Positions 1 to 64,000 of a stretch of 64,000 nucleotides of DNA are shown piece after piece. A program made the position numbers and the translations under genes. Under the pieces are notes generated by a model. It was not told where the DNA came from and made no database searches. It saw only the letters and a list, made by a program, of their open reading frames with translations. Position 1 is the stretch's first letter, and every line of letters begins with the position of its first letter. Origin of the DNA: Zygnema cylindricum. Its lineage: Eukaryota > Streptophyta > Zygnematophyceae > Zygnematales > Zygnemataceae. Location of the stretch: contig JBBHKE010002497.1 in NCBI GenBank assembly GCA_037447655.1, forward strand, positions 119,177-183,176, in the 5' to 3' direction.

Positions 1-3000
1 CAGCTCGAACCTCCTCTGTTTTTGAGAGCCATAAAGGGGCAAACTTTCGAAGGTCGTCAATGTGCATAACAATAAAACCACCCACTTTGTCGCAAACTGT
101 GGGGTCTTTCATGTGAAGTTGACCGAGAATGTTGTCGCAGCCAATAAGATAACTGGGTCGCTCAACATTTCAAATAAATAGAGTCAAATAGTGGATAGCA
201 AATCAAATGAGATATTGGCGGCGGGATAAGAGAACGAGGAGAAATAAATACTTCAGAATTGTCTAGGAGTGTTTCACAGACCTTTCCATTCTCTCTTTCT
301 CTACTCACATTAAGACTGAAATTTACAAATTACCCAAATAAATTATTCCAGCAACTGGCATCAGTAAAAACAATCAAGACTTTGAAATGATGAAAAACAG
401 AAGGCAAAACGATAAAGGTTATGCCAATCAAACAGGAAAGCGGCAACTTTAACAAGCAGTTTCCCAACAAAAAAAAAGGAGAAAAAGCTTACAATGAAGA
501 AGCATGTGGTTACTCTAGAGTAACAAGTTTACATGCACGTCGATAAAAGAGAGGGACAGAAACAACTCACTCATAAGTAGCTGAAACTGGGCGACCCTTT
601 TCTGCGCCGAGTTCCCACGGCAAAATCGGTCGTCTAAGAATCATATCAGCGTCTAAAATAACAACCCACTCCACCTCAGCGGCATCTGGACTGTTCTGAA
701 GCCAGTGATTTACTCCTACCGGCTTGTTAATTGCAGGATACCTGCAGATAAAAAAAGGTTAAAAGATTAAAACATGTTGAAAATTATTGTAAAAATAAAT
801 ATTGATAAAACAATAAAAAACGATAAAAACGATAATAAAAAGGACATGGGACAAAAAGAAAAAAAAATGTAGAAGGAAACAACATTGAAGCAAACAAGCG
901 GGATGCTTTAAACTCATTAGACTCAGAGGGTAATTACACGGGAGAAAACCCTCATGTCGAGGGTGAGCCATACAGTTTTTTGAGTAGCCGTATATATGAT
1001 TACTCAAAAACTGTACGCGTTGTATGATATACTCTCAATATATAAACCTGTATGATACGTTTCTCAGGTTTCCATTGCCTCAAAAAAATTATCTCTCATT
1101 GCAGGAGCCTCTTAGGCATTTAATTCAACCCAAGAATAAAAAATGCTTCACCATTCCCCTCGATAATCTAATCTCTGAATGCAGGTGGACTGGTCCTTTT
1201 TTTCACTCCAGGAATGAAAAATAAAAAATGACTCACCATTCCCCTGTTCTAGGATGTCGACTCCAGGAAGGGACCACCATCGTAGGAGCCATATCTAAGC
1301 CACGATAGCTTTTTAGGTCTTCTGCAGTACAACTTAGTAGTCTCGTGACGATTCCAGGATGACCACTCCTTTTTAAACTATACATCAAACCCAGAGCTTG
1401 CCAGTCAAAATACGAGTTGCACTCTACTGAGAAAAGAGTAGCAATTTTTGGGCGACCCTCCACTTGACGAGGCTCCCAATTGGAAACATCTTTCGGGACA
1501 TTGGACGGTAAGACCTCGAGAGATGATCGTTCCTCTCCACGAACATTGGTACCGTCAGATTCTGATGAGGTGCTTTGGCCACTAGTACCATCCGTACTAT
1601 CAGATTGAACCCCTCCCTCTTCTTGGACAACTGTAGCTTCAGATTCTTGATTTTCTTGGGCACCACTCTCCTCTTCCTTAGTGCCTTGCTCTCCCTCTCC
1701 CCCTCCCTCGACAGCAGTGGTTTCAGAATCATCGGTTTTTTCCCCTGCGTTCTCCTCGCTCTCAGTCTGAGCTTCTCCGTCTTCTTTGACCTCTGCAGTG
1801 TCAGAATCTGCCCATATATCTTCCACATGAGCCTTCTTTTCAGGAACAGGCTCTGGAAGTCCTGAAGATGTGCTTTGCAAAAATCTCTGGGCTAATTTTA
1901 ACATAGGTTCATCGGCAGTTCCTCGCAAGAGACTACCAGCTCCCATTTGTGGATCGTTCCTCATTGCCTTGCGAATATTTTCCCTGCACATAAGCAGTTC
2001 GTACTGTTCAAACAACTGTATGATTATTATGATATCCATGATCATATATATAGAATATATATAAACGTATATACGTATCTATTTTACTGCATAATTATAT
2101 GATTATGTGATTATATGATTGTATCATAATATGATGATATGAATGTGTGATTTTTAGCCACACTAATAAATTATGTGGAAGGATTCAAAAGGGTGACAGC
2201 TTTTTTATGCGTGTTTTCATTGTCATTGACCTATACGTGTGCTAATTATTACTGCTCTAGACATCTTTAAAAATCAACAGCACTGCAAATGGAGAGTGAA
2301 CACTGATACAATTACCGTGAATGGCAATGGAGACAGAAATGTCAAATGCTGTACAGCAATTTCAAGGGTCGACAGTGGACAACCACCTGAATTAATACAG
2401 ACAGGGACGTTCTACCATATCACAAACAGTTATTTTTTAGTAGCTCTTTTCACTAATATTTCCCACTATTTCAGCGAACCATGTTCATAAATTTTACACA
2501 ACAAGCTCCCTTCACAAACCTCTCTTGTAAATTTGGACGTTTTACAAAACATGAGATAGGTATTGTTGATCAATATTGCAACAACCACAAGTTACAGTAT
2601 TATGATGCATTTCCGAATAGCAGACACTAGTGGGTTTTAAAACATACACGTCCATTAGCTTGTAATTTGCAGGGAAACAGAATGTGTAGAATGGGGATAA
2701 GTTGCAACTTGTGAAAAAATTATATCAAAACTTAATAACATAGCTGTCATTCGTGGATATTAAATGTCTCTGTATACCCAGGAACATTTGGCAACTCCAT
2801 TGCCAACATCTAAATTCCATGACGTTTGTGCAACTGTAATGTAATGTTTTTGAGAGAGAACACCTGTCACAGTACATATAAGCGTACTCAATTATGCTCT
2901 TCAAGGTGTGTCTGATAGGAATAATACCACTAATTAAGGTTGAAAACGAGCAGCTCTAATCAGCAGTCAGAAAACCCTTTCGCTAGCCTCAAATACTAAT

Positions 3001-6000
3001 ATACTTGTCCTAGTTACCATGGATATCCTAGCCTGTACCAGTCGTTTCTTGGCTGAAGTCTTCACACTTGTGAATAAAAGATAAGAACCACTCACTTGAG
3101 ATAAGTTACATAAGTAGATGGTGCTGGTTCTGGGCAATTATGAGTTGCATGATGAATTAGAAGGCCCTCATTGAGAGTGTTCACACACTCGATGCTCAAA
3201 AAAGCTGCTCTCTTTTTCCTTTCTTCAGGATCATTCACCTGCCTTCCCAATTGAGCAAAACGGCTCTGTCTTATGAAAATGCCGAGCCCTGGGCTTTACA
3301 GGTTGAGACCAAAATATCACTCGCGACAAATCTTGCAAATGTTCTGCTTGAGGGCAAATGTAGGTCTAAGGAATATAACATTTCTATAAGTGAATTCAGG
3401 AGACCACATGAGAGGATTTGCAATCAGACAAACTGTCTTTTATTGCCAATAAAGAATTTTGGTATAGATTACGAGAGCCAAGTTAACAATGTTGTATCCC
3501 ATTGAGCAACGGTATGCTCATCATTTCTCCTTATCATCTAAATCAATTAACTTTGTAGACTTCCATGCAGCAATAATGTCAAAACAGGAGCTCAACATGA
3601 AAGACAAAATTCTTTGCAAACATTCCTTTAGTATCCTAATTGCAGATCAGCAAAAAGGACTATTCAAGCAACCCGTTGCTGAAACAAACTAAAATATGAT
3701 CCATGTAAAAAAATAAAAAACATACTATTAGACAACTGTGACAGTGTACATATCATGGGTTGCAGTGGCGGAAAATGCGTTCAAGCAAACATGTGAAAAG
3801 GCAATGTCAAGATTGACGGAAATGTGAAGATTGAGGTTGGGTACCAACATCTTGAGGAAATGGGGGTTGATCAAAGAGTCGATTGCAGTCATTAACGATG
3901 CGGTCATTGCTATGCGATGACTTGCCAAAGGTCCAGCTACCAACGGAGAAACTGAGACCGTAGTGAAGAAGTTTTGGGTCTTCATTTGGCTCATATCCCG
4001 GATAGAGCATAATGTCATTGTCAATTTGATGTCTTAACTCACACTGCCAATGCACAGAAACAAGCATCAGCTAAAAACTTCCTAGGATACATCCAAAAAT
4101 AGCTTCACAATTTTTGTGATGATTGTGAATCGAATGTCCATCACAATTCTTTTTCGAGGAAAGAAAATGAAAAAGCCAACAGAGAGGATTACCATGCAAG
4201 GATAGAAACACAAAATTAAATTGTTTTGTTGCAAATATAATGGCTCGCAAGCATTGTGTCGGTCATGCAAACTGGATAATAAGTCTATCCCGTGCCATTG
4301 TCGTGAATATTCAGAAAATAAGTCCAGGTGACATATGCTTATGATCATGCTCCAAAGAGGACAAAGGATTACATGAATAACAACCCTTTCAAACTGTTAA
4401 AACGAAATCAAACGAAAGCTCGAAATTAAGAATATCGACATAAGATACATTCTTTTTTTGGGCTAACTGTTTTTAGACCAGGTTTTGACTTTCTAGGAAA
4501 GTTCAAAAATCTGAAATTTGATGAGCTGGCTGCAAAGAAGTTTTCGAACATTTTTTAACAACGTTGGAAAAAAAAATTGGAGGCTGGAAACTGTTTAAAA
4601 AACTGAACAGCACTTCAGACGGTGGCACAAAAGCCTGTACAATAAGCGTGTCTCTTTTCAATTTCTTTCACTGAAATAGTTTCCATTTCAGTTTTGTAAT
4701 GTTTTTCAAAACATAGGTGCTCTTTGAGTAGAAAAATCGTCCAGGCTAGAGAAGAAAAAAGGCATACCTCAGCTGCTCCAAATGAGTAACCATACATTTC
4801 ACTTATCCATCCATGGCCATAAATGTCACCGGTTATGTTGGTTGCATAGTGGGCTGTATCTGCTCGTACTTCCTCCGTTTTTGACAACCATAATGGAGCT
4901 AATTTACGAATGTCATCAATATGCAACACTAAGAAACCACCTACTTTGTCACAAAGATGAGGATTCTTCGTGTGCAATTGTGCTAAAATGTTGTCGCAAC
5001 CAATGAGATAACTGCCAAAGCCACAGTAGAACAGGTGCACTCCAGCACAAAATTAGAAATATCTCCCAAAATGAGCACTCAAAACGAGTAATGACTGCTG
5101 TCACTCTTCACCTCCTGGTTACCGGCAGCCTCGACAGATACCTTTAGTTAACTGTCAATGAGCATTTTCGCATATAAGGATTCAGTCGCTGAGAAACAAT
5201 ACAAGCTTCGAGTATGTGGATGTGATTCCTCACCCATAATAAGCAGCCACAGGACGGCCTTTCTCCGCTTTCATTTCCCATGGAGTAACAGGGGCTCTAA
5301 TTATCATGTCAGCGTCCAAGATTACAACCCAATCTACATTATGGGCGTCTTTGCTTTTTTCAATCCAATCTAAAACACCCTTGGGTTTATTGATGGCAGG
5401 ATACCTGCAATAAACACAAATAAGGGGTATAAGAATGTGCGGCTTCAATAGAAACATTACAATCTCCATTCCACACGCTGGACAAAATAAACGCAATTCA
5501 GATATAGTCATATGCCCACACGTGGTTTAGAGTTGAAAGCCAAAACCATCCAATTTCCGTTAAGTACTGGAAGTGTAACTACTTTTATTCCTGGTGGTCT
5601 ATACGGCGTATAACACCAGATAAGTGCAGTGCAAAACATACAATCTCCCCAAGTCTTGAAATTGACTTGGATCACCAAGCAAAGGAGAAGGAGATGACTA
5701 ATAAAAGCACATCCATCAAAGTTCCAGCATTGACGGCCAGAGGACTATCTTCAGCGACCAACACAAGGTAGTCTTTCATGTTTACAAATAAACGCTAACA
5801 TGAGCCGACAAAACTTGATGATCAGATCAGGGGGATTGTATCTGTTAACATTACTGTGACCTATTTGAGGACTACAAAAGCCTCGACAAGATTATAAGAA
5901 AAAAATAACTGTGGGCATTTCTGGCACAAAGGACATGTATACAATGGTACGGTCATCTGTCGCATGATAAATTACCTTACGAATGATAAGAATTAGAAAG

Positions 6001-7041
6001 AAGGAAAGGGTGGAGGGTGTTTCTGGAAGATTTTCCTTTGCAACTTATGCGTCTGCATTAAACCTTTGTTTTTTGATTTAATTGCAGAGAGAGACAATAG
6101 CCTATACGAAGCCATTCAAAAGCATTAGTGAATTTGTGTCAGTTAACTTTGGGCATCTCACCAATCCAGAGTCCGAGGATGATGAGTCCAAGAGGGAACG
6201 ACAAATGTGGGCGCTAAGTCCATATTGGGGTAAGTTTTCAAAACCTCCTCCGTACAACTGAGAAGCCTTGTTATTGGACCAGGCTGACGACTTTTCCTGC
6301 ATTATCCGGCAAAACAATATAGATAAAAGGGAGTGTATTGCAAATTTATGTATTTCTAGACATGTAATTTGGCAAGAATGTTACTGTCGCCACACTGACA
6401 CAAGATCTATAAAATAAAATGCAAAACACAATTTAAAATAATTTCATCAACTTTAACTTTCTGTTTGCAGATCACTGATGTATATATTTGTTATTTTCTT
6501 AAAGATCCTTATCCTAGTAGAATGGAAAGCAATATGGAAAGAGCAAATAACACACTTTGTCAAAATCTACAAAGAAGGATGTTTTTGAGATACGACCATT
6601 TTTATTATTCGGAAAAAACTCAACGAAAGGCAAAGCTGGTCTGATACTCGACAATATAATTGGTGGTATAAAGAATGTTATGTTTCATAAAGTGACAAAC
6701 TATAGAAAACTAAGCATATAACATCAACTCTTAGATGATCTCTGTCCGAAATAAAATAAAGAGTGGGTCCAATCAAAAACAGCTTGTGAAAATAGCACAA
6801 GAAGGCGGTTTTGATTTAAGTTGCACCTGTAACTGTGCATAACTCCAATTGTTTGCCAATCAAAGTAAGGACCGCATTCTACAGAAAATAAAGTATGCAT
6901 TCTTTGAGATTTTCCAGACTCTTCTTCTCTAGATTTAATAAACTCTTGAAGTGATCGGAAACGATCATTGTCTTTCGCCAGAGTTTGATGGATCAGTAGA
7001 CATAATATTCCTATAACCAAAGGAGTCCTAACAGGAGCCAT
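1..7041 (-). CDS. SERGT1: Peptidyl-serine alpha-galactosyltransferase, two tandem GT domains (3' end outside window)
   Basis: Family role: adds alpha-galactose to serine of extensin-type hydroxyproline-rich glycoproteins in the ER/Golgi. Nine exons on the minus strand, with GT-AG junctions and matching phases: 7041-6827, 6296-6162, 5404-5234, 5011-4768, 4043-3849, 3238-3096, 1983-1237, 741-571, 152-1 (continues). Start at 7041 opens a signal peptide (MAPVRTPLVIGILCLLIHQT...). Domain 1 shows HTLFSVECGPYFDWQ, KSRQPGPITRLLSC, YPAINKP, the DADM metal motif, YLIGCDNILAQLH, GDIYGHGWISEMYGYSFGAA and CVNTLNEGLLIHH. Domain 2 repeats the set (ATLFSVECNSYFDWQ, RSGHPGIVTRLLSC, YPAINKPVGV, DADM, YLIGCDNIL). 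About 724 residues are visible; the Arabidopsis protein (At3g01720), as recalled, is ~800 aa with the same two-domain plan and a C-terminal membrane anchor, which would lie off the edge here. Exon 7 adds an acidic Glu/Ser/Thr-rich linker of about 200 residues. Exon 5's donor (GTTGGT) is weak and chosen by phase. Confidence 0.93.
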
Positions 7042-7685
7042 GAAAACCTAAAATCCAGTTTCCAATCACCGGATTCCAAAGAGCTTTATTTGCAGAAAGA
7101 CAAAAAGTATATATATTTATATATAGTTAAAAAAAACTGTCTATTTTCTGTTTGTTTTGCGGATTACGGCTGTTATTGCATTACCTCTACCATTATTCCA
7201 ATCATAGTAATAACTTCCTACCTTACTAAATATACTTCTAGTATTGCAAAAAGTCATGAGCATTGCCAGGATGGCCCTCTCTTAGAGACTGGCATAAATA
7301 GAAATAGAAATTGTTGGAGGTGACAAACATTTTGAACTTAGAATACATTTGACAAATTCTTGGAGTCAAATGAAGATGCTCGTACGGTGTGCAGTTATTG
7401 CGCTGCACAAGAAATGTGTGGAAACAATTGGAAACACTATAATTTATTCAGGTACTATACGCGTGTTACGAAAAAACAATCGTGGATAGCATGAGTATAA
7501 TACGGGAAAACAGCGTTTGCTAAGTTTATTCTTTACAAAATTGTACGGCCGATTCCAGATCTCACTGAGGATCTGTCAAAAAATCTTTCAGCATATGGAA
7601 TCGTGATAACAGTGAATCTAGTTTTGGCTTGAAACGACGGAATGAAACTGCTAAACCATATGTAATTTTAGGACCGAAACAACTA
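7042..7685. other. Upstream region of the galactosyltransferase gene
   Basis: AT-rich sequence between the start codon at 7041 and the MITE at 7686. It should hold the promoter and 5' UTR of the minus-strand gene. I see no further exon and no clear TATA or other motif I would defend. Confidence 0.4.
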
Positions 7686-8186
7686 CACCGCGAATCGTAA
7701 TTAGAGTAATGAAAAAATTAGAGTATAAAAACTAAAAAAAACAATTAGAGTAATGAACGCTAATTTATGTGATAGAGCTTTTTCAACTATGAAGTTTACT
7801 CTAATTTATTTAAGTATTCTAATTTGGCACGCTAATATCCTCTACTGTAAATAAGGTATTTGTACAGAATTTGTCAAAATGTACAGTTTATCGTCACTAT
7901 GACGTTTGCACTACGCGGTTTGTTAAAACGCAGTTACATGATAACGGCCTGTATTAAATCATTATTTGTACTTTTTTACTTCATAAAGTACAATTTTGCA
8001 CGGTCGGAGGTCGTCCGTACTCCACAGTATTTAAAACGAACCTATATTAGAATCAAAAACGCTAATTAAACTTTACCTTAAATAGAATAATGAAAAAATT
8101 AGAATCATTTACTCTATTTCATGTGATAGAGTCGAAATTTCGTGCGACCGAATTAGAGTAATCTACTCTAATTACGATTCGCGGTG
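7686..8186. mobile_element. Stowaway-like MITE, 501 bp, TA target duplication
   Basis: Inverted ends CACCGCGAATCGTAATTAG at the left and its complement at the right, flanked by TA at 7684-7685 and 8187-8188. No transposase is encoded. Subterminal sequence repeats ATTAGAGTAAT-type motifs. A second copy of exactly the same length is at 51398-51898, and a 5'-truncated copy at 52892-53126. The TA duplication and TIR style fit Tc1/mariner-mobilised MITEs (Stowaway type). Confidence 0.9.
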
Positions 8187-8188
8187 TA

Positions 8189-9014
8189 GTGTTGGGTATC
8201 GGGTAAATTCATATCGCGATAATCTCGATATTCGATATATTGAATATCGATCGAGCCTCGATATATCGTACCGAGACCAACATAAATTATAGCGATATAT
8301 ATCGCGATATATAGTATTTTTTAAATTTATTTTTTTTATTTTTTTATATAATATGTTATTTTAGCGAAAAAGTTAAATTGTCTAAAACGCCACGTACGCC
8401 GTGATTTTCGTTCCGTGACTTAAAGGTAGACGCCGCAAAATGTAACCGACAAAAAAGTACTAATTCTGAAATTGTAATGATTAATTATTTGGGGTATGGT
8501 TACACGAGGAGGTCTCTGCAATAGTACGGACAGCAAAATTTATGTATTACAGAGGCCTTGGTACATCGCGTATCTTTTGTCAAAAAGTTTTACATACGTG
8601 TTCTGATATGAGTGGTTCCACGTAAGATGACTACCAAATCTCAAAAATCATCGAATATCTGGAAACCAACCTTTTTCGTCTGGAAAATCGTACCTACGTA
8701 TGACGTACGTGTACTTCACAAGTGTACCTCGTCAATGTACCTCAGAGATCTCCTTCACTCTGCTGACTTTCAGGAAAAAACCGTATTTCTTTCCGGCAAA
8801 GATTTTACGGTCACTTTGTCCGAAGTCACGAGACTTTGAAAACCTGTGGGATTTTTTTTTTCTTCTTCTTTTTTTAGCTTCGATATATCGAAAATATATC
8901 TGAGATACATCGCGATAATTTGAAATTCAATATATCGAAGCGATATATCGATTATCGGGTACCTGAAATTCGATATATATCGAATATCGGCAAACGGTCC
9001 TCGATACCCAACAC
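8189..9014. mobile_element. TA-flanked element with GTGTTGGGTATCG ends and cgatatatcg-rich interior
   Basis: The ends are inverted repeats: GTGTTGGGTATCG on the left and CGATACCCAACAC on the right, each bordered by TA (8187-8188 and 9015-9016). Both subterminal zones are packed with overlapping palindromic strings such as cgatatatcg, giving long self-complementary arms. No coding potential for a transposase is visible in the 826 bp. It starts exactly at the TA that ends the neighbouring MITE, so one element inserted into the target duplication of the other. A possible decayed relative ends near 32263 (GATACACAACAC then TA). Confidence 0.75.
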
Positions 9015-9016
9015 TA

Positions 9017-11480
9017 GAAACAACAACGATACCATACTCCAACTTATGTAAATGAGAGTACGGTAGGCTTCTCGAAAACAAAACGAGGGTGGAAGCAAAC
9101 AGAAATAAAAAAGCAGGTCGAAATAAATAAATAAACCAACAAAATAACAAGGGCAACCAGCTAAGGACATCAAAAGGGACATAAAAGCACAAAACAACAA
9201 CAAAATAGCGCATCCAAAACAAAAACCACCTAAATGAACTTCAACATAGTAGAAGCAACCATGTTGCTCTACGTAGCGGGTTCAAGGAGTTTTGGAACAC
9301 ATTAGAGATTCATTACAAAATAGCAGATTAAAGGAGGATAACAGCTTGCATTAGTTAACAACCCATGGTTAACCTCATCGGCAAAAAGAAGTAAACACAA
9401 AACTAAAAGGGCTCCTGAGATCACTCCTCTCAAAAGAGCGTCGACCACAAGTATGGAGGAACTCATCAAAACCATCCTTCAAACAACCAAATATCTCGCA
9501 AATAAAATCAATAAAATCATCGAATAAAATTAAGGTGTGCGCATTCTTACTCCTTTTTCTAAACAACGTCACTCAAGAATACTCCAACATGTCAAGCAGC
9601 TTAACGGTTGTCTAAAATCGAGAAGATTTCGTAAAAACAATGTCACCAAGAATACGACAATCACCCTCGAGCGAACAATATTAATATGTTACAATAAAAG
9701 ACTATGTGAAAACAACTCGATAAATTTAATGCATGCTCTCGAGTCTTACTACTGTCGTGAATAGTGTTGTATGCTTGCATCAACTCTTCGTTGTAGAAGT
9801 AGTTAAGTGAATGTACGTCATTTGGCTAAAACACACGATCACAAAAAACAAGGGAGTCGATAAAATAATATAAGGAAAACCAAGCCCGAACTCAAGGGCG
9901 GTGGTGAGTTGAGCAAGACGAACGTCATACTAAAAAAAAAAATGTTGCCAATAATCAATTTGAAAAACAAGTCAATTGAAAGAGAGTGAACGGACAAGTG
10001 AAGAATTTGAGGGAAACAGTATGAGAATCTTGAATCGAACAGTAGCGACAACTTTATCGTAATGTAATCCTCAAACAACCGTAACATGCATCGTAATAAA
10101 GGGAGAGAAAATCCTTGTACTCGATAAAAAAAAGGCAGGAAAAAATAGGTCACCTTTTAAATAGACCACAAAAAATAAAACACATAGTTAGAACCATGAA
10201 AGATGATGGTAAAAAAAATTGGGATACCCCCATTCAGGAGAAAAAAAGGTAAAGGTGGACATAATAAGCATCAACTCACGAGGTAGACAACAACTGTCAC
10301 ACTTGGTGTAGATCATAAACGACACCAGTTCACAAAAAAGAAAGGGATGCTTGAATGCAAGCCAAAATTATAAATACGACCAAGTGTCCTTTGACACGTC
10401 AAAACGCGGGGGGTGTCTATCAAGCGATCGGAGGAAAAGGAAAAAAGGTAGGGTAAAAGTAAAGGTGGGAGGGGAAGTCTATATGAGGTTAACAAGGCAT
10501 TGGGTGAATCACCTAGTCGTAAGATAGAAAACCATATAATTCGGGAGTTTGCCTATATAGGATAAATTAGTTTCAATAGAGTGATAAAAAGTTGGGTCAC
10601 AAAAGTATCTAAGCCAAATGTACAACTTAACGAAGGAATTCCCTCGAATTGAGTGCGGTTTATAAATTTAAAAAAGGGGTAAAAAGACAGATGATATAAA
10701 AACGTGATTAATAAACACAATTGTACGGAGCGATGTCTTCATAATTTTTTAGGATGGTATCAACCGGTTGACAAGGCATATTATACGCGTGTCATCCACT
10801 AACAACGAGAAGGGACAAAAGGGGAAATTAAAAACTATGAGGGTGCGGTAATCAGTAAGGTTTGATAAAGGTCCGCCAAGAGGGTCACCTTGACGAGTGA
10901 CGATTGAAGAGGATAGACAGATCAGTGACACTTTGTTGTAACAACATACCCAATCGACTACTAACACCTTCATTTACATCAACATTACAAAATAAATCTA
11001 TACCTCACAACGTGTATGAGACCGGATGGTAAGCTCAAATCATTATGACACGTCCTCATGATTTTTGTTAAGTGAGCCCACGACAGGTTGTTAAGTGTGC
11101 CCACGACAGGCTTTCTGCACCAGTTTTGGGCCCTTTGGCGTCAATCTTGAGGCTCTCGCCAATATCCAAATTCACCCAATACGTTGATTTGGTTTTGGAT
11201 ATAGGCTTAATGCCAGTATAATGTTCAATTATCTTGCTATGATTAGCTGGGCGATAACAACTTTACAAAGGGCACCTTACGACTCGAAAAAATAATGGGT
11301 AAATTTGGTAAAGTTGTGCCTTCCAAAGGTTATAGGCCAATCTAATGTTAAAAGCAAGGTCAAACGGAAGTCATGGTAGCTTACCAGACAGTCAATTGCT
11401 CGTCTCAAGCCGACATAAGTAAAATTTGTTAATAACGTCCAAGTTGTAAACTTGCATTCTTAAAAATTGTCCAAGTTGTA
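9017..11480. other. Decayed repeat-rich intergenic stretch
   Basis: No intact gene. The minus strand carries a LINE-like reverse transcriptase trace (separate entry at 10749-10973), so much of this stretch may be an old non-LTR element, but no second motif confirms it. A short direct repeat built on cccacgacagg occurs twice at about 11070-11112. Confidence 0.4.
10749..10973 (-). pseudogene. LINE-like reverse transcriptase fragment (relic)
   Basis: The 74-residue minus-strand reading contains TRQGDPLGGPL followed by LVDDTR. These resemble the RQGDPLSP and (Y/A)DDT blocks of non-LTR retrotransposon reverse transcriptases, in the right order but compressed. The catalytic box is altered (LVDD rather than YADD). 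No ORF1, endonuclease or RNase H could be read around it. It is called only from these two short blocks and could be chance. Confidence 0.4.
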
Positions 11481-11702
11481 GTTAGCTAGAAGGGAATACT
11501 TGCCCGATCCCATTTGGGCGATGCCCGTCCCATGGGTATGGAACCCTCACTACCCCGAGGGTGGGGCACTCTCAAATCATCAACACATTTTTAGCGCTAG
11601 GTTTAATTTTGTGCGATTTTCAAACTTGACTTTGGCCAAATCCGAAATCGCACCAGTTATCCGCACCTGCCAATATCTTTACTCTGAATCTCCTTTCCCT
11701 AC

Positions 11703-12011
11703 AGGACACTTGCCGCCATACGGTCTGTACGAATTTAATAGCTCCAGTAAGAGCGATGTACCTTTCACATCCGACGCCATGGCTTTGTCCCTTTCTTCCT
11801 TGGGATCCACTGGAGACATGCCACGTGTCAATCTGTCTGCTTTTCTGGCAAAAGCCGCCAAAAGAGCCATTCCGGGATGCCGGCGCTCACGCTGGCCGTC
11901 CGCTCGTAATTTCTCATTCAAATTCGTCCGTTCGATTCCGGCGGGGCGCTGAATGTTCTTTTGCGTCCGTTGTACTTTGTGTCCGTCGTCCTTCTTCCGT
12001 TCCATGTTCAC
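11703..12011 (-). CDS. Possible first exon(s) of an unrecognised divergent gene
   Basis: A minus-strand reading opens at 12011, only 465 bp from the divergent HAT1 start, in sequence less AT-rich than its surroundings. An internal ATG at 11780 sits in a strong plant-type context (gccATGGCG) and reads MASDVKGTSLLLELLNSYRP before a possible GT donor at 11702-11701. I do not recognise the protein and found no following exon. The plus strand is also open here (11500-11952), which weakens the case. It may be a genuine gene sharing a bidirectional promoter, or open sequence by chance. Confidence 0.25.
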
Positions 12012-12475
12012 CAGTTTTCAGTAAAATAACGTACATTCCCGTTTAATTCCTGTTCAGTTAACCGGACAGAAAGTACTTCAAAGTGCAACGTAACTTTTCG
12101 ACAAAGCTCGTACGTTTTCGTAAAAACCGGACATTTCTTCTAAATTTGCCGTTCAGTTTACCGGACAGAAAGTACGCCGCGTTTTTCCCGATTTTTTCAA
12201 GAGTCACGAACTATACGTAGAAATCGGGAAAAAGGAAAAAATCGCACGTTTTGAACATCTATGGAATAATGCGTTCCCACATTTGAACAGTGCTCGCAAC
12301 TGCTCCATAGAACCCAACAGCAATGGTTCCAAATTCCATTGCCAAGCTTTACAAGTTTCCCTCCATTTTTTTTGTTTGTTTTGAAGACTGCTTCTTCCGT
12401 CTGTCTTCTCCAGCTCCCAGCTGACAATTGCTTATTCTTCCTTCTGTTTTCTTTCGTTTCATTTCTGCAACAGTC

Positions 12476-15400
12476 ATGGTTGAAATTCCTCCAGAATCAA
12501 AGCGACGCAAGATCCCTCCAGGTACAGAATCGTCTAGAAAGCTTTTTTTTGTCGTTTTCCCTTTCCTTGTCGTCTTCTCTTCATTCAATTAGGTTTCTTC
12601 GATTGAAAATTTATCTGTGCACTAAATGTGTTTACTAGATTTTTAACCTTTTCCTTCAACTTTCGGCAAAAATAATTAGAGAATACATCGAATTCTCCTC
12701 GTATGTTATCAGGAAAAACGATACTGCAATATTTTTTCTTTATATGTTTATTTTATTTTTTGTTTGCTGTATTTTTTTTGGTTTTACAGATTTGTCTGGT
12801 GGTTTGATGAATCCAATTCTTGAAGATGAAGACGAAGAGATATCGCCAAAAAGGCCAAAGCTTGGAGAGTTTGAGAGTAGCACTCAAGAATGTATCACTT
12901 TTTACCTCGGTATGTAAAAAAACAAAATGTCATTTTTTTTGGTTAAAGAGGTTGCAAGTTTTTTCCAACCTTGAAAACTGTAAGGTATTTAGGAACCTTA
13001 GGTCATTCTACCAATTGTGTGTACTCTAGGAGATTGTTGTAGATTTTGCCATTTTAACTTGTTTTGTATGCTCTCCCTCTCCCTCTCCCCTTCCCCTCCT
13101 TGTTCCTCTCCCTCTCCCCTCCTCTCTCCTCTAATTGCGTCATTATCATTGTTAATATAACGTCGAGAGACTTGTATTTGGGAATCAACATGTCATTGAT
13201 GAGCTTTTTTTTGGCCTCAGGAACCCTCCAATACACCTTACGTCACTATTCGAGTTATTGAATCTTTACACTTCATTGCAATTATCTTCTTCCATGTGGT
13301 ACATTGTCGGTCACTCAACTAAATAGTGTTAATAAGACTAATAAATGATTCTGGGTCAAGAAAAACCATCACTCGAAATAACCTTTAAACTCTAATAGTG
13401 ATGAAAGGTGTATCTCGAGAATATGCTAAACTCTTATCGTGACTGAACTACACTGGCCATTGCTATTAGTGTGGGCATCCATTTTTTTTTTCCCTCATCA
13501 CACATTTTCCTGTCTTCAATCATGACATCATGATCGAAAGGGTGATGCCATTGCCTTTCGGTTGCTTCCTTAGAAAAGAAAATCCAATGGTTGGCGAATA
13601 AAGTTAAAAGACAATTTAGTGGCCGAAAAATGTCTAACGCAGAGTAATGTAGCCTTCCAAGTTGTTTGTAATTCCCATGGAGGATACAAATCGAGGGGGA
13701 GGTATTTCTCAGTTAGTTGGTTGTAACTTGAACCTGAGGTTTATACAAACAAGAATGTTAAGTAATTCAAGGAAACTCAATTACAAGTTAATTAATGTAG
13801 CTAGTTTATCCGCCACACTTTCAGCTTTTTGCTGTTCATGTAACAGTAAATTTGCCATATTAGTGTGAATTATGTGGATTTGGAAGTATTTCCAATATTT
13901 AAGGGATACCATGAACTCTAGTTTAAATGCAGATGCGCAAATTGTTGTACGCTGTTGAAAGATTAGCTTGTTACTGTTGTACTAGGCAAACAACATTGGA
14001 GTGGTTCACATGATCCATGTTGGACTGTTTTGTGAATTTGTGTATTTTTTCAATAAAGCATCTGTATTCGTCTGAGATAAATGTTGATGTGATGTGACAG
14101 TCCATACAGAAGAAGATATGGAATCCGCTGAAGGCTTTCATCCAGAATACACACACCAACATTTTGGAGAGAAAGAGACGATATATGGTTACAAAGATCT
14201 TCAGGTGCGTTTTATCTTAATTGGAATTTTTTACTTGCTGTAAGAGCTTGAGAAAGGAAAGGGTCGTTTGGAGCAATTTTGCCGTTTTTGGACAAAACAC
14301 GGATGCTTTTCAATTGTTGGTCTAGCTATGTTGTTTTGTAACCTCTGCACCGGTATTTTTTGATTGAGTGAAGTATTGTGTGGTTCTTATGGAGATTGAG
14401 ATCTTCTCACCAAATGAATTCTCTTAATTCAATTTGATATGCATAGTAACAGGTTTCTATGTCAAAAGGTGCAATTATCTGGTTTGTAAAGTAGATACTT
14501 ATCTGTATCTTTCTTTTCATGTATGAAAAGTGTGGTCATTAGGTGGCAGCATTGGTTCCATAATGTGTAGGATTTTTTTCCTCCATGAAAACAATTTCTA
14601 TCATTTTTTCTTTGTCTAACTGCCCATCTGGTGCACTGCCCATTGCTACTAGAGTTAGCAAGTTATTATCCTTAACACTTAATGAGAACTAACTACAGTA
14701 AATTATGTCTTGCCATGTTGCTTATTGTGGGCCACTTGACTAAATAGTGTTATTAACTCTATTTTTCAGATTTTGAGTCAAAGAAATACCCACTCGAATA
14801 AGAGTGATTAACTTTAATAGGGATGGGCAGTGTAGTGTTTTACCAGTTATTCTTTGAGAATTGTCCGAGAAGTTGTTCTAAGCTGATCCGTGAGTGCCAT
14901 TATTCTGTTTGAAGTTTGAGACCATTAAGGTACTTATGATGTTGTTTTTTTTTTTTTCAGATTGCCATCTGGATGCATGCTTCGACGTTCTTGACATATA
15001 TTGACATCTCTTTTTCAGGAAAGGTGCGGTTTAAAAACTCATTGCATTAAAATGGTGGTTAGTTTTCTCTATCTGTTGAATCTCACTGCTCATCTTTTCT
15101 GATGTTGAACATTTTCTTCAAGTATTTCTGAAGATATCAACATCAATTTCTTGCTAGTCTGCTGAACACGAATGTGCGTCTGAGCAAAACAGGTACTTGG
15201 GACAGCTCCCAGTTTTGACAGTCAATTGTCTTTCCTCAGCTTGTATTGCCCTTAAATCGTTCAGGAGGAGACAGGATGAAGGAGAGCATTCTTTCCTTAC
15301 AAGGTTAACGGGCTTGAAGTGCATGTGAACAATGCCAGGTGACGGGTCGGCGAAAGAAGGCTGATGACATTCTACCTATACTGAAGGTGAACCTTCTCGA

Positions 15401-18400
15401 TATGATTCAAGCTTTTTCCCTTTTGTGCGATTGTGACGAGCTTTAAAACTGTTTTCTCTTTTCTCCTTTTTCTTTTTCCTTTATTCTCTTTTCTCTTTTC
15501 TTTTTTCTTAATGGAAAGATTGCTTACAAATGGCAATTCTTACTATTTTTTGCCACAAGTCTTAATATCAATTTCTGTGATTTCCAGGAACACTTCCCGG
15601 CAGGGTTCACACAGAACCGGAAAACATTTGTTGAGCAACTTAAAGCTGGTGGCACTACAAAGGATTTCATGTATGTACGATTTTATGTAGTATCTATATC
15701 AGGCCCTAGAACGGGGTTGGGAAAGAAGTGCGTGAAGTCATGGGCTTTTCTTTTTATCCTGTCACTATCAGCTTGTCTGTTGTTATCAATGTCAGTCTTT
15801 ATGTTTTGCATTTTAATTTAATGGGTAAGGAAGACAATTGCTGGCTATTCTTATTTACCATGCTGCCTGGTGGACTGCTCTATAGTTTAATCAGTTTATT
15901 AGAAGAAAGTGGTGGTTACGATTAAATGCCGATGAGATGATGTAAAGGTGACTCTGATGCGAGACTTTATTTCGAACGATTTTGAATTTTCCACTTGTGG
16001 CATTTTTTAAGAAATCGTCAACTGGTAGATGGCAACTTACAGGATTATTTGCTGGCCAGTACTTGTAGTAGTACAGAAAAATGTACGGAAAAATGTGCAA
16101 ATTGTACAGTTTGGTGTACAATCACGAGGATTACTGGCCAGTAACGCCAGTTATAGCATACGTGTATTACGGTATCAGGAAAATAGTAGCATCAGCATGA
16201 AGGTCTATCGAGCTCCGACTGCAAGTCTTTCTTTTAGTGGTAGGTTCTTCTGGAAAAGTAGACCTATTTCCTTGCAAGGCTGGTTTTGTAGTCTAAAGAA
16301 TCAAGAACTCCTTGGTTGGTGACAGATTATTTGATTTAGTCTGTTCACTTTTGAAAGGTTGCCATGAACTACACCGTGAATTGCTGTTAGCGTTAATAAC
16401 TCTAATTTGGTCCCAGGTTATTGTTGGCCCCTGAACATGAATAGTGATAATAATACTAATTGTTGTTTTTGAGCGCTAATTCCTTAAGTGGTTTAAAATC
16501 GTCCACATTATTTGTAACAAAAATAGAATTATTAACACTAATACAGTCCTACCAATTATTTCTGGACTCCACGATTCACGGTGTACATTATTACGCGTGA
16601 AGCTTCTTATTATGTCCATTTCACAACTGATGACTCCTGTGTAGGGATCTTTCTCTGGTGCAGAAAAATACTCCAAGAGAAGGGCCAAGTGATTGACACG
16701 TGGCAGAAGGATGGTTCATTGTCGGTAACAAATAACGAGGGAAAACGAGATACACCTCCAGGATCTACCAAATGCGAGGTAATAATAAGTTGCTTATATA
16801 ATAATTATAATATGACAATATGGCAGTATAATAATTGTACTGATATGTTGCAACTTTAACTCTTGAAGTTTCATGAGCCTTTCAAGCTCAGAACAAAGCG
16901 TCGAGTCGAGTACACTTAGTTTATATTTGTTACGAAAATTCTGGGAATCCTTCAATGCGCTTGTTAAAACTTATTTGTGAGGTCTAATTCGTATCTATCT
17001 TATGTCTGGATGAAGACATTAGTCTCTATGATAAGTCATTGTTCTGCTTCATTGCATTTCAGGGGAAAAGGGAGAGGGAGAGAGAGAAGGAGAGGGAGAG
17101 GGAGAGGGAGAGGGAGAGAGACGTAAGTTATTTGCATATTTTTGCATGCCACGACCAGGTTTTGCATGTGGAGCTCAAAGACAAAACCATCAACAACTGG
17201 CATGCTCGACTGCAACCGCTCGTCCCATTTTTTATTGACAGTGGGTAACCTTACCTCTCATCCTGTTTTTAGCTTTGAAAAGTTTGTTTGGTGGTGCCAA
17301 GGTTCAAATACACCATTCTGAATAGTATTGAATAGTTTTTACAGATTGAAAAACAGGGGAGAGAGAAGAAGGGGGTGAGAAGGAGAAGAGAAGAATGTGA
17401 AGAAAGGGAGAATGAGGGGGAGAGGGGGGAAAGGAGAAGGGAGGGGGAGGATAGTAGTAAAAGGTCAGCCGTTGCAGCTATTCTCCACCACAAATCAACA
17501 AAAACAAAAAAACAAACACTCACTTTTTTATAAAGCATTGATGTTCCACTGCGTGCATTTGCTTTTTGTGTGTATCACCTATGGTCGACATGTTTTTTTC
17601 ACCAAGTGCATATTTAAACTTGTCGATCATCTCACGGCACAGCAGCTCGCCTCCTAATCATGAAAGGATATAAATAAGACAAACGAGTCACTGTCACTTT
17701 TTTTTGTGCTTCAGAAACATTTACCGGGTATGTGTATGATGCAAATAATTTCATAATTTCATGCTTTCTTCATTGATGAAAATAGTTTGGTGCCTGTTGC
17801 ATCATTGTAATATGCAAAAGACTTCACTGCAATGCTGAACCTTACACCTTACATGGCTATTTGAGTTAGTGAGTTATTAACGTGAACACTTTATTAGAAT
17901 TAATTGTATTAAAACCATGTTTCTCACGTGGCTTATTATGGGACCATTAACAAGTTAATGTTATTGTCACTAATCTATGATTTTGGATTAAAAAAACTAA
18001 ACTCGATTTAGTTTTGTTAACTCTAATACCGATGGACAGTGTGTGTCATGCGAAACGTTCAGCGAGGAAGTCCTTTGTGGTGTGGCGTTAACATTCAACC
18101 TAAATGTAAAACAACCCTATACAGCCTTTAACAAAATCATTGTATATAAAATGACAATCTTCAATTACAATAAAGGTTGAATATATGTTGATGACAAGAG
18201 TTTTGCTGTGATGCATCTATTCAGCCAACAACGTCATTGTACATAATATGAAAGCCTTCAATTGCACTAAAGGTTGGATATATGTTGATGCAAGATTTTG
18301 GCTGTGATGTTGCGGTAGATGGGCAGCAAATCGACAGTCAGGATCCTTCTTGGGAGTTGTTTATAGCAGTGGAGCGAGGAGAGGAAGGCGAGGAAGGCAA

Positions 18401-20158
18401 AACTGAAGCTTTTCGGACGTCCATCGTAGGTTTCTGTATGGTGTATCGATTCTATCATCACCCAGAAAACACCCGACTTCGAATTAGCCAGGTATCTTCT
18501 GGACTCCACTGCCAGACCTTTCCAACTTCTGGTTGCCATTCCCACTGGGATAAAACTTGATTGAAGGTACAATTTTTTTTTGTTGTACAATTTTGCGTTG
18601 CAATTTAAGCTGGTTTTCTTTCTCCCTTTGATACAACCCGCTTAAAAGGAATCGAACGCTGTTTTATTGACTTTTGAGGCAGGAGTAAATCTGTTGAATT
18701 GTTGTTTTACATCCTGTTTTAGCCCCTGCACCTTGCTCGATTCCTTTAGTAATATCACAACATTTTAATTCCGATGGTTTGTTTTCAGATGTTCAATCTT
18801 TTGCAAAAACCATGTTGATGATATCATCAGCATACTGCAAACCAGATGCATTGAAACTTTCTTTCAAATTCTTATTTTGCATGCTGTATTGTTGAGTAGA
18901 TATTTTGATGGATAAGACCTTTTGAAATCATTTTCTGCAGCTTCATCACTCTATGTTTTGTGTACATTAAGTCTTGTAAAAGTCTATTTCAAGATCCTTA
19001 CTTGCTGGTCAGAAGGACTAGGTCGTTTTTTTCGATAAATCGTATTTCTCCCTGTTCAATATCGCTTGCGTTAGTCAGGCATATTTTGGGGTTTGAGTTT
19101 TGTGAAGACGCTATTTGGTTTAACACCGAATGTCTATGAGGTGTGTGATGCAGGTGGTAGTATTGCCGCCATATCAAGGGGGAGGCCATGGCTTTCACTT
19201 GCTTCAAGCTGTGAATTCATTTGCCGTTCGGGAAAAATGTTATGATTTGACTGTCGAGGACCCCTCAGACGAGCTCCAACTGATTAGGGAAACAATCGAT
19301 GTTCTTCGACTCCTCGCCTTTCCACCGGCCGTTGCTGCTGCAAAAGCAGTTGCGACTGACAAGGGTGAAGGTGGAGTTCTATGTCCAACGGAATTGAACG
19401 GAACAGTTCTAAGTGCAAACGCTTCACATGTAGCTGGAAGTCAGTCTCGGGCTGGAGATGCCCACAAAACTGGGATGCATGAAGAGGTAATGTCAACTGG
19501 GGCAAACGGAAGATCTGGGGATCTAAAAACTGGAGATAGTATGGATAGGAGTGGAGGGGAAAGTATGGGAGACATGAGGAGGGAAGGAGAGGATCTTTCA
19601 ACAGGATTTGATATAGCGGGAGGTAAACATGGTGCTGAAGTTGGGGTTGTTCAAAGAAGATGGGGAAGCCTTTCTAATCAACTTTTAAAAACCATCAGAG
19701 AAGAACTCAAGATAAACGAAAAACAAATTATGAAATGCTGGGAAGTACTGCTTCTACTTTCCATCCCGGAAGGTCCACTGGGTGAAGCTCAGAGAAAACA
19801 ATGGTGTTCTATGGTACGAAGACGACTATATTTCGAAGAGCTTGGAGGCAAAAACGACGAAGAGGCTGCGAAACATAAACGTATTATAGACATTGACTTC
19901 ATACACAACGGTATGATAATGTTTTTCATGACAAAAGTGAAAAATACCAACACTAGAAACAACGAAGGTGATGGTGAAGCAGAAATCGGAGGAGAGGATG
20001 TGGTCAAAGAGTCTATGTCTGTTGAAGAGAAGAGGGCTGCATTAAAAGAAGGTTTGAGAAAGTTTTTTGAGGAAAGAATGGCGGAAGTGGACATAATCGT
20101 GGAAAAGGTGCGAAGGCACGGTAAAGAGTTGCTTACATCCTTAACGGTTTCCCAGTGA
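12476..20158 (+). CDS. HAT1: Type B histone acetyltransferase catalytic subunit (HAT1/HAG2), 11 exons
   Basis: Known role: acetylates newly made histone H4 (Lys5/Lys12) with acetyl-CoA, usually with an RbAp46/MSI-type partner. Exons: 12476-12521, 12790-12909, 14101-14204, 14961-15023, 15339-15386, 15588-15670, 16664-16778, 17063-17122, 17159-17240, 18319-18491, 19154-20158. They join in frame to 632 aa. Landmarks: ESKRRK basic N-terminus; PEYTHQHFGEKETIYGYKDL; DILPILKEHFPAGFTQNRKTF; WHARLQPLVPFFID; QDPSWELFIAVE; IVGFCMVYRFYHHPE; LRISQ joined to VVVLPPYQGGGHG, which carries the acetyl-CoA loop Q-G-G-G-H-G; then YDLTVEDPSDELQLIRE with the E-D pair expected at the active site, and the C-terminal KINEKQIMKCWEVLLLL helix. 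It is longer than Arabidopsis HAG2 (~467 aa) because of a ~110-residue Gly/Ser/Asp-rich insert after the GNAT core. Exon 8 encodes only an Arg-Glu repeat (separate entry). Confidence 0.95.
13302..13412. repeat. Degenerate TA-flanked MITE-like segment in HAT1 intron 2
   Basis: Starts after TA with CATTGTCGGTCACTC and ends with AGTGATGAAAGGTG followed by TA. The interior has the ATAGTGTTAATAA / AACTCTAATAGTG vocabulary of the other intronic MITEs. The inverted ends are poorly matched, so it is offered only as a decayed family member. Confidence 0.35.
14634..14832. mobile_element. MITE with CACTGCCCAT ends in HAT1 intron 3
   Basis: Left end CACTGCCCATTGCTA and right end AGGGATGGGCAGTG are imperfect inverted repeats of a 199-bp unit. 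The right flank is TA, the left flank TG, so one side of the target duplication may have mutated. The interior shares the GTTATTAACTCTA words of the other Stowaway-like units in this gene. Confidence 0.6.
16372..16583. mobile_element. Stowaway-like MITE, 212 bp, in HAT1 intron 6
   Basis: Left end CACCGTGAATTGCTGTTAG and right end CGATTCACGGTG form inverted repeats, flanked by TA at 16370-16371 and 16584-16585. It has no coding capacity. A unit of exactly the same length lies at 50720-50931. Confidence 0.85.
17063..17122 (+). repeat. HAT1: Exonised GA microsatellite: HAT1 exon 8 encoding an Arg-Glu run
   Basis: A 60-bp GGGAGA/GAGAGG simple repeat lies exactly between an acceptor (tgcatttcag) and a consensus donor (gtaagt). 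It is 20 codons long, starts and ends in phase 0, and reads as alternating Arg-Glu residues begun by Gly-Lys and ended by Asp. Including it or skipping it both keep the HAT1 frame. It falls in a region that is poorly conserved between HAT1 proteins, before the conserved WHARLQPLVPFFID segment. Splicing has not been observed; the exon is inferred from junction quality and phase. Confidence 0.6.
17345..17462. repeat. Purine-rich GA tract in HAT1 intron 9
   Basis: Impure run of GGGAGAG/GAAGGG units on the plus strand, 220 bp after the exonised repeat and of similar composition. No function is claimed. Confidence 0.7.
17845..18041. repeat. Degenerate MITE in HAT1 intron 9
   Basis: Begins after TA with CACCTTACATGGC and ends GATGGACAGTG. 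Subterminal motifs gagttattaacg and gttaactctaatacc are inverted relative to each other. It resembles the 14634-14832 unit, with weaker ends. Confidence 0.45.
18138..18309 (+). repeat. Intronic tandem duplication of about 95 bp abutting HAT1 exon 10
   Basis: Segments 18138-18213 and 18233-18309 share tcattgta..ataa, ttcaatt.ca.taaaggtt, atatatgttgatg and gctgtgatg in the same order. The second copy runs to within 10 bp of the splice acceptor at 18318, so the duplication re-created the acceptor-proximal intron. Confidence 0.65.
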
Positions 20159-20766
20159 CGAAGGCCGAAGTAAGTTGGGCTATGATGACACATTGTTTTT
20201 CACTCATTGTCTCACGTAAACCGAATGGAGAGCTTCGTGAAGTTTGACTGCCGTGTGTTTTGTCTTCTTACTGTTGAGGACTTCGCAGATAAACCTTTGC
20301 CTTTTGAGGTTCTTACTGACATAGCTGTAAGAGTTGGTGTATTTTTGAGCACTGATGGGCAAGTTGCTTGAGCTTGTGTCTATGCATACATAATATGTAT
20401 ATCAAGAAAAAAGGAAAAAAAGGAAAAAAAAAAGGCACATAACAAAATTTTTGATGATAAGTGGTGGAGCATGTCCAATGTTCTCATTAGCTTGTTTGCG
20501 TTTCTGGATTGATTACTCCGATTATTTTCCAGTAACACTAGTAGTCTTGTGTAAGTAGTTATAAGTTCATTGGATGTGTTCCTGGGTCACTCAACGAATG
20601 GATGTAGGAGCTACAGCCAATTATTATAGGCATTCATTCTGGGCATGTAAATGCTGAATGCTGATGACCCTGATAGGACGCAATCATAGAAAATATAGGT
20701 TTTTGTCTAGTTCCCTTGTAGATTATCCAGTTATCGAGTACCTGTGCCGTCATTAAATATGGTCGA
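20159..20766. other. HAT1 3' flank, no further gene seen
   Basis: The 3' UTR and downstream AT-rich sequence. I see no consensus AATAAA close to the stop; an A-rich run lies at 20402-20435. No other coding signal is evident. Confidence 0.4.
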
Positions 20767-22110
20767 CTACGATTTTTTGAAGTCAATATTGCCGCCCCAA
20801 TCAACGCTCCAATATCGGATGCAATCCAATGAATTTGAAGCCGGTCGCAACATGAGTCTCAATTCGATTTTGTGGACCAAATATCGAAAGATCCTTTTAA
20901 CTGGCCCCCAAAAAATATTTTTGGGAGCTTGACAAAATCGGCTCACTATCGAAACCGCCCCGTACATGTTTGGCCGAGTCTCGATGCTCGAATATACAAG
21001 GCAGCCAACGGCCTTGCGATGTGGGACATCTACAATATCTCTTCTGCAAAGTTTCGAATCTGTAAAGAAGCGTCCAATGTGGTAGAGAGCGGTTTTACGG
21101 TAAGCATGGACAATCGTTCTAATACCTCGCAATATAGCCCTTGACTCAACTTGGCGTTTCCTTTAGTATCGCGAATCACTTCAATCCCAATAATGTAACC
21201 CAACCCTAAAAAAACCCTTAAAGAGTCATCTAAAGCAACAGTTGAATTTGTTGATTCCCTCCAACGTGTCACACGCCATTAAAAAGTCATACACGTAGAC
21301 TGAAAATATTATTTGGTCCACTCCTTCCCTTTTCGCGGAAACTCCACAATCTGATGTAGTCCGTGCAAAACCAAAATCCAACAGTAATTTGTAAAGATAT
21401 AGGTACTAGGTGCATGACCCTGCTTCTCTCCATAAAGAGACTTTTGAAGACGCCATGTTGTACCTTACAATTTAGACACGCCTTCTAATACCTTCATGTA
21501 TACCTCCTCTTTCAATCCTCCTTAAAAAAATGTTGTTTCCATGTCCATTTGGTGGACGCGCTTCTTCCCCGGCGCAACGATGGCAGCCATAATCAAAAAA
21601 AGAGTAAAATTCTCCAAGGGGAGCGTAAGTCCTCGTGTAGTCAATTTTTTCATCTTTTTGGGAGCCTTTACATGCCGACCATGCCTTGTATTTTATGACC
21701 TGACGTTATCGTCGGTTCTGGTTTTGAATACCCACTTTGCATCGATCACTTTCTTCCCCTTTGATAGCTTCACCTCCTCGAATATTATACTTTCAACGAT
21801 AGATTTGTACTCCTTTCCCTAAGACGGTGCCCACTTTAACTCCAAATCGACCAACCGCCTCCCTTCACCGCAAGATCGAGGGTTGCCGCTTAAATTTTCG
21901 CACACTTATTGATATCGGAGGAATTCGGTTCCGTAGCACTCGAGATGAAATAATATGAGCTAGACACGTCTCATCCTTGCAGAGCCTTTTTGACTTCTTT
22001 CCCTTCGTAATTCGTGTACTCCCATAAATGACCTTCTTTTCCTCTACTTTTTGTTCGTCTTCTTTAATACTCGATTTTGAGCTTCAAGATTTTTGAGGAG
22101 ACGCTCAAGA
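20767..22110 (-). pseudogene. Decayed Ty1/copia pol relic (RT to RNase H region)
   Basis: Read on the minus strand from right to left, copia-type blocks appear in the correct order. KVIDAKWVFKTRTDD (RT N-terminus) lies near 21720 and VHQMDMETTFF ... LKEEVYMK near 21500-21550. SLYGEKQG and IIFSVYV follow near 21300-21440, and LGYIIGIEVIRDTKGNAKLSQ at 21120-21240. Last come RKAVGCLVYSSIETRPNMYG and KRIFRYL at 20850-21040, then YWSVDWGGNIDFKKS at 20770-20830. Frameshifts and stops separate the blocks and catalytic residues are lost. No LTRs were recognised. Confidence 0.75.
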
Positions 22111-24202
22111 ATTTAATGTTACGATACTCCGAATGCTAATGTCGCCTTTTTTGGATCCACCCTTGATTTCCAATTTCTCCTTTTTTAATGTGAAAATATG
22201 ATTTCTGGTCTAATTCTGAATTTGCAATGTCCCAAAAATTGGAGGTTTCATTCTTTATATGGAAATCCTCTTTCGTACAGCGCCGTACCAGAAAAAAGAA
22301 AATGTCGGAAAAACAAGCCTATTGAATGAGGGATTTGATTCTCCACGTTTATGGGCGTAAACGTGGACCGTCGGATGCATAATCGGATACTCCATCGTAT
22401 GACACTTTCAGTTCGCAACAAGTGACCCGGAGTAGGTCAATTCTTAGCGCCTGAACGAATAACATCGTGCCTCGTGGAAAAGTAAACAAATATCCACGAC
22501 GACCGCACGACCAGGTGAGTACACGTCGCGTATGACATGTGCCTTCCGCCAAGGAGGATGCGAGGCCACCGGAAGACGCAAAAAAATATTTGACGGAGGA
22601 TATTATTTCACGCGTCTGTTGCCATCCACTAACCATTCTGACATTTTCGTACGCTCTTACAAATCTTAAGTTTCATCCGCTCGTACATATTTTATTCAAT
22701 ACGTCGTACGAGTCACTTTTTACCTTCGCTGGTACGAATAGGTGGTCACAATTTGCTGTCACAGATTCATTGAAGATTTTCAAAATCGTATTCATCTATT
22801 ACGTTGACCAATCAAGTTTCGCCACGAAAAAACAATGTCGGTTACTGACCCGACACAATGGAACGATGGCTTTAGTAGACGAATTTTGGACGTTTACAGA
22901 GACCGCCTAATGGAACAACGCTCTTAGTTCCCTTTCGCGCTTTAGGAGACAAAAATGTCGGGCCTTTTCCGTGACGCAAATTTCCCCTTTCTTGTCGATG
23001 TCTCCTAGCGGCATTCAAGCGTGCGAAGCGACCACACGCGTTCAATCTACTCTAACGTTTCTATGACGTGTCGCCCCAATTGTTCTCTGACAACGGATTG
23101 CGTCAGCCTAAACATCATAGCCCATTAGAAAACGTAAGAAACCTCGACACGTGTGATTTTTATAGTGACGCTATGTTAAAAAAAACCCTAAAAACAAAAA
23201 CGTAAAGATTACCGACGACATCTTGGTTTGGACGCCTTACACGCTCCTCAATTTCATTGGCGCACTATTTTTGTTCGTCAGAAGTCCCCCAACCGTAGCC
23301 AAGCGGCCGAACGGAGAACTACAGTACTGTACGGAATAAGTCTGATATCACACGTGTGAGCACAGGTCCGCTAATTTTTTACCTCGTGACAGCCACACGG
23401 CTAGCTCGCCGTACAAGAGCTCACACAGAATTAACTTCCTGGGCTATTACCTCTACTAGAAAAGAACAAAAGGGAATATGCTTCACATTGCAAAGAGAGG
23501 ATAAACTTAATCATTTGTTGGGAAATAAATTTTGGCATTTTGTACCTGCAGTTAAACCGTCCCTAGAAAATTACAAATAGTACATATGCTTTCCGACAAG
23601 TATCAACTAGGATTTTCTCGTTGGATATACCACACGGTTTATTATTTTGGCTTTTCTGCCCCTGGGTAGCACCTTCCGTACTATATGATAAAGAGCGAAT
23701 ATGCCAGGTTGTACATAACGTTTTCGCCGGATATACTTCTGGGATAATCTAGCTACGTGGCGCTTTCGTAACGGGTGATTTGTAAAATCATTCCTCTTGT
23801 CCAAACCTCAAATTGTCCACCGACAAAGACAGTGTACGACAAGTAGATTCAAAAAGGACAAGTGTCCACCTAACCCGACCCTACAGCGCAGCCCTCCACT
23901 GGTGCGTCGAAACATTCTACCACGTCACAATCGATTCGTAACTGTTCACTGTACGGATATGTACGAATGAATACAAACTCCTTTGCCGAACTTCCCTTGT
24001 CCCATACCATCTCGATTCGAGATTCTCTCCTCCACCTTCCCACCTTCACTCCATATAGTACAAGCTTCCTCATGGTATAACTTTCCTCCCACTCTTAGGA
24101 AGCTCTCAACCCTCTCTAGGGAAATTTTTTCCCAACAAAGGGAAAGACAGTAAAAAGACAAGGGAAAGACACAATTATTGTAATTCCCCCCAAAAAAAAA
24201 CC
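22111..24202. other. Intergenic region upstream of the nucleotidase gene, no gene recognised
   Basis: Short open readings on both strands show no family motif. Stop-rich, moderately AT-rich sequence; the last few hundred bases should contain the promoter and 5' leader of the gene starting at 24203. Confidence 0.4.
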
Positions 24203-27200
24203 ATGGGGTACTCATCTTTCATGTTTGTCCTCCTACTTTGGTTCCCACTAGCCTTAGTGGATGGTGCGCAAGAATGTGGTGCGAATTTAGCGGGATATGT
24301 TTACACCCCGAATACCGATTTTTTTGGAGGAGTGCCGCTCTCGAAATCGAAATCGCGCACCGATCTTCGCATTTGCGGTCGAGCTTGCTCCAACAGCAAG
24401 AACTGCAAGGGCTTTGTCTTTGTGCAGGATAAGACAAAACCGGTTTCGGGAACTTGCTATTTTAAAAAGGAACTTGGGACAGCTATTTCGTCTGTCACTG
24501 CGAATTCGTATATTCCGTGCACACCGTCACCTCTGTCACGTGAGAGGATTTCGACTTTTGCTTTTTGACTTTTTGACTTTTGATTGTGTTTCAAGTTCTG
24601 TTGGATTTTGAGTTTGAGTTTGGTTTTGATTTGGTTTTGATTTTAATGAATTTAAAAGTTTGAGTTTGAAATTGAGTTTGATTTTTTAGATTCTTGGGAA
24701 CTTTAGACCGTGGTCTCTTATTTTTTTTTTGTTTTTTTGTTTTTTTTTTTTTTTTACTATTTTTTGCGTCAGCGACTGTTCTAGGACAGTTGTCTTCATT
24801 CTAATCTTTCTAAAAACACAAAAATGTGACTAAATAAACTGAATAAGCAAACAAATGAATAAATGCACAAATAACAAATATAACGTATTTCTGATTACCA
24901 ATTTGTTTTTTCTTCCATCAACTTTGTGGAAATGTTTTCCAAACAGCCATTTGTGGAGCGAGAGATGAGGGTTTCAAATTTTACCCCAACACCCTATTTA
25001 GGATGTCCAACTACAAAAACACAAAGGGTTCGACCGTCGACAAATGCATTTTGGAATGCCAGCTGGACCCAAAATGCAAAATGGTGGCTTTTGACAAAAT
25101 TGGGTCGTTTTGTTCTTTGAAGAAAAGGGTTCCAGAAGCGACAAATCCATATGCCGGTTCGGACGCCTGGGTCAAATGCGATTCTGGTGAGCTAAGAATT
25201 AGTTTGTTAATTAGCATTAACAGGAATTGATGTGGTATTTTTCTTGTTTATGTTCCTCTGTTTTTTAATTGCTGGTGTAGTGTTGTTTTCTCTAATTAAT
25301 AGGTTCTATGTTGCTAGAAACATTGAAAAACTGAAATTGAAACTGAAACTGAGACTGAACTGAAACTGAGACTGAACTGGAACTGAAATCGTTACATTTT
25401 TTTAAATAATCTTATTTATTATCGCTCAATTATTAACATTAAACACGTTTACCTGCTTTAATGTCAACATTTGAAATTTATTCGTTAGGTTCCTAGTACA
25501 GTTTTCCCCTCCAATAATTCTTGCAATATATATGTATATTATTTTTTTGTATACCTGTTTTGCCTCCAGCACACCAAATTACACAATTTCGAATTTTCTC
25601 ATCAAAAAAATCAAAAGCTTGTCGTAAAAACAGTCAGCCATATTTTTGAACACCTATGTCAATCTGCAACCTTTTCGCTTTTATTCGATTTCACTTTAAC
25701 ACTTTGCAATGGTTGTTATTGGTGTAATTCAACTAATGTCAAGTTTACCCATTTTAATTAACAGAACAAATTTTGTTTATACCCTTTTTTATGTGAATTT
25801 TAGGTCCTCAAACCTTCACAATCCTGCATTATAATGATGTCCATTCTCGCCTTCAGCCGGCCGACAATTCAGGAGTTTTATGTTCGGGATCCTTGGGTAA
25901 GCACTTCAACAATTTTAAGGTTCAATTTTTTCACTGTTTTCAATATTTAGTTTCAATATTCTGTTTTCACTGGCGAAGCTAGTAACTATTTTCCATTTGG
26001 TATTTAGTATTTTCACTAGTTGGTTTGTGAGACTTTCACCATATAAAATTTTATTATTTTCACTCATTATCAACGATTGTTCCTCAACATTAGGACAAGA
26101 TTTGGTCAGATTTGGCTAAAAGTAAAAACATTCCCTTTATTTCTTCTTTTTAAAGGATTTTTGCCAGATGAGACTTTTCTAGATTTTATATTTAATGTAA
26201 AGTTCTTAACTTTGATTTCGTTCAGTCCAAATCTACCCTACCTATCCAAAGTTCAAATCTAGATTGTTAAAATATAATTACTAACCATTTATCCAAAAGA
26301 GCAAATAATGAATTCAAGTTATTGACCTATTAAGAAATACTTCCCCATCTTCCGCCCCAAAACATTTTGTGCTTAGGACTTGATTGGGTTCAAACTTCTC
26401 CCCTTTCTCCCACTTACCACTATCCACATCATATCGCGTATTCCCTCCTCATATCCTTTCTACTACATTGTCGTTCATACTTTTGGTAGTCTAACCCTTC
26501 CTCTCCCTCTCTCCTTTCCCTCTCCCCCCTCTTCCTCCTTCCCCGCCCTTCCTCTCCCTCCCTCTCTCTCTCCCTGCTTTTCCTCCTTCCCGCCCTTCCT
26601 CTCCCTCTCCCTGCTTCTCCTCCTTCCCCACCCTTCCTCTCCCCCCCTCCTCGCTCTCATCCACACTATTCTCGTGTGCCAGACCTGTGCTACGGCGGGT
26701 TCGGCAAGATGGCGGCGACCGTGAAGGCGGCTCGCGCGGCGGGCCCGACTCTCGTATTGGACGCCGGCGACCAGTTCGTGGGAACGCTCTTCAGCTACTT
26801 CTACCGCGGCGACGAACTGCCGCGCCTTCAAAACGCGCTCGGCATCGACGTTATGGTAACCACTTTTGTCGGTTGGTCAACTGCTTTTGTTTCCATTCAT
26901 TGGACCTAGGTTTTGTTTTGTATTTTCGTAGGTTTACGATTGATTTTCTGTTTTGTTTCCTTGCAGACTCTAGGAAACCACGAATTCGACTACGGTCCGG
27001 CGGTGTTGGCCTCGTACATCAAGAATCTCACTTTCCCCGTTAGTACATGCAATGTGGTTCCGAAGCCCAACAGCGAACTGTACGGTCTGGTCAAGCCCGG
27101 TCCGCTTGTACTGAAGCTGAAGATGCCGGCCGGTAATATCGTGAAAGTGGGAATTGTCGCGTGGACCATTCCGACTACCGCCCAGCTTTCCAGTCCGGGT

Positions 27201-30200
27201 CCCAATATCGACTTTCTGCCGCTGGTTTCTTCCGTCCAGGCGTGCGTGGACCAGCTCCAGGCGACTGGAATCAACACTATTATTGGTTTGGGACACGCGG
27301 GTTTGCAGGACGACGGCGATACTCTGGTGGCCGCCAGCGTGAGAGGTTAGTACGAAATTTTACCGCTTATTGTTGTTAGAGTTCGTACTTATTAGCGTTG
27401 ACACTTTCTTAGCATTAACCACACTAAATTTTGTTACACACTTTGAGTCATTGTGTGCACACTTAACTAAATAGTGTGAGTTAGAGTGATTAACTCTACG
27501 AGCGCTTTGCTATGTACCGTACTATAAGTACAAAGTCTGAAAAGTGCGAAAAAATAGGAAAATCTCTGTGGCCACTACGCATTATAATCGTATTGTATGC
27601 GACAAAAAAAGTAGTAAACTACAGTACTGTACCTGTCCAGTGGAGGGAAACCAAGTATATCGTGTACAATTGTTTAGCACTTTTGGACTATGTACTGTAT
27701 GGCATAAATGTAATCTGGACGTGTACTTTTCCTTAGAAACAGTACTCTGCCAAAACGCCATCCGAGCCTTAGTGGAATCTGGACAGTGGATTCCTTTAGT
27801 GGAATTTTGCCTTCTGGCTTCGAAGCGCGATCTCTCCCTCTCCCTCTCCCTCTCCCTCTCCCCCTCCCCCCAGTGCGCCTTTCACCCTAATGTACCTGTG
27901 TACCTTAATGTACTTGCCAAAACTCGATTGGGTTCTGACCAAAGTATGTAGGGTGTACTGCTACGTGAAAATTGTTGGCTTTAAAAAAAAATACGTTGTT
28001 CTTCGACTTTGAATCTATATGACTTGTTAAGATTAGTAGAATCGGAGGATAAAAAGGACGATTCCAATAAAGGGAATGGTGAGCCGACCAAGATTTGGAC
28101 CTGGGACCTATCGCTTAAGCTGTGAATGCACTAACGACTGTGCCACCAGCTCATATATTGATACTAGCGGTCCAATTATAATAGGTTTTTAGTGTGGATA
28201 TTTCCACAAATCCTTGTATGTCACGTATGTCAACTCGACTAATAGATTATCTTAAAGACTTGTATGGCATGGAGTAGAATTTGACGAACTTATTTGGAAG
28301 TGTAGGAAATTAGAATGTAATAGCATTGTCGATGTCTAAGAAACTTGCGTGGGTCTTTGGAACTCTTCTTGTTATGTTTCAATGCAACGAATTCGGGAAT
28401 TTTACAAATGTTGGACTTACAATGTATGGGGTCATTAACTTATTAGCCACTTTGATGCGTTATTATATAGGCATTGACCTCGTCATCGGTTCACATAGTC
28501 ACACTTTCCTTTACAACGGAACGGGCCCCGTTTTGAACATAAACAACCTCTTGACTCGTGACATTCCCACATTCCCGGAATACACTTACCCCTATCCGGT
28601 TAAGGCCACATATGACTCCTCTGTGGTGGTGCCCTACTACCAAGCCTACTACGCCTCCAAGTGAGTGGTGGAGATTTCATGATTGGATTCTAATTTGAGA
28701 CTTGTTGTTCTTGTTATGACCTTTTCTAAAGCTAGTGGTGTACGACCATTTTAGAAATTGTTTTCTCTAATGCTCTCACACAAAATATTGACATAGGACT
28801 TAGAATTGAATATTGGGTATTTTGTCACCGGCGATATGGATCGTTGTTTTTTGTTTCATTTTGGCATGAAGGTGTTTCGAAGTAACATGGCCCTTACTTC
28901 TGTATCAGTTTCTGAATGTGCTTACACTTTCCGGTGGCATTTTTTGTTGGTTGTTTGGGCAGGTATATGGGAAATATTTCAGTGACTTTTGATTCGTCCG
29001 GTAATTTGATTGCCAAATCTGGATATCCCATTTTACTGGGAGGGAAGAATAGTGAAAATAATGTTGCCCCGGATGCTGACATGGATGCCATTGTGAACAC
29101 TTTGGCGGCTCCTCTTGCTGCCTTCCGATCGACAGTTGTTGGAACTGCAGCTGTCTTCCTGGATGGTGTGAGAAGCCAAGTCCGGACAATGGAAACGAAC
29201 CTCGGAAACCTCATCTGTGTAAGTCTTCATCGTACAACATCTTATGTCTAATATTTAAAATCGGTAATCGGTATCTGCGGTTGTGTTTTGGTTCTTCCTC
29301 GTCCAAATTCTCTCCAAAAGTTGTGAAATTTGTAAATGACAATCAATAATTTGTAAGTTTCAACAATCGATACTGACAATGTGGCTATTGTACCTTCTTC
29401 AGGACGCTTTGATCTGGAGCTTAAAACAAAATCCATCTTTCGAGGCGACCTATGGCCCAGTTAACATTGCCTTCCAAAATGGCGGCGGCATCCGCAGTCC
29501 CATCAACGCGGGTCCTGTGACTGTGGAGAATGTTCTGGCTGTGTTGCCGTTCGGCAATGTTCTCACTGTAAAGAAGGTGACAGGAGTACAACTGAGGAGT
29601 ATAATCGCAGCATCTGCTAACAAGTACAATCCTGGCTCTCCAAGTGGAGGTTTCTTGCAGGTGCGTTTTCCTGTCTTGGAAATTATGTCAATATCATTCA
29701 TAGTCATCCATTGTCATAGACATCGCCTAACTCCTTAATGTACTGTAGAACGAATCAAATTTCAACCTACAAGCCTGTTATTATAATGAAATTTTTTTCT
29801 ACTCTCTCAGGTCGCCGGAGTCTACTATGCTTTTGATACCAGCCTTCCTGTCGGCTCCCGATTACTCGAGGCAAAATTGTTAAACCCCGTAACCAAATGT
29901 CTTACCCCGATTGTCGACACCGATTATTACAATGTTGCTGTGAACGACTTCACCGGAAACGGTGGTGATGACTTCGCCGATTTTAAGGCTGCCATCCCCG
30001 TTTTCCCTTCGGGCCGTGTAATGAACGAAATTGTGGCTGACTATATTAACGCGACTTCACCTGCGAACCCGGTTGTCGAGGGAAGAATTCGTAATGTTAA
30101 CGGAGCTCAAGAAACATATACTCCAGTACCAATTTGCTCTTCATCCCAAACATGCTCTCTCACAACCACTTCTTACACTTGTGGTATGTCTGTAAAAAAT

Positions 30201-30490
30201 CATTTTGTGAATCGCTTTTTTTAGATATGGAATGTCGATGTTGTTTGAGTAAATATTTGTAGCATTGGTAGTTATAAACTGTCTTCATGTGGTTGCGTTC
30301 AGTTGCTATACCAAAGGCCAATAAAGAACTCTAAAAAAGCCCTAAAAAACTTTGGCAACCAAATGTTTTATGATTTAGACCAATCACTTATGGAATGCAA
30401 TTGGTGTTTTACTAACTGACGGCTAATGGTCTAATGTCAACTTACTTACCAATTCCTATTTTTTTTTGTTTTTTCTTTGCAGCGCCATAA
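24203..30490 (+). CDS. Secreted 5'-nucleotidase with two N-terminal PAN/Apple domains (intact copy)
   Basis: Predicted to hydrolyse extracellular nucleoside 5'-phosphates. Ten exons join in frame to 768 aa: 24203-24539, 24947-25186, 25804-25896, 26683-26855, 26967-27345, 28471-28660, 28963-29218, 29403-29660, 29811-30183, 30483-30490. A signal peptide (MGYSSFMFVLLLWFPLALVD) comes first. Two Cys-rich PAN/Apple modules follow: exon 1 (CGRACSNSKNCKGFVF) and exon 2 (ICGARDEGFKFYPNTLFRMS, DKCILECQLDPKCKMVAFD). The metallophosphoesterase follows with ILHYNDVHSR, DAGDQFVGT, TLGNHEFDYG, IIGLGHAG and GSHSHTFLYNG. The C-terminal nucleotide-binding domain has NLGNLIC, NGGGIRSP, LPFGNVLTV and GNGGDDF. 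Dinuclear-site Asp, His and Asn residues and the substrate Arg of GGGIR are present. The C-terminus is ...SYTCAP with no hydrophobic tail, so a GPI anchor is unlikely. Start ATG is in a good context (aaccATGGGG). Confidence 0.93.
26495..26660. repeat. CT-rich pyrimidine tract before nucleotidase exon 4
   Basis: Impure TCCCTCTC/TTCCTCC repeats for ~165 bp, ending 20-25 bp upstream of the exon 4 acceptor (26681-26682). It effectively forms an extended polypyrimidine tract. A cleaner TCTCCC run lies at about 27830-27870 in intron 5. Confidence 0.8.
28081..28152 (-). repeat. tRNA-like sequence (SINE head or tRNA pseudogene) in nucleotidase intron 5
   Basis: On the minus strand the 72 nt begin GAGCTGG and end TCGGCTC, which pair over seven positions with two G-T pairs. 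A D-arm GCAC/GTGC stem follows, and a T-arm CCAGG / loop TCCAAAT / CTTGG. The box-A-like TGGCACAGTCGTTAG and box-B-like GGTCCAAATCT are present. The anticodon arm does not fold well, so a working tRNA is unlikely. The same sequence with a single base change is at 48445-48516. Confidence 0.55.
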
Positions 30491-31100
30491 ATTACAATGG
30501 TTTTCAATGTCCACTAAGTATGATTTATCTCTTCTTACCATCGACTATTTGGGGTCAATAAAGTCGATAATAAATAAATGAGGGATTATGTCTATAGTTT
30601 TACTTAGTTGACGATATCTTAGACAATTAAGTCGCATATTTTTTTTGGCCAGCCTATGTTTTGTTTTTTGACAATGAGAGTTTTACTTACATATAAAAAC
30701 ATGACGTGCAAGCTCAATGAGTGTGCAGACGATGAGTGCATGTGTTATGTTATCTCCCCTGTCCCTTTCTTTATTTGAACGATTGTTTGTGTAAATGCAT
30801 TTTTTTTTCTGTCATTTTCTAGTTGCAACCCAATTCAAAAACTAGCAAGTAAATTACTCCGGGTTATTTTTTTGATAAATGCAAGATGTTGGTTTCTGGA
30901 TACGGAGAAAGGAAAGTGGATATACATGAGAAATTTGACACGTAATGTGGTTGAGAAAACTTTTTTTGGGGACCTATGTCTTGTTATTCGTTGCACAAAT
31001 GTTGGTGTTTTGCATTTGACATAATTTGTCATCAACTGATGTTTGTGGATGAACATTTTTAAACACGATCTTACCGAGCAAACTGGTTAAAATCTGCTTT
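30491..31100 (+). other. 3' UTR and downstream flank of the intact nucleotidase gene
   Basis: Contains an overlapping AATAAATAAATG motif at about 30572 that could serve as poly(A) signal. Much of this segment has a recognisable diverged counterpart at 60751-61310, which marks the right part of the duplicated unit. Confidence 0.6.
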
Positions 31101-33840
31101 GAAAGTTGTTACTCCAAATTCATTTTAATTTTTACAGACAAGATTACAACGAGAAGCTAACTGATAAGTAGACGTTTTTACCTTGAGATTCATCCACTCC
31201 ACTTGGAATCTAACAACCTTGCATCGACAATTGACAATTTTCAACAATTGATTGTTGACTATTGTTGCCTATTAATAGAGCGATCGGCATTCAAGTGGAT
31301 AAGGTTAAATCACTCTTTCTTGACAAGTTCAGGCTTTTTGAACAACTGATTGGAAATTTGACTGTACTTTTTATTTTTTAAGTATCTAAACTTGATATCT
31401 TTGACCCATAAAATTAGAATTAAAAATTTCCCAAACGTTCATAAACATAGGTAATCCGCACATGCATAGTACACGGCGTATCTCTGTTAGTGTTACTGTA
31501 TTAGTGCTTCTTCTCTCCACCGAAGGGTGAGTTTCTATCAGCTAAAAAGTGGGGCACTGTAGCTTCTTACCGATTGCCAATGTGTACCTCTGTTTGACCT
31601 ACCGACAATCAATATATATTGGTTTCGTAGTTCATATGTACGGTTCCAAGCTATCGAAATGTATTGAAAATATTTACCGATAACGATATATTGTAGTTTA
31701 TCGATCGCCTTCACGACAACGATAATCAAAACATCGGATATCGGATGTATGGCAAAGGTCACAATCGGGTACTCGATCCGTACCCGGCCGGCCGCGTCGG
31801 ATCCGGAACGGAGTCGGGTGCCAAATTCTGGGGGCCGGCCGGAATCGGCTGGGTGATTCATTTTTTTTTTTTTAAATCGGGTACGTCCGGTTAAGTAAAA
31901 AACAAAAAAATTGAAGGTTTCGTAGGTACGTACCACTACGGTACAGTACTGTGTTGTCCATACTATCCAACATTATTGTACTTTATACTCCTTTTATCGT
32001 GGAAGAAAACACTAATTTTGTACTGATTCGCATACGCGTAGTCTCTAGAAATGGAGTTCAGGTTAACTTTGGTTAACTTTTTTTTTCTTCTTAAACGCGG
32101 GTACCGGGTTACCGGGTAACAATTTAGGCGCGTGACATAACCCGGCCGAATTTGGGGTGTTCAGATTTTGATAAAAAAAATGTCGGATTCGGATTGTTGA
32201 AAATTTGACTTTTGTGACCTCTGATCTATGGCGATAGGAAGTTAGCCGATACACAACACTAGGGGTACCTATAACCGATAATCGTCAGTAACCGATATAT
32301 TTCCGGGTTCGGATGATTGCGAGTGAGTTTTGCCACTTGTCACTCCGTACTTAGAGAAATCTGAGAGAAAAAAATATTTTGCGTCTCAATTTTTTTCGCC
32401 TGTTTCAAATAGCGACAACCAATACCAAGTAGAACCCTATGAACATAAATTAGCATGGTAAAAAAAAAAAACAAAAAATTTTGTATTTTTTTTCAACTTC
32501 TGTCTTTATATCTGTTTTGTCAAGCTCGTGTGCGGTTTTGGCACACCTTCACTTTTCCAGGATTTATGGGCCTTTTCAACCTTGTACCATCACCAGTGTA
32601 CGGAAACGGAGGCGCGTAACTCCGGAACGTTTCTCTGTATCCCCAATACTGAGCGCAACGCACTTGAGTTCACGCCTAACGGAGGTTGGACCGCAAAGTA
32701 GCTCCGTCTCAAAGATGGCAGTTCCGTTGCTTGGGACTAGTTTCCACCAACCCTAGTGAAGGGTACATTGTGGAATTCAACGTAACTTTAGGGATTGTTA
32801 TTTAGATTATGCTGTTAGGAGTCAGTAGGACTTCAGTTTAGGTTCAACCGACCTAGGGTCCATTAATGAACTTAGGTCAAAGTTTGGCGTTTTCCCGTCA
32901 TTTCAGTACTTTGTCATCTAATAGTGGAACCAACTATGACTTTCGGCCGCGGATCTAGCCGCAGTTGGGAGTATAACTTTCAGCCCCATATGTAGTACGG
33001 ATTGATTCGTCCTATGTCAGTTCAATTGCATCTGCTCTTCGCTGATTGGCTAGTGGCATGACGTTGACCTTTTGTACCTCCAACCGGACAAACTTTGATG
33101 TATAAGGAACTTGGGTCCAAAGGAGACAGGTTGCTTTTCGATACTGTCTCCTTAGAAAACCCCCCCAGGAAATTCCAAGCAAACCTTCTATTGGAGAACT
33201 TTTGGCTTGCGTGTTTGGACTCTATTGCCATCTCTGTTTTGAAATTTGTCTTTTTGTGGGAATCGTAGTTCGGGCGGGTAGTTGGCACTATCCCTCCTAT
33301 TGGGCGATTCTGGCTTTTTGCTGCTTGAAACTGAGAAGAGTCTTGCCGGATCCGAGCCGAGGAACCCGAGGGGTAAAGGAGGATCTTACCTGGTTTCGGT
33401 ACCATTGGGGGAGAGGTCGTCTCTGCTCTGTGTCATCGTTTATTGCCGGGGTATGTTTAGCTTGCTTTGCCATTATTCATAATTGCACCTTTTATTCTAT
33501 TTTCTGGGGCAACGTGATATTGTTAAATCTGAAACAAGCTATTATCTTTGATTGTTTATTATATTTCTGCGTGGAAGTTCATCTGGGTACTCATTGAGCG
33601 TCCCTTTTTGCTCCGAAGGTATTGAGATCGGAGGGGATTTTTGGCATCTCTAGGACGTTAAGAGGGGTTTTGAGTAGCATTTGTTCGGCTTTCGGCGGAT
33701 TAGCACAGTACTGAAAAGCCACCTGTCTCCTCGGATCACGGGGGGAAGGAGCTTCAGTTTTTGGTACATTACTTTCCTAAGAGGAGTTAGAGTTCCATTT
33801 CCAGTAAGGTCCCCTTCCCGACATCCATCACTCAAAGGGA
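31101..33840. other. Repeat-rich intergenic region, no gene recognised
   Basis: 31.5-32.3 kb has runs of cgata/taccgg words and ends in GATACACAACAC-TA near 32263, reminiscent of the right end of the 8189-9014 element. The matching left end could not be placed. 32.3-33.8 kb has open readings on both strands with no motif I recognise. Confidence 0.35.
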
Positions 33841-33849
33841 GGGGGAGAG

Positions 33850-34316
33850 GCCCCAGAGAAGGGAACTCCGGATATCGGATCCGAAGATCAGGGTAGACAG
33901 GAGACGTTCCTACAGGAAGAAGGGTCTCAGATGTCAGAGGAATCTGTCCCATTGGTGTCTGTCTCTAATTCTCCGGCTAAGGAACCATCTGGGGCACCCG
34001 CTCCTCCACCTCCACCTAGCCTGACTCCCGAGCAGTTCCCATCTTTGGCCGAGGCCCCCAGGCCCAGGCCGAGGAGAGGAAGAAGTCGTCTCCTACTGCT
34101 CGCAGGAAAGGGTTAGCTCAAAAGGAACTGTTCTCGGGTCACTTCTCAGAAGTTGGTTTCCATACCCGGTTTAAGGTGCCCAGGGCTGAAATCCTGATAG
34201 ACCTTGAGATTTTAGCTGATCCTCATCGGCCTGGTAGAAAGGAACTCCTTGCCCTTCACAATCTGCATGAGTTGAATTTAAAGAAGGAGTTAGTTCAGAG
34301 GGTAGCTTGCACAAAT
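33850..34316 (+). pseudogene. Proline-rich open fragments upstream of copia pol
   Basis: Two overlapping plus-strand frames. The first reads a Pro-rich segment (PPPPPSLTPEQFPSLAEAPR) and then the second continues with KKSSPTARRKGLAQKELFSG and LHELNLKKELVQRVACTN. Composition is like a Gag or LINE ORF1 leader, but no zinc knuckle or capsid motif is seen. Its link to the copia pol 200 bp downstream is not shown. Confidence 0.3.
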
Positions 34317-34525
34317 TGAGCTCGGGTAGTCCGGCCGAAGTGGGAGGGGTAGTGGAGATTTTGAGCAGTTCCTCCGAAGGCAGTTCTTCTCAGTCTGTAC
34401 TGGACCGATCCAGGAGGGTGCCACCTTCACGCTCTCATACCACTCAAGATAGTGCTACCAGTAGGCAGCCTCGAGGCCGAACAACTTCCCGGGCTCGGGC
34501 TGGAGAAGGCATCAACAGGAGACGC

Positions 34526-36046
34526 CCAAGGTTTCTAAGCTGTCACACCCAAGTGAGCCACAAAAATATCTGGATGCAGTGAACACTCCGGAGAACAAAC
34601 CGTGGATCATTGCTTTTAATGAGGAGATGGCTTCCATTATGGAGGCAAACACTTGGGAGCTGGTGGACCGCCCACCAGACAGAAAACCAATAGGATCTAA
34701 GTGGGTTTTCAAACTTAAACTGAATCCTGACAATACTATTGAGAAATACAAGGCTCGGCTAGTAGCTAAAGGGAATACACAGAAGGAGGGGATTGATTAT
34801 GAGGAGACCTTTGCTCCTGTAGTCAGATTCCCATCAGTCCAAATTCTCCTAAGCGGCAGTGGAAGACATGGAGGTTCATCAGATGGACATAAAAATTGCT
34901 TTCTTTGATGGAGAACTTGAAGAAGAGATCTTCATGAAGCAGCCAAAGGGGTTTTTGGAAAAGGGTGATGAGAACAAAGTATGCAGGTTAATAAAGTCAC
35001 TGTATGGACCGAAACAGGCTCCAAGGCAATGAAACAAGAAATTGGATGAATTTCTGACCGGACTTGGATATATAAGGATAAGCTCAGATCACTCAATTTA
35101 CTTGTTTGAAAATGAGGAAGGGGTTATCTTTATTGCAGTGTATGTTGATGATTTACTTGTTTTAAGTCGGTCATTAGAAAAGATAAGTAAGTTGAAAAAA
35201 GACTTAAAGGGGCGGTTTGATATGAAGGACTTAGGAGAGGCTAAATATATCTTAGGAATTCAAATGGAAAGGAATGGGGGGGAAAGAATCATCAGATTAA
35301 CACAAAAAGAGGCAATAGCAAATATATTAGAAAAATTCCAAATGGAGAAAGGCAATTGTTGCTCTACAATAATATAGTTGAAGAAAGTGAGTTAGGGGAG
35401 CTTGGAGGAAGGGATTCAGATCTTAGACAATCAAATGAGTCAATAAGAGGAAACATTCATAAGAGGTATTCCATATAGACATGTTGTAGGCAGTCTGATT
35501 TACTTTATGAACTGCACTAGGCGTGATATTGCAACGGCCGTTGGAATTCTGAGTAGGAGTCTTAATGATCCTAGAAAGAGAGATTGGGAGGCAACAAAGA
35601 GAGTCATGAGATATCTTGTGGGAACTCAGGATTTGTCGCTGCATTTGGGTGGGGACAATATTGATATCGCTATATGGAGTGATGCAAGTTATGGGGATGC
35701 TCAGATGGGGAGATGCACTTCTGGATATGTATTCTATGTTGGAAATGGTGCTTGTTGTTGGAATATTAAGCAACAAAAGGTAATTGCTAAGTCCACCATG
35801 GAGGCTGGATATATGGCCTCTAGTTCAGCATTGAAAGAGCTAATGTGGGTTAAGTCACTGTTGCAAGAACTTGGTTTCATGAAGGTTGGGAGACAGAAAA
35901 TATTTTGTGATAATCAGGCTGCAATAGCTATTGCAAAAAATCCAAAACATCACTTTAAAGCAAAACATATGGATATAAGATTAAGCTTTGTGAGGGAAAA
36001 ATTAGAGAACAAAATGATTAGTTTGGAATATAAGCCAGATAGGTAG
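34526..36046 (+). pseudogene. Ty1/copia pol fragment: reverse transcriptase and RNase H
   Basis: Ordered copia blocks: [79 protein letters not shown], the catalytic YVDDLL, GRFDMKDLGEAKYILGIQM, then YRHVVGSLIYFMNCTRRDIA, WSDASYG and KSTMEAGYMA. The RNase H DNQAAIA and KHMDIRLSFVREKL close the domain. It is broken by a frameshift near 34850, an in-frame stop after APRQ near 35030 and another frameshift near 35375. The upstream integrase and protease are not visible. It ends five bases before an LTR that starts at 36051. Confidence 0.9.
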
Positions 36047-36050
36047 ATGG

Positions 36051-36531
36051 TGTTATAAGGTTACAAAAAAGTGTACAATATTGTTAGAGGCAAGGCTGCT
36101 GTGGTTGCGGTTCCAGAGCAGCGCAGCAGCACGCCAGAGTAGCACAGAAAAGCAACGTAGCAACTTAGTACCATAGTATAGCAACGCAGCGTAGCAGCAT
36201 AGCAACGCCGCAGAATGTAGATAGATATGCATAGTTCTAGAAGGATAGTTTGGATAGATCTCGGTGGACCGTGCAGTCCACGTGTACATGTGTATAGTAC
36301 TGGGCCGACCAGCGGATGGATAGTTTAAATAGTAAAGTAGACCTAGTCAAGAGCAGACTCTTTGAGTAGACCTTCGCAACGAGTTTTCAACTTGTAATCT
36401 TTCTTCCGATTAATAAAGCTTCACCTTTATTTGTGAGTGATGTGTGCTCTTGCTGCTGCTACGGGGAGATCTTTGGATTCCTTCCGCTATGCATTATCGT
36501 GTGTTGTGGGTTACCATTTTGTCCTTTTACA
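36051..36531 (+). repeat. Retrotransposon LTR (about 481 bp)
   Basis: Begins TGTTATAAGG right after a purine-rich tract (agataggtagatgg) that follows the pol stop codon, and ends ...ccttttaca just before a PBS-like site. Internally it has a tttaaatag TATA-like box and a taataaagc poly(A)-like signal near 36410. A second LTR copy was not found in the window. Confidence 0.7.
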
Positions 36532-36533
36532 TT

Positions 36534-36546
36534 TGTATCGGAGCCA
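36534..36546 (+). promoter_or_regulatory. Primer-binding-site-like sequence after the LTR
   Basis: TGTATCGGAGCC resembles the plant tRNA-iMet PBS (TGGTATCAGAGC) with one base missing and one changed. It lies two bases past the LTR end, as expected for the 5' side of an element. Confidence 0.5.
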
Positions 36547-36706
36547 TCCCTCGTGACTCGACAACATGGGAAAACACGGCATATCTACTACGGAAATGTC
36601 AGCGCAGGTTCTTCGGGAGTTGGAAAACGTCAGATTATAGAATGTTCAATTGAGTAACACCGTCGCAACCTTATAATCTCGTCTTGGTGAAACACCTCAT
36701 GGAGGA

Positions 36707-37244
36707 ATGGAGAGAGACTTAAGGAGACCGAAGTTAAGACTTCCCGATGAGTTTGACCCAGCCAGACACAAGAACATTGATACATGGCTATTCTCCGTTG
36801 CGAATTACCTCGAGAATTTCCCTAGCCTGTCGGATCGTGAGAAGATTCATTATGCGGGTGGTCTTCTAAAAGGGGCAGCGGAAGCATGGTGGAGGACAAT
36901 GGTGGAAAGTGATGAAATACCAGCTGTGGACTCTTTCTATTCAACTCCTCCGTGACTCTTGGCAACTCGTTAACACAGTTAAGGTGGCAAGGGATAAGAT
37001 CGCGATTTTAAAGCAACGTACCTTAGTATTGGAGTAAACGCAGCGGTTCTTGGAGTGCAAAGTTGAAATACCCTCGATGACGGAGGACCAAGCCGTGGAT
37101 CGTTACGTTAAGGGGCTTAAGGCCTCCATTCGGAGGGATGTGGAGCAATGGCTTGCTCGAGAAAGTACGACTCCTAGTCTATCAGCCATTATTCAGTTTG
37201 CTGAACGAACCGATTTGGTGGACTTCACCCTTAAAATAGACTAG
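36707..37244 (+). pseudogene. Retrotransposon Gag fragment
   Basis: Reads RPKLRLPDEFDPARHKNIDT, a WLFSVANYLENF segment, GGLLKGAAEAWWRTM (the conserved LxGxAxxWW core), then after a frame break AVDRYVKGLKASIRRDVEQW and a C-terminal stop. This is the retrotransposon Gag capsid fold by motif. It follows the PBS-like site, so LTR-PBS-gag is in normal order, but no zinc knuckle or pol follows. With pol on the other side of the same LTR, two elements appear to share it. Confidence 0.75.
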
Positions 37245-37454
37245 ACAATAAGGGGAGTGTAGAAATTAGTGATTTCTTAGGTATTTTCTAGGTCTTGCAT
37301 TAGAAAAGAAAAGAGTTAAATAAATCAGGTTGCCTGACTTCTTGTCTCTCTCTCTCTCTCAAGTCCCTATACTTGTCGTAGTCATTGAAGACTTAGGAAA
37401 GAGAGAGAGGTAGCCATGGCTTAGGAAGAGGAAGGTAGGAAGACATGGGAGAAT

Positions 37455-37557
37455 AAGAGTGACAAAGTCACTCTTACACAAAAAGGTGAGTCCAGTAGGA
37501 CTCGAACCTTTTACCGACAGAGCTAGGCGTATTCGTCCCCTCTAACCGGTTAGTCGT
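37455..37557 (-). repeat. tRNA-derived SINE-like fragment
   Basis: On the minus strand a perfect box B (GGTTCGAGTCC) is preceded by a box-A-like TAGCTCTGTCGG with only five bases between. The usual anticodon arm is therefore missing. Downstream is TTTTTG and then a perfect 9-bp hairpin (AAGAGTGAC / GTCACTCTT) at 37455-37475. It could be a SINE head or a collapsed tRNA pseudogene. Confidence 0.4.
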
Positions 37558-38299
37558 AAGAGATCGCTGGAGTATATATGGTTTGATTGCTATTTAAGTA
37601 TGTCGATGTACAATAAGTCATTTAACAGAGTATATGGACTTAGTATAGAATAGTTACAGTTGTACGATACCTCCTACGAAACAAATGTACCGGACATTTG
37701 TTTTGACAGCTGACATTGAAAGCCGGTCTACATCGGACGGCTCATATTCAAGCCGACATTGCAGAATGGCAAATTTGGCAGTTTGCAGTCGTAACGTCAC
37801 CGGATGTCACGTGGCGAACTCCCATTATTCATCAAAAATCCCGGAGTGCATCTCAATAAGTGAGGAGTCAACAGGCGTTTATCACTCAGCCACGTCATAC
37901 AATGATCGTACAGAAAGTACTACGGCTTGTGTACCTTACTGTAGAGTTCTCTGAATGGCTAGGTATATCACTAATAGAGGGTTTAGAGAGGGGTTTTAGG
38001 ACTTAGGAAATTTTGGGGCAACCGCCTCTCTCCCAATGAGCTTGTATACAAAAGGTTCACTTTGACCTATAACAATTAACTGCTCACTTGAGCAAATTTG
38101 GAGATCTCTCTTGCGTCTGACCCAGGGGAGTCAGGCCCTCACAAGGGTGAGGAAAATCAGATCTCTTAGGGTTTAGATTGAATATTATTCTTGTGCAATT
38201 TGGGAAAGTAAAATTTATCCTAGAGGGCTTCCGGTATACTGCTGATTCTGTGTGCCAATGGCGGCCACAGAATTACAAAATGTTTGGTCGTGCATGTCC
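37558..38299. other. Spacer between retroelement fragments
   Basis: No gene or family motif recognised. The recognisable part of the gag-protease element begins at about 38300; the terminal repeats its relative at 53768-60649 would predict on this side are absent. Confidence 0.4.
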
Positions 38300-38328
38300 A
38301 CATCACCACCGATTCGGAATATACCATC

Positions 38329-40592
38329 TCAACCCACTAAACACTCGAAATCATTACATTTAGTGACTAATGCTTGAACGGAAATTTCAACGGACTCATT
38401 TTCGGCTCTTGTTTGAAACCGAAAGATAAGCAGGTCCTTTGTGATTCCAAGGACCGGCTCTGTGGTCCCAGCTGAAATAAGATGGCGGGTAGCTGTAGCT
38501 TGAAGCTTTTCTGCTGTCAGACCTAACTTGAGCACAATTCCAGATCCGAGGATCACGGGTTTGGATCGGTGTCCATGAGAGGTAGAGAAAGGTGAACCCC
38601 GTTAACTGAGAATGATCCCCGAGAATTATAAAGGAAACTGATATGGGGATCGAGGTTACGACGCTCATCCGCAGTAACCGGCTGAACCACTGAGAGACTG
38701 CGGTTCAACTGCAGAGCTCTCAAAGCGGTTGCTGCTGCGACCTCGTCAAAGAGAGGAGGGGCTTTCGAAACTTCTTCCATCATTGCTGAAAGAATACTTA
38801 GTTGTTCCTTTACCCGATGAGCATCATGTATGGTGCCATCAAGTATGGTTAGTGCTTCTGCAGCGATAGAGGAAGCTGTTTCCGGTAGAGGAGGAAGAGG
38901 CTCCTTTGCGAACGAAATTGGGACTCGTGAATTTTGTATTATGCCCACTCGGTTATGGTCTGCCAAGCCCTTCTCAAATGTAGCCACCCGTTGTTGGACA
39001 GTGGAATCGCGAAGGGTTCGCCTGACCAACGACGACATGTGTACAATTGTCTTAGCCATCCCAATAAATTGGGGTTTCTTTTCCGCCATTAAAGCCGCAA
39101 AATGCTCTTTCATCATGGCTGCCATTTTGACTTAAAGCTCGGCCTTCTCTCTCTCTCGACGAGAGATCTTAGGTGGAGCTTCCTCTTTCTCGGTCTCCTT
39201 TGGCAGGTTGACCGGTTTTGCTGAACGGGACAGAATTCCCCTGTTCTTAATCTTTTTTTGATGAGTGAAATAAGGGTCCTTAATGTGGTAGCGGTGGACG
39301 TAATGTTCTTTTTGCTGACAATGAGTGCATGTGGCCGCCTTATATGGGCACATGCGGGCATCGTGCCCCGTCTTCCCGCATCGGAAACAAAATCGGTTTC
39401 CGGGATTAACCAGTGGGGTTCCCATGTCTGGCGTCCTCGGAGGCCTATTGGGAGGCCATGGGTTTTTAGGTGGAGGAGGAGATGAGTGAGCCGGTTCCCT
39501 ATGAGTAGGTTTAGACTGCTCATGGGCGTCCCACCACGATGTTTGCATTTCATACTCCACCGCGCATTGAGTTGCTTGCTCAAATGTGAATTTTAGTCCG
39601 TACATCTTACTGAGGTGGTTTTGTGTAAATCTCTTCGATGGACATGGAAACTGTCCCACAAATTTTTGGACCGCCTCCGCATTAGATATAAGGTCTGGTA
39701 ATGCTTCTCGCAAAGTTTCCATTCGAGCTTGTAGGGCGGGGGCAGTTTCACCCGACCTACGCTCGAAGTTCATCAACTCTTTGATTTGATCTGGGTTTTG
39801 CATCCGGTATTCCTCTTAGAAGATGTCGAACATGACCGAGAGAGGGTGACGTAGGGGGATGGCTCCTCCTGCTCTAGCTTGGACGGCCGCTCATGCAGCC
39901 ACCGCGTATTGGCGAGGAACCTCGGGAATAGCTGGATACAGCTCGTCCCCATTAGCATCTAATACCGCCGGTCTTGCAGCCTAGTATGGAATATCCACTC
40001 GGCGCAAGAATTTGGGTAACCCCGCAAAGGGAGAGAAGTACTCGGTCATAGCAAGAACGTCCTCATACTTGCGAGTATAAAGTGTGAGGGCCAAACCACG
40101 AAGGTATCGATCGAGGAGGGAAAAGGCGACTCGGAGGTCAAACCTATCCTGATATCTGAATGCTAGATCCCTCATTTTCGTGTTATATAACATCCGGAAA
40201 TGAGATAAGAACATGGTGTCTTTTTATCTGAAAAAGTAGAATTACATCTTACCCATGGATCCCTCTGAGGAGGAAGCCATGTCGTCAAACGGAGGATGCA
40301 CCAGTTGTGCCAAAGCTGGGCTGGTAGGGAACCTACGAGTGTGAGGATTTGGAAAAGTTTCCTCCGAAAATTCTTCTTCGGTCCCCTCTAGGTATGACCC
40401 AGATGAAACCGAGGATAATGATGACGCCATTGTCAAACCAGACCAAACCGACGACGATCTACGATCCGCTAGCGGATCGGGTGCGGTAAAATATTCGGAA
40501 AAATCCGGAGGATTCAAAGGCGGAGGACGATAAACTGTACCGCCCCGAGTGGATCTGCATTGATAACGAAGGATTTCCCAATTCGTGGGCAT
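38329..40592 (-). pseudogene. Gag - CCHC zinc knuckles - retropepsin-like reading of the truncated element
   Basis: The N-terminus is MPTNWEILRYQCRSTRGGTV at 40592. A capsid-like part follows (SHFRMLYNTKMRDLAFRYQD, then QIKELMNFERRSGETAPALQ and NAEAVQKFVGQF). Two knuckles come next: CFRCGKTGHDARMCPYK and CTHCQQKEHYVHRYHIK; the last Cys of the second is replaced. Near the C-terminus LPLMDTDPNPVILGSGIVLK ... LVTKCNDFECLVG resembles a retropepsin with DTD in place of DTG. Several frameshifts separate the pieces. No reverse transcriptase, integrase or tyrosine recombinase was found after it. Confidence 0.75.
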
Positions 40593-42025
40593 AAACCAAG
40601 AGAAAAACCTTGACTATAACTATGAAATGTTATGTACGGCCTAACTAGGATGGAGCACGTGTCAGACCAATCCACACTCGTCCAATCAACACACGTAGTC
40701 ACTATCAAGACCCGATGGTCAGATCTAGCAAAAAGCCGAAATACCAAAACCTTTACCCTGCAAACAAGGGGTAAGGCCAAAGGGCTTGATCTTTAAAAAA
40801 CAGGGCCAGGTCTTTAAAAAAAAAGCACAGAGCCGGGTCTTTAAAAAACAAGCACAGAGCTATCCAGGCACCTTCTGGTGCAGATCTACAGCGGCACAGA
40901 AAGAAAAGTGTCTAAACAGTGCCACCCATGGCAAGATCTAGGAAGAAATCCTAATTCAGATAGTCACACTTCAATCTACACAATGCAGATAGCATGCATG
41001 GAAAAACGGGAAATGCAAATGCTCAATCCAATTGGGCTTCAAAGAACCCAATCCACTCCGAACCCTCTAGACGAGTACTCACACTAAATCTGATCGCTCT
41101 TGCACCCGCAATGCATGAATACTCACAAACACCTTTAATACTCTGGCGAGTACTAAAAGTGAGCCGGACTTGTTCGAAACAAGTCGGATTTTGCAGACCT
41201 CCCGAATGTGATCTGCTCCAATTCCAAATAATTGTGCCGAAAACCACAGCTCAACACGAACGAAATTAGTAACCTGTTAAGGTATGCGTATCAGCGTTAT
41301 GCCACGCTATACCCAACTATAAAGCAGTGATAATTATATGTTATAATTCGTGCAGCCTTAATATGTATAAATATATATTTTGTTTTGCTAGATGTTCGGA
41401 ATAATCTGGTAGAATAAAGGAAAGAAAATATCAAATCCAACAAAAACCAAAAATCAACTAAATAGCAAATGGAATTGCAACAAGGAAAAGGAATAAAATG
41501 TTGAAAGATGAAAGAAACTGGAAAACATGAAAATTAAGAACGGAAAAGAGAGTGAGTCCGAAAGTATATTCTGTTGTCCATAGCCATTTCTAGCCATGGA
41601 TTCACCCTCGGAAGCACCACAGACTACCCCAAAAACAGCCTACTTTGGATACACACAGAATTCAACAGAATAAACAAAACAAGCTGAAATTACACTAACA
41701 GATATTATCTAGGCTATATAATAACCTCAAAAAATTTCAGACAAAAATATCAAACAGAGTGATCACATCATCTAGTCAAAGTTGCAGAAAAACAGTCTGC
41801 CAGAACTTTGATAAAACAGACTAACTTCAAAATGAAGTAAAACACAGACCAGTCACACAATAGGCCTGCAAATCTGTGACAATATTAAAAATATAAAGAG
41901 GAACACACACGCAGAATTTCAGATAATTCTGCCAACAGATCTGAGAGTAATCCTCAGATAAAATTACCAAAAATAACCATAAACAGCTTTTGGTCCAAAA
42001 AGTTCCTAAGTTCTGAAATGACTAA
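40593..42025. other. Leader of the truncated gag-protease element
   Basis: Non-coding on inspection. 40614-41400 matches 57970-58740 of the second element, including the conserved ATGCCACG.TATACCCAAC and tataattcgtgca words. 41570-42025 has no counterpart there. Confidence 0.6.
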
Positions 42026-42805
42026 GGGTGTGTCCCCATGTGCATAAGTAAGGGTTTTTTTCTGTCGTTTTCCTGTAAAACTTAGCGTCGTACTGCCTAA
42101 GTTCCAACCGTACGAAGGAATCGCAAATTTGTAGAGTACAATTTGCGTCACCCCTCGAACTTAGGATGTATAAAAAATTGTCGTCTTGTGTTTTTCGAAC
42201 CACTTTGACGACAAAAAACGTCATCTTCAACCTTATCTTTAAAACACATGCGCGATGTGTTTTAAAACTAGGGATTTTACATAAACAAATAGGAACACAT
42301 ATTCGCACGTGCCGTAATTTTCGAAGTATTTCACACGATTTTCAAAGACAAAGGAAAGTACGGAAGTCGCTATGTTTTGTCCGTTTGCATTTAATACGAC
42401 AAAGAAAATTACACAATTTGTTTGGTTTTGTCCGTTTTCGTCCAGTACGGATTTTTTTTTTGCAGGGGTCTCGAAATTCTGATGCCATTTCACGTCGACC
42501 GGACAAGAGACGCAAAGGCAAATTGCAACTTCTTCAACCGTGAAACGGTACAGGGTGGAAGGCGGTACGTCTACAATGTCACGGTAAGACATGCGACGTC
42601 ACACAAGCAGTTCCAAAAAATAGCGTCCGACAACACAGATTGTAGACGTTGACAACCGTCACAGGTATTGTCGACGTATACAATCGTCACAAACGTAACT
42701 TACGATACGTTCTTGCACATAGGGACATTTGAAAAGCGGGTCCGCCGGATCCGCGCTAAAATACAAAGTAAGTTCGCTAAGTTACATGTACATGGGGACA
42801 TACCC
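42026..42805. mobile_element. Harbinger/Tourist-like MITE, 780 bp, TAA target duplication
   Basis: Left end GGGTGTGTCCCCATGTGC and right end ACATGGGGACATACCC are inverted repeats. TAA flanks both sides (42023-42025, 42806-42808). A 3-bp TAA/TTA duplication with GGG-starting ends is typical of PIF/Harbinger-mobilised MITEs. There is no transposase. Confidence 0.75.
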
Positions 42806-43500
42806 TAAGTCCTACAAATATATACAAGAGCTTACTGCTGAATGTACGGAGGCATACCAGCCGTACGCTATCTACCAGATACCTTTAATAATGTTGGTAT
42901 ACCCTAATACTTCAAAGTATGTCAGAGTGAGTAAACCTACACTAATACTTAATACACAAAAAGACAAAACAATGTTCGACCAAATATTTACACGTACACA
43001 CAATCTCACAAAATCGTATGTTGAGTCACGCTACGTCACTCAACGAGATTCCTTGAATTTCTTCAAAGAATCCAGATCGTCCAAAATATACATTGTGTAA
43101 TTGACGCAATTCCGCGTGGTCACAAAATCCAAACGAAATCCACGTAAGTCGCCAAATATCTTATGACATCACGAAGTGCATTCAAGTCCATTTGCCGAAT
43201 AAGAAGCTCCGTACTTGTGGCGTCCTTTTTCATAAATATGTCTGTCGCATTATGTTTCGTACGCCCATCGTACATTTTCAAACCCTTCAAATATTTCAAA
43301 TCGGATCGCTTCGCGATCCGCCGTCCATTTCAATTAAGCATTCCGCGCCACTCAATTTCTATTTCGTTCGTCCCGAAACAATATATATCCGTACATTCAC
43401 TCCCCCAATCCGCGAAACCATTCGAACCTCCACAATAAATTCATTTAATAAATTAAGCACGAAACGTCGCGTGCGCACAAAATGTCGCGTACGCACGAAA

Positions 43501-44141
43501 CATAGTTCAAAAGTAGGTGAAAGTATGCCCATACAGTATGCCTATTGTATGCAAAACATACAATATGCCCTTAAGACCCATATTGTATTGGTCGAAAAAT
43601 GAAAATAAAGGTTAAGAGGGTTGAGTTGCACATCGATCGATAGAGAATTAAACGGCATGTCTAAATTTTGAAAAAAAATCGGATAAAAAATATTTTTTCT
43701 GTGAATTTTGAGGTGTTTTTTATTTCAACCGTCAGATTTAGACGATCGGACGGTCGCTCATCAAAGTTGCGATCTTAAGAAGATCACATGAAAAGCCCAT
43801 AACACAACTTACGATAGGACAATTTGTCATATTAGCGTCTGCAATTTTGAAGGCCACACTAAATAAAGCCTCAAATTGACCAACCAGGTTGCCCGTCCGC
43901 GTTTTTTTTTTTTTTTTCCGGGGTTTTTTTCCGGCGGAATGTCATCCTACGCCGCGTCAGTTCGCTAAAAAATTTCGTCAGGTGGCGTGCGCTGTACTAT
44001 GATCATACGTCATATTCGTACGATCGTACAAGAGTGTCCGCAACTCACACCCATACAATATGCCTACTCTACGCGAGTTTAGTGCCAAGTTTTGTGCGCC
44101 TACCAAAGGCCTACCATAAAAACGCCTACTTTTGAACTATG
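43501..44141. mobile_element. hAT-like MITE, 641 bp, 8-bp target duplication
   Basis: Ends CATAGTTCAAAAGTAGG and CCTACTTTTGAACTATG. Perfect 8-bp direct repeats GCACGAAA flank it (43493-43500, 44142-44149), as for hAT elements. The left ~350 bp match the 362-bp copy at 45608-45969 in inverted orientation; the rest is extra sequence. No transposase is visible. Confidence 0.88.
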
Positions 44142-44663
44142 GCACGAAACTAACATTTCAAAACAACATCTTCCACAAGGCTCTCCGTACAGTGCAGATT
44201 TCCACCGCGGAATGTTAAGGAAACAGTGAAAGGAAGATGTAAAATATCAGACAAAAGATAAGTTAAACTACAAAGTATGTTAGAATTAGGTAAGAGGGTT
44301 ACCCAAACCCTAATTCCAGGCTGCCAAAACCCGGAATCCGTGACCAAGGAATAGTATGGCAACGACCTAGGGTTTAGAATCACCAAAAATAAACCCTAAA
44401 TCTACCACAACCCTAATTCTGCAGCCAAAACCCTAAATCTGCAATCAAATCCTAATTCTGCAGATTAACCCTAATTCTGATGCAAAATTTAGGTCATACG
44501 CTGTAGCCAAGAAATAGAGTGGCAGCAGAATAGGAGACAAAGATTGAAAGAAAGAAATAGCAGGAGACAAAAACAAAATGTTTTTTTTTTTTTTTTTATA
44601 AAATAAAAATTATATTTTTAATAATTTTTTTTTTTTTTTTAAAAAGAGTCTTTTGGACAAGAA

Positions 44664-46350
44664 TGCTAAGCCACGAGGTAGCTACTAGGCTCTCGGTTCT
44701 TTGTCACATTCTCTACAAGAGTTATCTCAGCATGAGAGCAAAGCAAGAAATATTTATAACCAAAGCAAGGGAAAATCCATATTTGGCCAAAAACACACTC
44801 CTTCCAAATCAACCGAAACACAAACAAACCACACACAAGAAGCCAAACCGTCCAGCTGGGTCCGTGACTTCTTCGTCAACGGCGTCAACGGCAGTTTACT
44901 AACTACTGTCGTGGTGTCGGGAGCATGCAACTTCAAAAAAACAAAGTTGGCATGGCTGGTATTTTGGAGGTCCGTGACTTTTTCGTCAACGGCAGTTTAA
45001 TAACTACTGCCGTGGTGTCGGTAATGGCATCTTCCTTGAATTTTCGCTTTTAACTATTGAAGTATTTATGACTGCTTCTTTTCGAAAATTTAAGAAGACG
45101 CCCGTACACATTTTGAAATTACGACGCTCAAATAGTGTGACGCTGCGACGTCTCTTTTTGGAAATGTCTGTAGACGTGACGATAAATATCCGTACAGCAA
45201 GATCCGGATGCTCTCCTTAACGATCTCCAATCCACCACTTCCACTCAAATGACCAAGCTTGGAGGGAAACCTTCCGATCGTGGCGTTAGGCCGTGTGGAT
45301 TAAAAACGTAGGCAGAAATACAAGGGCAAATATTCGTAACCTATCTAGCCTCTGCAGCTAGCAAAAAAGAAAAAAGAAGAAGCGTGAGCAATCGGTGAGA
45401 GTGAGCAAGAAAGAAGCTCAGCGCCAAGAGAAAATTCTTGTCCAAAAGCTAAATTCTCTAAGTCTGAGAATTAGCCTAAGTACGTGCGCTACACCTACCC
45501 AAACCCTAACCTAAGTCTAGGCTAGTTCACATATAAGATGTTGGCCAATAGGCGGCCAACATCGTCTGCCGTACGCTTGACAAAATCCACGGTCCAAGGG
45601 TGAAAACCATAGTTCAAAAGTAGGCGTTTTTATGGTATGCCTTTCGTAGGCGCCTTTATCGTAAGTTGTGTTATGGGCTTTTCATGTGATCTTCTTAGAT
45701 CACTACTTTGATCAGCGACCGTCCGATCGTCCAAATCTGACGGTTTAAATAAAAAATAACTCAAAACTCACAGAAAAAAAAAATTGTTCGAATGTTTTTC
45801 AAAATTTAGACATGACGTTTAATTCTCTATCGATCGATGTGCAACTCAACCTTGTTACTATTTTTGTTCATTTTGCGACCAATACAATATGGGTCTTAAA
45901 GTCATATTGTATGTTTTGCGTACAATAGGCATATTGTATGGGCCTACCTTCACCTACTTTTGAACTATGGTGAAAACCCTCCCTAACTACATGTATGCGC
46001 GAACCTACATGGGTTTGCGACTTCAAAAATGAAAGTACATCAAAGCGCCGCTAACGCTCCCGGAAATCGCGCTTCGTCGCCCAACCGATATTTCACGTCT
46101 ATACGTCTATATACCGCGTACCTACAAACGAAACAACACAAATCGCATGAAATCCGTACCCATTCAATTAGACGCGTGCGTGAATCGCGTACACACCCAA
46201 AATAAGTGAGCCGATGATATATCGCGAAGCAAACTAAACGTGCGTGCATGAAATCGTGTGCGCGCGCCCAAATCGTGCGCGAGTGCCCAAAAATCGTGCT
46301 TGCGTGCAAAATACTGCGCGTGCCAACAACCGATACGATGCGGCATGACA
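44664..46350 (-). repeat. Terminal repeat (X-type) of the truncated gag-protease element
   Basis: Matches 53959-55029 and 59599-60649. Shared features are the start tRctaagccacgaggtag, the fccggtccagctgtcc-like middle (here ccgtccagctggg), ggccaataggcggcc, ccctccctaactacatg and the end gatgcggcatgaca. It is longer than the others because of the nested 362-bp MITE and some local rearrangement (44860-45300). On the coding strand it starts TGTCATGCCGCAT. Confidence 0.75.
45608..45969. mobile_element. hAT-like MITE, 362 bp, 8-bp target duplication
   Basis: Same CATAGTTCAAAAGTAGG ends as 43501-44141. Perfect 8-bp direct repeats GTGAAAAC flank it (45600-45607, 45970-45977). The empty site is visible in the sister repeat near 54580 (gggtaaaaaccctcc), confirming the insertion limits. 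Confidence 0.9.
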
Positions 46351-46432
46351 CGGCCGTGAAGGCGGCTCACGCGGCGGGCTTGACTCTCGTATTGGACGCG
46401 GGCGACCAGTTCGTGGGAACGCTTTTCAGCTA

Positions 46433-46972
46433 CACCGCCAATCGTTATTAGCGTTGTGTACGCTAATTCTGTCCCGCTTTTTTTTTATTATTATCCATTA
46501 GTGTAGTTCATTATATTTTTTTCTTTATTCTATTTAGGGTTATTTTCATTGCGTTGTCTCTTAAATAGAGTGGTGTACGGTCAGTGTCACACAGTACATA
46601 AATGTACCTTTTTAAGTAAAAAAGTACAATAAATTAGTTTTAGTAACCGCGGACGCATGAGAATGTGCGTTCTAAAAAGGAAAAAAAACCAGGTCGTAAA
46701 AAATCCCGCTCGCACATATTCGTCTGACAGCCGCGTTTCGACCGTGTGAATGTACGATTTGTGTACGATTTGTCAGATTTTGTACGGAGACCTATATTAG
46801 TGTAGGCATGTTTGCGACCGACATTTTTTTTTTTTCAAAGATCCAAATTACCATAACCAAACAATTAGAATGTATGATTTTTTCCAAAATTTTCAAATTC
46901 TTAAATTGCGTACACCACGGTAATTATTTTTATACGCTAAAAAAACTTACACGCTAATAACGATTGGCGGTG
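46433..46972. mobile_element. Stowaway-like MITE, 540 bp, inserted in exon 4 of the decayed nucleotidase
   Basis: Inverted ends CACCGCCAATCGTTATTAGC and complement, with TA at 46431-46432 and 46973-46974. Removing the unit and one TA restores alignment with the intact exon (agctacttctacc), so the insertion limits and target duplication are exact. Confidence 0.93.
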
Positions 46973-48444
46973 TACTTCTACCACGGCAAGGAACTGCCGC
47001 GCGTTCAAAACGCGCTCGACATCGACGTCATGGTGTGTGGTCAGATTTTTTTATAATCAGCGCTAGTTCTAAAATGCGGTATAATAAAAGTATTTTACGC
47101 TTTAAATAGTAAAATAGGTTAGATTATCATTTTAGCCCATATAACAGTATTTGCTTCGGCAAAATTTCGATTAGTGGTGGAAATGTATGTCAATAGAATC
47201 ATGATTTCTTTATTCAATACACTAGCCATATTTTTCCTAATTTTTTCCTAAACATGTTGGGTTAAATAGAAAGTTAAATGAGAAAGTTAATCTCAGACGC
47301 TCATTTTAAGTAAATGGATGGATGTGTTTGATCGTCCTTAGGTAGACTGTCATTTCAACAAAAGATCCATATTAATCAAAGATTCAACGGTAAAAATGAC
47401 TTGTTTTATTAGTGTCAAATTGACGTAAATAAAGGCAATTCATTGCGATTAAATATATTAAAATATTACATTCTATATATAAATTTTAATAACTTTTTAA
47501 ACATGGTGGTGTATTTTGATAAATACCACATTTCGAACTATGATATTTAATCTTTTAAACTTTTGTTTGGTTCGACTTTTGTTTTGTTTGTTTGTTTTGG
47601 ACTTTTGTCTGGTTTATGGGCTTCGAGATTTAGTGTTTTGTTTGGTTTATAGTTTTTCTCGTTAGTGTATTTCTTTCTGTTGTTTCATTGCAGACTCTCG
47701 GGAACCAGGAACTCGACTACGGTTCGGCGGTGTTGGCCTCGTACATCAAGAATCTCACTTTCCCTATTAGTACATGCAATGTGGTTCGAAACGCGACAAT
47801 GTGGTTCAAAACGCGACAGCTAGTTGTACAGTTTGGTCAAACCTGGTCCACTTGTACAGAAGCTGAAAAATGCCGGCGGGTAATATCGTAAAAGTGGGAA
47901 TCGTGGCGTGGACCATTGCCAATACTGCCCAGCTTTCCAATCCGGGTCCCAATATCGACTTTCTTCCGCCGGTTCCCTCCGTCCAAGCGTGCGTGGAACA
48001 GCTCCAGGCGACCAGAATCAATACTATTATTGGTTTGGGGCACGCGGGTGTGCAAGACGACGACGACACGTTGGTGGCCGCCAGCGTGAGAGGTTTGTGG
48101 ACGCTACTTGTGGTGACATCGCATTATAAAATGTATCTTATATTTATAGGCATGTCGTGCAAGATAACCGCATGATACCGTTTCTAATTGTTTTCATACA
48201 CGTGAACTAGCATCGTGTAACATTAAATAACTCCAAAGTGCCCTTTCACCCTAATGTACCTGTGTACCTTAATGTACTTGCCAAAATTCGATTGGGTTCT
48301 GACCAAAGTATGTAGGGTGTATTGCTACGTGAAAATTGTTGGCTTTAAAAAAAAATACGCTGTTCTTCGACTTTGAATCTATATGACTTGTTAAGATTAG
48401 TAGAATCGGAGGATAGAAAGGACGATCCCAATAAAGGGAATGGT

Positions 48445-48516
48445 GAGCCGACCAAGATTTGGACCTGGGACCTATCGCTTAAGCTGTGAATGCACTAACC
48501 ACTGTGCCACCAGCTC
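48445..48516 (-). repeat. tRNA-like sequence in intron 5 of the decayed nucleotidase
   Basis: Second copy of the 28081-28152 sequence, differing by one base by eye. The change is at a position equivalent to the D-loop (cgttag versus ggttag on the minus strand); the copy here matches box A slightly better. Confidence 0.55.
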
Positions 48517-49079
48517 ATATATTGATACTGGCGGTCCAATTATAATAGGTTTTTAGTGTGGATATTTCCACAAATCCTTGTATGTCACGTATGTCAACTC
48601 GACTAATAGATTATCTTAAAGACTTGTATGGCATGGAGTAGAATTTGACGAACTTATTTGGAAGTGTAGGAAATTAGAATGTAATAGCATTGTCGATGTC
48701 TAAGAAACTTGCGTGGGTCTTTGGAACTCTTCTTGTTATGTTTCAATGCAACAAATTCGGGAATTTTACAAATGTTGGACTTACAATGTATGGGGTCATT
48801 AACTTATTAGCCACTTTGATGCGTTATTATATAGGCATTGACCTCGTCATCGGTTCACATAGTCACACTTTCCTTTACAACGGAACAGGCCCGGTTTTGA
48901 ACATAATCAACCTCGCGGCTCGTGATATTCCCATATTCTCGGCATATACTTACCCCTATCCGGTTAAGGCCACATATGACTCCTCTGTGGTGGTGCCCTA
49001 CTACCAAGCCTACTACGCCTCCAAGTGAGTGGTGGAGATTTCACTAATATATTCCCGCTTATTTGATTCTTATTTGTTT

Positions 49080-49405
49080 CTTGTTAAATCGCGAAATTCC
49101 AACTGAAGTGAAAGTACAGGCGAAAATAAAAGTACAAATGTAATATCGTGGAGGTTCGTTCATCTTGTTTCGTACGACCTCCAAACGATATCCGCGTACG
49201 CCATTCGAATCGTGCACCTTCAAATCGCGCACGCAAATATGTATCTCCGTGTCACCAGCGGAATTCTCGGCGTCTTTTCGAAGTAAGTACACAATAAATC
49301 CTGCATTCAAGCATGATTTTAACACAACCAGTATTAGTGTAGCCTCAACCCGTAATATTCCTACAAATAAACAAAATACATGTCCCGACATAATGCGGCA
49401 TGACA
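49080..49405. repeat. Relic related to the gag-protease element's terminal repeat
   Basis: Ends ataatgcggcatgaca exactly where nucleotidase exon 7 sequence resumes, the same terminal string as the ends at 46350, 55029 and 60649. Internal words such as cctccaaacgatatccgcgt and attcgaatcgtgca resemble the 54680-54730 part of the repeat. The left boundary is uncertain. It replaces the intron 6 acceptor of the decayed gene. Confidence 0.5.
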
Positions 49406-50719
49406 ATGGGAAATATTTCAGTGACTTTTGATTTGTCCGGTAATCTGATTGGCAAATCTGGATATCCCATTTTACTTGGAGGGAAAAATAGTTCAAACAA
49501 TGTTGAGCCGGATGCTGACATGGATGCCATTGTGAACACTTTGGTGGCTCCACTTTGCAGCCTTCCGATCGACAGTTGTCGAAACTGCAGCTGTCTTCTT
49601 GAGCAGTGCGATAGAGCAAGTTTTAAGAGAAACAAGCCTTGGCAACCTAATTTGTGTAAGTTGTTTTGTTTGACTTTGTGAAACAGGGTATCTTTAGTTC
49701 TCACTACGGTTAGTCGGTCCTAATTCTCTTCAAATTTTGAAAAATTAGTAAATGACATTCGATAGTAGCTTTTAATAACTGATGTTGACTATGTGGCCAT
49801 TGTACCTTCTTCATGACGCTTTGATCTGGAGCATAAAACAAAATCCGACTTTTGAGACGACGTATGGCCGAGTTAATATTGCCTTCCAAAATAGCGGCGG
49901 CATCCGCAGTCCCATCAACGCGGGTCTTGTGATTGTGGAGGATGCTCTGGCTGTGTTGCCATTCGGCAATGTTCTCACTGTAAAGAAGTTCACAGAATTA
50001 CAACTGAAGAAAATGCTTTCATCGTCTGCGGATAAGTCCAATGCCGGCAGTCCAAATTGAGGCTTCTTGCAGGTGCGTTTGCTGACAAAATTTCTACATC
50101 GAAATTGCTACATTATCATTGCTACATTGATATTGCTACATTGGAATTGCTACATCAAAAGGATTTTTGATGTGTCATCGTCTGATCTTGCAATTATAAG
50201 AACAAACAAGAATAAATCCAAAAAGCAGTGTATCAAAAATCAAACAATTGTTTTTTATGCAAGTAATGCAAATACTAATCATATTCATGAAGAGGGAATT
50301 TAAAATCTTGGTGCAAATCAGCTCGCCGTTCTAAAACATTTTGAACTATTGCGGGATTTCCACTCCATTTACATTAGTGGTTACTGTTCTAGAATTTTCT
50401 TTCCTGGGATTTCAAAAGACACGGCTCTCTAGACTACAAACATCAACAAACATCAACATCTCTAGTTAAGAAATTGGATTCAGCATTATCTTAGATACCA
50501 ATGATTCCCTTGGAATAGATTCCATGATGGAATCTCACATCAAAATATCATATCGAAATTGAAGTGACCTCGTGTTGGCATCTAAACATTCTATGGTCGT
50601 AACCAAACAAGCGAACAATAGTATAATCGCACGGTTCGTACTTTAGACGAGTTTGACTTTTTACGAACTGTACGACGTACTTATCGACAAAATCCTTCAA
50701 AAATCGTAATATTACAGTA

Positions 50720-50931
50720 CATCGTGTATCGCTTTTAGTGTTAATGTTTTTTTTGCCACTTAAAATATCTTGTCACCGTACACACTTGTCGGATTTTCAC
50801 ATGGAGACCGCCAATCGAAAGATGAGAATCTTAGATTTCAATCGCATCCGTCCATAATCCGACTAGAATGTACGGATAAAAGATGTTTAAAGAGACAAAA
50901 AAAACATTAACACTAATAGCGTTACACGGTG
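50720..50931. mobile_element. Stowaway-like MITE, 212 bp, in intron 8 of the decayed nucleotidase
   Basis: Left end CATCGTGTATCGCTTTTAG, right end CTAATAGCGTTACACGGTG; the inverted match extends through TTAATGTTTTTT. TA flanks at 50718-50719 and 50932-50933. Same length as the HAT1-intron unit at 16372-16583. Confidence 0.85.
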
Positions 50932-51397
50932 TAGTGTGGTAAGTATAATTTGTTTGATGAATTTCCATTATGTCAACATCATCCATGTTTTCATCAACAT
51001 CACCCTAACTCTTCAAATATCCTACAGCCAATCAGATTTCAGTGCATGCCTTTTTTAAAAGTTTAATTTTCTTCTTTCTTTCAGGTCACCGGAGTCTACT
51101 ATGCTTTCGATACCAGCCTTCCTATCGGCTCCCGATTACTCGATGCAAAATTGCTTAACCATGTAACCAAATGTCTTACCCCGATTGTCGACACCGATTA
51201 TTACAGTTTTAAGGTGAACGAATTCACCGAAAACGGTGGTGATAACTACCCCGATATTCGCGACGCGATCCCCGTTTATCCTTCGGGCCGTTTATTAAAC
51301 GATATTGTGGCTGACTATATTAATGCGACGTCACCTGTAAACCCGGTCGTCGAGTGAAGAATTCGTAATGTGAACGGCGCGCAAGAAACATATACTA

Positions 51398-51898
51398 CAC
51401 CGCGCATCGTAATTAGAGTAATGAAAAAATTAGAGTAAAAAAAGAGAAAAAAACAATTAGAGTAATTTACTCTAATTTATGTGATAGAACTATTTCAAAA
51501 GGGAATTTACTCTAATTTATGCGGTGTACTCTAATTTGGCAAGTTAATATCCTCTACTGTAAATAAGGTATTCGTACAGAATTTGACAAAACGTACAGTT
51601 AATCGTCACTATGACGTTTGCACTACGTGGTTTGTTAAAACGCAGTTATATGATAACGACCTGTATTAAATCATTATTTATACTTTTTGATTTAATAAAG
51701 TACAATTTTGCACGGTTTAACACCCTTCGTACTCCACACTATTTAAAAAATACCTACATTAAAATTAAAAACGCTAATTAAACTTTACGGTAAATAGAAT
51801 AATGAAAAAAATAGAATCGTTTATTATATTTCATGTGATAGAGTCGAAATTTCGAGCGACCGAATTAATGTAATTTACTCTAATTACGATTCGCGGTG
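51398..51898. mobile_element. Stowaway-like MITE, 501 bp, inserted in exon 9 of the decayed nucleotidase
   Basis: Near copy of 7686-8186 with equal length, ends CACCGCGCATCGTAATTAG and its near complement, TA at 51396-51397 and 51899-51900. The left flank gaaacatata is exon 9 sequence; the right flank gtgtaccaaatgc resembles the continuation ccagtaccaatttgc in the intact gene. Confidence 0.92.
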
Positions 51899-51900
51899 TA

Positions 51901-52574
51901 GTGTACCAAATGCGTCAAACCGTACTAAAATTCATACTAGAACTGCTTGGTATTTTGTACATTCGTACAAAAAGTGTCAGATAAAGGCCTCGACACGCGA
52001 AAGTGAGTGCGTTGACACGAAAAGGCGCACTCAGATTTGATTCCCAGTGAATAAAAACGGCGTAAAATCACGCGAGCCTGTTCTCACTTGTTCAAACGTC
52101 GATAATGTGAATAGCGGCAACAGTGGCTACACTACAAGGAAAGTGTATTCAAATTAGAGTTATGAATAAATAAAAGTATTTTTTTTGGCATAAAATTTTG
52201 AACCCAAATTAGAATTAATAACACTCATTGTTTTTTTACACTAACTATTTCTTCAAGCTAATAGCGATTCATGGTGTTAGGTGTCACTATTGAAAAGCGG
52301 AAAACAATGTGATGAAATAAATTGCTTTTCGCCCAAATAACGATGGGCACTGTCTAGGTCGGTGCCGCTTTTTTGGACTTTGAAAAGTGAAAACAAAATA
52401 ATCTTTAATACCACCGGTTGTCTTCTTTCTAACGCGAATCATTTGTCCACGTCGCTCGGACTTCAAGTGTAAATAATAATACAAAAATAAACGACACGCT
52501 ATATTGCTATAAATATTTGAGCAAAGAATTGATCATGACAGTGACTGTTTTGGTTGCGCACAGTCACGTTGAAA
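51901..52574. other. Spacer with a degenerate MITE-like unit
   Basis: Non-coding. A possible decayed TA-flanked unit runs from about 52133 (after gcTA, CACTACAAGG) to about 52276 (GATTCATGGTG). It has ATTAGAGTTAT and CTAATAGCG words like the other MITEs, but the ends match poorly. Confidence 0.4.
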
Positions 52575-52800
52575 CTCTGAGACCTCCATAAGTCCTCAAA
52601 GTGGACAGCTTCCAAGAAGCCTCTAAGATAACCCTAACCCCTTTGTGTTTCAGCAAGAATAACTGTCACCTTGGCAAACAAAAACTCTGACCACATTCAC
52701 CTCTGTGAAGGCAAGACTCCGGTGAGTCGATAGCGAAAAGAATCTCTGAATTTGCTCCCCAAAGCAGTAAGTTATGGAGGGTCAAAGTTGACCTTTTGTA
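52575..52800. repeat. Dispersed repeat, copy 1
   Basis: Shares ordered blocks with 63725-64000: tcttcc/cttcc..gaagcctcta, cacctctgtg, actcc..tgagtc, tagc.aaaagaatc.ctgaa and taagttatg. The family is not recognised; no coding or terminal repeat signature was seen. Confidence 0.5.
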
Positions 52801-52891
52801 CAAAAGCTCTCGACGGACGAGAGTTATGCGAACGCCTTTTTTTCGATGTGATTGATTTTTTGTTTAGTGCGATTTCACGTGCGAGCGCGAT

Positions 52892-53126
52892 TCTATTAAA
52901 TCATTATTTGTACCTTTTTACTTAAAAAAGTACAATTTTGCACGGTCGAACGTCGTCCGTACTCCACAATATTTAAACGAACCTATATTACAATTTTTTA
53001 CGCCAATTAAACTTACCTAAATTAGAATAATGAAAAAAATAGAATCGTTTACTCTATTTGATGTCATAGAGTCGAAATTTCGAGCAACCGAATTAGATTA
53101 ATTTTCTCTAATTACGATTCACGGTG
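52892..53126. mobile_element. 5'-truncated copy of the 501-bp MITE, joined to a nucleotidase exon 9 fragment
   Basis: Corresponds to the right half of 7686-8186 (taaatcattatttgtac ... attacgattcacggtg). TA follows at 53127-53128, and then exon 9 sequence begins at ctatgcttttgatacc. In the intact gene that point reads tcTActatgc, so the TA is the exon's own target site. Confidence 0.85.
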
Positions 53127-53128
53127 TA

Positions 53129-53331
53129 CTATGCTTTTGATACCAACCTTCCTATTGGCTCCCGATTACTCGAGGCAAAATTGCTAAACCCCGTAACCAA
53201 ATGCCTTACCCCGATTGTCGACACCGATTATTAGTTTATTACAATTTTAGGGTGAACGATTTCACCGGAACTTGCTCTTCATCCCAAACATGCTCTCTCA
53301 CAACCACTTCTTATACTTGTGGTAAGTTTGT
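53129..53331 (+). pseudogene. Third fragment of 5'-nucleotidase exon 9
   Basis: Matches exon 9 of the intact gene from the YYAFDT codons through NPVTKCLTPIVDTDY. A stop interrupts there (ttattag), and an internal deletion joins NDFTG directly to the CSSSQTCSLTTTSYTCG end. It closes with a consensus donor (gtaagt). The terminal exon and 3' UTR that would follow are at 60743 onward, beyond the inserted retroelement. Confidence 0.85.
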
Positions 53332-53600
53332 AAAAATCTTTTGTGAAGTTTTTTTTTTAAATATGGAATGTCCATGTTGTTTAAATTTATCCTTTCCGTT
53401 TAATGATTTATATTAGCATGCCAGATTCGTGTTATGTTGCATGTTGGTCAATTGTATGAATTTCTTATACTTGTGGTAAGTTTGCAAAATCCCTTCTCTT
53501 GCTTGTTCATATTGTTTTAATTTATCCTTTTCATTAATTGATTCATATTAGCATGCAAGATATCTTTTGTTTTTCATGTTGGTCAATTGAATCAATTACA
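53311..53600 (+). repeat. Tandem duplication of the exon 9 donor region, about 150 bp period
   Basis: ttcttatacttgtggtaagt occurs at 53310-53336 and again at 53461-53480. Each is followed by the same trailing sequence (taaatttatcc / taatttatcc, ttaatgattcatattagcatgc-like). The second copy supplies a duplicate 5' splice site. Confidence 0.7.
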
Positions 53601-53767
53601 TCCATTACATCTTTGGAGCGCTAATAATAATGAATTTTTTTTACGGCGTTGCGTTCAGTTTATGTTTCTAAAAAAAGGAATTGTAAAAACCGTTAAAAAT
53701 CCTAAAGAACCTTCAAAATTGACCTTGACGTTTTATGATTTCGACGAATTACTTTCTGAAGTAGGGA

Positions 53768-53958
53768 TGTCGTGCATGAGAGACAAGCAAGCGAACATGC
53801 ATCAAAACCAGCAAAGTCATGCTCACAAACATATATAACAACGAAAATAAATATGAAGTGCCACAAAATATATACACCATCTGAAGGAATAAAAATGAAA
53901 ATGACTCAGAGAGAGAAGGGGAAGAATACTCCCCTAGAGTGAAGTGGACCCAATAATT
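53768..53958 (-). repeat. Repeat Y2 of the split-direct-repeat element
   Basis: 191 bp from tgtcgtgcatgagagacaa to gacccaataatt on the plus strand. Same length as Y1 (55032-55222) with a handful of differences. It directly adjoins X2 at 53958/53959. Confidence 0.85.
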
Positions 53959-55029
53959 TACTAAGCCACGAGGTAGCCACTAGGCTTTCGGGTCTTCCAC
54001 GTATTCTCTACAAGAGATATCTCAAAAGAAAGCAAGAAGCAAAATAATCACTTCCAACCAAAACCAAGAAAATCGGAATTAACCAAAAATGACACTTTCC
54101 CAAGAAAACCGAAATGCCACACACATAAATAAACTCAAACAAACCGTCCAGCTGTCCGGAAAACGGCGCAGCTTGACAGAAGATGCCACACCTCAAGCCT
54201 CCACTCCACCAACCGCCAAAAAGACAAATTTGGAGGGAAACCTTTCGGACTTGGCCGAAGCCGTGTGGATTAAAAACGAGAGAGAAACAAAGGCAAATAT
54301 TCTTAACCTATCTAGCCACTATAGCTAGCTAGCAATAAGAAAGAGAAAGCATGAGCAATCGGTGAGAGAGAGAGCAAGAGAAAAGCTCCGCTGCCAAGAG
54401 AAAATTCTTGTCCAAAAGCTAAATTCTTCAAGTCTGAGAAATAGGCTAAGTAAGAGCTACGCTAGGCCTAAGCAAAATTAGCCTAGGTCTAGTTTACTTT
54501 ACATGCACAAAACTACTAAAGATGTTGGCCAATAGGCGGCCAACATCGTCTGCCGTACGCTTAACAAAATCCACCGTCCGAGGGTAAAAACCCTCCCTAA
54601 CTACATGTATGCGCGAACCTACATGGCTTCGCGACTTAAATAAAATATGATATATCGAAGTGTCGCCCGGGAATCGCGATTCGCCTCCAAACGATACTCC
54701 ACGTCCATACTTCGAAATCGCGTGCATACGCACGAATCGAAGCATACCGCACGAAATAATCCAAATCGAAATACCTGCGTACGAAATGAAAAGTATCGCA
54801 CGGAATTAGTGCGGTTCAACAACATATAAATAAATGAACTGACGCGAAATTTTGCACGTGCAAACAAAAAAGCTAGACGTGCGTGCATCAAATCGTACGT
54901 GCATGCATGAAATTGCGTGTGCATGCATAAAATCGCGCGTGCGTGCATTATATCGTGGGCGCGCGCCGAATATTGCGCGTGCGGGCATAATATCATGCGC
55001 GCGAGCAGCCGACACGGTGCGGCATGACA
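53959..55029 (-). repeat. Repeat X2 of the split-direct-repeat element
   Basis: 1,071 bp from tactaagccacgaggtag to gatgcggcatgaca-type end (here ggtgcggcatgaca). Closely matches X1 (59599-60649); the right end carries many alternating cgtgcgtgcat/gcgcgcg words. A short open reading (54089-54328) is shared with X1 but has no known motif. Confidence 0.88.
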
Positions 55030-55031
55030 GT

Positions 55032-55222
55032 TGTCGTGCATGAGAGACAATCAAGCGAACATGCATCAAAACCAGCAAAGTCATGCTCACAAACATATAT
55101 AACATCGAAAATAAATATGAAATGCCAAAAAGTATATACACCATGTGAAGGAATAAAGATGAAAATGACCCAGAGAGAGAGGGGGAAAAATACTCCCATA
55201 GAGTGAAGTGGACCCAATAATT
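55032..55222 (-). repeat. Repeat Y1 of the split-direct-repeat element
   Basis: 191 bp, direct copy of Y2. Separated from X2 by the two bases gt (55030-55031), and followed on the plus side by a run of ten C, which on the coding strand is a G-rich purine tract just before Y1. Confidence 0.87.
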
Positions 55223-55769
55223 CCCCCCCCCCAACTCCTTAGCCTGTAGAGGAGCTGGTCAACACACCTGAGGACGCAAACAGCAGCAATGGTCAGCCGG
55301 GTTGAAAGATAATGGAGGAGAGAGTCACTCCATGTGGAACCCTTGATCACCACCTGTACATATATAAACCCTCTGCAAACTCAACATCCCATTAGTATCG
55401 CTATCCACCACATGGAGAATGTGTGGAAAGACCTCGGTGTCGACAGTATCCAAGAGATAACGCGAGTCGAGGAGAAAACCGGGCTCACTAAAACTATCTC
55501 GAAGGTCGATACTGGAAAATGCAGGGAGAGCGGAAGCCAAATGTGCCATAGTGGGCAACGGCTTGCGAGCAGAGACAAGAGGGAGGCAAATTTGCGTCCC
55601 GGAAAATTAGAGGGGCGGTAGGAGAAGGTGTGATCATTCATATCTACTCCCCCACCGATTCGAAAGATAACATCCTGTCCCTGTAAGCATTCGTAGTCGT
55701 TGCATTTGGTGACTAATGCTTAGACAGAAACTTCCACGGACTCACCTTCGGCTCCGTTTTGGAATCAGA

Positions 55770-57966
55770 AGATGAGAGGGTCCTTGGTGATTCCAAGCAC
55801 CGGCTCCGTGGTACCGACCGAAGTGAGAAGCCGAGTAGCCGTTGCATAAAGCTTGTCTGTGGTCAGACCAAGCTTGAGCGCAAATCCGGATCCGAGGATC
55901 ACGGATTTGGCTTCGGTGTCCATGAGAGGTAGAGAAGGAGCAACACCATTAACGGAGAAGGACTTTCAAGCATTGTCTATGAAATTGATGTGAGGATGAA
56001 GGTCACGGGGCTCATCTGCGGTAACCGGTTGAATAACTGAAAGACTATGGTTCAGCTGCAACGCCCTGAAAGCGGCGGCTGCAGCGAACTCATCAACAAC
56101 GGGAAAGGCTTTGGGAACCTCATTAGAAAAGGGAGAGGCCCTGGGGGCTTCATCAATCATGGTAGAAAGGATGCTTAGCCGTTCCTTGACTCGATGTGCA
56201 TCATGTATGGTACTATCCAGAATGGTGAGAGCTTCAGCCACAATAAAGGAAGTTGTATGTGGTAGAGGTGAGAGAGATTCTTTCTCGAAAAAAAGTGGAA
56301 GACGGGAATTCGGGAATTTACCGTCTCGATTGTGATCAGGCGAGCCTTTATCAAAAGTAGCTACCCGTTGTTGGACCGTAGAATCCAGAAGGATTCGGCC
56401 GGCCAACGATGGCATGTGGACGACTGTCCTCGCCATCCCCGTGAATTGGGGTTTCATTTCGCCCATGAAGGCAGCAAATTGCTCCTTTATCATGACGGCC
56501 ATCATGAATTTTCACTCGGCCTTTTCCCTCTCTCGTCGAGAGATCTTAGGCGGAGTCGCCTATTTCTCGGTCTCCGTAGGAGTAGTGACCAGCTTGGCAG
56601 AACGGGCAGGAATTCCACCGTTCTGAATCTGATTCTGATATGAGAAATTAAGGTCCTTAACATGGCAACGGTGGACATAATGTCCCTTCTGGTTGCAATG
56701 GGTGCATGTGGCTGACTTATCCGGGCACATACGGGCATCGTGCCCAGTGTTTCCACATCGGAAACACAATCGGTCTCCAGAATTAAATGGCGGATTTCCC
56801 ATGGCCGGCGTCTTTGGAGGCTTATTAGAAGGCCACGAGTTCCTCAAAGGTGGTGGGGATTGGTCAAATTGGTTTCCTAGCGATTCCGAATTTTCATGAG
56901 CATCCCACCACGACGATTGCATCTCATACCTAACCGCATATTCAGTCGCTTGCTCAAAGGTAAATTTCAACCCGTATGTTTGACTGAGATGAGTCTGAAT
57001 GAATATTTTCGATTGAGGAGGAAACCGCCCCACGAATTTTTGGACAGCCTCTGCATCGGACATAAGGTTTGGTAATGCTTCCGGAAGGGTTTATATTCTA
57101 GCTCGTAAATCTGGGGCAGTCTCACCCGGCCTACGTTTGAAGTTCATCAACTCTTTAACCTGATCTGAATTTTGCATCCGGTATTCTTCTTGGAGAAGAT
57201 CGAACATGATCGATAGCGGGTCACGTAAAAGAATTAATCATCCCAGTCTAGCTGGAACTGCCGCAAGAGCAACCACAGCATACTGCTGAGGAATCTCGGG
57301 GATGGCTGGATATAGCTCATCCCCATTAACGTCCAATACTGTTGGAACAGCTGCCTGGTAGGGAATTTCTACCTGGCCGGAAACGGTTGGAAGTCATGAT
57401 AACGGGTGAGAGTGCTCTGTCATTTGATAGATACTCTCATACTTTCGTGTGTATAAAGTTAGAGCCGAACCCCGAAGGTATCGGCCGAGGAGAGAGAAAG
57501 CGACCCTAAGGTCAAAGCGGTCTTGATAACGAAATGCCAAGTCACGCATTTCGGTATCATAAAGCATACGAAAATGGGAAAGAGACATGGTGTCTATCAT
57601 TCCTGAAAAAAAAAATTGCATCTTCCCCATGCCCCCCTCCGAAGAGGAAGCCATGTCGTCAAAGGAAGAATGCGTTGGTGGTTCGAAATTTGGATTAACC
57701 GGAAATTGAAATGTGAGAGGATGAGAAAATATTTCCTCTGAAAAGTCTTCTTCGGTTTTATCTAGGTATGACCTAGAGGAAACCGAGGATAATGGTGAGA
57801 CTGTGGTCAATACTGACCGAACTGACGGAGATCTAGAGGTCGCAACCGAAACTGGTGCGTTCGTAGACTCGGAAAAACTAGAAAGATCTAACTGCGGTGG
57901 ACGGAAAACTGTCCCGCCGCGGGTAGATCCGGATTGATAACGTAAGTTATCCCAATCCGTGGGCAT
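55770..57966 (-). pseudogene. Gag - CCHC zinc knuckles - retropepsin-like reading of the split-repeat element
   Basis: Opens at 57966 (MPTDWDNLRYQSGSTRGGTV). A capsid-like part follows (DMASSSEGGMGKMQFFFSG, SHFRMLYDTEMRDLAFRYQD). After breaks it reads DAEAVQKFVGRFPPQSK and TFEQATEYAVRYEMQSSWWD. Two complete knuckles come next, CFRCGNTGHDARMCPDK and CTHCNQKGHYVHRCHVK, then a helical region (VQQRVATFDKGSPDHNRDG). A retropepsin-like segment near 55770-55925 contains LMDTEAKSVILGSGF and GTTEPVLGITKD. Frameshifts and stops at about 57400-57060, 56505 and 55965 break it. It is collinear with the reading at 38329-40592. Confidence 0.75.
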
Positions 57967-59598
57967 AAACGAAGAGAAAACCCTCGATTACGACTATGAA
58001 AGAACGGAACGGCCTAATCGAGGTACGTCAAATGGAAGGCCAAACCACACAAGACAAGCTAACACACGAAGTCTCTATCAAGACCCGGTGGTCAGATCTA
58101 GCAAGAAGCCGGAATACCAAAACCTCTACCCTGCAAACAATGGGCAAGGCCAAAGGGCCAGATCTATAAAAACAAACAAAGAACTATTCAGACACCTTTC
58201 GGTGCAGATCTATTGCAGCTCAGACAGAAAATCAGACAGAAAATTGTCTAACAGTGCCACCCACGGCAAGATCTATGAAAGAAAATCCAATCTAGATAGT
58301 CACAGGAAAACTCAAGGCCACTCACGGCCAGATAGCATGCAAGGAAAGCATAGAAAATGCAAATGCTCAAAAGAAAGGTTCGTAATAGAACCAATCCACA
58401 CCGATCCCTCTACACGAGTGTCCACCCTATATGGTGACGCTCTTGTACCCGCAAGGCATCGGGATACTTACAAACACTTTTAATACTCTGGTGAGTACTA
58501 AAAGTGAACCGGATTTGGTTGAAGCAAGTCGAATTTTGCAGAGTCCTCAAGAACGTGATCCGCCACGGTTCCGAATAATATTACCCAAGACCACCACTAA
58601 ACACCCAGGCAATTAGTAACCTGCTAGGGTATGCGTATCAGCGCTATGCCACGTTATACCCAACTATAAAGCAATGATAATTATATGTTATAATTCGTGC
58701 AAATCTAATATATATGAATATATATTTTTACTTTGCTAGGTTTTATGAATGATTAAATTTGGCAAAGGATAAAGAAAGAGAATATCAAATCCACCACAAA
58801 CCAAACATCAACTAGCCAGCAAAGGAAGTTGCACTAAAGGAAAGAAAGATAAGAAATATTGAGAAAAGTTCAAAATAAAACACAATGTACGGTAAAATTG
58901 GGCAAAAAGGTTTCCCAAACCCTAATACCACGCTGCAAAAATCAAAAATCTGCGACCAAGGGATGGTAATATGCTGACCTAGGGTTAAGAATTCCAAAAA
59001 ATAAACCCTAAATCCGCCCAAACCCTAAATCTGCGGCCCAAACCCTAATTCCGCAGATTAATCGTAAAAATCTGACATAAAATCAGACCTAAATCTGCAG
59101 ACTAGAAATAGAGTGGCAACAAGATATAAGGACAAGGATTGTAAGCAAGAAATAATAAAACAAAAAACAAAAACAAACTGTGTTTTTTTTTTTTATAAAA
59201 TAAAATTTATAAATTAAATTATTTTTATAATATATTTTCCCAAGGCAAAACTGAAAGCAAAAGCAAAAATAAAGAGAAAGTAGAATGAAACTTGTAGAAA
59301 GAAAAAACAATGGGAAAAAAACCAAATCAAAAATAGGTGGAAGAAAATATAGAAATGAAAAGATGGATTTTATATTGAAAATAATGTATTTTTGTATATT
59401 TTTTTTCTTTTAGATTTTTGTTCTCACACCAAACTGAGAAGCAAAACTGAAAATGAAAGATAAAGTGGGAGGTAAATGGAAAGACAAAAACAAGAATAAA
59501 AACTGAATATGAAAGGTATATATATTTTTTAATTTATTTGAAAGAAAAAAACTTTTTAAAATATGTGCTTTTAAAAAGTTAGACCTTTTGGACAAGAA
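57967..59598. other. Long non-coding leader of the split-repeat element
   Basis: Lies between X1 and the gag start on the coding strand. It includes a segment conserved with the other copy (58615-58740), telomere-like CCCTAAA / CCCTAAT words at 58915-59060, and an A/T-rich stretch at 59150-59580. No reading frame with a motif was found. Confidence 0.6.
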
Positions 59599-60649
59599 TA
59601 CTAAGCCACGAGGTAGCCACTAAGTTCTCGGGTCTTCCACGTATTCTCTACAAGAGTTATCTCAAAAGAAAGCAAGAAGCAAAATAATCACTTCCAACCA
59701 AAACCAAGAAAATCGGAATTAACCAAAAATGACACTTTCCCAAGAAAAACGAAATGCCACACACATAAATAAACTCAAACAAACCGTCCAGCTGTCCGGA
59801 GAACGGCGCAGCTTGACAGAAGATGCCACACCTCAAGCCTCCACTCCACCAACCACCAAAAAGACAAATTTGGAGGGAAACCTTCCAGACTTGGCCGAAG
59901 CCGTGTGGATTAAAAACGAGACAGAAACGAAGGCAAATATTCTTAACCTATCTAGCCACTATAGCTAGCTAACAATAAGAAAGAGAAAGAATGAGCAATC
60001 GGTGAGAGAGAGAGCAAGAGAAAAGCTCCGCTGCCAAGAGAAAATTCTTGTCCAAAAGCTAAATTCTCTAAGTCTGAAAATTAGGCTAAGTACGAGCTAC
60101 GTAAGGCCTATGCAAAATTAGCCTACGTCTAGTCTTATTTACATGCATGAAACTACTTAAGATGTTTGCCAATAGGCGGCCAACATCGTCTGCCGTACGC
60201 CTGATAAAATCCACCGTTTGAGGGTAAAAACCCTCCCTAACTACATATATGCGCGAACCTACATGGGTTCGCGACTTAAATAAAATATGATATATCAAAG
60301 CGTCACCCGGGAATCGCGATTCGCCTCCAAACGATACTCCACGTCCATAATTCGAAATCGCGTGCATACGCACGAATCGAAGCATACCGCACTAAATAAT
60401 CCAAATCGAAATACCTGCGCACGAAATGAAAAGTATCGCACGAAATTAGTTCGGTTCAACAACATATAAATAAATGAACTGACGCGAAATTTTGCACGTG
60501 CGAACGAAAAAGCTAGACGTGCGTGCATCAAATCGTGCGTGCATGCCTAAAATCGCGCGTGCGTGCATTATATCGTGCGCGCGCGCTGAATATCGCGCGT
60601 GCGGGCATAATATCGTGCGCGCGAGCAGCCGACACGATGCGGCATGACA
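59599..60649 (-). repeat. Repeat X1 of the split-direct-repeat element
   Basis: 1,051 bp from tactaagccacgag to gatgcggcatgaca. It is preceded on the plus side by leader sequence, not by a Y repeat, which is what distinguishes this layout from an ordinary LTR element. Confidence 0.88.
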
Positions 60650-60742
60650 GGGAAGATGTAATGTGACTGGGATGTAAGAATTGATCTCTAACAACTGTTT
60701 ACTTACTAATTCCTAATTCGTTTAGCTTGACTCTCTTTGCAG

Positions 60743-61310
60743 TGCCTTAAATTGCACTTTCGTTTTTAACGTCGGCGAGATATAATTTGTCTCCACCTAC
60801 CATCGAATACTCAGGGGCCAATACAGTCGAGGAAAAATAAATGAGTGCGTGATTTAATTAGTGAGAGCGTAAACAATTTCACGAGCCTATAATGTATTTT
60901 CATGATGAGAATTTCACACAACATTTTTACAACTTGAAGTGCAATATCTAACGTGCGTGGAGACAATAAGCACATGCTATTTATATTATGTCCTTTTGCC
61001 CTTATTTTGTTTGTAAGGTTGTTGGTGTACAGGGTACCATGTTGTCTTAGTAGTACACAAGGCAATAAAAACATTGATGTTTTTTTTACCATTTTCTTAA
61101 TGCAACCCAACTCAAAAAACCTAATGTTCTCCCTTAATGAGTATGGTAATTGGCGTGGGAATATCGAAAAATGGAAGACCTTTTTAATTATGCATGAGAA
61201 ATTTGACCCGTAAGAAATACAAAATAAAATCGTTTCGGGGATCTTATTTTTGTTGTTTCTTGTATAAATGTTGGTGTTTTGCTATGGAAAAATTCTCCAC
61301 AAAATAAATG
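60743..61310 (+). pseudogene. Terminal exon and 3' UTR of the duplicated 5'-nucleotidase
   Basis: An acceptor (ctctttgcag) and eight coding bases TG CCT TAA mirror the last exon CG CCA TAA of the intact gene. The following UTR aligns piecewise with 30491-31030: taccatcgaata.t..gggg, aataaatgag.g, ttgcaaccca/atgcaacccaa, catgagaaatttgac.cgtaa and aaatgttggtgttttgc. It is cut off from its exon 9 by the inserted retroelement. Confidence 0.8.
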
Positions 61311-63724
61311 ATATTATCGAGCAACCTGGTAACAAAACATGATAGAATTGAAGCCAACCGACAATTTCGTGCCACGGTTTTATAGCGAATCCCTCTGATC
61401 CTACGGTGTCGAACTTCTCTTTCCTCCCTCTGTCTCCCTCCTCTCTCTATCTCCCTCCTCCCTCTTGAGGTGTAGTGAGAAACCTCCGAAAGTCCTTAAT
61501 AAGTTAAATAATGTGGATTCCTTTTGCGATAACGTAAATAAAAAATGACGTAAACACGGAGAGCTCGTCCTTATATATAACTGCAGTTAAGATTTTTAAA
61601 CTCTTGGAAATAGAATGCAACTTCTTTTGTCGTAATGTTTGTTTGTGGAAATTGGTTTCTATTGGCATATACATTTTTGTGACCTTTACACAATTTGCAT
61701 ATACATTTACACACTTTCTCTGTATTTTTTTCTTAACAAACAATTAGATTGTGCTCGTTGTTGTATTATGTGTGCCATTGTTTTTTCGATAAACCAGCAG
61801 TTTCAACTGTTTAAACATAGATGAAACGTGTAACAATGATTTTCTTGTCGCTATCTTTTCAATTTGGCAATTATATCCGATGTGATAAAGTGGAGTCTGG
61901 CATATAAACAGGTACAATTGCCATACATGTCTAAGGATCATCCAGACACATCCGACTTTTGTTCATGTTACTCGATATTTGGCCAAATATGGGGTAACTT
62001 GGTAAAACCAAATAGGCAAATACCACAAGAACGTTTACACAAATGAGTGTATCATATACAATTATCGCAATAAGGAAATAGTGCCCCACACTTCAATTTG
62101 AAATACGAAACAAAGGAGGCTACCACCATCTACTATACCACTCAACTAGCGCAAATATTCATTCGTTTGTGAACATAATGTCGTCTTTAAAAATGGGCCA
62201 TTGTGCCTCTAACAAATAGGTCCTCCCAAGATCAGATTCTGGTTTAATGAAAATGCTTTCAACCTTTTGACAGATGGAGAATGTAAGTTATTGGCTTTAT
62301 GTGGATGGTCGGGGATGGCATTGACGCCAGGCATAAATAAACATCATCGCCGAATTTTGAAATTTCGATCAGATCGGCGGATCGCATAAACCTAAATTTC
62401 GGTATCAGCGAGGAAGAGGGAGGGAAGAGGATCCGGGGAAGTCGAGGAGGGAAGACGGAGAAGGAAAAAGAGGGAGGATTTACAAACTGAGAGAGTATAA
62501 ATCGTTTCCTTAGGATGAGCATAACAGAAATCGCACTCATCTTGGTTTCCTATTTCTGATGGGAACGTTTAGAAAAATGTATCTCTATCATCAACGTGCA
62601 TTAAGAGCTGGCGGGTTACATCTTTCAGTATGCACCTGTTATGTAGCCCGTTTTGTTTCCCATTCGGTATTACGTCCCCTTTGCAATTCCGTTTTTACTA
62701 ATTTTTACAATTATTTGCTTTTCTACTTTTTTCAAACATCATGCCCTCGTGGATTTTCATTTTTTTTGTCCTCATCTGTCACGACCACGATCACGTCGCC
62801 CTTTCCAAAGCTGTGTAAGAAACAAAACCGTTATAAGAAAAGAATACAAAAATAAGAAAATAGGGAATTGAGGAGTTCTAAAAGTTAGGATCTTTTAAAC
62901 GACAAGCTAACAAAAAGAAACGTCTCCAGATTGTACGGCAATTAATAATTTCAAGCTCTCCCCTGTTTCACTCCCCTTTTTTTCTCTCCTGTTTCTCTCC
63001 CCTTTTTCTCTCTCCTTTTTCTCTCCCCTTTCTCTATTTCTCTCACTTTTCCATTTTTATGTATCTCTCCTTTCTCCTTTTTTTCTCTCCCTTTTCTCTC
63101 CTTACTTTCTTTTTGATTGAAGTATTTCTGATGAATAATTTGACATATCTCAGTTTCTGAAATCTAACAAAATCACAATTCCCATGCATTACACATCACA
63201 GATGAATGATACAAAGATAAAAACATTCCCATGATAGGAACTTAACAATTCAGCGGAAGCATCAATAACAATATTTACACACGAGAGAGGACAGTCCATA
63301 AATGTCAATATATTTCATGAACATTTTTCCCATAATCAGTGTATCTTTTCCCTTCCACTACTCTGCACTATATAGTATACATCAGGCGTCACGTCACTCC
63401 TTCAAACTATAAACCAAGACAAAATTATAGTGTGCACGAAATAAAACCAAACAAACAAATAAACACAAAACTATGTAGTACTAATGTACTACCGGAAAGT
63501 ACACACAAGACCAAATAGCGACAAAACCTAACACACCAAATAACATCTGTACCTAGTCATCGTGAAACCGAATCTACGCGAGACTGGGAATCTTCAAAAC
63601 AACCTACGAAACATAATACGACAAAAGACAAGACCACACGCTTGACAACAAAAGACAAACTGAAACTATTCGGTCGGGAGACAGGCCGCGACGACCGATT
63701 ACCATTTTGACGCTAACAATCCCT
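61311..63724. other. AT-rich intergenic region, no gene recognised
   Basis: Short open readings on both strands show no motif. A pyrimidine-rich tract (tctctccc/ctttttctc) lies at about 62960-63110, and a shorter ccctctctcc tract at about 61420-61465. Confidence 0.45.
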
Positions 63725-64000
63725 CTCTAAAAACAGTAATCATTACATCAAGCCTAATTTAGGTCTTCCTCTCAAGAGTACTTCATGAGCCGTATGCAAT
63801 TCTGTGTCCTCCATTGGACCACAGAATAAAGGAAGCCTCTAGATAGTATTTAACTAACCCACTTGAAGCCACAACCACAGCTGCCCAAGAAGGCAAACTG
63901 ACAATTTGACTGCACCTCTGTGTAGCTTCGACTCCCCTGAGTCCGTAGCAAAAAGAATCACTGAAAACGGCCAACCAGCCGATAAGTTATGAGGCGGCAA
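63725..64000. repeat. Dispersed repeat, copy 2 (runs to window edge)
   Basis: Counterpart of 52575-52800, sharing gaagcctcta, cacctctgtg, actcccctgagtc.gtagc.aaaagaatcactgaa and taagttatg in order. It may continue past the window. Confidence 0.5.

Follow-up and report, generated by a model that had tools for sequence, protein, structure and literature searches.

The element at positions 53768–60649 of the window (the whole 64,000-nucleotide stretch of Zygnema cylindricum DNA analysed here) raises the question of how a retroelement comes to be integrated with its direct repeats in split order. The accepted view is that retroviruses and LTR retrotransposons insert linear DNA and that circular forms are dead ends. 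In our best model, which we consider probable, the element belongs to a multicopy, non-autonomous family of gag–protease LTR-type retroelements that are circularly permuted when integrated. Our literature search, which covered titles and the starts of abstracts, returned no published description of this combination of features.

Layout of the element

Read along its coding (minus) strand, the element, hereafter the window copy, runs X1–leader–gag/protease–G10–Y1–AC–X2–Y2, with GGGA at either side. Self-comparison placed the 5′ repeat X1 at 59599–60649, where its outer end, TGTCATGC, adjoins host DNA, and a leader of about 1.6 kb (57988–59598) occupies the space between X1 and the gag–protease frame. 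Y1 lies at 55032–55222, X2 at 53959–55029 and Y2 at 53768–53958, with the outer end ...GACA of Y2 adjoining host DNA (all on the minus strand). Y1 and X2 are separated by the two bases AC (55030–55031, minus strand), which have the inverted ends GACA and TGTC on their sides; from this junction pattern, we propose that the spacer marks an internal integration site. The border between X2 and Y2 (the inner edge of Y2, at 53958, minus strand) is, on the grounds of its variability, a putative junction at which cDNA ends were joined. The two copies of GGGA are found at 53764–53767, on the Y2 side, and at 60650–60653, on the X1 side. The split-repeat layout is confirmed: a preliminary description had named the four direct repeats, the position of gag between X1 and Y1, the two-base spacer that separates Y1 from X2 and the GGGA that bounds the whole composite, and all of these were borne out.

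Alignment of X1 with X2 shows 50 differences in 1,050 sites (4.8%, s.e. 0.7), with 3 indels comprising 22 gap bases, and Y1 and Y2 differ at 11 of 191 sites (5.8%, s.e. 1.7). Because the two pairs have diverged to a similar extent, they are probably of about the same age, as if from a single event. A paralogue of the host gene at 26716–30582 (5′-nucleotidase C-terminal domain; Pfam, E = 7e-08) has no element at the corresponding place, and the alignment at the exact insertion point is too diverged for the target letters to be read. A separate fragment at 49087–49405, with an X-like end and a weak body (2 of 200 shuffles were equally good), was excluded from the counts.

The window also holds a second copy (copy B). 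Self-comparison identified its internal part, about 73% identical and cut off on the 3′ side, at 38279–41547 (minus strand), and its leader and X1, with later insertions, at 44228–46350 (minus strand). As in the window copy, X1 of copy B passes directly into the leader with no Y between them, and its outer end is the same X base. This end adjoins a host gene that is one member of a pair, the other being the paralogue at 26716–30582.

Copies across the genome

A search of the 352.8-Mb assembly with Y as the query gave 631 candidates, 40 of which were scored, and 32 loci were read, 20 of them over about 10 kb and the other 12 over about 2.6 kb. The full order X1–leader–gag–tail–Y1–X2–Y2 could be followed end to end in four copies (the window copy, L018, L026 and L027, the last of which has lost parts of gag and gained an insertion within X2), so the split order is shared by other copies. 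L026 is young, with 0 of 191 sites differing between Y1 and Y2 and 6 of 1,270 between X1 and X2. Also present are partial copies, X–internal–Y units and solo X–Y units (for example, L009, L014 and L028), which start with TG and end with CA. L022 is an X–internal–Y unit without X2–Y2, flanked by the duplication ATAA, and L025 and L037 were placed in the same class from their 3′ ends alone. L016 and L020, which have similar flanks, were counted as a single insertion; the repeat arrays around L009 and L012 are also similar.

The ordinary order, XY–internal–XY, was found in none of the copies with both ends read: Y adjoined X1 in 0 of these 17, a check that covered eight upstream bases in L036. 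L017 has a Y-like match 3.6 kb upstream, on the opposite strand. The composite occurs at several unrelated sites, and both repeat pairs have diverged, which rules out an assembly artefact. The single insertion proposed for the window copy is upheld by the same composite in other copies, together with GGGA on both sides.

The outer ends of the insertions are X (5′) and Y (3′), not identical LTRs. Both were read in the window copy and in 16 of the 32 loci, and an exact 4-bp target duplication, the sequence of which varies among copies, was present in 10 of these 17; longer duplications were seen in none. In a control in which left flanks were cross-paired with the right flanks of other copies, 2 of 272 pairs matched. 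The seven copies without a duplication were L013, L017, L018, L019, L035, L036 and L039. L024 carries a changed base at the first position of X, and its end was placed with a shift of one base. Retroviral integrases produce target duplications in the range of 4–6 bp, according to a passage of PMC11054761.

Coding capacity

The gag–protease frame of the window copy (55600–57966, minus strand), supported by its CCHC motif and dN/dS, contains 8 in-frame stops and extends to about 55384. The CCHC knuckle of gag matches PF00098 (Pfam, E = 4e-05). The retropepsin-like segment reported previously stands only in part: in the window copy it is weak (best E = 0.068, with DTE replacing DTG), and in L026 a 910-codon open frame carries DTGA and matches Asp_protease_2 with an E value of 8e-04, which falls short of the Pfam curated cut-off. 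An AlphaFold model of the protease segment had a pLDDT of 37, and the C-terminal 130 residues of L026 had no Pfam match. In the ORFs of the window copy and L026, Pfam scans detected no reverse transcriptase, integrase or recombinase domain, in agreement with the earlier view that all three are missing and that the element is non-autonomous.

Between the window copy and copy B, gag–protease has a dN/dS of 0.157 over 758 codons, and the other two frames have values of 1.155 and 1.768. The low ratio indicates that a working gag–protease was long maintained in these lineages, which argues that the split layout is not the wreckage of one copy. The element protein had no relative in a large protein collection (with scoring in some searches confined to the roughly 8,000 candidates that shared most words) and no match in a sequence search of the PDB; the element had no relative in the viral and genome collections searched.

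Candidate signals for reverse transcription

Within X1, CTTTTGGACAAGAAT (60044–60058, minus strand) is a candidate for both the 5′ end of the RNA, where transcription would start, and a self-primer. Its exact reverse complement, ATTCTTGTCCAAAAG, stands at the border of X1 and the internal region (59585–59599, minus strand) in the window copy and in copy B, and would serve as the primer binding site. This 15-nt pairing is unique: across the internal region, 4,341 start positions yield no other site of at least 12 nt, and the longest pairing of this kind in 2,000 shuffled versions of X1 was 11 nt. The X1/leader border was found in eight copies (the window copy, L018, L019, L020 and L024–L027), and the primer site is exact in six of them; L018 has one base changed and L020 has lost one base.

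Predicted folds of the RNA from the 15-mer to the border, folded alone, bring the 5′ end into pairing with the site at the border in four copies. Support from the window copy is modest (z = −2.8, with 1 of 100 shuffles equally good); copy B gave z = −4.6, with 0 of 20 shuffles equally good, and the same pairing appears in L026 and L027, which were folded without shuffles. From this complementarity, we infer that the element RNA primes its own reverse transcription and has its 5′ end within X1. Self-priming has also been predicted for LTR elements of plants, as parts of PMC6317226 describe.

Immediately before Y1 lies a run of ten Gs (55223–55232, minus strand), the proposed polypurine tract. 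Of 15 listed internal copies of Y, 13 have a G-rich tract directly on their 5′ side, with imperfections in L022, L023 and L038; the start of Y in L018 and L025 falls within a duplicated stretch and was left unread. With a primer site after X1 and a G tract before Y1, reverse transcription would define Y–X as the LTR.

Two junctions with different behaviour

The junction between Y1 and X2 is fixed in length. The pattern GCACGACA-N(0–8)-TGTCATGCCGCA matched 155 times in the genome, with 0 matches to the reversed control, and the spacer was exactly 2 nt in 100 of the 100 matches listed. Among these 100, the spacer was GC in 63, AC in 19, GT in 11, AT in 2 and GG in 2, with GA, CT and AA once each. 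With the commonest spacer, GACA-GC-TGTC is a perfect palindrome. The constant length would follow if Y1|X2 is copied from the RNA, as we propose.

The junction between X2 and Y2 is variable. Here, the pattern GGCTTAG-N(0–14)-AATTATTGGGTCC gave 41 genome matches in 14 forms, with 1 match to the reversed control. This pattern misses junctions that lack the start of Y or the end of X, and such junctions exist (L013 and L026); in L026, X2 is shortened and 39 nt of internal DNA, including the G tract, precede Y2. After the last X base (T or C), the junctions read ATA (12), AT (8), ATT (4), A (3), nothing (3) and ATC (2), and ATG, ATGA, ATAT, AAT, ATTCTGG, ATTCG and ATGGGGGCG were seen once each; in 2 of the 41, G replaces the last X base. 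Three of the 41 matches are clustered on contig C2652 and may be dependent.

When the ends of a linear cDNA are joined in a 2-LTR circle, the junction is expected to show letters of the primer site and then Gs of the tract. The opening base of the primer site ATTCTTG begins 36 of 41 junctions, at least its first two bases begin 32 of 41, and G precedes Y in 7 of 41; a match of one or two bases is weak evidence for any single junction. In the commonest junction, YATA (12 of 41), the final A has no source in either the primer site or the G tract. Copies with the same Y subtype and unrelated flanks also differ at X2|Y2, which reads ATAT in L028, ATA in L029 and A in L030. On the basis of this variability from copy to copy, X2|Y2 behaves as if it were made anew in each copy and not copied from a template.

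A proposed route to the split order

Our best model is that reverse transcription uses Y–X as the LTR and that insertion uses the ends X...Y. The RNA would begin within X1, and its first 15 nt would pair with the site just past X1. Reverse transcription in the LTR style would then yield a linear cDNA, Y–X–internal–Y–X. The X end and Y start of this cDNA would be joined, with a 2-LTR circle as the simplest form, creating a fresh X2|Y2 each time. Each LTR would hold inverted integrase ends in its interior (...GCACGACA-RY-TGTCATGC...). A DDE integrase supplied in trans would cut one internal pair and insert the DNA with a 4-bp stagger, and the product would be X–internal–Y–RY–X–Y. Later recombination between X copies would leave solo X–Y units, and recombination between Y copies perhaps X–internal–Y units. 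The more specific proposal, that integration of 2-LTR circles through the internal circle-junction palindrome is the regular route of the family and that X2|Y2 is a fossil junction in each copy, has in our judgement about even chances. The circular (or end-joined) intermediate with a Y–X junction suggested in the preliminary description is supported, in that other copies have the same order.

The X–internal–Y copies L022, L025 and L037 may also have arisen from 1-LTR circles, because a cut at the same palindrome would yield exactly this structure; recombination between Y1 and Y2 after insertion gives the same result, and we hold an origin from 1-LTR circles to be possible but doubtful. It is unlikely that the substrate of the cut was a head-to-tail tandem of linear cDNA, or a product end-joined by template switching, and not a closed circle: such a substrate would give an identical product and junctions, so that circle and tandem are indistinguishable, but it requires two molecules or an additional switch. 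The near-identical repeat pairs of L026 are compatible with either a circle or a tandem.

We consider it improbable that the element is a non-autonomous relative of the PAT or Ngaro type of DIRS element, with a circular intermediate and a tyrosine recombinase acting in trans. PAT, Ngaro and VIPER elements, including the algal Toc and Kangaroo, have the split order A1–internal–B1–A2–B2 (passages of PMC4157794 and PMC6681497), and green algae have PAT-like families (a passage of PMC3266345). DIRS1-like insertion is said in that passage to make no target duplication, whereas the Zygnema element has 4-bp duplications of differing sequence, and the spacer at its internal junction (AC here, mostly GC) differs from the flanking sequence. 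PAT, Ngaro and VIPER elements encode a tyrosine recombinase, whereas none was found in the scanned ORFs of the Zygnema element; PF00589 had 0 matches in its own 352.8-Mb genome and was found in 14 of 14 control genomes, in a search that a divergent recombinase could escape. The Zygnema element further departs from the DIRS order in its LTR-type primer site and G tract, its aspartic protease and an X2|Y2 junction that varies by copy. The tie to PAT/Ngaro elements drawn in the preliminary description thus holds for the repeat order and fails on the exact duplications in 10 of 17 copies, the PF00589 result and the LTR-type sites. The integrase-type cut of our preferred model would yield the product without a tyrosine recombinase.

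An ordinary LTR element (with X or X–Y as its LTR) beside a solo LTR, or a rearrangement of one, is extremely unlikely: solo X–Y units with TG...CA ends do exist (L009, L014 and L028), but the same arrangement is found again where the flanks are unrelated, the Y1–X2 gap is 2 nt in all 100 junctions listed, and the primer site directly follows X1 and the G tract directly precedes Y1. The recurrence refutes a solo LTR next to a second element, which the preliminary description had already argued against.

Relation to known elements and implications

The Zygnema element has the 4-bp duplication, primer site and polypurine tract of LTR retrotransposons, without their identical outer LTRs. The reverse transcriptase, RNase H and integrase of autonomous LTR retrotransposons are absent from the window copy and L026. 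The terminal-repeat retrotransposons with GAG (TR-GAG) of plants are likewise non-autonomous and carry gag only; by definition, they differ from it in having ordinary LTRs. TOC1 of Chlamydomonas, which is named in PMC7722844, is reported to have an odd split arrangement of its long terminal repeats, and its layout may be related; our literature search returned no account of TOC1 structure, and any novelty relative to TOC1 is therefore tentative. The Tf1/sushi elements and the plant Tcn1 and TAR clades resemble the Zygnema element in having a primer site, predicted to be self-pairing, after the 5′ LTR (parts of PMC6317226), and in their CCHC gag and protease. Tf1/sushi-type elements have the ordinary order LTR–internal–LTR, with the LTR lying between primer site and polypurine tract, whereas the insertion ends of the Zygnema element lie inside the Y–X LTR.

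A close precedent for the proposed use of an interior, circle-junction-like palindrome in integration is spleen necrosis virus, for which integration through an artificial internal circle junction was claimed in 1984; passages of PMC11054761 relate that the claim was later abandoned for retroviruses in favour of linear DNA. That junction was artificial and the claim was set aside, whereas the arrangement described here belongs to a natural family. If our reading is true, this family would show in nature the circle-junction integration that was formerly claimed for retroviruses. The linear-only view would face a counter-example, testable in a living host: a large family whose integrated order requires end-joining, whose join varies by copy and whose insertion uses a fixed 2-nt palindrome. 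Split direct repeats need not imply a tyrosine recombinase, and annotation on repeat order alone may therefore misfile elements.

Sequence features within the element

X and Y are the direct repeats of the gag-protease retroelement. The outer end of X is marked by degenerate, roughly 20-bp tandem repeats (54877-55029 and 60517-60649; family D2 in the window self-comparison), the copy number of which seems to differ among X copies. At five loci elsewhere in the genome, Y belongs to a subtype in which some 50 bp close to the Y start are duplicated internally: L018 (in its first Y copy, Y1), L025, L028, L029 and L030. On the coding strand, the leader of the main element contains several TTTAGGG-like motifs (58900-59070), which resemble plant telomere repeats.

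At another locus, L026, the gag-PR frame extends as far as the G tract, the proposed polypurine tract directly before Y1. Its final 130 residues (7281-7670 of L026), for which no Pfam match was obtained, include a C/H stretch (FHMECLSPPL..CC..C) that recalls a PHD finger.

Neighbouring repeats and the host gene pair

Other repeats accompany the elements in the window. Within X1 of copy B, the second, related copy, lies a repeat of about 360 bp (45609-45968; ends CATAGTTCAAAAGTAGG and CCTACTTTTGAACTATG), with a related inverted copy at 43501-43816; by eye and by window self-comparison, the repeat looks like a MITE. Remains of a Copia-type polyprotein were recognized by eye from ORFs at 34465-36043.

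A 5'-nucleotidase-like gene is present twice (26716-30582 and 46351-60845). The second gene copy starts at the end of copy B, and its sequence is broken up by several repeats, the main element among them. Also in the host gene is a fragment (49087-49405) whose body resembles X weakly; it terminates with ATGCGGCATGACA, the last 13 nt of the element, and its end coincides with an intron/exon border.

Insertions in the tail

The tail, between gag and Y1, is interrupted in L016 (2118-6050; 3.9 kb) and L020 (6190-7382; 1.2 kb). Both insertions occupy the identical tail position (5-bp overlap, 251-255) and are probably one nested element within a duplicated region.
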